Assembly: GCA_964017155.1 (NCBI GenBank) | Contig: OZ024862.1 | Span: forward strand, 44,954,462-45,018,461 | DNA length: 64,000 nucleotides | From: Oasisia sp. SBJ-2009 | Lineage: Eukaryota > Annelida > Polychaeta > Sabellida > Siboglinidae | Reading direction: 5' to 3' | Part shown: one piece after another, positions 1 to 64,000 of the stretch | How the letters are laid out: each line of letters begins with the position of its first letter | How positions within the stretch are numbered: the stretch's first letter is position 1 | Notes under the pieces: generated by a model | Seen by the model: only the letters and a program-made list of their open reading frames with translations | Databases searched by the model: none | Told to the model about the DNA's origin: nothing | Position numbers and translations under genes: made by a program

Positions 1-1350
1 TGAATGTGAACAGTAGACTCGGGTACAGAGTTAAGCAGTGATTGGTAATGATGAAGCCACATATTTCTGACGTTTTCAGCACCACAGGCACCTCCAACAT
101 TACTGTGGTTAGGTAACCTGGCATTGTTTGCTTGTTTGATGCCCTTCCAAAAGTTTTTAAAATCATGGCTACTCAGATTGGAAGCAAGTCGCTCGGCTTT
201 AAGAGATTCAGCATTTTTTTCGCAATGTCTTTTGTTGCGTTTAAACTGGGCACGTTTAATTTTCATTAAGTCATACAAAGAACCATGTCTCGGACTCCCA
301 GCAGACCGCCAGATGAGAAAAGTTTCTCTGGCAGCTTGATGAGAGTCCCTGAACAGGTCCAACCAGGAACATTGAATTTTCGGGATGTGTTATACGTTTT
401 AGTAGGACTGACATCGGAAGCATCCGTAAGAGAATGTATGATATCATTATAACATTTGCACAAGAGCAGCTGATGGGCTACATCATGGCAGTTAGGATTG
501 GTACAACTTAGAGCAGCATGTGGTACGTCAATGCCGGATAAAAGAGAACCAGAATTGTTGTAATAGTTGAGGTCATGGGAGGAAGCACAATCCCACATGG
601 GACTGGGCTTACAAGTTTGTTACGTAGTGGATGATTCAGAAGTGGGTAGTAATTTGATAGAAATGGTAAAGGATAGAGGAACATTATCCGAAGAGACACA
701 GTCATAATTAATTACCATATCAGAGACAGATGAGGGACTGGAGTGGGTGCAAAGCACATGATCCAGCCAGCTCCTAGAGCCACGGCCGTCACTAACATAT
801 GTAAACGAATCGGGGGGAAGATACTTAATGTCACTTGGGATAAAGTGGCATTCACTAATAAAAGAATTTAGAAATGGTGAAAATAAGCTGGTCTTGATTA
901 AATCAGCATTAAAGTCTCCAACAATAAAAATATTACTTGAATTAAATGAGTCAGTTATGGCTTGGATCTTGCCTAAAATAGCTTGATATTCATCAACATT
1001 ATCATCGCTCTGATATGGTAGATATACATTAAGAACAAGAATTGTGGCATTAAAAGTAGTGATTTTTAGACCAAGAAGTCTTTTCTCATCGTCATAAACC
1101 AAAATTTCGATGGATGGGTCAAGTGATCTTCGCCATAAAAAACAAAGACCACCACGAGGACGAACACTGAAGCCATCACCATAATCGATGGAGCTAATGC
1201 CCCTAGCACTGAAGTCAGAGTGCAAAGAATTAATATATGAAAGGCTCTGTTTGGGAAGCCAATGTTCTTGCACAGCAAGTATATCACATGCAGTTAAAAT
1301 CAAGTGAACTGTTCCGTATGCTTCTCGCATTAAAGGAAGCAATACGTATG
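1..1350 (-). pseudogene. LINE ORF2 fragment: AP-like endonuclease and linker, frameshifted
   Basis: The endonuclease begins near 1346 with IASFNARSIRNSSLDF in one frame and continues in another frame from about 1310 (open from 1342 to 620). Visible motifs of the exonuclease-endonuclease-phosphatase fold are DILAVQEHWL (catalytic Glu), GDFNAD, and SWLDHVL. The final motif reads SDNVPLSF, where the family normally has Ser-Asp-His, so the catalytic His appears replaced by Asn. A second frame change occurs near 600, after which WDCASSHDLNYYNN continues the linker. The reverse transcriptase would lie beyond the window. Two frame changes and the His loss mark it as a dead copy. Confidence 0.72.
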
Positions 1351-1601
1351 TACGACAGTCTATAGGTGTGTCGAATTAGCTGTGTTGTGTTTCCTTGGAG
1401 GAAAGTATCGACCAATCTTAGTGCCAACTGGCCAAAGGTTGGCGTCATAGAGAGTGTTCGGTCTGCCAATGTCGACACACAGTTTGAAAGAGGCGTAGTA
1501 GTTGTGAGTTGATGGAATGCGTTCACAGGTGCACTTCATCTTCAAGTTAGAAGACACATACGTAGAGACGTTCACACATGATGTGTCGGTATGAAAACCG
1601 G

Positions 1602-2537
1602 TTAAAAGTAATCCGCCGATACAAGTCGAGCGGGAGCACATTTGAGTCCGCACTTGACGGACGATTTTCCAGTGGTCATTTGATGCGTTTTGTGTTGCTT
1701 AACACTAACAGATGACACATACGTTTTCGTTGATGTTGATGGCTTGCGTGGTTTCTTGGAGACAACGTCGGTCCACAGTGGTGAAGATGTGTTACCGGTA
1801 GGCGTAATAGATGTAGTGGTCTCGACTGACTGTTGTGGAGCAGGGGGCGAGCCCATCAGGGAAGTGATCGCTGATTCAATCGAGATTGACGCCGCAGATT
1901 GTTGAGGAGTGATTGGTGGAGATGTTGAGCTCTGGGATGATCTACAGCGTTCAGAGGAGATGGCGAGACGTGTAGGCACGAATTTGGCGGCTGTCGTTGT
2001 AGCAACATCAGCAGTAATGATCTGCGGCAGTGGCAGCAGGGATTTCGCAGTGGACACTCCTGAAGTAAGTGACGACACCAGAGTAGAGATCTGCGTCGAT
2101 AGTGTAGACACTGAGTTGGTTAGTAGCTGGAACGCGTCGTCAGTGACGTTCTGTTTGTTCTTGCACATAGTAATTTCACGGGATAAAGAGGAAACGTCCA
2201 CATGATTAAAGTCGATGTTTGGCAGCTTACCAAGATCACGGGCCACGAAGATTGGTATGTGTTTCGGGTCAATTTCGTCCAGAACTTTGGAGATGTCGTC
2301 GATGTTGTGTTTCGCTCTGTCTGAACCTTGACGTTTGATACGCCGGTTTTTTAAAGTAACGGAAATGTGCGAATGCAGAACGTCTTTGGCTTTATTGATG
2401 TCAGTGTCCGTAAAATTGTCAAGTACAATTCGGAGAAGTACAGAACGCGGCAAGATGTCCATTCTATTTATATAAAAACATAAGAGTTCGTTGATGACAA
2501 TGACGTTGTCGCCGGTAGCTGTCATGGGCGTGGCCAT
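1602..2537 (-). CDS. LINE ORF1 protein (311 aa)
   Basis: An intact 311-residue frame starting at the ATG whose complement is at 2535-2537. The N-terminal part (about residues 1-120) has the pattern of the ORF1 proteins carried by many invertebrate CR1/L2-type LINEs: a short helix with LLCFYINRM, a basic IKRQG stretch and then VARDLGKLPNIDFNHVDVSSL. Residues about 130-160 form a possible coiled coil (LLTNSVSTLSTQISTLVSSL). The C-terminal half is rich in Ser, Thr and Pro and looks disordered. No zinc knuckle was seen. Such proteins bind element RNA in a ribonucleoprotein; that role is family knowledge and not shown here. The frame is uninterrupted, unlike ORF2 just downstream. Confidence 0.75.
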   Translation of the reverse strand: MATPMTATGDNVIVINELLCFYINRMDILPRSVLLRIVLDNFTDTDINKAKDVLHSHISVTLKNRRIKRQGSDRAKHNIDDISKVLDEIDPKHIPIFVARDLGKLPNIDFNHVDVSSLSREITMCKNKQNVTDDAFQLLTNSVSTLSTQISTLVSSLTSGVSTAKSLLPLPQIITADVATTTAAKFVPTRLAISSERCRSSQSSTSPPITPQQSAASISIESAITSLMGSPPAPQQSVETTTSITPTGNTSSPLWTDVVSKKPRKPSTSTKTYVSSVSVKQHKTHQMTTGKSSVKCGLKCAPARLVSADYF

Positions 2538-2848
2538 AGCGTCGGGCGATAATAGAGGTCAGCTGATTTTGGTTCAGGTTTTACGTTACATGCTCGATTC
2601 CGCTGTCGCTTTTGTTCATCGGCATTCGATAACGCTGGTCGACATCCTCAAGTGTTTGCCGACAGTCAAGAAAATCTGAGCATACTTTGTTTACTTTGCA
2701 AACAAATTGCGAGATTTATCACCCGTCGAGGGAGCGGCTAAACAACTTTGAAATCACGTGACGTGATATATCCATTATCTACTGAATTATTACTTAGGCT
2801 ATGCTGGCAAAATTAGGCTAATATGACTGAAACATGTATTTTACTTAC

Positions 2849-2984
2849 CGTCTACCTCATAGTTTTGAGCCCTCGACGCCTTGCCGACCGCGTCTCTTAG
2901 ACGTCTGCCGATTCCACGGCGATGCGTTCCGTGAAGTAGAAATTCTTTTAAGCAAGTCATATACTCAGTATATTCGTCCTCCAT
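2849..2984 (-). CDS. Possible first coding exon of an unknown gene
   Basis: Minus-strand ATG at 2984 opens a frame of 45 codons (MEDEYTEYMTCLKEF, later RRGIGRRLRDAVGKASRAQ) that ends at a good splice donor, GG|GTAAGTA in reading order, giving a phase-1 exon end. I do not recognise the protein; it is small, charged and Arg-rich in the middle. In favour of a real exon are the consensus donor and a cluster of NRF1-type palindromes 100-600 bases upstream, a typical position for a promoter. Against it are the lack of a recognised domain and of the next exon: downstream lies a LINE, and the continuation would be off the left edge. Confidence 0.35.
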
Positions 2985-3099
2985 TGCTAAAGAAAATTTA
3001 CACACTTCTCGTGGAACAATTACAATATAGATATAATTAAACGGAGTGACTGCTGGCTGCATGGGTTGTCACCAACGCAAACTCGGATCATGACGGGCT

Positions 3100-3600
3100 C
3101 TGACGTACATTGCGCATGCGCTATGTCCGTTTAGTCGAATCTCGGCCCGTTACACGGTTTTAGAGAGCAAGCATATATTGCAACATCTGCATGTTTACTG
3201 TTTTATATTCGTATCAGTACATCACTCCATAGAATGTTTTAAATATTTTTTATGAACAACAATCATGGAATTACAGATATAGCACACTGATATACTGTGA
3301 AAGATTGTTCTGTTTTATGTAGTATGCGCTGAGCATCTGTGGGAATAGCCTCTGCCCTTTGGGAAGGGTCGTTACAACAAGCTTGCGTCATAACGGGCTC
3401 TGACGTACATTGCGCATGCGCAATGTCCGTTTAGCCGAATATATGACGTACATTGCGCATGCGCAATGTCGTTTAGTCGAATATCGGCCCGGGCATGACG
3501 TATTCCGTTGCCACTACGTCACAGCGCATCAAAAACAGCTAAAAGCGGTCACTGCGCAAGCGCGCGCATGCGTGATATGCGTTTAGTCGAATCCTGGACT
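3100..3600. promoter_or_regulatory. Cluster of TGCGCATGCGCA palindromes (NRF1-type sites)
   Basis: TGCGCATGCGC(T/A) occurs at 3111-3122, 3411-3422 and 3454-3465, with a looser match near 3553-3575. Each sits in a repeated context, TGACGTACAT before and ATGTCCGTTTAGTCGAAT after. The middle copies form the 20-bp perfect palindrome ACATTGCGCATGCGCAATGT. The core fits the known NRF1 consensus YGCGCAYGCGCR. The position upstream of the minus-strand ATG at 2984 suggests a promoter, but the repeated context could equally be part of a dispersed repeat. Confidence 0.4.
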
Positions 3601-3609
3601 GGGTCGAAA

Positions 3610-3738
3610 CTGGGACAACCACAGCGGCCGCGCGTTCCTTCTTAACGTAGTGTCCACGTAGCCTCGGTTACCCAGTCTCCGTGAGGTGGCAGCACTTTTA
3701 AGCCCCTCAACTTCGCCTGGGATAAGAATGGGTCATAC
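3610..3738 (+). repeat. Dispersed repeat, left part (interrupted copy)
   Basis: Sequence with CCGTGAGGTGGCAGCA, CGCCTGGG and AATGGGTCATA that resumes after the hAT-like element at 5657. The same order, uninterrupted, is seen at 13500-14150, so this is the left half of a repeat split by a later insertion. Confidence 0.6.
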
Positions 3739-4152
3739 CAGAGAAGGGTCACTTCGGAAGTTCCATTTTGAATTTTGAGACAGTAGCGCCTCTAGCGGAC
3801 GAATGTGCCGTGTTAGCAGACTGCCAGACGAAACTGCAGTACAAATTATATGTTCAATTATTCATACGTTATTGAAATTGCACTTGAAGCACTTCATAAA
3901 CACTGAAGCATGTAAACTTGCATTAGTGCATGTAGCAACATTTTTCTCACTATCCAGACACTAGACCTATTAGTACATTTTGTTACATCATATTATAGCG
4001 TGTTATTTACTTGCTTGCGCACCTGTGGCTGACGTTGGCCGGTATCATGCACTCTCCCCAGCCCCCCATTTCCTATACCCACGTCAGCACTTGTTTTTTT
4101 TTTTTTTTTTGTTTGTTTGTTTTTAATGATAATATATATATATTAATATATA

Positions 4153-4195
<43 letters not shown>

Positions 4196-5108
4196 TATTA
4201 ATATATATCACATAATATGAAATATATTTGTATATAATAATTTTAAACTTATATATATATACATATTTATATAATATATTATACATAATACATGTGTGTA
4301 TATATAATGCATTTGTAAGAAATGTTGTTTATTTATGCAATATATTATATTATATATATATATAATTATATATATATATATAATATATTTACATATTTTA
4401 AATGGTAATGATAATTTACATATATATATAGATTATTAATATATATATTTAATATATATATATATATTATTTAATGTATGTGTATATAATAATTATATAC
4501 TTATTATGTATATATATATATATATACATAAATATATATAAGTTTATAATTTTTGTATACACATTTATATTACATAGTAAATAATATTAAATAATATTAA
4601 ATAATATATATATATATATATATAAATAAAAATTACATTATCATTATTATTTATAACATGTATATTATATACTAAATGATTAAATTATGTGTTTTATATA
4701 TTGCAAAAACACAATAATTATACACTTATATATATATATATATATTTATATATATAATTATATATGTAATATATTTATATATTTTAAATGATAATGATAA
4801 TTTACATATATATATATATATAGATTATTGATATATATTTAATATATTATATATATTATTTAATATATGTGTATATAATAATTATAATATATATTATGTA
4901 TATATTATATATATATAAATATATATAAGTTTATAATTATTGTATACACATATATATTACCTATTAAATAATATTAAATCATATATATATATATATATAA
5001 ATTACATTGTCATTATTATTTATAATATGTATATTATATATTAAAGGATTAAATTATATATATTGTATATTATATATATATATATTGCAAAAACACAATA
5101 ATTATATA

Positions 5109-5150
<42 letters not shown>

Positions 5151-5351
5151 TATATACAAGCATATATAAGTATATAGTTATTGTGTTTTTGCAATATATA
5201 AAATACATAATTTAATATATAATATTATACATTTCAAAAATAATAATTATAATATAATATATATATATGTATATATATATACATATATATATATAATTTA
5301 ATATTATTTAATATGTAATATTTATCAATGTTAATATACATGTATACATTA

Positions 5352-5384
<33 letters not shown>

Positions 5385-5386
5385 AT

Positions 5387-5445
<59 letters not shown>

Positions 5446-5656
5446 CTCTTATCTTCAACTTACTCGTTGCACCCGTAGGTCGCGCAAAATGAGCCGGCTG
5501 ATCGACTTTTCGATGTACTTGGCGGTGGTGTTGCCATTGTCTAATGTCAAGCAAATGAAGCGGCACATTCGTCCGCTTGGGACGCTGCGTTCCACGCGCT
5601 AAAATGGCGGCCCATTATAAATTGCGAAGTAACCCTTCTCTGTTAGATCTTCTCTG
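3739..5656 (+). mobile_element. Non-autonomous hAT-like DNA transposon, copy A
   Basis: The element starts CAGAGAAGGGTCACTTCGG and ends (read inward on the minus strand) CAGAGAAGATCTAACAGAGA, then GGGTTACTTCGC. The flanks GGTCATAC (3731-3738) and GGTCATAA (5656-5663) are a 7-of-8 target duplication, which with CAG ends suggests the hAT superfamily. An unsplit relative of the target repeat at about 13530-13580 acts as an empty site. The interior is almost entirely (AT)n and AT-rich tandem motifs, for example GCAAAAACACAATAATTATA repeats. No transposase frame was seen. A 2.25-kb copy in opposite orientation lies at 55207-57459. Confidence 0.7.
4120..5440. repeat. AT-rich tandem repeats and (AT)n inside hAT-like copy A
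   Basis: About 1.3 kb of (TA)n tracts with recurring larger blocks such as TTTAAATGATAATGATAATT and TTGCAAAAACACAATAATTA in both orientations. There is no coding potential; the translated IYIYIY frames are artefacts of the repeat. Confidence 0.9.
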
Positions 5657-6200
5657 GTCATAAGTTTCTAACATCCGGGTAGCTTTACCCCAGATTTGGG
5701 TAGAGACGCTGATTGGCTCTCAGGCCAACTATAAAATAAAAATTCAAATAACGATATATAAGATAATAATATCATATGAAAGGTATTCAACATTGAACAC
5801 AATATTAACACAAAAGTAAATAAAAATTCAAATTTACAGTTGTTTATAAAATAAGAATTACGGCAGGATTAACCAGTATCCGTGAGGTGGCAGCATTGTC
5901 TAGCCCCACACGGATAGCATACAAATTAAATAAGGATACTTTTTTTTATCAAATAATGCTGTATTATAAAAACTATTCAGAATTAAACTTATATTAACAC
6001 AAAATAAATAGAAATACAAACTTGCAGTTGTTTATAAAAATATATATATATATTACGGCAGTGTCTGTGAGGTGGCATCATTGTATAGATCACGCGGATT
6101 CCAAACAAAAGCCGGCAAATGTGACCACACTGTCTTCTCGGCGTAGTTCCGCAGCAGACCGACAGTCGGTTAAGCGAGACTACGGTTACCCTTTTAAAGT
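5657..6200 (+). repeat. Dispersed repeat, right part of the interrupted copy
   Basis: Begins after the hAT-like insertion and matches 13560-14115 in order: CCCCAGATT.GGGTAGAGAC, GCTGATTGGCTCTCAGGCC, then two GTGAGGTGGCAGCA blocks (5882 and 6066; 13770 and 13994). It ends in GACCGACAGTCGGTTAAGC. No open reading frame; a non-coding transposon derivative or composite repeat. Confidence 0.65.
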
Positions 6201-6213
6201 TGCATTCTGACAT

Positions 6214-9089
6214 AATTTCCCCTTTTTAACGCATTTTAGAAAAGTCAATGTACACCATGACCGATATTTGCTTATTAGTATACTTCCTACCACATGTCTC
6301 ACTTTGTGGATTTATACGTTATTTGATCAAATATAAGTTTGCAACAAACAACGACACTGGAGTTTCCCAAAAGTCAATCTATTTTTACCATCGGAACTCT
6401 CCGGTCAACGTAAGTAAACGATGGGGCAAACTAAAAGGCGGTTTCACATATCCACGTTAGTCGCTAGACGCGCCACTAGGCAACAATACCCTAATTATTT
6501 AAAGATACTCAATCCACTCATTCCCGTAAAAATCGTTTGCTCCTAGCGATTATTAGTCATTTCACAAAAAGCGGATGTATCAAATACACCCGAATGATTG
6601 ACTAGTTGGTTTATGCATACATGTTACTTCAATTTTCTTCAATTAATAGAACAAATGCGAACTTTTTCGATTTTTGTTTCTACACGGAGCGTGTAGAAAC
6701 TATGTACGATTCCTAACTATGGAAATGGCGTTTTGAGCGGAATACGCTTTAGTCTTCACGCGAACGAGGCTTGGGGGCGAGATTGACGGCTTCACCCTGT
6801 CGAGTTGTTTACGTTTAGAAACGGCGAGTGTAGGCACAAATATGATTTTTATATGCCACCAACACGGCAAATTAAGCAGACAAAGACAGCATCGACGCAT
6901 GATTGGGAAATAATATGGAACTAGTCTAAGCAGTAAAAAGAATGACTTCGCCTTCGGAACAGTGAAAGTGCCCTTTGCAAGCTACGGGCGCCGTGGGCCG
7001 ACGGCGGGGGCTGACACTGCCTTACTGCACAGTCCACATGCAGCGTTCGCACAGATGTTCTTCCAGATAGGTTAGTAATTACGAATTGCTCAGCTATAAT
7101 CACGTATATATATTTAGGCGTATGGGTATATACGTCACTGATATTTCTGTTGTTTTTATTAGTTTTTGTTATTGTTTACCTTCAACCTTGGCGCTTATTC
7201 AGCCAATGACAAGGTACGACAAAATAGCAGCGTTGAAGGTATGGCTATGCTATGAGTATGACTACGTCAGCCATAGACTATGCCTATGGCCTATATGACT
7301 ATCACATGCCAGTGATTTATTATAATACTGTAACTATGTAATGTTTATGTCACATATATGGTAGGTAGCAGGTTAATATCCTAACCTAAGGCTAAGATTA
7401 ATTAACTAGGCTTAATTAGTCTAATAGTAGCTAGGCATAATGTAAAATTAATGCATTATAAGTGATCCGTAACAGTTATACTTAGGCCTGCGTTATACTT
7501 ATTCATAATGACAATATTTAATACATTGATAATAATAATTTAATACATTAAGCACAATTTGATGATGATTTAATACATAAAAATAGGTATAGACATATTA
7601 TTTTGATTTATTAGTAACATTAATGTAATAAAATAACAAGATATTGCTTGCATTTGGAAGCCTGGGAGGTGATCGTTCATAACATTGCAAGTTTTTTCAA
7701 GTACATTAACATTTAAATGTGTCAAATTTTCAGAACTTGAGGTGTCATCACCATAGGGCATGCGGAAAAGCTCTTCATCTCAGGTAAATGAGTGTTGTAA
7801 TATACATTAATTTACTCTCTCAACAAACCTTTTATAAAAAAAATTACAGATCTATGTCATTTGTGAATCCAAGGGGCCTGGGGTCCTGTGGATGTGCCTC
7901 CTACACTGTAGGAATTTGGTATTCCTAGGAACTTTTTATAATAGGTCAATGCTAATGTGCCTCAATATTGTTTGAAATATGACTCAGTTTAAGTGATAAT
8001 AATAAGTTGTGGCATTTTTCGATATCACTACTCCAAATGAGAGAGTGGAAGATGAAGCTATGCGGTATCAACAAAAATGTAGACCACACAATTTGGTTCA
8101 AAGGCCAGTAAGATTTTGTGCCCTCAAGACGATTTCTGAATCTGCCCCTCTATGCGATATTTTATTTGTCTGTATTAATGGGTGGGTGTACTTGGTTAAA
8201 TTGTATATAAGTAAAGACATCATAAAGTAAAAACATTTTATCAAAACTATTTCATGAAATTAACTACAAAATAATGGCAAGCACAATATAAGTATAACTA
8301 CATGTACAATGACTGCACTTGATATATGTATTTATTTCATCAGATAACAAGCAAAGCAGCAATAACAAAATTAGGACAAAGTTGAAAACGTGTTCTAAAG
8401 GTAAATGTAAAAAAAAACCAGTTCTTTTATAAATATTCGTTTCATCGAGCATCCAGCACATGGTATATCAAATACTAATTAGTTCAAAAACATTAGTTGA
8501 AAGTTGTTCAATATTCTGAAAGAATTGTCGTATGAAAACATATTTCTGGAAATTTACTTTTGCAAAGAGTTGACCCATAACACACACAATTGTTACAGAA
8601 ACATGCTGTAAATAGATAACATAATTACATACTATGTACATATAATAACACTATGTACATAACAAATATGCACAGCACTTTGTGACCATGTTGGATATTG
8701 TGCTTTATAAATAATAAATATATTAAATAAAGTAACTAGATTATAGTTTATTTTAAAAAAATCAGTAGATATAAAATTACTTGTTTTTACATATATTTAA
8801 TATTTTGTATCTTTACACATAAAAAGTGGTTAAACTAGTCAGGGTCCTTGCCATGTGGCTGATACTTACATGTGCAATTGCTATATGTTACTCAATTCTA
8901 TGAAGAGTACTGGCTAGAGATAGTGGTGAATACTTTTCTTTTGTACAATTAGTATTTTCACATATTAATTTCAGTGTGGCAGAATGTTTCCCACATTAGT
9001 AGAAATGTTCACTATAACAGGTCTGAGTAATGTATATATAACATGTGGGCATGCAAATTTTATAACATGAATAAAACAATTATATTACC
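6214..9089. other. No gene recognised
   Basis: AT-rich sequence with scattered short frames. I saw no splice-consistent exon chain, RNA gene or transposon end. A GC-richer stretch at about 6960-7060 lacks a supported frame. Confidence 0.5.
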
Positions 9090-10286
9090 CAGAGATGAAG
9101 TAATCGTACTCATGCTCATGTACTCGTACTCGAGTACGAGTACGTTTTGAGTATGAGTACTCGAGTATGAAGGAAAGTAATCGTACTCGAGTACATTACC
9201 AATGTAATCGTACTCACAATTACTTCTCACGGTTACATATTTTTCATATGAACAGTTGCAAGCAAATATATTAGACAGATAAAAATAGCAATATTAGAAG
9301 TAATCTAATAAATGTAATAATAATCGAGGTATTCATTTTCTATTACTCTTGAGCATTTCAGTTAAATAAATATTCAGTCAGATTTCCCTAATTAATACCT
9401 TCTCTTCCCAGAGAAGCCACATCTCCTCACACTCCTGCTTAGTACAAAGTACAAGTTATATTGTGACAGTCCCAGGGAAGCACTGCAGGAGATAAGCATC
9501 CCCTAACATCTTGTTTTGTAATTTTAGAAGCCATGCCACAGTCCCACCTGTACTGTTTGCTCTTTCAGTATGGTGTGAATGACTGGGCAGTTAGCTGCTA
9601 AATCTCTGTCCATTATGTTTTGTTAAGTGTAAACTGTAAACCTGTCTAAATCCCCAATATTCTGTTTGTCTCATCTGATATATGACATATTTCAATTGGA
9701 TATTATTGCTAATATGATCCCTGGAATTTGAAATGTTGTTATTGTATAATTTATATTTGATCATGTGTAAGAAGTTTAATATTTTCCCCTTGATACTTCA
9801 TTGACATAGTTGAACCACCACTAAATTGACACTCATTATAACACTTGTATGCTATTTGCTACAGTATCACTATGATACCTTTAGTTTGTAGTATCATGAT
9901 ATATGGACATCTTGAGTATCAATCCAGTATTAAATGGTTCATTCAACACATGAGAAAGTCATCTGATGATTTATAATAACAATAACATCTGGACAGTGGA
10001 TAGCAGTTAGCAGTAATCAGTTGGAACACTAGATATTGGCACAGCAACATAAAATGAATGACACCTGATTCCATGGAGGTCACCTTTACGGTAGAAACAG
10101 GATATTCATTAAAGAAATCGTGAAAGTACCAGTAATCATGATTACATTCTAAAGTAATCGTACTCGAGTACATTCTAAAGTAATCATACTCGAGTACATT
10201 TGTTTTCTGAGTACTCATACTCATGCATGTTCAAAGTAATCATACTCGTACTCGAGTACATTTGTATTGTACTCACTCCAACTCTG
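9090..10286. mobile_element. Foldback MITE with GTACTCGAGTAC palindromes
   Basis: The ends are CAGAGATGAAGTAATCG on the left and, read inward on the minus strand, CAGAGTTGGAGTGAGTAC on the right, so CAGAG termini as in hAT elements. Both terminal 100-150 bases are packed with GTAATC.TACTCGAGTACATT repeats (9110-9215 and 10140-10260), each containing the palindrome GTACTCGAGTAC. Flanks ATATTACC and, two bases beyond the right end, TTATTACC may be a decayed 8-bp target duplication. The interior has no transposase frame. Confidence 0.6.
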
Positions 10287-11630
10287 AATTATTACCATGA
10301 TATTGACTTTGGCTAGGTATGTCGTCACATATAAAATATAATACATGTCAGAGCCATGCTAATTGTCACTTTGTTTCTTGTATAGGCAGATGTGGATGTA
10401 CAGCAAAATGCCAGGCAGCTGGTATGAAGTATCATCAAAGAGAGTGAACTCACACAATGTCATCGATATCCAAGCTGATGTAGTTCACCAAAGAATGTCG
10501 AACCTGTCTTACAGTGTCGAGAGAGGTTGACCAAAGGCTCATGCCATATTTGACAGACCATGGCATCCACCGTTCCATCACCAACTGCAAAGCTAGTCAG
10601 GCGTCACCATATTCGCATGTCAAGCACTCTGCATTCTACATTCTAGTCAGTCAGGGTACTTGACCGGCATGGAAGCCAGTGTACACACCACTAGTACTGC
10701 GGAGTCTGTCACAATGCAACACACAGTACAACTGGGATCACTTCTGGTCGACATTCGAATACTTGACATTTAATATGCAGCATCTTGCACGGCGCATAGC
10801 TATATAGTCCTGTCCACAAATACAACTGTCCTGTAACTTGTTGAACTAGTGATAGTAAGCATTGTTCAGTTTCTTGTTGACCTGTAAAGAAAAGCATGTA
10901 TTCAATTTCAGTAAACAAACAACATGCATCATGATAGTGGAGTTGGGAGTAAATAATGATGCCATTGCCATGCAATAACTACTACATGGTGTACACATAT
11001 TTATTTTTGACATTTTATGTCAAACATGAATATGTGAGGGTGTCTGGTCAACGCAAATGTTGGAAATGACAAAATAAGGTCATTGTGATGCCAATAGCAC
11101 ATTCCCTCAGAAAATATTCAAGCATTCATAATATGTATGTCTACCTTCTTCAAAACTGTAAATACTATTGATTTCTTGAGTCATCGCTTCAGTATTTCCC
11201 CTGCTATATGATGAGTGAGGTGGACCACATCAGTGTTTTTCTAAGCCATTTTGTCCACAGTGTTTTTCTAAGCCATATGCCAGGATGGCACCTCATAGGT
11301 ATTTCTTGCTATAAACATGTTTACACTTGTAGCTGTGCATTTGTTTCCTCTCTATTTCCCAGGGAATAAGTTAAAACATCCTTCAAAATGCACCATTTTG
11401 AAGGTAATTTAAAAAAATTGATCTATGTAGCCATGCCCCACGACTCACACAGTGTATGTGCATTAATGTCTGTGTTGACACACTGGGTATAATATGCATT
11501 ATACAAGAGCAAAGGTTATTCTAGTTTTCCATGTTCAAGATAATATGTTAATGAAAACAAATGTATATTTAAATGGACGTATTAAAATATTTTGATAATT
11601 TATACATTGTTGATTGTTAAAATGTTACAA
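10287..11630. other. No gene recognised
   Basis: Non-coding sequence. Short frames occur on both strands but none has recognisable domains or paired splice signals. Confidence 0.45.
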
Positions 11631-12056
11631 TTACCTGGATTGATCAGATGTGAGCCTCCCACAGACTACGTATCATCACTGCATCTGCCATACCCATGTG
11701 ACTATCTTAATATTAGCCTCTCCTCTGCCTTGTGTCACTTTTGCATTGTAGTATGGCCTGTAGCAATATTATAATTCGAATATATTATGCATTCATATAC
11801 TGCTGTGATGAAAATGGTGATAAATATTTGAAAACAGCTGTTTAAATTACCTGGATTGATCAGATGTGAGCCTCCCGCAGACTATGTATCCTCCCTGCAT
11901 CTGCCATACCCATGTGACTGCCTTAATCTTAGCCTCTCCTCTGCCTTGTCTCACTTTTGTATTGTAGCGTGGCCTTTAGCAATATTATAATTCGAATATA
12001 TTATGCATTCAGTTACTGCTGTGATGAAAATTTTGATAAATATTTGAAAACAGCTG
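11631..12056 (+). repeat. 216-bp tandem duplication
   Basis: The segment 11631-11840 (starting TTACCTGGATTGATCAGATG, ending GAAAACAGCTG) is repeated at 11847-12056 with an offset of 216 bases and few differences. Downstream of the second copy a frame encodes a short Cys-rich tail ending at TAA 12140-12142, seen only once. Confidence 0.8.
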
Positions 12057-13430
12057 GAACGTGTGAGTTGAAAGGTACCAGGTACATTGACTACAATGGA
12101 GACAAGTGCAAGAATGTTATATGTAATACTTGCATGATATAATGTACACCTACTGTATTAACATTTTATTTTCATGTTTATTTTTTATTAAAAAAATCAT
12201 CACCATCAATCATCGCTGTTATAAAAAAAAATATTATTTTGCATAACATATAATATAAATCAACAAAATTCAGTAATAGTACTGAAATGTGAGTCGCAAA
12301 AAAACTTTTTATATAATTGTGAAATATAATTCTCCGTGTGAGGTTCTGTTACACGAGATAACGGATGCTCCCCCTAAAAATACAACGTTTCTTGCCCGAC
12401 CGACAAGAGCCTAGCTATTACCAGTCCCCCATGTCAATTTTATTTTTTATTTCGTCCCTCACGTCATCTATTCTCTCTGGATATGTACTTTCGCAATTAC
12501 TAAGTTTATTAACAAGATCCTGCGTAATCAAATACAATACCGGTACATATCAACACAGGTTGTGATGCTGAGCGATATCGATGGTGACTGTCAACTCACA
12601 CTGCCACTGGCACTGGCTTGCCTTGTCAGTGACAGTGTCAGTGTCACACAGACTTATATTTATTCTAATCTTACAAGTTAGAGAATCCGCGTCGAGTGAA
12701 CGTTCACAAGAGTGAATTAGTCCCCGACTACTCGCTCTTGTTGCTGACTGCGTTAATGCATTTAATGCGTACCTTCATAGAAGAATCACTGCCTTTGACT
12801 TGCAATCTTAGACTTAGTCATGACGCGCAAAAGCACGTGCGATTTGTTATTGTACCGTAGTAAGTCGATCTCGCATAAAACACGTGACCCAAAAAGCACA
12901 GGGCGTCGGCAGCTGCTGATTGTTTCGCCAGTTATACCCGGTGTAACGGCGATTCTTTTTTACAATTATAAAATGACAAGTACGCATTAAAAAAATTAAC
13001 TGACTGTGCATACTAGTTAAACTATTAACACATTACACATCTGGTAATAAAAGAATCGGTTTGGCGATTAGCAAACGAGTGGATTGAGTACCTTTAAATC
13101 ATGCTCAATTAGCCATTGAGCGTACAGGCGCGTAGCCAGCGATAGTTTGTATGTGGGCAACTGGGCATGCCGTAAATATGGAGCGTATCAAGCGGTGGCA
13201 TCTTTGTGAATGTGGTATGCCGTTTCCGTGCGGTCTGCCAATTGTGGTCTGCCTTTTAGTGTGGCCCCCTCCTGACAGCGCTTTTCACCGGAATTCCCTT
13301 CATCGAGGTCTAAACCAATCAGAGAATTCTAACTGGTGGGGCCCACCAGGACGTTTTTTCGTCTTTTGCTGCTTTTTATCTTAAAATGGCATATTATGTG
13401 AAAATAAGTTGGTAGGTAGTTGAGGAAAAC
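12057..13430. other. No gene recognised
   Basis: Contains a CACTG/CAGTG-rich low-complexity patch near 12598-12650 and otherwise non-coding sequence. Confidence 0.45.
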
Positions 13431-13439
13431 AATATATAG

Positions 13440-14158
13440 TGTATGGGGAATGCGGGTTTACTGGAAAAAATTATTTTAAACATGGCGGAAGTCAGAATGC
13501 AAATTTAAGCCTCTCACACCCGCCTGGGGAAACAATGGGTCTGCATTTTCGACCCGCCAGGACGGCCTTACCCCAGATTAGGGTAGAGACGCTGATTAGC
13601 TCTCAGGCCAACTATAAAATAAACATTAAAATAACGATATACTTTTACTAGATAATGATATCATATGAAAAGTATTCAACATTGAACTAACATTAACACA
13701 AAAGTAAGTAAACATTCAAATTTAACGTTGTTTATAAAATAAGAATTACGGCAGGATTAACCAGTATCCGTGAGGTGGCAGCATTGTCTAGCCCCACACG
13801 GATAACAAAATGTACCATTGTCGTTCGTAAAAGACTATTACGTAGCACAGTCTGATTGGCTCAAGATACACAAATTAAACAAGGATACCTTTTTATCAAA
13901 TAATGCTGAATTTAAAAAAGAAACTTCAAAATTAAACAAAACAAAATAAATACAAATTTGCAGTAGTTTATAAAATATAAATTACGGCAGTGTCCGTGAG
14001 GTGGCAGCATTGTATAGATCACGCGGATAAACAAACAAATACCGAGTAAGTAACCAGACTGTCTTCTCGGCGTAGTTCCACAGCCGACCGACAGTCGGTT
14101 AAGCAAGACTACTGCCTGTGGCATTTTTTTGCCTCGGCGTGTGTGACCGCCAGGGTGT
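13440..14158 (+). repeat. Dispersed repeat, unsplit copy
   Basis: Collinear with 3610-3738 joined to 5657-6200. Contains CGCCTGGGGAAACAATGGGT, the GAGACGCTGATT box and two GTGAGGTGGCAGCATTGT boxes (13770 and 13994). It ends at TGCCTCGGCGTGTGTGACCG, which also occurs at 23570-23590. It serves as the empty-site reference for the hAT-like insertion at 3739. Confidence 0.65.
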
Positions 14159-14159
14159 C

Positions 14160-14576
14160 CTCATTGAACACATAATTCATAGTCACATCATGAAACACCT
14201 TGAACAACATCACATCCTAACTGACCACCAACATGGTTTTCGTGCAAAAAGATCAACAGAAACTCAATTAATTCAAAATATCCATGAGCAAATCCCTTGA
14301 CGAAAAGAAAACTGTAGACATGGCCATTCTATACTTCACTAAAGCATTCGATAAAGTTCCACATAAAAGACTAATTCACAAACTAAAATACTATGGCATC
14401 ACAGGCCCAATATCATCATGGATAGAAAGCTTCCTTACAGAAAGAACCCAACAGGTTGTAATAAATTGATCAGCATCCATACCCATTCAAGAAACCTCAG
14501 GGGTACCACAGGGAAATCGTACTGGGGCCCCTATTTTTCCTACTATACATAAATGACCTACCCAACAATCTCACTT
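14160..14576 (+). pseudogene. L2/CR1-type LINE reverse transcriptase fragment
   Basis: Plus-strand reverse transcriptase pieces in two frames: EHIIHSHIMKHLEQHHILTD, QHGFRAKRSTETQLIQ, then AILYFTKAFDKVPHKRLIHK and SSWIESFLTERTQQVVIN. After a TGA at 14467 the frame continues with SGVPQG-like and LLFLLYINDLP-like remnants until it is cut at about 14576 by the tail of the opposite-strand LINE. These are fingers and palm motifs before the YADD box, which is absent. A frameshift near 14290 and a stop make it a dead fragment. Confidence 0.8.
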
Positions 14577-14676
14577 CAAATACAATACAATACAATACAA
14601 TACAATACAATACAATACAATACAATACAATACAATACAATACAATACAATACAATACAATACAATACAATACAAT
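14575..14676 (-). repeat. (ATTGT)n tail of the minus-strand LINE
   Basis: About 20 units of AATAC on the plus strand, that is ATTGT-type pentamers on the minus strand, directly following AATAAAGTTTTATTG and a CCCGAAACGGG hairpin (read on the minus strand). Tandem-repeat tails after a small hairpin are typical 3' ends of CR1/L2-type LINEs. Confidence 0.75.
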
Positions 14677-14996
14677 AAAACTTTATTGTCCCGTTTCGGG
14701 AAATTCATTTTGCAGCGTTCGTCGTCATAAAAATATAAAATACAGAGTAGAGAAATAAAAAAAATGCTAATAAATTCATTATTAAAATAGTAAGTGAACA
14801 TCAATCATAATAAAATACAAGATAAATTCTATAATATAATTTTAAAATTAAAGTTAAATTGTAATTGTGGTCTTCTTTTTACAAAAAAAAAAAAATACAA
14901 CATACACACATAACGCCAGAGGTGATTATCGTTTTGAATTTAGGAGTCGTACTGACATTGGGATGAATGAATCTCGCTTTCTGTTTGTTTTGGATG

Positions 14997-15909
14997 TTAT
15001 TGTTCTGAACCTTCTGGACGAGGGCAGAATGACGTACTCCTTATATAGGATGTGTGTGCTGTCTTTTTATTGGCTTTACGGAGAGCCTGCTTTTCGTACA
15101 AAGCAGTGACAGAGGTTTGTTTGAGGCCGGTTATTTTGCTACTAATATTTACAACGCGCTGCAATTTATTCTTGTCATTCTGGCTAGCGATCCCAAACCA
15201 ACATATAATAGAAAATGTCAAAACACTCTGTATACAAGATTTGTAAAACATGGATAAAATGGTGTTATCAATATTAAAGGATCGAAGTTTTCTAAGGCAG
15301 TAAAGACGCTGCTGGCATTTCTTGTACGTGACACTGCAGTGGCGGTCCCATTTCAACTTATTGTCAATTGTTGTGCCGAGGTATTTATACTCGTCAACTA
15401 CCTCTACCTTGTTATCGTGGATGACAGTATCAGACTGGGATGGAGGGTATTTCCTAAAATCAATGCACATGTCTTTGGTTTTTGTTGCATTCAGACACAA
15501 ATACGATGTATCACACCATGCAACAAAGTCGTTTAACACAGGACCATGGCCAACTTCATCGTTAGACAACAGACTGAGTAAAGCTGTATCATCTGAGAAT
15601 TTAATAAAGTACCTATTCGGACGGATGCTCCTGCAGTCATTTGTGTATAAAATGAATAAAAGAGGGGATAAGACAAATCCTTGGGGTGAGCCAGTGGAAA
15701 CAACCTTCACGCTAGAAGTTGTGTTATTCACTCGAACCTGTTGGGGTCTCCCCACCAAAAAATCAAGCACCCATAGCGCCAATTCAGATTCAAGCTTAAA
15801 TTCGGAAATTAATTTCTTAAACAACAAGTGAGGCTGCAGCGTATTGAAGGCAGAACTCATATCCAGATAGAGAACTCTGGCATGGGTTTTGGCGTCCTCA
15901 AGATGACAA
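14997..15909 (-). pseudogene. LINE reverse transcriptase, palm and thumb part
   Basis: Continues the frame interrupted upstream: HLEDAKTHARVLYLDMSSAF (first catalytic Asp in the LD motif), STGSPQGFVLSPLLF, YFIKFSDDTALLSLL (the catalytic pair appears as FSDD rather than YADD, a variant I recall from related LINEs), LNATKTKDMCIDFR and EYKYLGTTID. It ends with KTAHTSYIRSTSFCPR typical of the C terminus. Open for about 300 codons without a stop, so the copy was fairly young when split. Confidence 0.85.
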
Positions 15910-16869
15910 CCCAGATAGCCACCTATATCGGCACGATATCGGCTGCATCTCGGCAATCTCGGGCCTATCTCTCCTATGTCGGGCCGATATCGGTGCGATG
16001 TTGGCTATACTGGCTGTACGCACTATGCAGCCGACATCGGGCCAATATCGTTCCGATGTTGGCGATACTGGCAGTATGTAGGCACCTATGCAGCCGACAT
16101 CTGACCGAGATTGGCCCAAGATAAGCCATGTCGTTATATGCAGCAAGGGTTTGGCAGTAAATATAATGTTGTTATCCTTTATAAATGTGAACGTATGCAA
16201 AGCTAATTTAATACATATCGCATTAATTGTGGTGAATCCAATTAGTAGAGAATTTGGGCGAGTTTAAATGTGTTTATTTTTTATTAAATGTTTCCAATAT
16301 TTTGTGCGCCACTACAATCAGATTGTCCCGCCGTCCGTCATAGGGCCTACTAAAACACAACCAAGGGTGTATATCTACATAATATTCCCTGCACGTAAGT
16401 GTTTTTAAAAACAATTTTTTTTATAAAAAAAAACTCTTCTAAGAAAATAATCTTTAGAAGAAACAGTTTGAACATCCAAAGAAATTCCAGTCTGTGAAAA
16501 TATATTCAAAACAATATTAGTATATTTTGTAACAAAACTATACCAAAACATGTCTTCTCACAGTTGAATATAGCTTGAACTGTCAATGAACTCCAAGGTC
16601 CTTACATTTAGCCTAGCCTGATGATACCCCATGGAGAGATCAGTCACTATAGCCCCAGTGACACCAATGCTAGTGATGTAGCAGTAGTCCAGCTGGGGAG
16701 TCCAGCCGCCCAGGCCTGGAACTCTGGAGGTAGTGAGTGACCTTTGAGACTAGGTTCCTTGCATCTTGACTGCACTGCCATAGAGGATTTAGAGAGAAGC
16801 ACAGCTACAGTGGAGACGGTACGTTTAATAATTTATTTTGTTGTAAATCCGTAAACCTTTGTACATTTC

Positions 16870-17870
16870 TAGATTAACAAATCATTTGATTTAGAATAAA
16901 TAAGGAGAAAATCAATAGAGTACATTCCACAACATTTTTAGGTGTAGTAATTGATTGCAAATTAAACTGGAAAAGTCACATTTTATCAGTATGATCTAAA
17001 CTGTCAAAATGCTGTGCTATTATGTATAGAGCCAGTTCTTTGATTAACAAACATGGTATGCATATTTTTGAACTATTCTCTTTTCATGCCTTATATTATG
17101 TATTGTGCTGAAGTATGGGGTAACACATATGCTACAAATATTCATTGTTTAGTTTTATTACAGAAAAGAGTTACAAGATTAATTTGTGGTGCAAAAAGAC
17201 TTGATCACACAAATTTACTCTTTCACAATGTACATATTCTTAAATTACCAGATCTTGTAAAGCTAAAAACTGCTATAATTATGTTTAAGGCATATCATTA
17301 TATATTGCCAATGAATGTACAAAAATTGTTCAAAATACATGACTCTCGATATTCATCCAGGTATAAATGCAAGTTCAAGCAAATCTATGTACGTACTAAC
17401 TTAAAAAGTATGTGCATTTATGTTACTGGAGTTAAACTTTGGAACTCCTTCGATAATTCACTGATTAGTTGTAAAAAAAATCATCATTTCAAAAAGTGTT
17501 ATACAAATAGACTGTTGAATAATTATGTGTTAGAGTCCTAGACAATTTTTGCTAACATAAATTAGATAAACAAATAAACATTCAGTTTGTTTATTGTTGT
17601 AAAGATTTTGTTTTTTGTTTTTCTCTTCAACAAATGTCACAATGTCTTTTTTTATTAAATGCTGTATGGTTACACATATAAATAGTGTTGTCGCACATTC
17701 TATTGCATTGTTCAGATGCTTTATGTATGAAATTAAGAAATTATAAGGGTAAACATGATAAGTATTGTACTTCTTTTACCCTTTTTTCAACAATTTATAT
17801 TGTATTTTATGCACTGTATTTATAATGTAGTAGTTGTTTGTTGAAATAAATTTAAATTCAATTCAATTTG
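16870..17870 (+). pseudogene. LINE reverse transcriptase 3' fragment (plus strand) inside the inverted-repeat element
   Basis: Starts with TTFLGVVIDCKLNWKSHI in one frame, then from 17053 continues with YIMYCAEVWGNTYATNI, LLQKRVTRLICGAKRLDHTN and GVKLWNSFDNSLISC, the thumb and C-terminal region of a Jockey/CR1-group LINE. Stop codon at 17539-17541. It ends near 17870 with AAATTCAATTCAATTT, a short tandem tail. The catalytic core is missing. Confidence 0.8.
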
Positions 17871-17991
17871 TGGCATGAATTTATATGCGCACGCTTGATT
17901 CTGTGGAAGATTATATACATTTGTTTTTTATATAATTGTTTACAAAACTATATATATATATATATATATAGTTTTGTTTAATTGTTTACAA

Positions 17992-18030
<39 letters not shown>

Positions 18031-18262
18031 GTTTTGTAAACTATATACTATATATATATATATTCAATTTGTGGCATGAATTTATATGCGCACGCTTGAT
18101 TATGTGGCAGATTATATACATTTGTTTTTTATATAATTGTTTACAAAACTATATATATATATAGTTTTGTAAACAATTATATAAAAAACAAATGTATATA
18201 ATCTTCCACAGAATCAAGCGTGCGCATATAAACTCATGCCACAAATTGAATATATATATATA
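17862..18262. repeat. Three copies of a 95-bp unit, the third inverted, around (AT)n
   Basis: The unit contains GTGGCATGAATTTATATGCG, then CACGCTTGATT and TTTTATATAATTGTTTACAA, and ends in (TA)n. It occurs at 17866-17955 and 18065-18155 in direct orientation and at 18165-18255 as the reverse complement, so 18065-18255 can fold into a near-perfect hairpin of about 90-bp arms. Confidence 0.8.
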
Positions 18263-18594
18263 TATAGTTTTGTAAACAATTATTTTGTTGCTCAGTCTGT
18301 GATATTAGTTAAATATAGATGGTATCTAGCTTAAAGTCTCTTTCATTTTAATTGCAGAAGACATCAGGAGAAATGAAGACACCTCGTACGCCCTACAGAA
18401 AACGCCATCTAGAAGTGTCTGTCCAAATGGTTCATGGGGCCCAAAGATTGGAATGGGGACAGGGCTAAGAGAAGAACCTCGGAAACTTTGCCACTGTGTG
18501 ATGAAAATAAAACAAAATATGTCATTGCATTCTTTGTTACCTACTCATTAAGCCACACACAGCTAGCCTATAGTGTATCGAAGTAATATAGGCT

Positions 18595-19120
18595 ATAACG
18601 GTTTCATCTAGGCATACTGCCTAGATGAAACCGATATAGCCTAGATGCAACCGAGATTGCCGAGATCGATCCGATCTCGGGGATCTCACCGAGATCGGTC
18701 CGATCTCGGTCCGATCTCGGGGATCTCACCGATCTCGGTCCGATCTCGGTCCGATCTCGGGGATCTCAGCTGCATCTAGGCTATATCGGTTTCATCTAGG
18801 CAGTATGCCTAGCTGAAACCGAGATTGCCGATCTCGGTCCAATCTCGGTCCGATCTCACCGATCTCGGTCCGATCTCGGTCCGATCTTGGGGATCTCAGC
18901 TGCATCTAGGCTATATCGGTTTCATCTAGGCATGCTATAGATGCAGCCGAGATTGCCGAGATCGGACCGAGATCGATCCCATGTGCAAAACCTAGATCGG
19001 GCCGATGTCGTCTATCTCGGTTCGACATAGGGCCGAGATGCCCGAGATCGGCCCGATGTCATATGCCGAGATCGGGCCGATGTCGGTGCCGAGATGGCCG
19101 AGATCGGGCCGATATTGGGC
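18595..19120. repeat. Subterminal array of CCGATCTCGG-type palindromes
   Basis: Dozens of alternating GATCTCGGTCCGATCTCGG and AACCGAGATTGCCGAGATCG units, many self-complementary, plus the longer motif GATGAAACCG/CGGTTTCATC in both orientations. The array mirrors the shorter one at 15916-16126 at the other end of the element, as expected for transposase-binding subterminal repeats. That function is inference. Confidence 0.75.
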
Positions 19121-19142
19121 CAATATTGTTTGGCTATCTGGG

Positions 19143-19494
19143 AAAGTACATAATTTATTACAGTAGCGACTGCATCCTCCACCCCTCTCCCAGGCCGATA
19201 TGCAAATTGCAGGGGATCTAAAAGATGGTCTGTACGGGTCATGATCATGGTTTTAATGATTTTTTCAAAACTCTTCATTACGTGCGACGTCAACCCTACT
19301 GGCCGAAAATCGTTAGGACTAGCAGGACGAGATTTCTTGGGGACAGGCACGACAATAGACGTTTTCCACAAGGTAGGGACTTTATGTAAGCTAAGGGAGG
19401 CCTGAAAGATGGAGTGGAAGATACCGGACAACTGAGTGGCACAATTCTTCAAAACCTGACCAGAAATACCATCGTGTATTTGACCCCATGTCAT
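19143..19494 (-). pseudogene. LINE reverse transcriptase, N-terminal part
   Basis: Encodes the fingers region of a reverse transcriptase: QIHDGISGQVLKNCA, KVPTLWKTSIVVPVPKK, NDFRPVGLTSHVMKSFEKII and DPLQFAYRPGRGVEDAVAT, ending NYVLS where the inserted element begins. The order and motifs match CR1/L2-like LINEs in which PND(F/Y)RPVALTS is characteristic. The element is 5' truncated at about 19494, where a different plus-strand LINE abuts it. Confidence 0.85.
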
Positions 19495-19499
19495 TTATA

Positions 19500-20930
19500 A
19501 AAATAAAAAACACTTAATCAAGCTACAGCTGAAATTAGAAATTCAAAGAGAAGATATGATCAAAAAATAGCTTTTAATATAAAACATGACAGCAAGAGTT
19601 TTTATGCGTATGTTATGTAAACAGAAAGTTCGGGATAAGGTCGGTTCTCTAGAAGGTAGTGATGGAAACATTATAACAGAGGGATTATTAATGGCAGAAA
19701 ACCTAAATGAGTACTTTAGTTCGGTATTTATCAGGGAAGATATTAGTATATTACCACCACTAGAGACTAAGTTCGAAGGGGGAGTGCCTGACTATTTAGG
19801 ACAACTAATTGTAACCCCAAAAATGGTAGCTATGAAAATAAGAGATTTGAAGGATAATAAATCACCTGGAGGGGATTCCTCCCAAATTAATTGTAAATTA
19901 TAGAACAAATCAGCATACCGCTTGCGACAGTGTTCAATTTGTCATTAGAGGAGGGAATAGTTCCGTTAGAATGGAAAGAAGCAAACATTATACCATTATT
20001 TAAAAAGGGTTCGAGAAACAAGTCGGAGAATTATAGACCAGTGAGTATAACGTCGGTGATTTGCAAACTATTAGAAAGACTAATTAAAGATCACGTGGTT
20101 GATTTTCTTGTTAAAAATAACTTGCTAAACCCATCTCAACATGGGTTTCTAAAAGCAAGGTCATGCTTTACAAATATGTTATGTTTTTTTGAAGATATGA
20201 CAAAATGGGTAGATGAGGGATCACTAGTAGGTATGATATACTTAGATTTAAAAATCCTGTGACAAAGTGCCACATCAAAGATTGCTACTTAAACTAAAAG
20301 TGCTGACATGAATGTATCAGAGCAGTGTGGAATTGAAGCAGCGATGAGAAACCAAATTCTTGGATTAATTTGGCAAAATACAGTGTACAAAGACAAAGAA
20401 CTAATACTACTGCTGTATAAAACAATAGTTAGGCCTCATTTAGAATATTGTATACAAGCATGGAGGCCATATTGCAAGAAGGATATTGATATGCTAGAAA
20501 TAGTACAAAGGAGAGCAACCAAAATGATACCAAAACTCAGGAATGTATAGAAACCAGAAGATTGAGAGATCAGATTAAGGTGTTTAAAATACTGAATGGG
20601 TATGAACATATTGACAGAAATATTTTTTCGCAGTCAAGGAAGAAAGAAGGACTAGATGACATGGAGTTACATTTGCAAAGAAGCAGTGTAGACTAGATAT
20701 TAGAAAATTCTCATTTTCACAAAGAACAGAAAATGAATGGAACAGATTATCAGCTGATTGTGTAGGTGCTAGTAGTGTTAATATATTTTAAAATAGAATC
20801 GACATATACCTAAGACGGACGGAGTATACTTAGATAGGTTGGACTCTCGATAAGCCAAAGGGCTTCCTAGTCCACCTGCCATCTAGAGTTGAATCTCTAG
20901 GTGGCAATCTTGTTAAATCGTGTTAAATTC
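19500..20930 (+). mobile_element. CR1-like LINE fragment with internal deletion
   Basis: Plus-strand reverse transcriptase in three pieces: 19586-19903 (NLNEYFSSVFIRED, DNKSPGGD), 19930-20262 (PLEWKEANIIPLFKKGSRNK, SENYRPVSITSVICKLLERL, QHGFLKARSCFTNMLCFFED) and 20308-20550 (RNQILGLIWQNTVYKDKE, LEYCIQAWRPYCKKDIDMLE, VQRRATKMIPKL). Between 20262 and 20308 a frameshift and a deletion remove the palm including the catalytic DD box. The 3' end near 20900-20930 shows CTTGTTAAAT repeats, the expected short tandem tail. Dead copy. Confidence 0.85.
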
Positions 20931-22744
20931 TTGTTAAATGTCTGGTGGCCGTTATGCATAGCATACCATAAAGGCGGGATTACAGTATGCAACATGGTTG
21001 CAAGCAACGAGGCGATTGTGAAAGGTCAAGGCTGAACGATGTTGCTTGCAATGTGGCTGCATGCAACACCTCTTCCATGTTTACACTATGCAAAACGGTT
21101 GCAACGACGAGATATTAATTTGTCTCCAGCCACCATGTGGCGCCACCCTTATATAGCGTCTAAGCGATGGAAGCATAGCATCAGTGGGGGAAAGACTTGG
21201 GAATCAATTTATGCAAGATGCGGATTCCAATTGTTAGACCTCAGTAAAAATCATTTTCATCTAGTGATTAAAAATGTCACACCAATATAATGGAATCTTA
21301 TTATATCTTGAAATGGCTAAAGAAAATTAAATTTGGCAAAGAAATGTCTGACCTTTAACTAATTGTCTAAACAGATTTTAGGTCCAATGGCAATGCTAGC
21401 CTAGAGGTTGATTCGATCCAAGCGAGCACAAGTAGGCCGAACTATGCCGATTACAGACATGGATAATTCAGCCCAATGGGCCGAATCTTCCGTCTCCTAT
21501 TCATTTTATTAATAACTTAGGAATGTCTAATCATTAAATGCGAAACTGTTAATTTATTTTTAACATTTTAAAATATAAGTACGTAACACTAACAGTACAT
21601 TCAGAATTACATTTATAATTGATAGTACAATACAATAATCAAAGACACTCCAATTGTTATGAACACACGAGCAAATAACAACAAGGCTTGTAAAGATGGG
21701 ACAAAGTTTGGCTGCGTCTTTGTATCTGTATATGTTATATATATTTGTGATTGTGGTCCGCCTGGCCTTGGGCGCCCCTATTATCGTTCAACATTCGACA
21801 GTGTAAACTCGTGAAACCATCATTACCATTGCATAGTGATACTGCATATCGAATATGTGTTTGTGGACGCATAACAAACCTCAGAATACTGATGTATACA
21901 ATAAACCCATAGGCGGCCGCGCGTTCCTTCTCAACGAGTGTCCACGGTCCTACCTACTCAGAATTTTGGGAGCCGGATGTTTCGGCCTAAAACAGTTTCG
22001 GCCGAAACATCCGTTTCTGCAATCGTTGAAGTTCGGCATGTTTGTGCTCACATGGGCCGATTTTTCCGTACCTGCAACGTGTGCCGGCGAGCTACATGAG
22101 CCGAGTCATCCGTCCTGACGTTGGGAGATATCTTCGACCTGCGTATTATATATAATTTTGCTATTATTTCTGCATCGTTATTCGCGAAATTGTGTGTCAT
22201 TTCATTGCGTATTTAAGATTAGATTTATTATTATTTTGATTGTTATTTTATTATTTCTTGGCTAAGATTGGGGGATTTGTATTACTTGCGTATTATTTGC
22301 GTTGCTTGTCATTCCATTGGGAGTAATATATAATGTATATTATTATTTGATTAATATTATTTCATTCATATTTTTATTAGTTCTTGGTTCATATCCGGGA
22401 AATGTTGCAACCTTATTCGACTTGCGTAACATTTGCGTTGCATGTTATTCTGTTGCGTATAATAGATAATATATATTAATATTATTATTTGACTATTTTT
22501 TGCGAAATTCGTGTTTTTTTTATTAGTTTTTGGTTAATTATGTAGTAATATTATTATTTGACTACTATTTGCGAAAATCGGGGATTTGGTATCCCTTTTT
22601 CCCTATAACATTCTAAGGGTGCATATGACACTACACAACATGTAGGGACATGGGACATGTCCTTAACACCTTTTTCAACGATGGATTGTGACACATTGCA
22701 TAGGTTCAAATGAGTTGCAGTCAATTGAAGACATAAAGGCTTCG
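20931..22744. other. No gene; small hairpins and repeats
   Basis: No exon chain seen. Contains inverted GTTGCAAGCAAC motifs at about 20990-21070, a CGGATGTTTCGGCC/GGCCGAAACATCCG hairpin at 21975-22014, and AT-rich sequence at 22140-22580 with a repeated TTATTATTTGACTA motif. Confidence 0.5.
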
Positions 22745-23145
22745 AGTGCGGACAATATGCTCAAGATCTTCAATTAGATTAGCGCAGACCACTTTTATTA
22801 GGATACAGTTAGTGCTACAGATATCAAACAACCAAACAAACACCTATTGCAAGGGCGTTATTTAAAAGGGAACACTGTGCTCAAGATGGGTCTCCCTCAA
22901 GATCTTCAATTAGATTAGCGCAGACCACTTTTATTAGGATACAGTTAGTGCTACAGATATCAAACAACCAAACAAACACCTATTGCAAGGGCGTTATTTA
23001 AAAGGGAACAATGTGCTCAAGATGGGTCTCCCTCAAGATCTTCAATTAGATTAGCGCAGGTCACTGTTTATTAGGATGACGTTAGTGCTACTGCAATCAA
23101 ACAACAAGTAAACATCCATTGTAAGGGTCTTATCTCACATCTTCA
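22745..23145 (+). repeat. 136-bp tandem repeat, about three units
   Basis: TCAAGATCTTCAATTAGATT occurs at 22761, 22897 and 23033, exactly 136 bases apart. The rest of each unit (GCGCAGACCACTTTTATTAG, CTATTGCAAGGGCGTTATTT) is almost unchanged between the first two and diverged in the third. Confidence 0.9.
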
Positions 23146-23205
23146 ATTACGTACACAGGCCGTGCAGAAGAATGAATTAATTAAATTATAACGGCCGCAA
23201 ATGTA

Positions 23206-23487
<282 letters not shown>

Positions 23488-23489
23488 AC

Positions 23490-23650
23490 ATGGAAATTAG
23501 CTGCCGTTACCCAAGGTCCGCTAGGTGGTAGCACCTTTGAGCACCGAGCTACTGCATGTGGCATTTTTTGCCTCGGCGTGTGTGACCGCCAGGGTGTCCA
23601 AGGAAAGAGTACAGACGCTGATTGGCTGTCGTGACGAATGTGGAATAAAA
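23490..23650 (+). repeat. Dispersed repeat fragment
   Basis: Shares CTAGGTGGTAGCA (diverged GTGAGGTGGCAGCA), TTGCCTCGGCGTGTGTGACCG, GCCAGGGTGTCC and ACAGACGCTGATTGGCT with the repeats at 3610, 5657 and 13440-14158. Confidence 0.55.
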
Positions 23651-24840
23651 TAAAGATACCCTATTTAACAAATAATAATAACATATTTTTGAAAATTAAA
23701 CTTATTCTGAAACATGTCACAAATTAAACAGAAATGGCAATTTTTCTTTGTTCGTTTTTTATCATTTTTTATTTTTGACTTTTTATTTTGTGTATGAAAA
23801 GCGATAGATATTTTATAACATCGTTACCAAAAGCATACACACTATAATTTTTGTATTAACATTAATTATTATTATACATGTAAATGTGTGAATTAACTGT
23901 GAAACACACATCAATTGAGTGATAACAACTGAATGCATGTATTTGATTTAGCCAAGCTGTATTTATATTTGATCCCAACCCTGCCTGACAACGAACTTAT
24001 TCAGATCAAAATTGTCTACTCTATATAACACAAAACACATCTTTTATTGAGTCTAGCTAAACTAGATATCTACTCCATGGATAGAGGACACAATATTTGC
24101 AACTTCATATCACAAATCAAACTTTTTTAGACATAACATTACAAGGCTGAACATTTTAGGTCCGTCTGAATACGTCCGACTATGCAGTCTTTCATTGCAT
24201 GGTCAAACTGGTTACAGACGGGAACAAAATCTATGTGGGACAATTATGTCAGAGTGGGTTGTAATAATATCTGACAGAAACACATTGTGGCACTTTCTAT
24301 CCCTTGAAAGATTAAATTTATTGTGCATTACCTTTGTATCTTATGTTAAGCCGAAAAAAAGTTCGAGAAAGATAGACATGTAGTGACTAAAAGGTTTTAA
24401 CTGATTTGCAGTCTTCAGAACTATACAATCAAATAACAATATGTCACAAATACTACAACTGCCTAAGACGCCTATGCCAAATGATAAACATAGATGATCA
24501 ATGATTTCTGAGATACGGTAGCTAAAGGTGCAAAACGGACATTGAATACCAGCGAGCGCTGCTGGCCCAGTGGCAAAACTTGCCCCGCGAAGTACTAATT
24601 AGATGCCGACATGTGCCTTAAGATGGCAGCACTGTGAGGATTCTTCACCACAGGTACAGCATTTGTAGCATTTCTGAACAGTTTTGAAATAGATATGAAT
24701 CTTTAAAGTAATTATTTTAAATAATTATTTACCACATGGATCATATTTGTAGGGTACGCGTGGATACAGACATGTGTCTTCAATTTACAATTGTTTTAAT
24801 TATTGTGTACCTCGTGTTTCACATTTGAATCGCCTGAGTG
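23651..24840. other. No gene recognised
   Basis: AT-rich sequence between a dispersed repeat and the zinc-finger array; no supported exon or transposon end. Confidence 0.45.
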
Positions 24841-24864
24841 CGGTGTAGACACGGACATGTTTCT

Positions 24865-26960
24865 TCAAACTACCACTTTATGAGAATTGTATGGTTTATC
24901 CATAGTGTGGATAAGAACATGGGCATTTAAATTACTACTACGTGAGAATTGTGCACCACAGGTATCACACTTGTATGGTTTATCACCAGTGTGGTCACGG
25001 ACATGGGCCTTTAAATTACTACTACGTGAGAACTGTGCACCACAGGTATCACATTTGTGTGGTTTATCCCCAGTGTGGATACGGATATGGCTCTTCAAAC
25101 TACTACTTTGTGAGAATGTTTAACCACATATATCACATTTGTATGGTTTATCCCCAGTGTGGAAACGGACATGTGTCTTCAAATTACAACTCTCTGAGAA
25201 TTGTGCACCACAGGTATCACATCTATAAGGTTTATCCGCAGTGTGAATACGGAAATGTCTTTTCAAATGACCATTTCGTGAGAATTGTGCACCACAGATA
25301 TAACATGTGTGTGGTTTATCCCCAGTGTGGATAAGGACATGGTTCTTCAAAACACTATGCTCTGAGAATTGTGCACCACAGGTATCACATTTGAAAGGTT
25401 TATCCTCATTGTGTACACGGACATGTTTCTTCAAATGACCACTTTGTGAGAATTGTGCGCCACAGGTATCACATTTGTAAGGTTTATCCCCAGTGTGGAT
25501 ACGGACATGTTTCTTCAAACTACCACTCTCTGAGAATCGTGCACCACAGATATCACATTTATATGGTTTATCACCAGCGTGGATACGGACATGGTTTTTG
25601 AAATGACCACTCTGTCAGAATTGTGCACCAAATATATCACACTTGTATGGTTTATCTCCAGTGTGGATACGGACATGGTTCTTCAAATTGCCACTCTGTG
25701 AGAATTGTGCATCACAGGTATCACATGTGTAAGGTTTATCTCCGGTGTGGATACGGGCATGTTTCTTCAAATTACTATTCCCTGTAAATTGTGCACCACA
25801 GGAATCACATTTGTAAGGTTTATCCCCCGTGTGGATACGGACATGGCTCTTCAACCCACTACTTTGTGAGAATTTTGCACCACAGGTATCACACTTATAT
25901 GGTTTATCCCCTGTGTGGATCCGGGCATGTTTCGTTAAACTACCACAGTGGATACGGACACCAGTGTGGATACGGACATGGTTTTTGAAATGACCACTCT
26001 GTGAGAATTGTGCACCAAATATATCACACTTGTATGGTTTATCTCCAGTGTGGATACGGACATGGTTCTTCAAATTGCCACTCTGTGAGAATTGTGCATC
26101 ACAGGTATCACATTTGTAAGGTTTATCTCCGGTGTGGATACGGGCATGTTTCTTCAAATTACTATTCCCTGAAAATTGTGCGCCACAGGTATCACATTTC
26201 TAAGGTTTATCCCCCGTGTGGATACGGACATAGCTCTTCAACCCACTACTTTGTGAGAATTTTGCACCACAGGTATCACACTTATATGGTTTATCCCCTG
26301 TGTGGATACGGGCATGTTTCGTTAAACTACCACTGTGTGAGAATTGTGCACCACAGTCATCACATTTGTAAGGTTTATCCCCTGGGTGGATACGGACGTG
26401 TAACTTCAAAGAGCCTCTATGTGAGAATTGTGCACCACACGTGTCACATTTGTATGGTTTATCCCCAGTGTGGATATGGACATGTATCTTCAAATTACCA
26501 TTTTGTGAAAATTGTGCACCACAGATATCACATTTGTAAGGTTTATCTCCGGTGTGGATACGGATATGTTTCTTCAAATTACCATTCTCTGAGAATTGTG
26601 CACCACAGTTATCACATTTGTAAGGTTTGTCCCCAGTGTGGATACGGACATGGGTCTTCAACCCACTACTTTGTGAGAATTGTGCACCACAGGTATCGCA
26701 CTTATATGGTTTATCCCCAGTGTGGATACGGGCATGTTTCGTGAAACTACCACTGTGTGAGAATTGTTTACCACAGACATTTGTAAGGTATATCCCCTTT
26801 GTGGATACGAACGTGTGACTTCAAAGAGCCACTATATGGATTCTCACAAGTATGAATGCGGACATGACTCGTTAAGTGAATATTGTGTAAAAAAAAGTTT
26901 TCAACAAATTTCACATTTGAAACGTTTCTCTGTGGTACGGGTGTTCACATTCAAAGCCAT
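24865..26960 (-). pseudogene. C2H2 zinc-finger array with in-frame stops
   Basis: About 22 Kruppel-type fingers in one minus-strand frame from about 26770 to 24865, each near [20 protein letters not shown] and joined by the linker HTGDKPYK. Intact proteins of this type bind DNA in the nucleus. Here the frame is broken by TAG at 26200-26202 (replacing Tyr of KPY), TGA at 25615-25617 (replacing Ser of FSQ) and TAA at 25120-25122 (after CDICG). Two fingers have Phe for the second zinc Cys (CDIFG), one has Tyr for a zinc His (LKSYVRIH), and one lacks its Cys pair. Beyond 26770 a frameshift and another stop occur in decayed fingers (KRFKCEIC). A block of about 387 bp is duplicated within the array. 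No N-terminal effector domain or exon was found. A pseudogene is likeliest; alternative splicing around stops cannot be excluded. Confidence 0.85.
25590..26363 (-). repeat. 387-bp tandem duplication inside the zinc-finger array
   Basis: The finger series SSGLKS, GNSNLKK, QSGNLKN, QSGHFKN occurs twice, and the plus-strand text at 25601 recurs at 25988. The junction near 25955 joins two linkers improperly (HTGVRIHCGSLTK) and leaves one finger without its cysteines. The stop codons differ between the copies, so they arose after the duplication. Confidence 0.8.
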
Positions 26961-27965
26961 ATTGAAATTACTTTAGGTGCTAACCTGTTGGCATTCACCA
27001 CACTTACTGGTTTTACCACAGCATGATGCACACTTGTCTCTTCAAAGTTATGATCTTCACTGCACATAGCGTTGTGTCACAATCGAGAGAGCATTTGTAC
27101 GCTACTGTATAATATTCAGTTAGACATGTAAATCATATGCACCATTTTTGAAGTTTCTCGCCAATGTTAGCATCAAAATGCAAGATTGAAGACACCACCT
27201 TTTGTAAAACGTTTCCAGAAGCGCTACACTTAAATGGTTTCCCACAAATGTCACTGTATATACACACCATTAAACTCAACACTGAGGAGAATGTCTCGTA
27301 GGTACATCAAAACAAAAAGGTGCTTCATCTTTCAGAGAGGATTTTAGTCACGATTGATTGTTTCCATCCATGAAAGATTTGGTGTCTTCAGATATGAAAA
27401 TAAATAATTGTTCCACAAGTCGCAATCACAAGATCTCTTCTTCTCAAAGTCTAAAATGTTGTCGTTCAATGATATGACTTGCAGCACTCCATTTTTATGG
27501 GGCCAAGGCGTGACACTTGTTATCTTCAATGTGTGTGATGTTTTACAGCTTTGTCATTTCATCACAGACACTTCCGATGTGAACACATTTCGCCAAAAGT
27601 GACATTTGTCTGAAACAACAACAGGAAAGGTTAGTGACTCTACCTGACACGTATCTACCTGAGACAATACATTAGTCAATTTAGAGAGGCTTCATTTCGT
27701 AATTTGTGATCAGCATCTTTGCGGATGTGGTCCGCCTGTTCCGCTCATTCGGGTCCAACATGATTTGGCCCAAAATGGCTTCGGCCCAGTCTGACGGATG
27801 ATTCAGCCTACACTTTACTTTGTTGAAATCTGTGTCGGAAGTTTCGAAAACTTATCGATGGAAGAATCTGTCCACACTCTTTATATGGGTCATATGTACA
27901 TATGTAAGCACGCTCAAAATGATGCATATTTTTGGTTATTTGTGTATAATGTATTAACAAAATGA
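26961..27965. other. Decayed zinc-finger remnants, then non-coding sequence
   Basis: A minus-strand GKPFKC remnant at about 27210-27250 suggests the array once extended further. The rest has no supported feature. A segment near 27735-27810 (GTGGTCCGCCTG, TTCGGCCCAG) resembles 21400-21770 and may be another dispersed repeat. Confidence 0.4.
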
Positions 27966-27969
27966 TATG

Positions 27970-28088
27970 TAAATATATATATATATATATATATATAATA
28001 ATAATAAATCTGTATATATTGCATGCCTGCATATATATATAAATATATATATATAAATTGAATTCAGATTTAGAGAGGTGGCATACAT

Positions 28089-28149
<61 letters not shown>

Positions 28150-28237
28150 TTATATGACAAGTATATGTAACTATAATATATATATAATAAATTAACTAAA
28201 TGTTACATACATATTGTTTTATATATAACAACAATAC

Positions 28238-28290
<53 letters not shown>
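27970..28290. repeat. (AT)n microsatellites
   Basis: Several (TA)n tracts, the longest at 28093-28148 and 28239-28288; no coding content. Confidence 0.9.
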
Positions 28291-28291
<1 letters not shown>

Positions 28292-28867
28292 GTGTATATA
28301 TATACATACATAACATGCAATTAAAGAATACAAATAGGGTTCCCACTACAAGGAATAGGCAAGTCGAAGCAGGACGGATAAGCAATTATTGTTATCACAC
28401 ACTGGATATCAATATTACAGTTGAGTCAAAGACAGCTCGTCAATCAGACAGATTACAGGCTACAAAGGTAATTGATAATTTCTCTAAAAAATAATAGTAG
28501 TACACATACATATACAAAAATAGATACATAATAATGCAGATATGCAGTTCGATTTTTCAGTTTTAAAATCCTTTCACAAAACAATCTTCTACAACAGTAT
28601 GAAAGTGTGTAGTAACATGGGTAATAATAACAATGATCAGTCTTTATTACATATATAAAGTATTGGATCATACATTAATATTTATCCAAAATACATAGCA
28701 ATGATTTTTTTAGGGAATTCATGCAAATAATAATTACATAAGTGTTTAACTTGATGCATTTCCTTTCAACACACTCGTAGATGGTTTTCATTGCATGGTA
28801 TAGTGTTTATTTATACACTGTAATTAGTTGCTGTGTCTAGATTAATTTTAGGTAACATTACTTAATT

Positions 28868-30333
28868 ATGCTACGCACACACCGTGCACACACCAACCGA
28901 CTAGTTGGCGTTAAAGCAGTCGGCCGACTGCAGTCAGTTGGTGTGCGCGCAACTTTAAGCCGACGGTCGGCATTATTGCGCCGATTAACGCCGATTCAAA
29001 TGTTGAATCGGCGTTAATCCGCAGTTGGCGTTAGATAAGGAGGTATCCGGTGACAACTTGGCGCCGCAGTCGTATATCCGATGACGAGTCGGCTGGTGTG
29101 TGCACGCTTTTTTCATAATGCTACGCACACAGCAACCGATTAGTTGGCGTTAAAGCAGTCGGCCGACTGCAGTCGGTTGGTGTGGGCAACTTTACGCCGA
29201 CGGTCGGCGTTACTGCGCCGATTCAAATGTTGAATCGGCGTTAATCGCAGTCGGCGTTAATCCGCAGTCGGCGTTAGATCCGACGGTCGACGTTAAGTTT
29301 GCCATTAGAAATCATAGGGTCTTCATGTGATAAACCTCGTCATACCTATGCCCGGCGTATTTTTTTGTTTTCAAGCCTACTCTGACAACAAGGTTTACAT
29401 TTTTATTTTCACATTTCACTGACCTGGCGGGTAACGCTATTTTTAGAAAGTGGTATATTGTTTTTCCTATCCCCGTTGACCCATTACCGTATTTTATTTA
29501 TGCCGGAGCAACAAATAAATGTAATTTTGCCTGTTTCCCGCTTCCAGTCGGATTCTCCATTTTATCTTGTGAAAAGCGCTACGGCTGGTGGCGCCGCTAC
29601 CGGGGGCATACATTAAAAGCCTTACAAATCCGCAAAGCTGCGCTAGCGGTGAACAACGTTTTTGAGGATTTCGTCGGTTGTGACTGGTTACATTTCAAGA
29701 TAACTGTTAATTGGAACGGATAAATATAATATTCTTTATATAAATTACAATTCGGCGCTACGCTTTTCTTTGCTGGAACACTGGACAAGACATTTCGTCG
29801 TGAACGCTGACGGCGAATCTCCGTCTTCCTACGTAACATATTTCGTTTACAGGATTGCCGTTTCACGTACTTTAGTTTTGACAAATTTACCAAGTGTTAT
29901 TGTAGGTGTACATCGTTAAATCCGTGGTAATTGGCAACCATTCCATAAAACAAGTGAAATTAATATTGTTACGCAATTCTTCGATTAAATTGACGTCCCT
30001 GGCTCTCTTTCGCCGCCAAATCAAATGTGGGCAAAAATTCTCAAAGCGACGCTACCGTTGGAAACTTGGAGGAAATCGTTGGATACGACTAAAAATTATA
30101 CTTCAACATAACTGTTAACTGGAACGGTGATATTTTGAGAAAACACAAAATTAGTAAACACGCGAATTAATAGTGGATTTGAGGATATCGCTAGCGCCAA
30201 CGGATGAGTGCGGTTGGTGTGTGCGGGCAGCAGTCGGCGTTAGTCGGCGGAATTAATTGGAGTCTACCACGGACCACTGCTAACGCCAACTGCCAACTAC
30301 AGTCGGCGTTAATCGGTTGGTCTGTGCCTAGCA
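28868..30333. mobile_element. Inverted-repeat element with TTGGCGTTA/CGGCGTTAA motifs
   Basis: The left end AATTATGCTACGCACACACC and the right end read inward, AATTCTGCTAGGCACAGACC, are imperfect terminal inverted repeats. Both ends carry many copies of TCGGCGTTA, AACGCCGA and CAACCGACTAGTTGGCGTTA. The left terminal block is itself duplicated in tandem at 29118. The middle (29290-30180) has no transposase; a minus-strand Arg/Lys-rich frame at 29597-29893 is not supported by anything else. Non-autonomous DNA transposon of unassigned superfamily. Confidence 0.65.
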
Positions 30334-30339
30334 GAATTT

Positions 30340-31116
<777 letters not shown>

Positions 31117-31123
31117 AGTGTGT

Positions 31124-31922
31124 GCAACTTCAGCGTCCCGCCGAGTCAAACGCCCACCTTTTTAACACCAGATCCGCTCCCTCGATTTACCAGCACCGAG
31201 TATGAAGATCACATATGCATGTCCAATAAAATGTCTACACACCACCAACTTTTCGTAACCGAAGGATCCACTGTTATTACCAAAAAGAAGCCTTTAGTGA
31301 CGTGCTCAATAATATGTGAGCCTTATGAAGGTATTTTTCCGGAAGTGACCCGGCGACCCCGCGAGGGACACCTTGTGTGCGTTATGTTCTCCCCAAAAAA
31401 TTCAAGTCGCGAGGAGACGCTGTATTGTGCGAAGCAAAACGTAATCTCTTGTAGGGTCCTCATCGCACGAAGTTGTTTTTTCCTTTGTCAATATTCTTCT
31501 TGATACACTCGAAATACAATAACGTAAACACTAATAAAAAATTACTTCAAGTACAGCCACTTGTATGGGATACATCATCATTCAATGAAAATTTATCTGG
31601 AACTGGCGAAGCTTCGCACAATACGGCGTCTCCTCGCGACTTGAATTTTTGGGGGCGAGCATAACGCACACAAGGTGTCCCACGCGGGGTCGCCGGGTCA
31701 CTTCCGGAAAAATACCTTCATACGGCTCACATATTCTTGAGCACGTCACTAAAGGCTTTTTTTTGGTAATAACAGTGGATCCTTCGGTTACGAAAAGTTG
31801 GTGGTGTGTAGACATTTTAATGGACATGCATATGTGATCTTAATACTCGGTGCTGGTAAATCGAGGAAGCGGATCTGGTGTTAAAAAGGTGGGCGTTTGA
31901 CTCGGCGGGACGCTGAAGTTGC
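31124..31922. repeat. Inverted repeat with 312-bp arms
   Basis: The left arm 31124-31435 starts GCAACTTCAGCGTCCCGCC. The right arm 31611-31922 is its reverse complement with a few per cent mismatch and ends GGCGGGACGCTGAAGTTGC. The spacer of 175 bases is unrelated. Each arm encodes the same peptide read outside-in (FVTEGSTVITKKKPLVTC, then EPYEGIFPEVTRRP), in the left arm as part of an open frame 31120-31503. I do not recognise this peptide; it may be a piece of an exon. The right arm stops exactly where homology to the EGF gene begins. Confidence 0.85.
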
Positions 31923-32333
31923 GACAACGGTGACACTTGCACGGAGAACGATGCTTCTTACACGTGTAAATGCTCGTCGAAATGGTCAGGAACAAATTGC
32001 AGTCTAGTGAAAGATCTCACTAAAGAACAAAAGGAAGTTAAACAAAAGCCTAAAGAACAAAAGAAAGTAACGGGGATGTCTGCGATGATGAAGGTGATTA
32101 TCGGTACGGCGGTTGGTATAGGCGTTGTGGTTGCTGCAGGATGTGGCGTAGCTGCCTGTGGTGCGTGTCCGACTAAAAGAGATATAGCAGCAAAATTGCC
32201 AGCCGCCAGGGGAATGAAATCAGTAAGATCGACAGTACAGAGAAGCACGGAGTTAGGAGACGACGATGAAGAGGAAGATGAAGAGGAAGAGGAAGAGGAA
32301 GATGAAGAGGAAGATGCGGTGTCATGGATTTGA
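31922..32333 (+). pseudogene. 3' fragment of EGF/fucolectin membrane protein gene (copy 1)
   Basis: Begins inside the last EGF repeat (DNGDTCTENDASYTC, KCSSKWSGTNCS) and reads in one frame through a charged linker (KDLTKEQKEVKQKPKEQKK), a membrane-type segment (KVIIGTAVGIGVVVAAGCGV) and an acidic Asp/Glu tail ending at TGA 32331-32333. It shows how the intact C terminus should read: EGF repeats outside, one helix with small-residue GxxxG spacing, acidic cytoplasmic tail. The 5' part is missing, so it is a truncated copy unless transcribed from elsewhere. Compare the frameshifted equivalent at 39187-39454. Confidence 0.8.
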
Positions 32334-32700
32334 GACTATATTGCAGGATCATTTCTTTAGCTATGATTTCGTAGACAACAAAGCTTCAAAACAGGCCTAT
32401 CTAATGGTGTATATGTATTTATTATAAAACCTGCTGTACAAATGATATTGTGACGTGAAGTGTACATTACCCGTACAGCTGCAGGCAGGCCACACTTTAC
32501 TATCAGTGATCGTAACAGTTTGAAGTTACCCAGGCGTCTGCCAAAGAGTGCAACACCGTGGAAATTAATCAATGAAATGCTTTGCGGTTTGTTTTGAATT
32601 CATTGTTTTACAAGTGGATAAAGAAAGGTGACAGAAGGACAGGAACTGGGCGGACTTTGAATGATTAAAAGCGTTTCCGGAGACAAACTACTAGAAGACA

Positions 32701-32706
32701 AATAAA
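32701..32706 (+). terminator. Poly(A) signal AATAAA, copy 1
   Basis: AATAAA about 370 bases after the stop at 32331, conserved in copy 2 at 39822-39827; probable 3' end signal of the EGF gene. Confidence 0.5.
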
Positions 32707-33295
32707 ATTGATATATCTATCGATTCTTTATGTTAGTAAATGTGTTCGTTTTTGAAATTTACAAGTGCATAGTATTCAACATGGATAATAACACATTGAC
32801 GTTGTCAAAAACACTCACTTGAATTACCCGTTATGCTTGTCAAAACATGATTAAATCACCGGTGTTCTTTCATGCCTCACGAGACATGACGATCATTGTA
32901 ACACACAGTAAAAAAAACTGCATATCTCTGCACAAAAGTCGACCTAGCGTCGTGTTCAACATATAGAAAGCACGCACCGTCTGTTTTCTCTTCTACCACT
33001 GAGACTCACGCAGTAGCAGTTGGCTGCAAAAGATTATATGACTAGACGACAACAATAATGTTTTGGTACAATTAAGCAACACTTGAGATTCAAAGCAAAT
33101 CCCATAAAGCAAGTGAATTCAGAAGAATGGTTTATCAAGCTTACGAGTATTGAAGGATCAATAATAAAGGTAACTATTCTTTGCTTCGATACGTCACACA
33201 ATGCACAGCAAGTGACACACAATTAACACAGGCAGACACATTACACAAATAAACACCTACTAATCTGTGCATCAACTTATTATTCACTACACCTG

Positions 33296-33476
33296 GATCG
33301 CCATACCTGGATTGTCACACCTGGATCACCACACCTGGATCGCCACACCTTGATCACCACACCTGGATCTCCACACCTGGATCACACACTTGGATCACCA
33401 CACCTGGATCACACACCTGGATCACCACACCTGGATCACCACACCTAGATCACCACACCTGGATCACCCTATGGAA
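33296..33476 (+). repeat. 14-bp minisatellite (ACACCTGGATCACC), copy 1
   Basis: Roughly a dozen imperfect units of CACACCTGGATCAC with variants. It lies in the presumed intron upstream of the allantoinase exon and is matched by a shorter array at 40408-40560. Confidence 0.9.
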
Positions 33477-33564
33477 ACTGACTGCTAAGCCATTGACGTG
33501 ATGTCGCCTCTGTCTGAGAGCTTGAGACACTGTTGTATTCCTTCCGTCCCGCTGCCCATGGGAG

Positions 33565-33700
33565 CGGCTGTGGCAGGCGCTGAAGGACGGAGACATCGAC
33601 ATGGTGGTGAGCGACCATTTCCCCTGCACGGCCGACCTCAAGCTCATTGAAGCCGGCGACTTCCTGCAGGTGTGGGGCGGCATCGCCTCGCTGCAGTTCG
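33565..33700 (+). CDS. Allantoinase exon (n-2), copy 1
   Basis: Encodes [18 protein letters not shown] then [20 protein letters not shown] and GIASLQFG, the near-C-terminal core of allantoinase, the zinc amidohydrolase that opens allantoin to allantoate in purine degradation. The Asp of VSDH is the conserved metal-site/catalytic Asp of the amidohydrolase family. The exon has a plausible acceptor (pyrimidine-rich, ending GGGAG) and a good donor, TTCG|GTAGGT, leaving phase 1, which joins correctly to 35112. Upstream exons with the His metal ligands and carboxylated Lys were not found. Confidence 0.88.
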
Positions 33701-35111
33701 GTAGGTCACTAGAAGGAGGCGGACTATCTCTCCCATATCAAACAACTCCAAGCGTTATTACGAATACGAATACATTTAGTTCAGGTAAAAGAAAACATAT
33801 ACAGTATGAACATACACACCCATAGCCTCTAAAAGGTAAATATGTTAAACAATGAGTAGATAAAATTAAATAAGGTGATCCGTTAGATAAGTGTAAAAGT
33901 GTAGTATACCAGATAAAAAAAAATAATGATCAATATGTCTGATTGTATAATAAATATGAATTTATACATTTAGATGAACACAATTTGAAAATAAAAAAGT
34001 TAAAAGGTGAATGGATAAAATAAATAAATTGGTAAGTTGTATAAACAAAACTAATAAAAACACATTTGAAAGACATTATATATGTCTTACTAGTGTACAG
34101 TATTAAATAAACAAATAAACGCGCCAACCTAATGATAACAATCATCATAATGTCTTACCAAGTGCTGAATACAATCCTTTGTTCTGACTAAAGCGCTGAA
34201 CAAAATGTTCATAACTGTATGGCACCGATATAAATATAAAAAAGCTATTTTTTAAAAGATGCGTCTTAAGCACCATTTTAGACGAAAAGGTAGTGTCACA
34301 CTGTTTGACTGACGTCAGCATATTGTTCGACAGTAGAGGGACCACATTAGCGAAAGCTCGTTTTCCGAACGACTTGAAGCGTGTGGGTGGCACTTTTAGG
34401 AGACCAGCCGAATTTGTGAGACTATTCGAAAGAAGCTCGGATACATATTGCGGTGCAAGTCCGTGGAGTGCCTAGAATGTAACCAAGATATTTTTTAAAC
34501 GAAATTCCGACTTGGATTAGTAACCAATGCATGAAATATCGGTGTTATGTGTTCGTGCTTGATATTTCGCGTCATCAGACGAGGAATAGTGTTCTGAATT
34601 ATATCCAATGGTATCACAGTTTGTCAAAAACAATTATCCGCCCGTCTATCTTTTCAACTTGCGAGATTTCTTAGTTGTGTAGTCTTCTTAGACTGAACCA
34701 AGAAACCGACAATGAATTGCGATTTATTTTATCATAGTATCCGCCATCCCTTGGCATTGTTTTATTTGCCATTATATCATACAGTAACAGCGAATATGTT
34801 TAGAATCATTTGAACTCATGTTTGGGTAACATGAAATTGATAATTTATTTTGCTTGGTAGTTTCACGACTACTAAACTACATAAAATATTCCACAAGCGA
34901 GCTACCATGTTGCTATCGATACTGCCAAAGGCTAAGTTGGCTCATTCGCAAAATGAATTTGAAATAAGACAATTGAACAAAATCTTCAATCTGCCCTAGC
35001 TTAAAACATACCTGCCGTAGTCACGCAGAACCAACGGAAAAGTTCCAGTGATGGAATTACGACAGTGCACTTAAAGAGCAATGTAAAATTCATGTTACAT
35101 TTTCTCCTTAG

Positions 35112-35284
35112 GGTTGTCCCTGTTCTGGACGCATGCGCAGAAGGTTGATCTGACGCTCGGTGACGTTGCACGGCTGCTCTGCGTGAAACCGGCGGCGCTG
35201 TGCAACATGGGGAACAGGAAAGCCGCCATTAAAGTCGGGTATGACGCCGATTTCGTCATCTGGGATCCGGAGAGTACGTTCAAG
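35112..35284 (+). CDS. Allantoinase exon (n-1), copy 1
   Basis: After acceptor TTTCTCCTTAG the frame reads GLSLFWTHAQKVDLTLGDVA, RLLCVKPAALCNMGNRKAAI and KVGYDADFVIWDPESTFK, then donor AAG|GTAGGC, phase 0. The Gly is completed by the last base of the previous exon, confirming the join. The G.DAD.V.WDP motif is the beta-sandwich segment typical of allantoinase and dihydropyrimidinase relatives; the exact wording is closest to allantoinase as I know it. Confidence 0.9.
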
Positions 35285-36149
35285 GTAGGCAACGATGGCT
35301 GACGTTTCGACGTGGGGTACAACTTGATTTTGTGCAGACGAAACATCGCGACAATAACAGTCCCGTTCCCATCTTCTGCTATATGCTTTTGTTGCTTTAT
35401 GATGCACACTCACACGTGTACGCACACGTACGTGTACGCACACGTACATGTACACGCATACTCACGCACGTAAGCGCGCTCTCGCACTCTGTATTAAAGA
35501 TTAATGACAAAAGGAGGCTCCATGTAATGCAATCATTTACCTTACCTTAGAATACCTTACCTTAGGACGGTTCTGATCGTAGGATGCTGAGTTCCTTCCT
35601 CGGTGATCAGCTCTTCGTTTTCGTAATCTAGTAATATGACGTCGCGCGTTCCGGTTCTATTGTTAATTATTCTTAACGGTACTTCAAAATCATACACAAT
35701 ATTCTGGGTATACAAGAATTTGTCTAGTCATTTGACTTTCTACCGTCGAGGATAAGCGCGAATATGGCCAAACACATCCGCAATCAAAGTATCAATTATT
35801 TGTTATCTTACATGTTGAACCGAGTATCATCCAGCACAAGAACAAGGTCGGTGTTACTATGTTACGATCTACTTAATAAAACAATTAAACTATTCGTCAT
35901 GAACGTAATTAAAGTAATAAGGACTATGACAGCTAAACGAGTAATTATGATATAGCGTTATGCGTGTAATTGTGCCAAGTACTACTGTTAATTGATCAAC
36001 TGCAAATATCTTAAAGTAACCGTAAATATAAAGAACGTCCACGTTTTTTATGTAAGCCAAATTGTATGAAAGCGTGGGAAGTGGCTAATTAACATGCATA
36101 GTTAATCAGCAAGTAACATACTTCGTGTAATGTTTGTAAGGACAGTGTT

Positions 36150-36304
36150 GATTGTTTGTTTGATATTATTTGTTTGTTTGTTTGTGTGTGTGTGTTTGTT
36201 TGTTTGTTTGTTTGTTTGTTTGTGTGTTTGTTTGTTTGTTTGTTTGTTTGTTTGTTTCTTTGTTTCTTTGTTTCTTTGTTTCTTTGTTTCTTTGTTTGTT
36301 TATA
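36150..36304 (+). repeat. (TTTG)n/(TTTC)n microsatellite, copy 1
   Basis: Tetranucleotide tract just upstream of the last allantoinase exon; pure (TTTG)n with one variant in copy 2 (43291-43402). Confidence 0.9.
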
Positions 36305-36311
36305 TGTGTAG

Positions 36312-36449
36312 GTGACACCATACGCCGGTGAGATTCTACGAGGTGTAGTTCAACGGACGGTCGTAGCAGGCGAGACTGTCTTCGAGAACGGGGCAATATC
36401 CGATTCACCCAAAGGGCGGCTAGTCTTTCCGAAGCAGATCGAGATCTGA
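36312..36449 (+). CDS. Allantoinase last exon, copy 1
   Basis: Acceptor TATGTGTAG precedes VTPYAGEILRGVVQRTVVAG, ETVFENGAISDSPKGR, LVFPKQIEI and TGA at 36447-36449. This matches the C terminus of allantoinase (TPY.G..L.G.V..T.V.G..V). Phase 0 agrees with the previous donor. Together the three exons give 148 residues, about a third of the usual enzyme length of 450-480. Intact frame and splice sites in this copy; whether it is expressed depends on 5' exons not seen here. Confidence 0.88.
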   Translation: MTPYAGEILRGVVQRTVVAGETVFENGAISDSPKGRLVFPKQIEI

Positions 36450-36585
36450 CACTGTAAATAGGATCTATCAATATAGCACGTAATGAGGCATATTTTCGAT
36501 TTATTTGACTTAGGTCTAGTTGACTAATATTGCCGTTTACGTGGTGTTTGCTATTTTTCTCGTATATATAAGAAACTACAAGTGT

Positions 36586-36740
36586 GTAGTAGCGTTGGCA
36601 CTGGCTAGAGCTTCGGACTGTCGACAAAGAGAATCCTGGGTCGAATTATGGCACTCTACATTGCTCCAGTTCACTCAGCTATATGAATGAGTATCCGACA
36701 ATATTATGTATGTAAATACAGTGGTAGATATGTGTATAAG
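36586..36740 (+). mobile_element. tRNA-derived SINE, copy 1
   Basis: GTAGCGTTGGCACTGGCTAGAGC resembles an A box region (GTGGCTAGAGC) and CCTGGGTCGAATTATG a B box. The tRNA-unrelated body follows with TCTACATTGCTCCAGTTCAC and TATATGAATGAGTATCC. A related copy in opposite orientation at 63565-63738 shares both parts, which shows it is an interspersed repeat. It lies just after the allantoinase stop codon. Confidence 0.7.
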
Positions 36741-37246
36741 AATAGTCTTCGCCCATTAATTTAATATGGATGCATTCCAGAGAAGCCAAAATGGTGTTCG
36801 GTTAAACAGGATTACAGTTTATACCAAACAATTCTCATATATGAGTATTTTCTTATGGGATTACTTAGCATATACATTATAATTTGAAAGATAATGGTTG
36901 ATACAAAATCAACTACCCGGTTTCTACTCGAAGTCGCTATATTGAAAAATGAATAATTGGACATATGTTGTGTACGCAGTTATAGGCATGTTTAGTGGGG
37001 CTTAGTGCAGATTGTGTTTGATATAAGCTTGGGCAAGGGTAGGGTCTTCGGAGACATTCAATTAGCATTGATCGGTTTTCATCGTTACATTTCCGTGACT
37101 TGAAAAATTACGGCAAACAAAAGCAAGTACCACCACTAGGCTAAGTACTTCTATCCGTTTAATCGAGTCATAAACTACCCTGTATATAAGAGTAGTGCCG
37201 CTCTTTGCGTTATATTTCGCGACATGGTAGCCAGCGACTCCATCCT

Positions 37247-37254
37247 ATAAATAG
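37247..37254 (+). promoter_or_regulatory. TATA-like box upstream of the EGF/fucolectin gene
   Basis: CCTATAAATAGG at about 37245-37256, some 190 bases before the ATG at 37444. A second TATATAAG at 37181 lies in the duplicated block and is also present at 44280. Core-promoter role is inference. Confidence 0.3.
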
Positions 37255-37443
37255 GAAATTAGCATTCCGTTGCCTTGTGGGATAGCACAACCGGACACGT
37301 GGGGTATTATGGGCAATCTAGATATGCTTACGTCATCGATCATTACTGTCGTGTTTTGTTAAATCACGCACCCGCTGACGTCACTAATTTAGGGTTTACT
37401 CAAGAATATTTCCGCTACTATACCACAATAACCAAGAACAATT

Positions 37444-39186
37444 ATGCATCGCCAGCACCTGAGAGCTGCGTTAGTCGCGAAAATAAGTAATGTAATCGCT
37501 GCGCCGATGGCCCTAATACTGGTTCTTGTGTCAATCTACTGTATAAGGGCTGGACAAATTGGTGGTCGTTACAGACGACTTTCCAAGTTTTCGCTAAAGT
37601 GCTTGAATGGAGGAACGTGTAAGCTTAGTTCTAACGGGACAGCGTATTGCCAGTGTCCGCGAGGAACTGATCTCCCGCTTTGCCACAACGTAACGGTTTG
37701 GTCGGCTGGAAAAAACGCAACGCAATCCACAACTTCACAGCCTCAGCTTGGCGCTTCCTGTGCGGTTGACAGGTTAGGTTCTGATTCCCCTTGCTCACTC
37801 TCCGCGAGACACAAACATCCCTGGTGGAGGGTACATCTGGGATTAGTGCTGGCAGTTCGGCGAGTGCAACTAGAGACGAAGGATTCTGCAAATGTTTCTT
37901 TTGTGGATGTTAAAGTTGGCATGTACCGCGGCGTGTACGGGTTGTGTGAGTACTCAGACAATGTTCGTTTCGTTGGAAGATATTACGATTGTCATAACCA
38001 TTTAGGAGACGTCGTGACGTTAATAGTAGAACGTGAAAATGAAATGCAGTTGTCGTTGTGCGAAGTGTCCGTTTATGGAGAACCTCATCTAGGCTCCCCG
38101 TGTTGGAGCAATCCCAGCGGTAATGGGGGAAGTTGCAAGCCAGACGGATGTTATTATACGTGTGTCTGCCCAAAGAGTTCGTCTGGAACAAACTGCGAAG
38201 GAAAGAATTGGGCATACCATGCAGTCACCTTGATGCGAATGGCTTACTACGATATACCACAAACTGTTGATAATACTGTTGATGGAAATAGAGAAGATAT
38301 GATGAGGCATGGCAATGATAACCTATGTTCAGCATCCACGTTATTTAAAGATCCATGGTATGTGCTTAGTTGTTCTGCCTGGATCGAAATACGACAGATT
38401 TTAATAGTGAATCGCCAGGATTGTTGTTCATCGTATATGTATAATTTCGATGTTTTAATTAACGAAGACAAGCTATGTGGAGCCAGGCGACATAACATGT
38501 CAGGTGTTGCATGGAAATATATCTGGTGTGTTCCTGTTGCTATAGGAAAAATGGTGAACATTACGTTTTACGGTCTTCGGGTCATTTCTTTGTGCGAAGT
38601 GGATATATATGGTGTCCCAATGCCATGTCGGAGCAATCCATGCAATAATGGAAAAACGTGTCGCCGAATTGGGAACAAAAATTCTTATGAATGTCTCTGC
38701 CCACCTGGTTTCAATGGTTCTAACTGCACTGATGCAATTCCATGCTGGAGTACACCGTGTCACAATGGCGGCTCCTGCCGAAATACCAAAATGCGGAACG
38801 TCTATCAGTGCTTCTGTCCTGGTAACACGACGGGTTCAAATTGTGAAGATTTCAAGCCATGCTGGAGCAATCCGTGTCACAATGGTGGCTCTTGCCGAAA
38901 TACTGAAATGTCGAACGTCTATCAGTGCTTCTGTCCTGGGAACACGACGGGTTCAAATTGTGACGATTTCATGCCATGCTGGAGCAATCCGTGCGACAAC
39001 GGTGGCACTTGCACGGAGAACGATTCTTCTTACACGTGTAAATGCTCGTCGAAATGGACAGGAACAAATTGCAGTCTAGTGAAAGATCTTACTAAAGAAC
39101 AAAAGGAAGTAAAACAAAAGCCTAAAGAACAAAATGAAGTAAATAAAACAACTAAAGAAACAAAACGAAGTAAAACAAAAGCCTAA
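37444..39186 (+). CDS. EGF-repeat protein with two fucolectin-like domains
   Basis: A single-exon 580-residue frame. The N terminus has a hydrophobic stretch, residues 19-33 (AAPMALILVLVSIYC), likely a signal peptide or anchor. In order: EGF 1 (about 53-81), a galactose-binding-like domain of the fucolectin/tachylectin-4 type (84-212, VWSAGKNATQSTTSQPQL, then WWRVHLG and ending LCEVSVYGE), EGF 2 (220-252), a second such domain (254-391, DIPQTVDNTVDGN, DPWYVL, ending LCEVDIYG), and EGF 3-6 (394-544, PCWSNPCHNGGSC type). A Lys/Gln linker follows and the frame ends at TAA 39184. Such domains suggest extracellular carbohydrate or ligand binding. Compared with copy 1, a 61-bp insertion in the linker shifts the frame just before the membrane helix, so the product would be secreted, or the gene is damaged. 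Confidence 0.85.
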   Translation: MHRQHLRAALVAKISNVIAAPMALILVLVSIYCIRAGQIGGRYRRLSKFSLKCLNGGTCKLSSNGTAYCQCPRGTDLPLCHNVTVWSAGKNATQSTTSQPQLGASCAVDRLGSDSPCSLSARHKHPWWRVHLGLVLAVRRVQLETKDSANVSFVDVKVGMYRGVYGLCEYSDNVRFVGRYYDCHNHLGDVVTLIVERENEMQLSLCEVSVYGEPHLGSPCWSNPSGNGGSCKPDGCYYTCVCPKSSSGTNCEGKNWAYHAVTLMRMAYYDIPQTVDNTVDGNREDMMRHGNDNLCSASTLFKDPWYVLSCSAWIEIRQILIVNRQDCCSSYMYNFDVLINEDKLCGARRHNMSGVAWKYIWCVPVAIGKMVNITFYGLRVISLCEVDIYGVPMPCRSNPCNNGKTCRRIGNKNSYECLCPPGFNGSNCTDAIPCWSTPCHNGGSCRNTKMRNVYQCFCPGNTTGSNCEDFKPCWSNPCHNGGSCRNTEMSNVYQCFCPGNTTGSNCDDFMPCWSNPCDNGGTCTENDSSYTCKCSSKWTGTNCSLVKDLTKEQKEVKQKPKEQNEVNKTTKETKRSKTKA

Positions 39187-39454
39187 AGAACAAAAGAAAG
39201 TAACGGGGATGTCTGCGATGATGAAGGTGATTATCGGTACGGCGGTTGGTATAGGCGTTGTTGTTGCTGCAGGGTGTGGCGTAGCTGCCTGTGGTGCGTG
39301 TCCGACTAAAAGAGATATAGCAGCAAAATTGGCAGCCGCCAGGGGAATGAAATCAGTAAGATCGAGAGTACAGAGAAGCACGGAGTTAGGAGACGACGAT
39401 GAACAGGAAGATGAAGCGGAAGATGAAGAGGAAGATGCGGTGTCATCGATTTGA
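39187..39454 (+). pseudogene. Out-of-frame membrane segment and acidic tail of the EGF gene
   Basis: In the next frame, from ATG 39209, lies KVIIGTAVGIGVVVAAGCGV, the same membrane helix as in copy 1, followed by TKRDIAAKLAAARG and an acidic tail (DDDEQEDEAEDEEEDAVSSI) to TGA 39452-39454. The linker upstream holds an extra repeat of ACTAAAGAACAAAA.GAAGTA plus one additional A after GAA (near 39150), so the helix is not in frame with the EGF repeats. An intron or assembly error could restore it; no donor and acceptor pair was evident. Confidence 0.8.
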
Positions 39455-39821
39455 GACTATATTGCAGGATCATTTCTTTAGCTATGATTTCGCAGACAAC
39501 AAAGCTTCAAAACAGGCCTATCTAATGGTGTATATGTATTTATTATAAAACCTGCTGTACAAATGATTTTGTGACGTGAATTGTACATTACCCGTACAGC
39601 TGCAGACAGGCCACACTTTACTGTCAGTGACCGTAACAGTTTGAAGTTGCCCAAACGTCTGCCAAAGAGTGCAACACCGTGGAAATTAATCAATGAAATG
39701 CTTTGCGTTTTGTTTTGAATTCATTGTTTTACAAGTGGATAAAGAAAGGTGACAGAAGGACAGGAACTGGGCGGACTTTGAATGATTAAAAGCGTTTCCG
39801 GAGACAAACTACTAGAAGACA

Positions 39822-39827
39822 AATAAA
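39822..39827 (+). terminator. Poly(A) signal AATAAA, copy 2
   Basis: AATAAA 368 bases after the acidic-tail stop; conserved with copy 1. Confidence 0.5.
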
Positions 39828-40407
39828 ATTGATATATCTATCGATTCTTTATGTTAGTAAATGTGTTCGTTTTTGAAATGTACAAGTGCATAGTATTCAA
39901 CATGGATAATAACACATTGACGTTGTCAAAAACACTCATTTGAATTACCCGTTATGCTTGTCAAAACATGATTAAATCACCGGTGTTCTTTCATGCCTCA
40001 CGAGACATGACGTTCATTGTAACACACAGTAAAAAAAACCTGTATATCTCTGCACAAAAGTCGACCTAGCGTCGTGTTCAACATATAGAAAGCACGCACC
40101 GTCTGTTTTCTCTTCTACCACTGAGACTCACGTAGTAGCAGTTGTCTGCAAAAGATTATATGACTAGACGACAACAATAATGTTTTGGTACAATTAAGCA
40201 ACACTTGAGATTCAAAGCAAATCCCATAAAGCAAGTGAATTCAGAAGAATGGTTTATCAAGCGTGCGAGTATTGAAGGATGAATAATAAAGGTAACTATT
40301 CTTTGCTTCGAGACGTCACACAATGCACAGCAAGTGACACACAATTAACACAGGCAGACACATTACACAAATAAACACCTACTAATCTGTGCATCAACTT
40401 ATTATTC

Positions 40408-40560
40408 ACTACACCTGGATCGCCATACCTGGATTGTCACACCTGGATCACCACACCTGGATCACCACACCTGGATCACACACTTGGATCACCACACCTG
40501 GATCACACACCTGGATCACCACACCTGGATCACCACACCTAGATCACCACACCTGGATCA
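40408..40560 (+). repeat. 14-bp minisatellite, copy 2
   Basis: Same CACACCTGGATCAC units as at 33296-33476 with about two fewer repeats. Confidence 0.9.
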
Positions 40561-40658
40561 CCCTATGGAAACTGACTGCTAAGCCATTGACGTGATGTCG
40601 CCTCTGTCTGAGAGCTTGAGACACTGTTGTATTCATTCCGTCCCGCTGCCCATAGGAG

Positions 40659-40794
40659 CGGCTGTGGCAGGCGCTGAAGGACGGAGACATCGACATGGTG
40701 GTGAGCGACCATTTCCCCTGCACGGCCGACCTCAAGCTCATGGAAGCCGGCTACTTCCTGCAGGCGTGGGGCGGCATCGCCTCGCTGCAGTTCG
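40659..40794 (+). pseudogene. Allantoinase exon (n-2), copy 2, donor lost
   Basis: Encodes the same segment as 33565-33700 ([20 protein letters not shown]) with substitutions including Asp to Tyr in EAGDF and Val to Ala in QVWG. The splice donor, TTCG|GTAGGT in copy 1, reads TTCG|CTAGGT here (40795), so the invariant GT is gone. The acceptor side reads CATAGGAG instead of CATGGGAG. The exon therefore cannot be joined normally to 42288, and copy 2 is probably a pseudogene. Confidence 0.82.
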
Positions 40795-41459
40795 CTAGGT
40801 CACTAGAAGGAGGCGGACTATCTCTCCCATATGAAACAACTCCAAGCGTTATTACGAATACGAATACATTTATTTCAGGTAAAAGAAAACATATACACTA
40901 TGTACATACACACCCATAGTCTCTAAAAGGTAAATATGTTAAACAATGAGTAGATAAAATTAAATAAGGTTATCCGTTAGATAAGTGTAAAAGTGTAGTA
41001 TACCAGATACAAAAAATAATGATCAATATGTCTGATTGTATAGTAAATATGAATTTATACATTTAGATAAACACAATTTGAAAATAAAAAAGTTAAAAGG
41101 TGAATGGATAAAATAAATAAATTGGTAAGTTGTATAAACAAAACTAATAAAAACACATTTGGAAGACATTATATGTGTCTTACTAGTGTACAGTATTAAA
41201 TAAACAAATAAACGCGCCAACCTAATGATAACAATCATCATAATGTCTTACCAAGTGCTGAATACAATCCTTTGTTCTGACTAAAGCGCTGAACAAAATG
41301 TTCATAACTGTATGGCACCGATATAAATATAAAAAAGCTATTTTTTAAAAGATGCGTCTTAAGCACCATCTTAGACGAAAAGTTAGTGTCACACTGTTTG
41401 ACTGACGTCAGCATATTGTTCGACAGTAGAGGGACCACATTAGCGAAAGCTCGTTTTCC

Positions 41460-41552
41460 GAACTATTTATATGTATGTACACACCCGTTAACGGGACGGG
41501 ACATACGTCCCGGATTTGATGGTGACAAAATAAAGTTTTATTATTATTATTG
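41460..41552 (+). mobile_element. LINE 3'-end insertion present only in copy 2
   Basis: About 90 bases absent from copy 1: a CGGGACATACGTCCCG hairpin, then GATGGTGACAAAATAAAG and TTTTATTATTATTATT. A hairpin followed by AATAAA and an ATT tail is the usual 3' end of an L2/CR1-type LINE. This is therefore a strongly 5'-truncated insertion that postdates the duplication, replacing about three bases of the target. Confidence 0.75.
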
Positions 41553-42287
41553 AAGCGTGTGGGTGGCACTTTTAAGAGACCAGCCGAATTTGTGAGACTA
41601 TTCGAAAGAAGCTCGGATACATATTGCGGTGCAAGTCCGTGGAGTGCCTAGAATGTAACCAAGATAATTTTTAAACGAAATTCCGACTTGGATTAGTAAC
41701 CAATGCATGCAATATTGGTGTTATGTGTTCGTTCTTGATATTTCGCGTCATCAGACGAGCAATATTGTTCTGAATTATATCCAATGGTATCACAGTTTGT
41801 CAAAAACATTTATCCGCCCGTTTATCTTTTCAACTTGCGAGATTTCTTAATTGTGTAGTCTTCTTAGACTGAACCAAGAAACCGACAATGAATTGCGATT
41901 TATTTTAGCATAGTATCCGCCATCCCTTGGCATTGTTTTAATTGCCATTATATCATACAATAACAGCGAATATGTTTAGAATCATTTGAACTCATGTTTG
42001 GGTAACATGAAATTGATAATTTATTTTGCTTGGTAGTTTCACGACTACTAAACTACATAAAACATTCCACAAGCGAGCTACCATGTTGCTATCGATACTG
42101 CCAAAGGCTAAGTTGGCTCATTCGCAAAATGAATTTGAAATAAGACAATTGAAAAAAATCTTCAATCTGCCCTAGCTTAAAACATACCTGCCGTAGTCAC
42201 GCAGAACCAATGGAAAAGTTCCAGTGATGGAATTACGACAGTGCACTTAAAGAGCAATGTAAAATTCATGTTACATTTTCTCCTTAG

Positions 42288-42460
42288 GGTTGTCCCTGTT
42301 CTGGACGCATGCGCAGAAGGTTGATCTGACGCTCGGTGACGTTGCACGGCTGCTCTGCGTGAAACCGGCGGCGCTGTGCAGCATGGGGAACAGGAAAGGC
42401 GCCATTAAAGTCGGATGTGACGCCGATTTCGTCCTCTGGGATCCGGAGAGTACGTTCAAG
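42288..42460 (+). pseudogene. Allantoinase exon (n-1), copy 2
   Basis: Same acceptor and donor as in copy 1. It encodes LSLFWTHAQKVDLTLGDVA, CVKPAALCSMGNRKGAIKVG and CDADFVLWDPESTFK. Changes against copy 1 include Asn to Ser, Ala to Gly, Tyr to Cys in GYDAD, and Ile to Leu. The frame is intact but the upstream donor is lost, so it is listed as part of a broken gene. Confidence 0.82.
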
Positions 42461-43290
42461 GTAGGCAACGATGGCTGACGTTTCGACGTGGGGTACAACT
42501 TGATTTTGTGCAGACGAAACATCGCGACAATAACAGTCCCGTTCCCATATTCTGCTATATGCTTTTGTTGCTTTATGATGCACACTCACACATGTACGCA
42601 CACGTACACGCATACTCACGCACGTAAGCGCTCTCGCACTCTGTATTAAAGATTAATGACAAAAGGAGGCTCCATTTAATGCAATCATTTACCTTACCTT
42701 AGAATACCTTCCCTTAGGACGGTTCTGATCGTAGGATGCTGGGTTCCTTCCTCTGTGATCAGTTCTTCGTTTTCGTAATCTAGTAATATAACATCGCGTG
42801 TTCCGGTTCTATTGTTAATTATTCTTAACGGTACTTCAAAATCATACACAATATTCTGGGAATACCAGAATTTGTCTAGTCATTTGACTTTCTACCGTCG
42901 AAGATAAGCGCGAATATGGCCAAACACATCCGCAATCAAAGTATCAATTATTTGTTTTCTTACAGGTTGAACCGAGTATCATCCAGCACAAGAACACGGT
43001 CGGTGTTACTATGTTACGATCTATTTAATAATAAAATTAAACTGTTCATCTTGAACATTATTAAAATAATAACAGCTAAACGAGTAATTATAATATAGCT
43101 GTATGCGTCTAATTGTGCCATGTACGACTGTTAAATTGATCAACTGCAAATATCTTAAAGTAACTGTAAATATTAAGAACGTCCACGTTTTTAAGTAAGC
43201 CAAATTGTTTGAAAGCGTGGGAAGTGGCTAATTAACATTTAATAGTTAAACAGCAAGTAACATACTTCGTGTAATGTTTGTAAGGACAGT

Positions 43291-43402
43291 GTTGATTGTT
43301 TGTTTGATATTATTTGTTTGTTTGTTTGTTTGTTTGCTTGTTTGTTTGTTTGTTTGTTTGTTTGTTTGTTTGTTTGTTTGTTTGTTTGTTTGTTTGTTTG
43401 TA
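43291..43402 (+). repeat. (TTTG)n microsatellite, copy 2
   Basis: TTTG tetramers immediately upstream of the last allantoinase exon. Confidence 0.9.
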
Positions 43403-43409
43403 TGTGTAG

Positions 43410-43547
43410 GTGACACCATACGCCGGTGAGATTCTACGAGGTGTAGTTCAACGGACGGTCGTAGCAGGCGAGACTGTCTTCGAGAACGGGGCAATATCCG
43501 ATTCACCCAAAGGGCGGCTAGTCTTTCCGAAGCAGATCGAGATCTGA
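43410..43547 (+). pseudogene. Allantoinase last exon, copy 2
   Basis: Identical in protein to copy 1 (VTPYAGEILRGVVQRTVVAG to FPKQIEI, TGA at 43545-43547) with intact acceptor TATGTGTAG. Its identity compared with the changed upstream exons may reflect recent duplication more than selection. Confidence 0.82.
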
Positions 43548-43683
43548 CACTGTAAATAGGATCTATCAATATAGCACGTAATGAGGCATATTTTCGATTT
43601 ATTTGACTTTGGTCTAGTTGACTAATATTGCCGTTTACGTGGTGTTTGCTATTTTTCTCGTATATATAAGAAACTACAAGTGT

Positions 43684-43840
43684 GTAGTAGCGTTGGCACT
43701 GGCTAGAGCTTCGGACTGTCGACAAAGAGAATCCGGGGTCGAATTATGGCACTCTACATTGCTCCAGTTCACTCAGCTATATGAATGAGTATCCGACAAT
43801 ATTATTTATGTAAACACAGTGGTAGATATGTGTATAAGAA
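43684..43840 (+). mobile_element. tRNA-derived SINE, copy 2
   Basis: Duplicate of the SINE at 36586 carried along by the segmental duplication; the B-box region reads CCGGGGTCGAATTATG. Confidence 0.7.
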
Positions 43841-44298
43841 TAGTCTTCGCCCATTAATTTAATATGGATGCTTTCCAGAGAAGCCAAAATGGTGTTCGGT
43901 TAAACAGGATTAAAGTTTATACCAAACAATTCTCATATATGAGTATTTTCTTATGGGATTACTTAGCATATACATTATAACTTGAAAGATAATGGTTGAT
44001 ACAAAATCAACTACCCGGTTTCTACTCGAAGTCGCTATATTGAAAAATGAATAATTGGACATATGTTGTGTACGCAGTCATAGGCATGTTTAGGGGGGCT
44101 TGGTGCAGATTGTGTTTGATATAAGCTTGGGCAAGGGTATGGTCTTCGGAGACATTCAATTAGCATTGAGCGGTTTTCATCGTTAAATTTCCGTGACTTG
44201 AAAAATTACGGCAAACAAAAGCAAGTACCACCACTAGGCTAAGTACTTCTATCCGTTTAATCGAGTCATAAGCTACCCTGTATATAAGGGTAGTGACG

Positions 44299-44470
44299 CT
44301 GTCGCGCTTACATTTTTCCGATCGTTAAAACCTTTCCGATTGACGTTTCTGCGCATGCGCGTATCTAGGGGATAAACGTAAGCGCTACCTACGATGGTCG
44401 CGCTTACATTTTTCCGACCGTTAAAAACGTTCCGATTGACGTTTCTGCGCATGCGCGCATCTAGAGGCGC
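44299..44470 (+). repeat. Two 96-bp tandem units with TGCGCATGCGCG cores
   Basis: GTCGCGCTTACATTTTTCCG begins units at about 44302 and 44398. Each contains GATTGACGTTTCTGCGCATG and the NRF1-like TGCGCATGCGCG at 44350-44361 and 44446-44457. Located right at the end of the segmental duplication; GC-rich, possibly a promoter or a dispersed repeat. Confidence 0.6.
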
Positions 44471-45095
44471 GCGCGTCAGAGCTAGCTAGCAACGAAGGTT
44501 GATGCTCACAAGTATTTGGGAGTTTGAGCGTTATAGCTCGGACTAATTGGACCAGTGCCAGCGGATAACAAAGCGCTGTCACGGGTTACGATTAATCGTG
44601 CTAGGATTTACTGCTACATATTTAGTAAATAAAAATATAGTAGTATACAAAGCTCTATTGTTTATTTATCCTTAATAGTAATTGGATGGATAAATAAATA
44701 GTAGCACCAAGTTTGGCATAACAAAGTTTTGTAATTTGTTGTGTATTAAGTGGATTAAATTTGCATTTAACGCGTACAAGGGCAGACAGTAATTACTTAT
44801 ATATTATAATAGTTTATTTCACTCTGGGCAATCATACATATTGAAATAGCTACCTAAAACATGCAAAGTATATTTGTTAAAATATATTGTAATAATAATA
44901 TATAATTGAAGACATTAGCATAAATATAAAATGTATTAAAATGTAGAGAATATAGTAAATGTATCTATAAAACACATTTAAATTATATTTAAATCATTAA
45001 AACATATTTTCTGTGATTATTTGACTAAACTTATTAAAAAATTATTAATACTTTAAAACATTAAAATAAATAGATCTAAAGAATAAATTAAGGCT
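44471..45095. other. No gene recognised
   Basis: AT-rich non-coding sequence. Confidence 0.45.
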
Positions 45096-45326
45096 TTACA
45101 ATATTTTACACATATCCATATCAGCATGCAGAAAAGTGGTTAGGAGTCGCTGTGAGTTCTTTTGGTTGGACAGGCACCAGTTTATAAAAGAGTTCTTGGA
45201 CCTGTTGGTTTTTACTCTGGGTAAAGATCGAATATTGAGTATGGCATCGTGTATTGTAGTCCTTGGTTTTGGTAGTAGTTCATGCAGTGTGTGCTGCGGC
45301 TCTTCGATTTGTGTGAAGATTAACAA
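45096..45326 (-). pseudogene. Possible LINE C-terminal remnant
   Basis: A 76-codon minus-strand frame with RSLPRVKTNRSKNSFINWCL, which resembles the (R)TNR...NSFIPW.I..WN stretch near the C terminus of LINE reverse transcriptases. Nothing else of the element is visible; weak assignment. Confidence 0.25.
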
Positions 45327-45797
45327 TATTTATATTATATAGTGACCAGTTTCCTCTAGTCTATGTTTAAATGCTTAAAGACATTACTGAAGTAACATGA
45401 AATGTATTTGTTACATTTATTAAAATAACATCATGATCAACGTCTTACCTTCAGGAGTAAATGTAAAAAGATAATGTTATTTATGTTCAGTGATGTTTTG
45501 TTGAAATGAATCCTTACTGATATTTTATTGTATTCTAAATTTACTTCGTGAATAAGCCTGTAGGAGTTGTGTGTAAGTGAAAATGTTGATGTCCTCTATA
45601 AATACTATAAATAGCACATCATGTTATTGTTTTAATAATGGCCTTTAAGTCTAATATGAACATAACTGGACCTAATACAATTCTTTGTGGTATAACTCAT
45701 GTGGCCGCCATTACGTCTGAACTGGATTGATTAGACAAACACTGTTGCCTAGTTCATTACAGAAGCACAGTAGACAACACTCCTCATTCAATAACAA

Positions 45798-45803
45798 TTT
45801 ATT
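45798..45803 (-). terminator. Poly(A) signal of the C48-PHD gene
   Basis: AATAAA on the minus strand, 58 bases after the stop codon at 45861. Confidence 0.5.
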
Positions 45804-45860
45804 GTAAAAATTAAAATAATCCCAATCTCTCTTGTGTGGCTGTGGCTGACTTCTCCTGTT

Positions 45861-46121
45861 CTACTGCAGTCGCACAGTGCAGTATTTGCAGTGGAACACT
45901 GACGGCTTCGTGGTGACCTCGGCACACTGACAGTGCCACCATGTGAAGCAGTTGTCACATGCCACCCAGTCTGTGCTGTCTCTGTGGTGCTGGCAGGTGG
46001 GGTTGCAATAGTTATTGCGGTCCTGGTCTACCAGTCGGGCGGTGACATAGGTTCTGTACCCGGAAGCCTGGGCTTGGCCCATCACACCTACTGGCACATC
46101 CTTTGCCAAAGCCTCAGCATT
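45861..46121 (-). CDS. C48-PHD gene, last exon (C terminus of peptidase, PHD-like finger)
   Basis: Acceptor ATTGTAG, then NAEALAKDVPVGVMG, which continues the helix after the catalytic Cys (GIFVLM in the previous exon; phase 0 join). Residues further on form a Cys/His-rich zinc finger: NYCNPTCQHHRDSTDWVACD, NCFTWWHCQCAEVTT and FHCKYCTVRLQ, ending at TAG 45861-45863. Spacing with W(V)xCDxCxxWWHxxC and a final CxxC is that of a PHD-type finger, a module that commonly reads histone tails. Ulp1-like peptidase plus PHD is a combination I associate with invertebrate lineage-specific or transposon-related genes; that is inference. Confidence 0.8.
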   Translation of the reverse strand, partial: NAEALAKDVPVGVMGQAQASGYRTYVTARLVDQDRNNYCNPTCQHHRDSTDWVACDNCFTWWHCQCAEVTTKPSVFHCKYCTVRLQ

Positions 46122-46491
46122 CTACAATAATAATTTGTTTTATTTAATACTAAGTTTAATGATGCTATAGTAAATTATTGTGTTATGCATGATCTGAGTT
46201 GTTAGCACATTTCTAACATCGGCTCAAGGCTAGAGATGCACCAGAGAAATTATCTTGGACAATTGTATTTACTTGGTACTAGTAATCAAAGTACTTGATG
46301 ATTACTTATCAATTTGAAATGTATCAGGGTTATATTATAGTAATACAACATATGATATTTCAGTATCAGTTCGCATGCAGGGCAGGAACTAACCAACTGG
46401 TAACATTAACTAAGCCAGATCACACATATGAAAATGATTATGATTAAATAAGAAATTGTGCAAAGACTTATTTCTCATCACAAAGGCTTAC

Positions 46492-46612
46492 CATCAATAC
46501 AAATATACCACAGCTTGACCCATCAGCTTGGTGTCTACTTGTCATTTCCGAGGTTTGCCAGTCTGCCACCAGTTCGGGTTCAATAACCTTTGACCTCATC
46601 TTCATGTAGCTC
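46492..46612 (-). CDS. C48-PHD gene, exon with catalytic Gln and Cys
   Basis: Reads SYMKMRSKVIEPELVADWQT, SEMTSRHQADGSSCGIFVLM, with donor ATG|GTAAGC. Q.DG.SCG is the oxyanion Gln and nucleophile Cys motif of Ulp1/SENP (C48) peptidases, which cleave SUMO or related ubiquitin-like modifiers. The first base completes the Lys of the previous exon, and the donor is phase 0, so both junctions fit. Confidence 0.85.
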
Positions 46613-46763
46613 CTTCAGTGAAAAGGTCATAGAAACACAGTCATGTTAGAAGGTTGCAGATACATATGACTTCAACTCAAAACTATTTTACATGCACATT
46701 GTTTCTTAAAACACAAACACTCACTGAGTGAGTGAGTGAGAGTGAATGAGTGATCAGTTTGTG

Positions 46764-47035
46764 TTATGTCGGGTCGGGTCGGGTCGGGGCGGGTCGGGTC
46801 GGGTCGGGTCGGGTCGGGTCGGGTCGGGTCGGGTCGGGTCGGGTCGGGTCGGTCGGTCGGTCGGTCGGTCGGTCGGTGTGCGTGTGTGCGTGTGTGCGTG
46901 TGTGCGTGTGTGCGTGTGTGCGTGTGTGCGTGTGTGCGTGTGTGCGCGTGTGCGCGTGTGCGCGTGCGTGCGTTCGTGTGTGTGCGTGTGTGGTGGTGTG
47001 TGGTGGTGTGTGTGTGCCCACGTGTGTATGAGTGC
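46764..47035. repeat. (GGGTC)n, (GGTC)n and (GTGTGC)n microsatellite
   Basis: About 18 units of GGGTC, then seven of GGTC, then (GTGTGC)n with variants, inside an intron of the C48-PHD gene. All six frames are open only because the unit sizes lack stops. Confidence 0.95.
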
Positions 47036-47080
47036 ATGCTGGTAATTTACTCAGCAAGTATTGCATAAATCAGTATTCAC

Positions 47081-47274
47081 TTCCAGCCATCAATGAATGT
47101 AGCGCTGTCCTTGTCATACTTTGGCGATCTCAGTGAACTCAGGACCCCCACTTGTCGGCGCTGCATGTTCGCCACCAGGAGCACCCAGTGCTCCCCAGCA
47201 TCAACGTGCAGTGGGTTCGTTGAAGCATAACTGCACACTGGCACGACCACATGCTTGAAGCTGGACAAGTGTAC
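47081..47274 (-). CDS. C48-PHD gene, exon with catalytic His
   Basis: Acceptor TTTCAG, then VHLSSFKHVVVPVCSY, AGEHWVLLVANMQRRQVGVL and SSLRSPKYDKDSATFIDGWK. HWVLLVAN carries the catalytic His of the family. About 15 residues later the family normally has Asp-Ser-Leu; here the text is Ser-Ser-Leu, so the catalytic Asp seems to be Ser. The exon ends in phase 2 at TGGAA|GTGAAT. A long microsatellite separates it from the next exon. Confidence 0.85.
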
Positions 47275-47531
47275 CTGAAATGCATGATCACTTTATAGTA
47301 AGAGTTGTGTAAGTAAAATTAACTTACAAGTAAACATGTGTTGATATATTATCACAAAAGTTAGTGCAGTAGTGGGAAATTTAAATACACTTAGTGGAAG
47401 ATATAAATAGTATAACTGGTGCAATCTTAATTACCATTACAATGCTAATTATCAAACACATAAATTACTAATTGTTTATGCATAAGAAAATAAATATTTG
47501 CTTTGTTTGATAATAAATAATAATTAATTAC

Positions 47532-47651
47532 TTTCTCGAACATCCATTCGTGGCTTGTGTTAGCCGCCCACTTCAAGGCGAGGTGACTTGGCAGGTTAAA
47601 CAGCTCTCCTGGGTTCTCCTTGGCAACCATGGAGAGATAGCCATTCACCAC
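47532..47651 (-). CDS. C48-PHD gene, exon
   Basis: Reads VVNGYLSMVAKENPGELF, NLPSHLALKWAANTSHEWMF and EK, phase 0 at both ends (TTACAG acceptor, AAA|GTAATT donor). With the preceding exon it gives WLNDNVVNGYL, the characteristic start of the Ulp1 fold, where W.ND...N.Y is conserved. Confidence 0.85.
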
Positions 47652-48077
47652 CTGTAAGGAAATGCAATTATTTCTGATTAATTTATCATTCAATATAATT
47701 ATAAAGGGCCGATCTTATATATGTTCTACTGTGATGTCTGTAGAAGTGTCTGCTGCAGCTTTGTAAAGACGTGGCTCACATATCACCACCATTTGTATAA
47801 TAACTAACAATATTACAATTATTCCATTGATTGTAAATACACAGTAGTGGAACTTTCAATATGCTGTAACATGATTCAATATATATGAAATATTTTATTT
47901 GTTACCTAGATTATCTCAATGTTGTATCTATTATCTACAACTGACATTAATTAATAACCTTAGTTATAAAATTGGAGATATGATAAAACCATATTGGTTT
48001 AGTTAATATAACAACATAAATATGACATGTTCAATATATACACGTATATGGAACAATATTATGCATGCTGTACTTAC

Positions 48078-48668
48078 ATTGTCATTGAGCCAGTGTTTCG
48101 GCTTTAGTGTGCTCATGTCCTCGTTACTCAGCGTGTAGTTGCCAACTACAAGGCGCTGGCCGGCAGGAACACCATCACTTGCTGTCATGGACAGATGACT
48201 TGGTTTGACAGAAAGCGTGTCTATGAGGTCATCAGGATGCTCCATCATGCCAAACCTCACCGACAGCACCAACATGGCTGATGTGATGTCGTAGGCATCC
48301 ATGCTACATCCAGGGTACTTGGCTATCAGTTCACACGCAAGATTGGGGTAACTGTCATCCTGCTCATTCATGTCACTCAGGAGTGCACTGACTGGATTGG
48401 TCATCCGTTGGCGGAAGAAATGTGCCATGTTCCCTGGGATAAACTTGGCTACGGTGCATTTGGATGCTGCCTTCAGCACACGCATCACTGACCTCTGTGA
48501 GAATTCGGACAGGGACACTGGTGGAGAACTCACATCCATCGGCTCTGTGCTCAGTGTCTGGTGCTTGGCAGCCTCGGGAGCTGGTGACACAAGAGGTTTT
48601 GTGCGATTCAGTCGAATCAGTGTCTTTGTCCTTCTTGGTCGCGGAGCTGCTGGACCGACCTCAGTGAT
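48078..48668 (-). CDS. C48-PHD gene, large exon (N-terminal region and start of peptidase)
   Basis: 197 codons between acceptor TGTCTTTCAG and donor AAT|GTAAGT. Begins ITEVGPAAPRPRRTKTLIRL, a basic Pro/Arg/Lys-rich region. A less conserved region (FSQRSVMRVLKAASKCTVAK, HFFRQRMTNPVSALLSDMNE) is followed by GNYTLSNEDMSTLKPKHWLN, the entry of the peptidase domain. Function of the middle part unknown. An alternative frame end 75 bases past the donor is intron read-through. Confidence 0.85.
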
Positions 48669-48732
48669 CTGAAAGACAAATATCACCTAAACTTAGAACA
48701 AATACTACACATTTGCCAAATATATTCGTCAC

Positions 48733-48825
48733 CTTTCTCATCTTTCCAAGTCTCCTTGTCTGGCGTGGTGGTGTGGCAGGTCTCTTCCACATCCTTCTGT
48801 CCAAAACCCACACTCCTCCACCCAT
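48733..48825 (-). CDS. C48-PHD gene, probable upstream exon
   Basis: ATG at 48825 opens MGGGVWVLDRRMWKRPATP, PRQTRRLGKMRK with donor AAG|GTGACG in phase 0, compatible with the acceptor at 48668 and with the same basic composition (RRL, KMRK then PRPRRTK). It could be the first coding exon or continue from an acceptor GGCAG just upstream. Only the short intron and phase support it. Confidence 0.5.
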
Positions 48826-48879
48826 CCTGCCTTAACATATTTCCCCACTATGTCTACTAGGTTTCTAGCTCATATCTCA

Positions 48880-48911
48880 CCACCACCCTCATGCCCTGCA
48901 TGAGGGTGGTG

Positions 48912-48915
<4 letters not shown>
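48880..48915. repeat. Short hairpin CACCACCACCCTCATG
   Basis: CACCACCACCCTCATG, spacer CCCTG, then CATGAGGGTGGTGGTG: a perfect 16-bp stem that abuts the (TA)n tract at 48917. Confidence 0.85.
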
Positions 48916-48916
<1 letters not shown>

Positions 48917-48983
<67 letters not shown>

Positions 48984-49060
48984 TATAATATATATGTATA
49001 TGTAATATATGTATATATATATAATATATATATATGTATATATAATATATATACGTATAC

Positions 49061-49095
<35 letters not shown>
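48917..49095. repeat. (TA)n microsatellite left of the RTE-like LINE
   Basis: Interrupted (TA)n with ATGTATA and ATACGTATACAGG variants. Confidence 0.9.
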
Positions 49096-52762
<3,667 letters not shown>

Positions 52763-54113
52763 TAATAATAATAATAACTTCTTTTGCGCCAATATCCTCG
52801 AAAATCAAGCTCAGTGGCGCGACAAAACCAAGGGATTAGGCAAACGTCAATGGATGGATGAAGAAGCTAGGAGGTAAGGAGGGTAGGCAGCATTAAAGAA
52901 ATAGGTTTTTAGACGTCGGCGGAATGAAACTATATTGCCTTCTGATTTTACACTGACAGGAAGCGAATTCCACACCGTTGGTGCGGCAACCGAGAAAGCT
53001 CGGGTCCCGGCTTTCGTTTTCACCCGAGGGATGTAAAGAGGGTTACTACTGGTTGAGCGTGGCTGTCTGGAATTTCTTGCTGGAGTTAGCATTGAATTTA
53101 GATATGCTGGTTGTGTAGATGAGAGTGCTTGATAGGCTATTATACAAATTTTGAAAATGATGCGATAGTGCACAGGTAGCCAATGCAGTTATTTCAGAAG
53201 CGGCACTGAGCGAGAGAAACAAGGAGAACGCGTGATTACCCTGGCTAAACAGTTTTGGACCCGCTGAAGTTTTGCTATGTCCTTGTTTGTGATATTGAAA
53301 AGGAGGGAATTGCAGTAGTCAAGTCTGCTGCTTACTAGAGCTGTGGCGAGATGGTTTTAGCAACAGAAAGTGTTATAAACCGGCGGATGCGGCGAAGATC
53401 ACGGATATGGTAAAAACAGCAAAGACATGTTTTCGAGATATGTTGTTTGAAATTGAAGTTTTCATCAAACGTTACTCCAAGGTTTAAAGCTGAGGCGGCT
53501 GGTGTGATAATCTGACTCAGAATATGTGTCGGGAAAAAGTCACTGAGTTTTGCCCGCTGCGTTGGGGTACCAATGATGAGAAATTCGGTTTTATCTGCGT
53601 TTAGCATTAATTTGCTGTTTTTCATCCAAAGGGAGACATCTTGGAGACAATCCCTGAGCTGGTTTAGGGAGCGACAAGTATCTGATGTGGTCAAAGAAAC
53701 ATAGATTTGTGTGTCATCTGCATAAAGGTGATGATCCAGGTTGTGTCTCTGGATAACAGAGCTTAGTGGTGTTGTATAGAGAGTGAAAAGCAACGGCCCC
53801 AAAACAGAACCCAGGGGGACACCACAAGAGGTGGGCAGCATGTCTGAGAAGCAGTTACCTATTTTAATGGCTTGCCGTCTGTCAGTAAGGTATGAAGTAA
53901 ACAAGCTCAAGGCTGTGCCAGATATCCCGTATCACGTTGATAAGCGTGTAATGAGAATGTCGTGGTCAATGGTGTCGAAAGCAGCGGATAGGTCACGCAG
54001 GGTCAGTGCAGTAACTTTGCCATTATCAATGTTAAGGTTTATGTCATTGTGTACTTTTAGAAGAGCAGTTTCTGTAGAGTGAAATTGTTTATATGCAGAC
54101 TGTTTAAACCATT

Positions 54114-54115
<2 letters not shown>
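52763..54115 (-). mobile_element. L2-like LINE, 5'-truncated
   Basis: Minus-strand element ending in GAGGATATTGGCGC then AAAAGAAGTTATTATTATTA, the GGCGC...(ATT)n 3' end typical of L2-type LINEs. The body is a reverse transcriptase lacking the endonuclease and the first fingers. Confidence 0.8.
52847..54082 (-). pseudogene. LINE reverse transcriptase, frameshifted
   Basis: Two main pieces. 53910-53335: SLFTSYLTDRRQAIKIG, PTSCGVPLGSVLGPLLFTLY, NLDHHLYADDTQIYVSLTTS (catalytic YADD) and LNADKTEFLIIGTPTQRAKL. 53173-52847: RIIFKICIIAYQALSSTQPA, YIPRVKTKAGTRAFSVAAP and TVWNSLPVSVKSEGNIVSFR. The N-terminal palm at 54082-53915 reads in a further frame. Frame changes make it inactive. Confidence 0.85.
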
Positions 54116-54168
<53 letters not shown>

Positions 54169-54190
54169 TATATATATATATATATATACA
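54116..54190. repeat. (TA)n microsatellite
   Basis: Pure (TA)n at the 5' side of the minus-strand LINE. Confidence 0.9.
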
Positions 54191-54254
54191 CACTGTATAT
54201 GTACATATCAGTGTTAAAACACATTTTTACTACAAATCTGAAAATAATATCTAC

Positions 54255-54314
54255 CTTGTAAACTTCATCAGGTACATCCTCATCATCTGCAGCTGCGTCT
54301 GGTGAAGTTTCCAT
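54255..54314 (-). CDS. Possible first exon, acidic peptide, maybe of the C48-PHD gene
   Basis: ATG at 54314 followed by METSPDAAADDEDVPDEVYK and donor AAG|GTAGAT, phase 0. Coding-like composition and a good donor, in the right orientation 5.4 kb upstream of the next exon candidates, with two LINE insertions between. Linking it to the same gene is inference. Confidence 0.35.
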
Positions 54315-54646
54315 GGTAACGTGTGCTGTTGGCAGAAACAGGTGATACAACACGTGTACAAATAGGGGGACATTATTTGTGGTGCAGCATAGAAATTAAA
54401 ATACAATATTACTCATTCAACGTTATCTGAAAAGACATATATGCCAGTCATACTAATGTAACATATTTCAAAAGAAGAAACACTGAAAGAGTTTTTGCCT
54501 TACTAGAGTACAAGCAATATGTATATTAGTAATATAGTAATATTACAAGAATTCCAATAATTAGTAACTTGCACACAAAACACAAGTTTATGTTCAATAC
54601 ACATTGATGCACACTTAATGGGGCTGGTGGCCTGCTGTGGTGACTT

Positions 54647-54733
<87 letters not shown>

Positions 54734-55198
54734 TCCTAAAGGCAGCTTATGTCGACCGATTAAGCATATAGGACGGGCTTATGTAGACCGCTGTTTTATG
54801 TAGACCAAAAAAACTGGTCTACATAAGGATTCGACGTGTTAGTTCACAACTAACACAATTTAATTTATCAGTACCATTGCTTGTCCACACAGTTCATATG
54901 ACAGTGAAGTACTGTGCGTAATTAATTTTTAAATGAACAACAATTTAAGTGATTTTGAGCATGTTTTTTCCAGCGTCGTGCATATTTTTGAGTATATTGT
55001 GTGCGGGCATATGTAGACCGGCTCAAAGTTCTTATAAATCTATATTTATGGTATATACCGAACGAAGGGTTGGAGTTTTGTGTTCTGTGTATGATATACT
55101 TCATACTGATGCAAAATGCTATATTATTATGTGTAAATTAGTAATTTGCATTTTGTCTTTGTTGCGAACCGATAGATCCCTCGAATATTGGCTTTGTC
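54315..55198. other. No gene; (TA)n and TATGTAGACC repeats
   Basis: (TA)n at 54650-54732, followed by TTATGT.GACCG motifs at about 54748, 54780 and 54796, an inverted copy GGTCTACATAA at 54817, and another near 55010. No coding support. Confidence 0.6.
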
Positions 55199-55206
55199 GT
55201 TGGTAC

Positions 55207-57459
<2,253 letters not shown>

Positions 57460-57466
57460 TTGGTAC

Positions 57467-58420
57467 TCGGCAACTCATTTTACAGCATTCACTAAATTGT
57501 TAAATACAATGTACACACATTCACCATCAAAAACCTGTTAACGTAGTTAATCACATGTATGCATTGCTTTTGTTAATATGTAGTTAGATAATCATGTGAA
57601 ATTTAATGAAGTTTTACGTGATGTGCCGTAAAGCGGCAACCACTTTTCGTTGGCGTTGGCGGTGCCGGTGGCGTTGAAGTTTTTCTTCATCAGACAAGTT
57701 ATTGAAGTGCAGTACATCTTTCTCAGAAAGTAAGTACTTTGAAAATTACTACTGCATAATTACAACAACTAGTAGGCCTACATAGTATGTTGTGTGGATA
57801 TTCCAAAAAACAGTATAATTGCTTAACAATGAGAGACGTCTGGGATATTCGGCGTGACATGCTAGAATTGGGGGCACAGGTATTTCGTGTTGTAAGCAAT
57901 TAATCTTTCATAACAGCTTAAACATGTGATGCAATATTTTAGACAATACGCCTTACATATAAAGCCCACACTTATCTTACGGACGAATTTGATAAGCGTT
58001 TAGAAAAAATAGAAAATTAATTGGACTTCACGAATGACACGATTATTGGCTATACCAGTACCGATAGCCGCCTTCAAGCCTTAGGCATTAGACTTGAAAT
58101 GTCATGAGCCGTGCAAGTCGTCGTCGATGATGCAAACCGGTGCATCTTTTAGGCATCGAAGGTGCGCTAAGATACATTATGTTGTAACATTACATTTTTA
58201 TATTGATTGATGAATATTAAAACGCACTGAGCTTTCAAACAACAGCATAGGAGCATATAAGCCTAAAAAGGCTGCCTAAGGCTAAGCCTAAGGAAGGTGT
58301 ACACCTATTCACAAAAGTCACATGTCACTGGGTTACAACAAAATGAAATTTAACCCACAACAATATATTTTGTGTATACAATTAAGATATTTATGGAAAT
58401 TTGTCTTGCATATGTTACAG
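57467..58420 (+). other. Upstream part of a possible gene; weak small exons
   Basis: A GC-richer patch GGCGTTGGCGGTGCCGGTGG at about 57647-57667. MRDVWDIRRDMLELGAQ lies at about 57801-57851 before a GTATTT donor-like site. A frame after ATATTTTAG (about 57942) reads TIRLTYKAHTYLTDEFDKRL, EKIEN and stops. These could be 5' exons of the gene below, but I could not make their phase fit the acceptor at 58421. Confidence 0.25.
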
Positions 58421-58497
58421 AGTCAGAGGCACCAGTACTGAACGTAACCATGTCAGATACAAAGAAGACAGTGCCTCTGAGAAGAGGCCAAGAGATG
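58421..58497 (+). CDS. Unknown gene, exon a
   Basis: Between acceptor TATGTTACAG and donor GAT G|GTACGG. In the frame compatible with later exons it reads VRGTSTERNHVRYKEDSAS, EKRPRD, a charged peptide. It enters in phase 2 and leaves in phase 1, matching exon b. Function unknown. Confidence 0.45.
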
Positions 58498-58731
58498 GTA
58501 CGGTTACTGTCACCAATAAATTTATAGTACATTTCAGTGAAAGCATTCTGAAGACATTTTGCGACCGATACCCATAGACATAATTTCATTCCATGGAAAT
58601 AAATAACCAGGCTACAGTGTAATCACTACACATTTTTGGCAATTTACTAAACGAGTTTGAGATCAAATAAAATTCAGCAACTTTAAAACAAAATGTTAAA
58701 TATGTTTATGCTGGATTGCTGGTGTTGTATG

Positions 58732-59714
58732 CAGACATGGGGTCAAATACATTGAAATGTATTTAAATACAAATACAAATACTTTTGAGGGATTCAAATA
58801 CAAATACAAATACTTTTAAATGCAAATGTAGTTAAATACAAATACTTTTGAAAAGTATTTCAAATACTTTTTCAAATGCTTTTCATTTTCAGGATATATT
58901 ACTATATAGGTAAAAGAAACAAAACGATATATGAAGCAGTTCATCTAGTTTATTGCTATTGTCTAAGTTGTCTGGTTACATTCAATGGTCTAGTATCTAT
59001 CTGCCCAGTGTATACTTCTAAAATTGTCAGTTATATCACCCAGGATGGTGGAAGTTAGTACTTATATGGGATAGTGCAAAGTCCTGCTGCAAGCTAATTG
59101 AATGCAATGTTCCTTTTAATCATTCATCCACACCCTTTTCACACAATCATGGCAATGTGGACAGAACCCACAGCCAAGCTTTCCATTCATTCACTGAGGA
59201 TCACTTAACAAGATCTGACTTGAATTGGGTTCTCCATTTATCATCTGTATCAATTAGGCTGCCCTGCACACTGGGCTCAGTGATGTTTGAACAAAGTCCA
59301 CTGTGGCTTATTTAATTGGGGATACCTGGCTTGAACAAAGGGCTTGATAAACCAAGCCAGGCTTCTTCCTCTATCACACAAAGGGAATTGGCTAGCTAGC
59401 TGGTGCCCAGGGTTTACTGGTGCCCATATGTGCTAAGCTGTGTAATTAAGTTCTTAGTCCCTGACTGTCACTGATATCACATTGGCTAATTTACCATAGC
59501 AGTAACTTACATAAACACAGTGAAAGAAAGAACTGACCCAAATATATACCCAAAGTATTTGAAAAAGTATTTGAAAAGTATTTGAAATATCAAATACTTT
59601 AGGAAAGTATTTAAATACAAATACTTTCAATTCCTAAATGTCAAATACAAATACTTAAAAAAAGTATTTAAATACTTTCAAATACAAATACAAATGTATT
59701 TGACCCCATGTCTG
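58732..59714. mobile_element. hAT MITE (983 bp) with 8-bp target duplication
   Basis: Terminal inverted repeats CAGACATGGGGTCAAATACA at both ends, flanked by exact 8-bp repeats GTTGTATG (58724-58731 and 59715-59722). Both subterminal regions carry many AAATACAAATACTTT repeats in alternating orientation. The middle has no transposase. Termini, target-site length and structure identify the hAT superfamily. Confidence 0.9.
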
Positions 59715-59937
59715 GTTGTATGACCGTATGACTACTGTGGAATAATAATATGATGTGTCTCAGTAATCCAGTGTGATGTTGGTCTTCATTTTATATCTCC
59801 ATGTTTTTCTTTCAGTCCTCTGTTATTTACCCCATTGAGCCCTGCTCTCTACAATATACTTTTCCACTCCCTCTAAAAATTATTATTGCTTAACACTAGT
59901 TTAATAAATAAAATGACTTCTATCGTTTCTTTTACAG

Positions 59938-59976
59938 CTGAAAACAAGTTTAATGTCACGATTAACAACTCAAAAG
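59938..59976 (+). CDS. Unknown gene, exon b
   Basis: A 39-base exon after CTTTTACAG, ending AAAAG|GTAAGG, reading (A)ENKFNVTINNSK with phase 1 on both sides. A near-consensus donor and good pyrimidine tract support it. The intron before it contains the hAT MITE at 58732-59714. Confidence 0.5.
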
Positions 59977-60847
59977 GTAAGGGTGTTGCATCATTATTAG
60001 TCTAATGTATTACAGTGGCAAAGTTCTGCTAGATGTGATGGATGCTTGAAATGAAAATTGTCAGCACATTGATAATATACGTAATTTATACATTTTATAT
60101 ATCTAATATGCATAATTTGTTATTTATGAGAACTAAATTGTAAAATTATTTATTTTCGAAGACGTCCAGTTCGGATGGTTTGGAATTTGTTTAATTTGGC
60201 ATATATTATAACGTTATATTAATTAGTATTTGATTAAAAACATGTATGCATGTGATAATTAGAATTGATACAATGATGCTAGTAATAATAAAATTGAGGT
60301 AACAGCATACTAAATACAACATAATATAATGCAATATAATAATATAGTAATGCAAGCCTGATACAGATGCTTTGAAAACCACTAACCCTGAAACCAGAAC
60401 AAATAAACAACTAATATAAACTTCACTCCTTAAATACAATACATGCACCAATTATGTTAACTTCGGAACTAATATAAATTATAAACAAAGTTTTAGCCCC
60501 TGTATTAGTAGATTATAAAATTACTTGTATAATGTGTACCAACATTAATTATATGCAAAACGTATTGCAAACAATCATTCGCATTTCGTTTAAATGTATT
60601 CCAGGCACTAGTTCACCAATGTCCTCCACTCCAAACAAAGAATTGTCCAGGAAGTCAATTGCTACATTCCAGGCACCAATATAATACTTACGTTAACTTT
60701 AGGCTTTGAAATGCACCAATAATCAACAACCGGGTACTACATAAGAATGCTACAGGAATTAGTTCTGACCAGCTATGTTCTCACCATTACATTACGTGCA
60801 TAATGTACGGCAAACAATTAATCATCTTTTGTCTAAATTCATTGCAG

Positions 60848-60901
60848 GCACCAATGCTTCCACTTCTGGAGTCCCGCTTGAACATATCACAAGAAAGAGA
60901 G
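60848..60901 (+). CDS. Unknown gene, exon d
   Basis: A 54-base exon after TTCATTGCAG with donor GAGAG|GTAACT, phase 1 on both sides, reading (G)TNASTSGVPLEHITRKR. A similar segment beginning GCACTAGTTCACC after ATTCCAG at 60604 looks like a duplicated acceptor or exon but lacks a clear donor, so it was left out of the chain. Confidence 0.5.
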
Positions 60902-60968
60902 GTAACTTTGCATTTTGATTAAAAGAAACTAATGATCCTTCAAAAGAGCAGTTGATTTATTGATGACA

Positions 60969-61005
60969 TACACACACACACGCACACGCACACGCACACG
61001 CACAC
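60969..61005 (+). repeat. (CA)n/(CACACG)n microsatellite
   Basis: ACACACACACACGCACACGC followed by further CACACG units, in the intron after exon d. Confidence 0.9.
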
Positions 61006-61466
61006 ATAATTTAAGAAGTCTTGCAAATTCACAAATAACATTCTTGCATAAGATCACATTATAAGTAATTTGATGACAAATGTCTGATGTTTTGTCTATA
61101 CATAATAATCAGTGATACACCAGGTAATCAGAACTAATGTTTCCATTATTTATCTTCAATGCATATGAAAATCACTGTTTATTTTGCATTAATTATGAAC
61201 AAAAAGACAAAGAATCACAAAATATAAGAATGTAAACAAGAATGATATATTTAGTAATTGATAAATACACAATTTGGTGACAAATTTGATTTACAGATAT
61301 GTTTTTGATATAAATGTGAACTGTGTTAACAGTAAAAAAGATATATGTCAAACCACAGCAGACATATTTTAAAGTGTATTTTTTCAAAAGACCGTTTTCA
61401 TGGGTAGCTTTAACGTTAACAGTTATGTTACACTGTGTTTGTATTAGTTTTCATTTTTCTTTTCAG

Positions 61467-61612
61467 ATAAAGTGCAAATCATGGACTTCCTGAAAAGCGC
61501 AACACCACCACGTTTACAGCATCTTGTTAACTACAGTGCTTATGTGAAATGTAGGGCGCAATTATTTAATAGGCGCAAAACCAAAAAAAACATATCAACA
61601 AATGCATGGTAA
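61467..61612 (+). CDS. Unknown gene, exon e
   Basis: After the strong acceptor TTTTTCTTTTCAG the frame reads (D)KVQIMDFLKSATPPRLQHLV, NYSAYVKCRAQLFNRRKTKK, NISTNAW and TAA at 61610-61612. Phase agrees with exon d. The basic KR-rich end suggests a nuclear protein but no domain is recognised. The stop lies near a LINE fragment, so the original gene may have continued, possibly through a donor-like AAAT|GTAGGG to the exon at 62689. Confidence 0.45.
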
Positions 61613-61639
61613 CAAAGGCACTGTAAATTTGCAAGTAAT

Positions 61640-62040
61640 GGCAGCCATTTGTATGTATGAAATGACGTATAAATTCGCTTGCACTGCCAGGGTACAGTTT
61701 GCGAGGTTTATAATCTGATGGGTATGTTTGTTCCAGGTTATATCTGCGGTGATGCATCTCCTAGACAGGGATGACAGTCTGTTTCCTGTAGCGTTGTATT
61801 TCCTAGAGAATAACTAAAACGTTTTACATTTCTTGCACATGTATTAGTCTTAGCACAAAGCATTTTTGGCTTAAAATGCATTTGCCAGGCATGACCCCAT
61901 TTTGTTAATTCATCTAGGTCTTTCTGTAGTTCTTGTAGGTCTGATTGTTTGTTGATTTCTCTGTATTAGGCACAGTCATCTGCAAAGAGGTGGACTGTGG
62001 AGTTGAAAGTGTTAGGTTTGTCATTGATATAAATAAATAG
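61640..62040 (-). pseudogene. L2-like LINE reverse transcriptase remnant
   Basis: Minus-strand translation shows LFIYINDKPNTFNSTVHLFA then DDC (the FADD box), a stop, then QELQKDLDELTKWGHAWQMH and, in another frame, ITADITWNKHTHQIINLANC. These are the palm and thumb of an L2/CR1-type LINE with frameshifts. Confidence 0.7.
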
Positions 62041-62688
62041 GAGAGCCGTCCGTGATTTTTCTTTGATCTAAATATATAATATTGCAAAAAGTAAAGATAA
62101 ATATACAGACAGTTTGAAGATAGACAATGTAAATGTTGAGTCAAGTTATATCGCTCCTTAGTAGTGCCACACATTAATTATTGCATTATGACATGGGGTT
62201 TTCAATCAAACAGAATATTAAAACTTAAAAAACCCTGAAAAGTATTACCTTATTATATTTCCCACAGAAACACTTTAAAAAATACACTTTTTAAAAATAT
62301 GATGTCCTTAAGTTTCAACAATTCTAATTTTATCATTTTTTTTCACAATGACCTACCATTTTAGTTCCCAAATTGGAGAATAATGTTTTACTAGGTACAT
62401 AATCATGATACAAGAGTCGAGCACAAACTGTACAAGAAAAGCACTACACAGTTCACGAGGATTTTGAAATTATGTGAAATTGTAACGTTTGCAAACCTAT
62501 AAAGTAATACATACAAGACAAAATGGCTTGTATGCAAAATTAAGAACTAACAACCACATGTTAACTTGATTTCAACCTTACACAACACAAATTGTATCAT
62601 AAAGTCAAACTCATTAATTATATACACTACGCTACATACCGGGGTACTTGCTAACCTTCATTTATGTTTTGGTAAATATTTGATTTAG

Positions 62689-62860
62689 GTGATGTGCTTG
62701 ATATTGGTAGTTATTTTTATAAGGATGGCCCCTTGATAGCGACTATTACAGACTTTGAGGAGTCTCCTGAACCTTTGTTGTTATTTCAATGTCATATATT
62801 ATGCCATTTATACAATACGTTTACATATAGTTTGTATCATTGTTGTAATTTTTGACACGG
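62689..62860 (+). CDS. Possible last exon of the unknown gene
   Basis: After acceptor TTTGATTTAG the phase-1 frame reads DVLDIGSYFYKDGPLIATIT, DFEESPEPLLLFQCHILCHL, then a stop TGA near 62856. AATAAA follows at 62886. The first 30 residues look strongly coding. Entry phase matches exons d and e. Not recognised as any family. Confidence 0.35.
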
Positions 62861-63560
62861 ATATATTGTATTAAGTATTGGTCAAATAAAAGCAAATTCT
62901 TCTTGAATCATATGTGAATATTGTTTACTGAAATACACTGTTTTGTGTTAGGTAAATTAAATTATTGAAAGTGGTAATTTCTTAGATAACTTTCTGAAAT
63001 AATTCACACCATTAAAAATTACACCAGAAACATCAGGTGCTTAGTTAGTCTTAATGTTTTTCTGTGAATAAATAGTGAGAGGTTTGCTGCAAAATAGGTG
63101 ACAGATGAGATGTTGAGACCCCTGCTACCACTCTTCAAGACCACTTAGTGAAGACATGTAATACCCAATTGTGTACACATGTAATACATTTCCTACATGA
63201 TTACATTTGTGAAATCAAAACTAAACATACTATAGTATTTTTATTTTAATGATTTATTAAAACAACTTTACATAGTATAACTATTATCACCGTGGGTTCT
63301 CATGTTATACAATAATTATCCTTAACATACCATTGGCAATGCCATTCTGGTATACATGTTAACATACATAATTGTGTGAAACCTAACTAGCTTACTAACT
63401 AGATAAATTAGTATGTATTAAAAGGTAAGGTCTTCTATGTCGCATTATCCAATCCTCAGGATTGCTCAAAGCAACTACACTTTACTCTCTGGTAGACCTG
63501 TTCAATGGAACAATCTTGACTTCTCTTTGAAACACCTAATGATGCTGCAAATAATGCATG
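62861..63560. other. No gene recognised
   Basis: AT-rich non-coding sequence after the poly(A) signal at 62886. Confidence 0.45.
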
Positions 63561-63564
63561 AATA

Positions 63565-63738
63565 CTATTCGTAACAAATATCCACCCCTGTTTATAGCCA
63601 GGTACTCATTCATACAACTCGAAGAACTAGAGCAATGCAGAGTGAAAATAAATGCCAACACTTTGACACAATAGCACAGGATTCAAACCTAGGTTCTCTT
63701 AGTTGAGGGTGTGAAGCTCTAGCCACTGTGCTACTACA
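63565..63738 (-). mobile_element. tRNA-derived SINE (minus strand)
   Basis: Read on the minus strand: GTAGCACAGTGGCTAGAGC (A-box region), CTAGGTTTGAATCCTG (B box GGTTTGAATCC), then CTCTGCATTGCTCTAGTTC and TGTATGAATGAGTACC. This is the same architecture as the SINEs at 36586 and 43684, better preserved in the B box. Confidence 0.75.
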
Positions 63739-64000
63739 TTATTACACTACTTGATTCTTAGTCTTAATGGATGGTTCCCAGACCCAGGTAACTTATTGGA
63801 TCTTAAGGATTATAGGTGAAAGTCCAAATGGTGTAGGCCAATGCAACTAGAGGCATCTGGTGAGCGTGGAATCTCTTGGATTTCGAAACATACATTAGTA
63901 GATATACTACGGATTATTGCTATAGGGAATATACACCCTTATATACGTAATCGTCGACATCCATATGTGTGTGTAATTCTCGTTAGGCTGACTTTTAATA

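What the first reader, a model, noticed from the sequence alone, without database searches (positions are those of the whole stretch)
45861..48668. Ulp1/SENP-like peptidase fused to a C-terminal PHD-like finger
Five exons with matching phases give WLNDN-VVNGYL, HWVLLVAN and Q.DG.SCG, then a PHD-type Cys/His cluster. A SUMO-type protease with its own chromatin-reading finger is unusual among standard SENPs and could be a lineage-specific or transposon-derived gene.
Basis: partly seen in the sequence, partly recalled or inferred. Interest (0 to 1): 0.75.

Follow-up and report, generated by a model that had tools for sequence, protein, structure and literature searches.

The report
SUMO-protease-like gene with PHD finger
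A predicted six-exon gene in this probably animal genome joins a SUMO-protease-type domain, with serine where the usual catalytic aspartate sits, to a PHD-type finger that likely reads histone marks; the same pair of domains is already in print for a Hydra jumping gene, so this is likely a stray or tamed relative of a known kind.

Summary
On the minus strand, exons 48668-48078, 47651-47532, 47274-47081, 46612-46492 and 46121-45861 join with GT-AG borders and matching phases into one open frame of 428 codons. It matches Peptidase_C48 (E 9.5e-13) and ends in a complete C4HC3 PHD-type ligand set, closest to the ASH1L PHD (exon alone, E 6.3e-5), although below Pfam's own PHD cut-off. The first exon is unresolved: two candidates.

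Two points change the reading. First, His286, Gln350 and Cys356 are kept, but Ser303 stands where Ulp1, SENP1 and SENP5 have the catalytic Asp, so full activity cannot be assumed. Second, a C-terminal Ulp1 plus PHD is already reported in the Ginger1-9_HM transposase of Hydra (PMC2836005), so the pair is not new. Here no transposase domain and no long terminal inverted repeats were found in the stretches scanned.

Most likely it is a transposon-related or captured Ulp1-PHD protein that would be tethered to H3K4-methylated chromatin. Origin, activity and expression are untested: the protein database search failed and the own-genome search did not complete.

The parts
54255..54314 (-). Candidate first coding exon a: ATG in ACCATGG context, 20 mostly acidic codons, donor AAG|GTAGAT, phase 0; intron 1 would be 5586 nt and contain two LINE-like stretches. 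Unresolved.
48733..48825 (-). Rival first coding exon b: 31 basic codons, donor AAG|GTGACG, phase 0, intron 64 nt. Unresolved; could be repeat-derived (not tested).
48078..48668 (-). Exon 2 (aa 21-217 of the 448-aa model): about 165 residues without a match in Pfam, NCBIfam or PDB sequences, then the start of the peptidase domain with WLND 213-216
47532..47651 (-). Exon 3 (aa 218-257), peptidase domain (VVNGYL...)
47081..47274 (-). Exon 4 (aa 258-321), peptidase domain: catalytic His286 (codon 47190-47188) and Ser303 (codon AGT, 47139-47137) at the place of the catalytic Asp
46492..46612 (-). Exon 5 (aa 322-362), peptidase domain: Gln350 (46530-46528) and nucleophile Cys356 (46512-46510)
45861..46121 (-). 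Exon 6 (aa 363-448 and stop): end of the peptidase domain, then C4HC3 PHD-type finger C401 C405 C417 C420 H425 C428 C440 C443, with Trp414 and Trp423 at predicted methyl-lysine cage positions

Best explanation
A predicted six-exon gene encodes a Ulp1/SENP-type (C48) domain followed by a PHD-type finger, and the protein would likely be held at methylated histone H3 by the finger and there is predicted to clip SUMO-like tags from nearby proteins, probably weakly because serine replaces the catalytic aspartate. The exon structure, the C48 match, the eight finger ligands and the Asp-to-Ser difference are read directly from the sequence and calls. Inferred: that the exons form one transcript; that Trp414 and Trp423 bind H3K4me2/3 as the equivalent Met and Trp of PHF23 do; that Cys356-His286 still works with Ser303 or as a dyad; and that the gene descends from a transposon-borne Ulp1-PHD cassette of the kind seen in Ginger1-9_HM, now without its transposase.
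For: Open, phase-matched five-exon frame with GT-AG borders and coding-like composition. Peptidase_C48 E 9.5e-13; PDB matches to yeast Ulp1 (1.7e-7), SENP1, SENP5 and SENP2 within aa 187-378. His286, Gln350 and Cys356 in register with Ulp1, SENP1 and SENP5. All eight C4HC3 ligands; the best PDB relatives of the finger include the PHDs of ASH1L, a KDM7 homolog, PHF13, PHF23, KDM5B and TAF3. In PHF23 the substitutions M353V and W362A abolish H3K4me3 binding (PMC7335091, passages); Trp414 and Trp423 have the same spacing of nine residues, and the PHF13 alignment places them on Met and Trp. Ser as third active-site residue has a published precedent in the papain-like fold, and dyads also occur (PMC10318531, passages). 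The Ulp1+PHD pair is reported in Ginger1-9_HM.
Against: Ser303 in place of Asp, against 3 of 3 reference chains aligned, may mean loss of activity or early decay. The finger is below Pfam's PHD cut-off, and its AlphaFold model without relatives was unusable (mean pLDDT 44). No transcript, no relative and no copy number: the search for homologous proteins failed five times and the genome search gave no answer in 15 tries (listed under Tried and rejected). No transposase domain or long terminal inverted repeats were found in the parts scanned, so the transposon origin rests on analogy.
Confidence: 0.45

Rival explanations
1. A transposon remnant or non-autonomous copy: the 3' part of a Ginger1-like (or Mutator-like) transposase gene of which only the Ulp1-PHD end survives, with no host function and in early decay, the Asp-to-Ser change being part of that decay.
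For: The domain pair is known at a transposase C-terminus; some Ginger1 transposase genes have 1 to 4 introns, nearly all GT-AG; Asp is absent; the window holds several LINE-type ORFs.
Against: No stop or frameshift in 428 codons over five exons; no DDE/integrase domain in the stretches scanned; no long terminal inverted repeats in the flanks compared; about 165 residues upstream of the peptidase domain match no known domain.
Confidence: 0.3
2. A pseudo-peptidase: the fold is kept as a SUMO- or ubiquitin-like-binding module that is recruited to chromatin by the finger, without cleavage.
For: The catalytic Asp is replaced by Ser with a codon (AGT) at least two base changes away from the Asp codons.
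Against: His286, Gln350 and Cys356 are all kept, which a pure binding module would not need; Ser in the third position and dyads are known in members of the fold (PMC10318531, passages).
Confidence: 0.2
3. Two neighbouring genes, or a pseudogene next to a finger gene, misjoined by the model.
For: There is no transcript evidence; the finger lies in the last exon only.
Against: Exon 6 also codes for the end of the peptidase domain: the C48 profile match runs to aa 385 and exon 6 starts at aa 363 in phase 0, so domain and finger share an exon.
Confidence: 0.05

Closest known systems
Ginger1-9_HM transposase (Hydra magnipapillata; PMC2836005, Mob DNA 2010)
   Same: Ulp1 (pfam02902) and PHD domains at the protein's C-terminus, in an animal, in a gene with 2 introns (Table 1).
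   Different: Ginger1 transposases begin with a Gypsy-like integrase of about 400 aa, and this family has 120-bp terminal inverted repeats; here no integrase domain and no such repeats were found in the parts scanned.
Ulp1 / SENP1, SENP2, SENP5 (Peptidase family C48)
   Same: WLND, His-Trp and Gln-x5-Cys in register with Ulp1, SENP1 and SENP5; E 1.7e-7 to Ulp1, SENP2 also matched.
   Different: Only 23-27% identity in the aligned domain; the catalytic Asp is Ser; a PHD-type finger follows the domain. That standard SENPs lack such a finger is recalled, not tested.
PHD fingers of ASH1L, PHF13/PHF23, KDM7 homolog, TAF3
   Same: C4HC3 ligands and a cage pair at the same spacing as PHF23 M353/W362.
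   Different: C-x3-C between the first two ligands; score below the Pfam PHD cut-off. The spacing typical of other PHDs is recalled.
Ulp1-type peptidases of oomycete Crypton transposons (PMC3212892, passages)
   Same: C48 peptidase borne by a mobile element.
   Different: No PHD mentioned (0 occurrences in that main text); different hosts and a tyrosine recombinase.

Membership tests
Peptidase family C48 (PF02902) | Pfam profile match above the curated cut-off | tested here: met
   48.9 bits against 20.7, E 9.5e-13, aa 278-385
Peptidase family C48 (PF02902) | Clan CE order His ... Gln ... Cys | tested here: met
   His286, Gln350, Cys356 in register with Ulp1, SENP1, SENP5; clan order as stated in PMC6759571 (passage)
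Peptidase family C48 (PF02902) | Catalytic Asp at His+17 (Ulp1 GYVDSL) | tested here: not met
   Ser303, codon AGT at 47139-47137; so filed as a C48-type domain, not as a proven peptidase. That this Asp is the catalytic one in Ulp1 is recalled.
PHD finger (C4HC3) | Eight zinc ligands in order C4-H-C3 | tested here: met
   C401, C405, C417, C420, H425, C428, C440, C443
PHD finger (C4HC3) | Pfam PF00628 above cut-off | tested here: not met
   12.5 bits against 24, E 0.15. Against this, the exon matches PDB PHD chains, best E 6.3e-5. Hence 'PHD-type'
PHD finger (C4HC3) | Two-zinc cross-brace fold | tested here: inconclusive
   Model of the exon alone had mean pLDDT 44
Ginger1 DNA transposon | Gypsy-like integrase with H2C2, DDE, GPY/F | tested here: not met
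   No such Pfam match at E<=0.1 in 54316-63999 (both strands, three frames each) nor in 41000-48999 (minus strand, three frames). Partial: the plus strand of 41-49 kb (but for one exon) and most of the minus strand of 49-54.3 kb were not scanned
Ginger1 DNA transposon | Terminal inverted repeats of about 40-270 bp with CCGG/CCGT target duplications | tested here: not met
   Between masked flanks 43.5-45.9 kb and 48.7-64 kb only 10 inverted exact 12-mers, the longest runs 13 nt; repeats broken every <12 nt or lying in masked stretches would be missed. Target duplications not tested, having no ends to test
Host SENP gene | Placement among SENPs in a phylogeny | not tested
   No animal or other eukaryotic relatives could be fetched

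The most novel reading that the evidence does not exclude
A transposon-borne Ulp1-PHD cassette has been tamed into a free-standing animal gene, giving a SUMO deconjugase that carries its own H3K4me3 reader and works with a Cys-His-Ser active site in place of Cys-His-Asp: a histone-mark-guided SUMO eraser made from a transposase tail.
Probability: 0.2. Interest if true: 0.7.

Novelty: new member of a known kind. Interest (0 to 1): 0.37.

Why it matters
If the gene is expressed and conserved, it would be a single-protein SUMO eraser aimed at one histone mark, and it would hint at what transposons gain from carrying Ulp1 with PHD. The Ginger authors suggest that these proteases act in transposition or the repair that follows (PMC2836005, passages); a free-standing copy would let that be tested without a transposase. 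If it is a decaying copy, it is only one more record of a known transposon domain pair.

Tried and rejected
The own-genome search for PF02902 was unanswered in all 15 tries, the last two after timed waits. Viral contigs: three scans, 102, 66 and 65 pattern matches, none a relative by tblastn. GTDB genomes: one scan, 12 pattern matches, none a relative; one with alignment A1 gave 5 distant bacterial C48-type loci among 78 pattern matches, not read further. A tblastn inside the window found no second copy, only a 12-residue match at E 8.8.

Rejected: a split into two genes (exon 6 holds the end of the peptidase domain and the finger). Not borne out: a transposon around the gene (no long terminal inverted repeats in the flanks compared; the 25 longest of 418 inverted pairs, the only ones shown, lie in AT-rich arrays). 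Rejected: 'the combination is new'. Structure: the finger exon alone folded to pLDDT 44, unusable, so no fold search was run.

Literature: 10 searches, several with capped lists (25 of 212 papers, 20 of 378, 12 of 233). Six papers were opened: PMC2836005 (passages and section 5), and passages only of PMC3212892, PMC4673829 (not used), PMC7335091, PMC10318531 and PMC6759571. Of these only PMC2836005 names Ulp1 and PHD in one transposon protein; other reports may exist outside what I saw.

Full report
WHAT IS THERE. On the minus strand five exons, 48668-48078, 47651-47532, 47274-47081, 46612-46492 and 46121-45861, join with GT-AG introns and matching phases into one open frame ending in TAG. Introns 2, 3 and 5 are AT-rich (GC 0.24-0.31) while the exons are at 0.45-0.56; codon-position GC of the six-exon model is 0.548/0.432/0.592, and its other two forward frames hold 32 and 26 stops. 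Intron 4 (GC 0.549) contains a (GTCGG)n array of 23 copies followed by a (GTGTGCGT)n array, which explains its high GC.

THE FIRST EXON IS OPEN. Two ATG-to-donor candidates in phase 0 with a good start context lie upstream: 54314-54255 (acidic, behind a 5586-nt intron that holds two LINE-like stretches) and 48825-48733 (basic, behind a 64-nt intron). In 200 locally shuffled controls the mean number of such candidates was 0.075, the most was 2, and 7% had at least one; so neither is obviously chance, but the control is crude and the filter was of my choosing. The model used for numbering has 448 aa with the first candidate; the alternative would have 459.

PEPTIDASE DOMAIN. Pfam Peptidase_C48, E 9.5e-13. 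PDB phmmer: yeast Ulp1 1.7e-7, SENP1 2.1e-7, SENP5 3.5e-7. In a four-row alignment with Ulp1, SENP1 and SENP5 (23-27% identity) WLND, His286-Trp287, Gln350 and Cys356-Gly357 are invariant. At His+17, where the three references have Asp, the window has Ser303 (codon AGT, 47139-47137). A survey of papain-like peptidases gives Asn, Gln, Asp or Glu as the usual third residue, mentions Ser there in one amidase effector, and lists dyads (PMC10318531, passages). Weakened rather than absent activity is therefore a fair inference, not a result.

FINGER. C401, C405, C417, C420, H425, C428, C440 and C443 make a complete C4HC3 set with a C-x3-C first pair. Pfam PHD gives 12.5 bits against a cut-off of 24. 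Of the 42 PDB sequences listed at E<=1 for the exon alone, the best is the ASH1L PHD at 6.3e-5, and the next include a KDM7 homolog, PHF13, PHF23, KDM5B and TAF3. Trp414 and Trp423 stand nine residues apart, as do PHF23 M353 and W362, whose mutation abolishes H3K4me3 binding (PMC7335091, passages); the PHF13 alignment puts them on Met and Trp. Reading of H3K4me2/3 is thus predicted, not shown. AlphaFold on the exon alone was unusable (mean pLDDT 44).

SURROUNDINGS. Residues 21 to about 185 match nothing in Pfam, NCBIfam or PDB sequences. No transposase domain was found in 54316-63999 on both strands or in 41000-48999 on the minus strand (two weak plus-strand hits below cut-off, gp37_trimer and DUF1072, look like chance). 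The plus strand of 41-49 kb, but for one exon, and most of the minus strand of 49-54.3 kb were not scanned; of intron 1 only the two LINE-type ORFs were. No long inverted repeats flank the gene once low-complexity arrays are masked. No second copy lies in the window.

WHAT IT WORKS LIKE, AND WHETHER IT BELONGS. It would work like a chromatin-tethered Ulp1-type enzyme or binder. It belongs to the C48 family by sequence, but the catalytic Asp test fails, so it is not filed as a proven peptidase. The finger is PHD-type. The closest published architecture that I found is Ginger1-9_HM of Hydra, Table 1 'Ulp1, PHD' (PMC2836005, section 5 read); its figure legend also speaks of an alignment of Ulp1 and PHD domains of Ginger1 and Mutator transposases, and the authors suggest a role in transposition or repair (passages). 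Oomycete Cryptons carry C48 peptidases too (PMC3212892, passages). It is not filed as a Ginger1 element: integrase and inverted repeats were looked for in part and not found.

LIMITS. Homologue and own-genome searches failed for technical reasons, so copy number, selection, orthology and the history of Ser303 are unknown. These are the facts that would separate a host gene from a remnant.

VERDICT. The Asp-to-Ser change and the apparent absence of a transposase are the two features worth following.

Noticed in passing
32019-37202 and 39151-44300: Tandem segmental duplication at about 94-96% identity in its two main blocks. The second copy holds an amidohydrolase-like C-terminal exon (42263-42475; allantoinase-like by recall) and adjoins an ORF with EGF and F5/8-type domains (37432-39183).
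   Followed up: partly
49393-52575: Uninterrupted 1060-aa plus-strand LINE-type ORF with endonuclease and reverse transcriptase matches, inside the putative first intron and opposite to the gene; a second RT fragment lies at 53335-53931 on the minus strand.
   Followed up: partly
46768-47016: A (GTCGG)n array of 23 copies runs directly into a (GTGTGCGT)n array inside intron 4.
   Followed up: no
24600-26870: Tandem repeats over C2H2 zinc-finger-like minus-strand ORFs that adjoin one another across in-frame stops at 25615 and 26200; only 26200-26817 was scanned with Pfam.
   Followed up: no
3736-5658 and 55205-57448: Two AT-rich blocks about 75-78% identical in inverted orientation, some 50 kb apart.
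   Followed up: no
44301-44371 and 44397-44467: Direct 71-nt repeat at 93% containing TTTCTGCGCATGCGCG, possibly a small mobile-element end.
   Followed up: no
14997-16001: RT-bearing ORF of which a short part matches ALKBH8_N above its Pfam cut-off, probably a LINE segment caught by that model.
   Followed up: no
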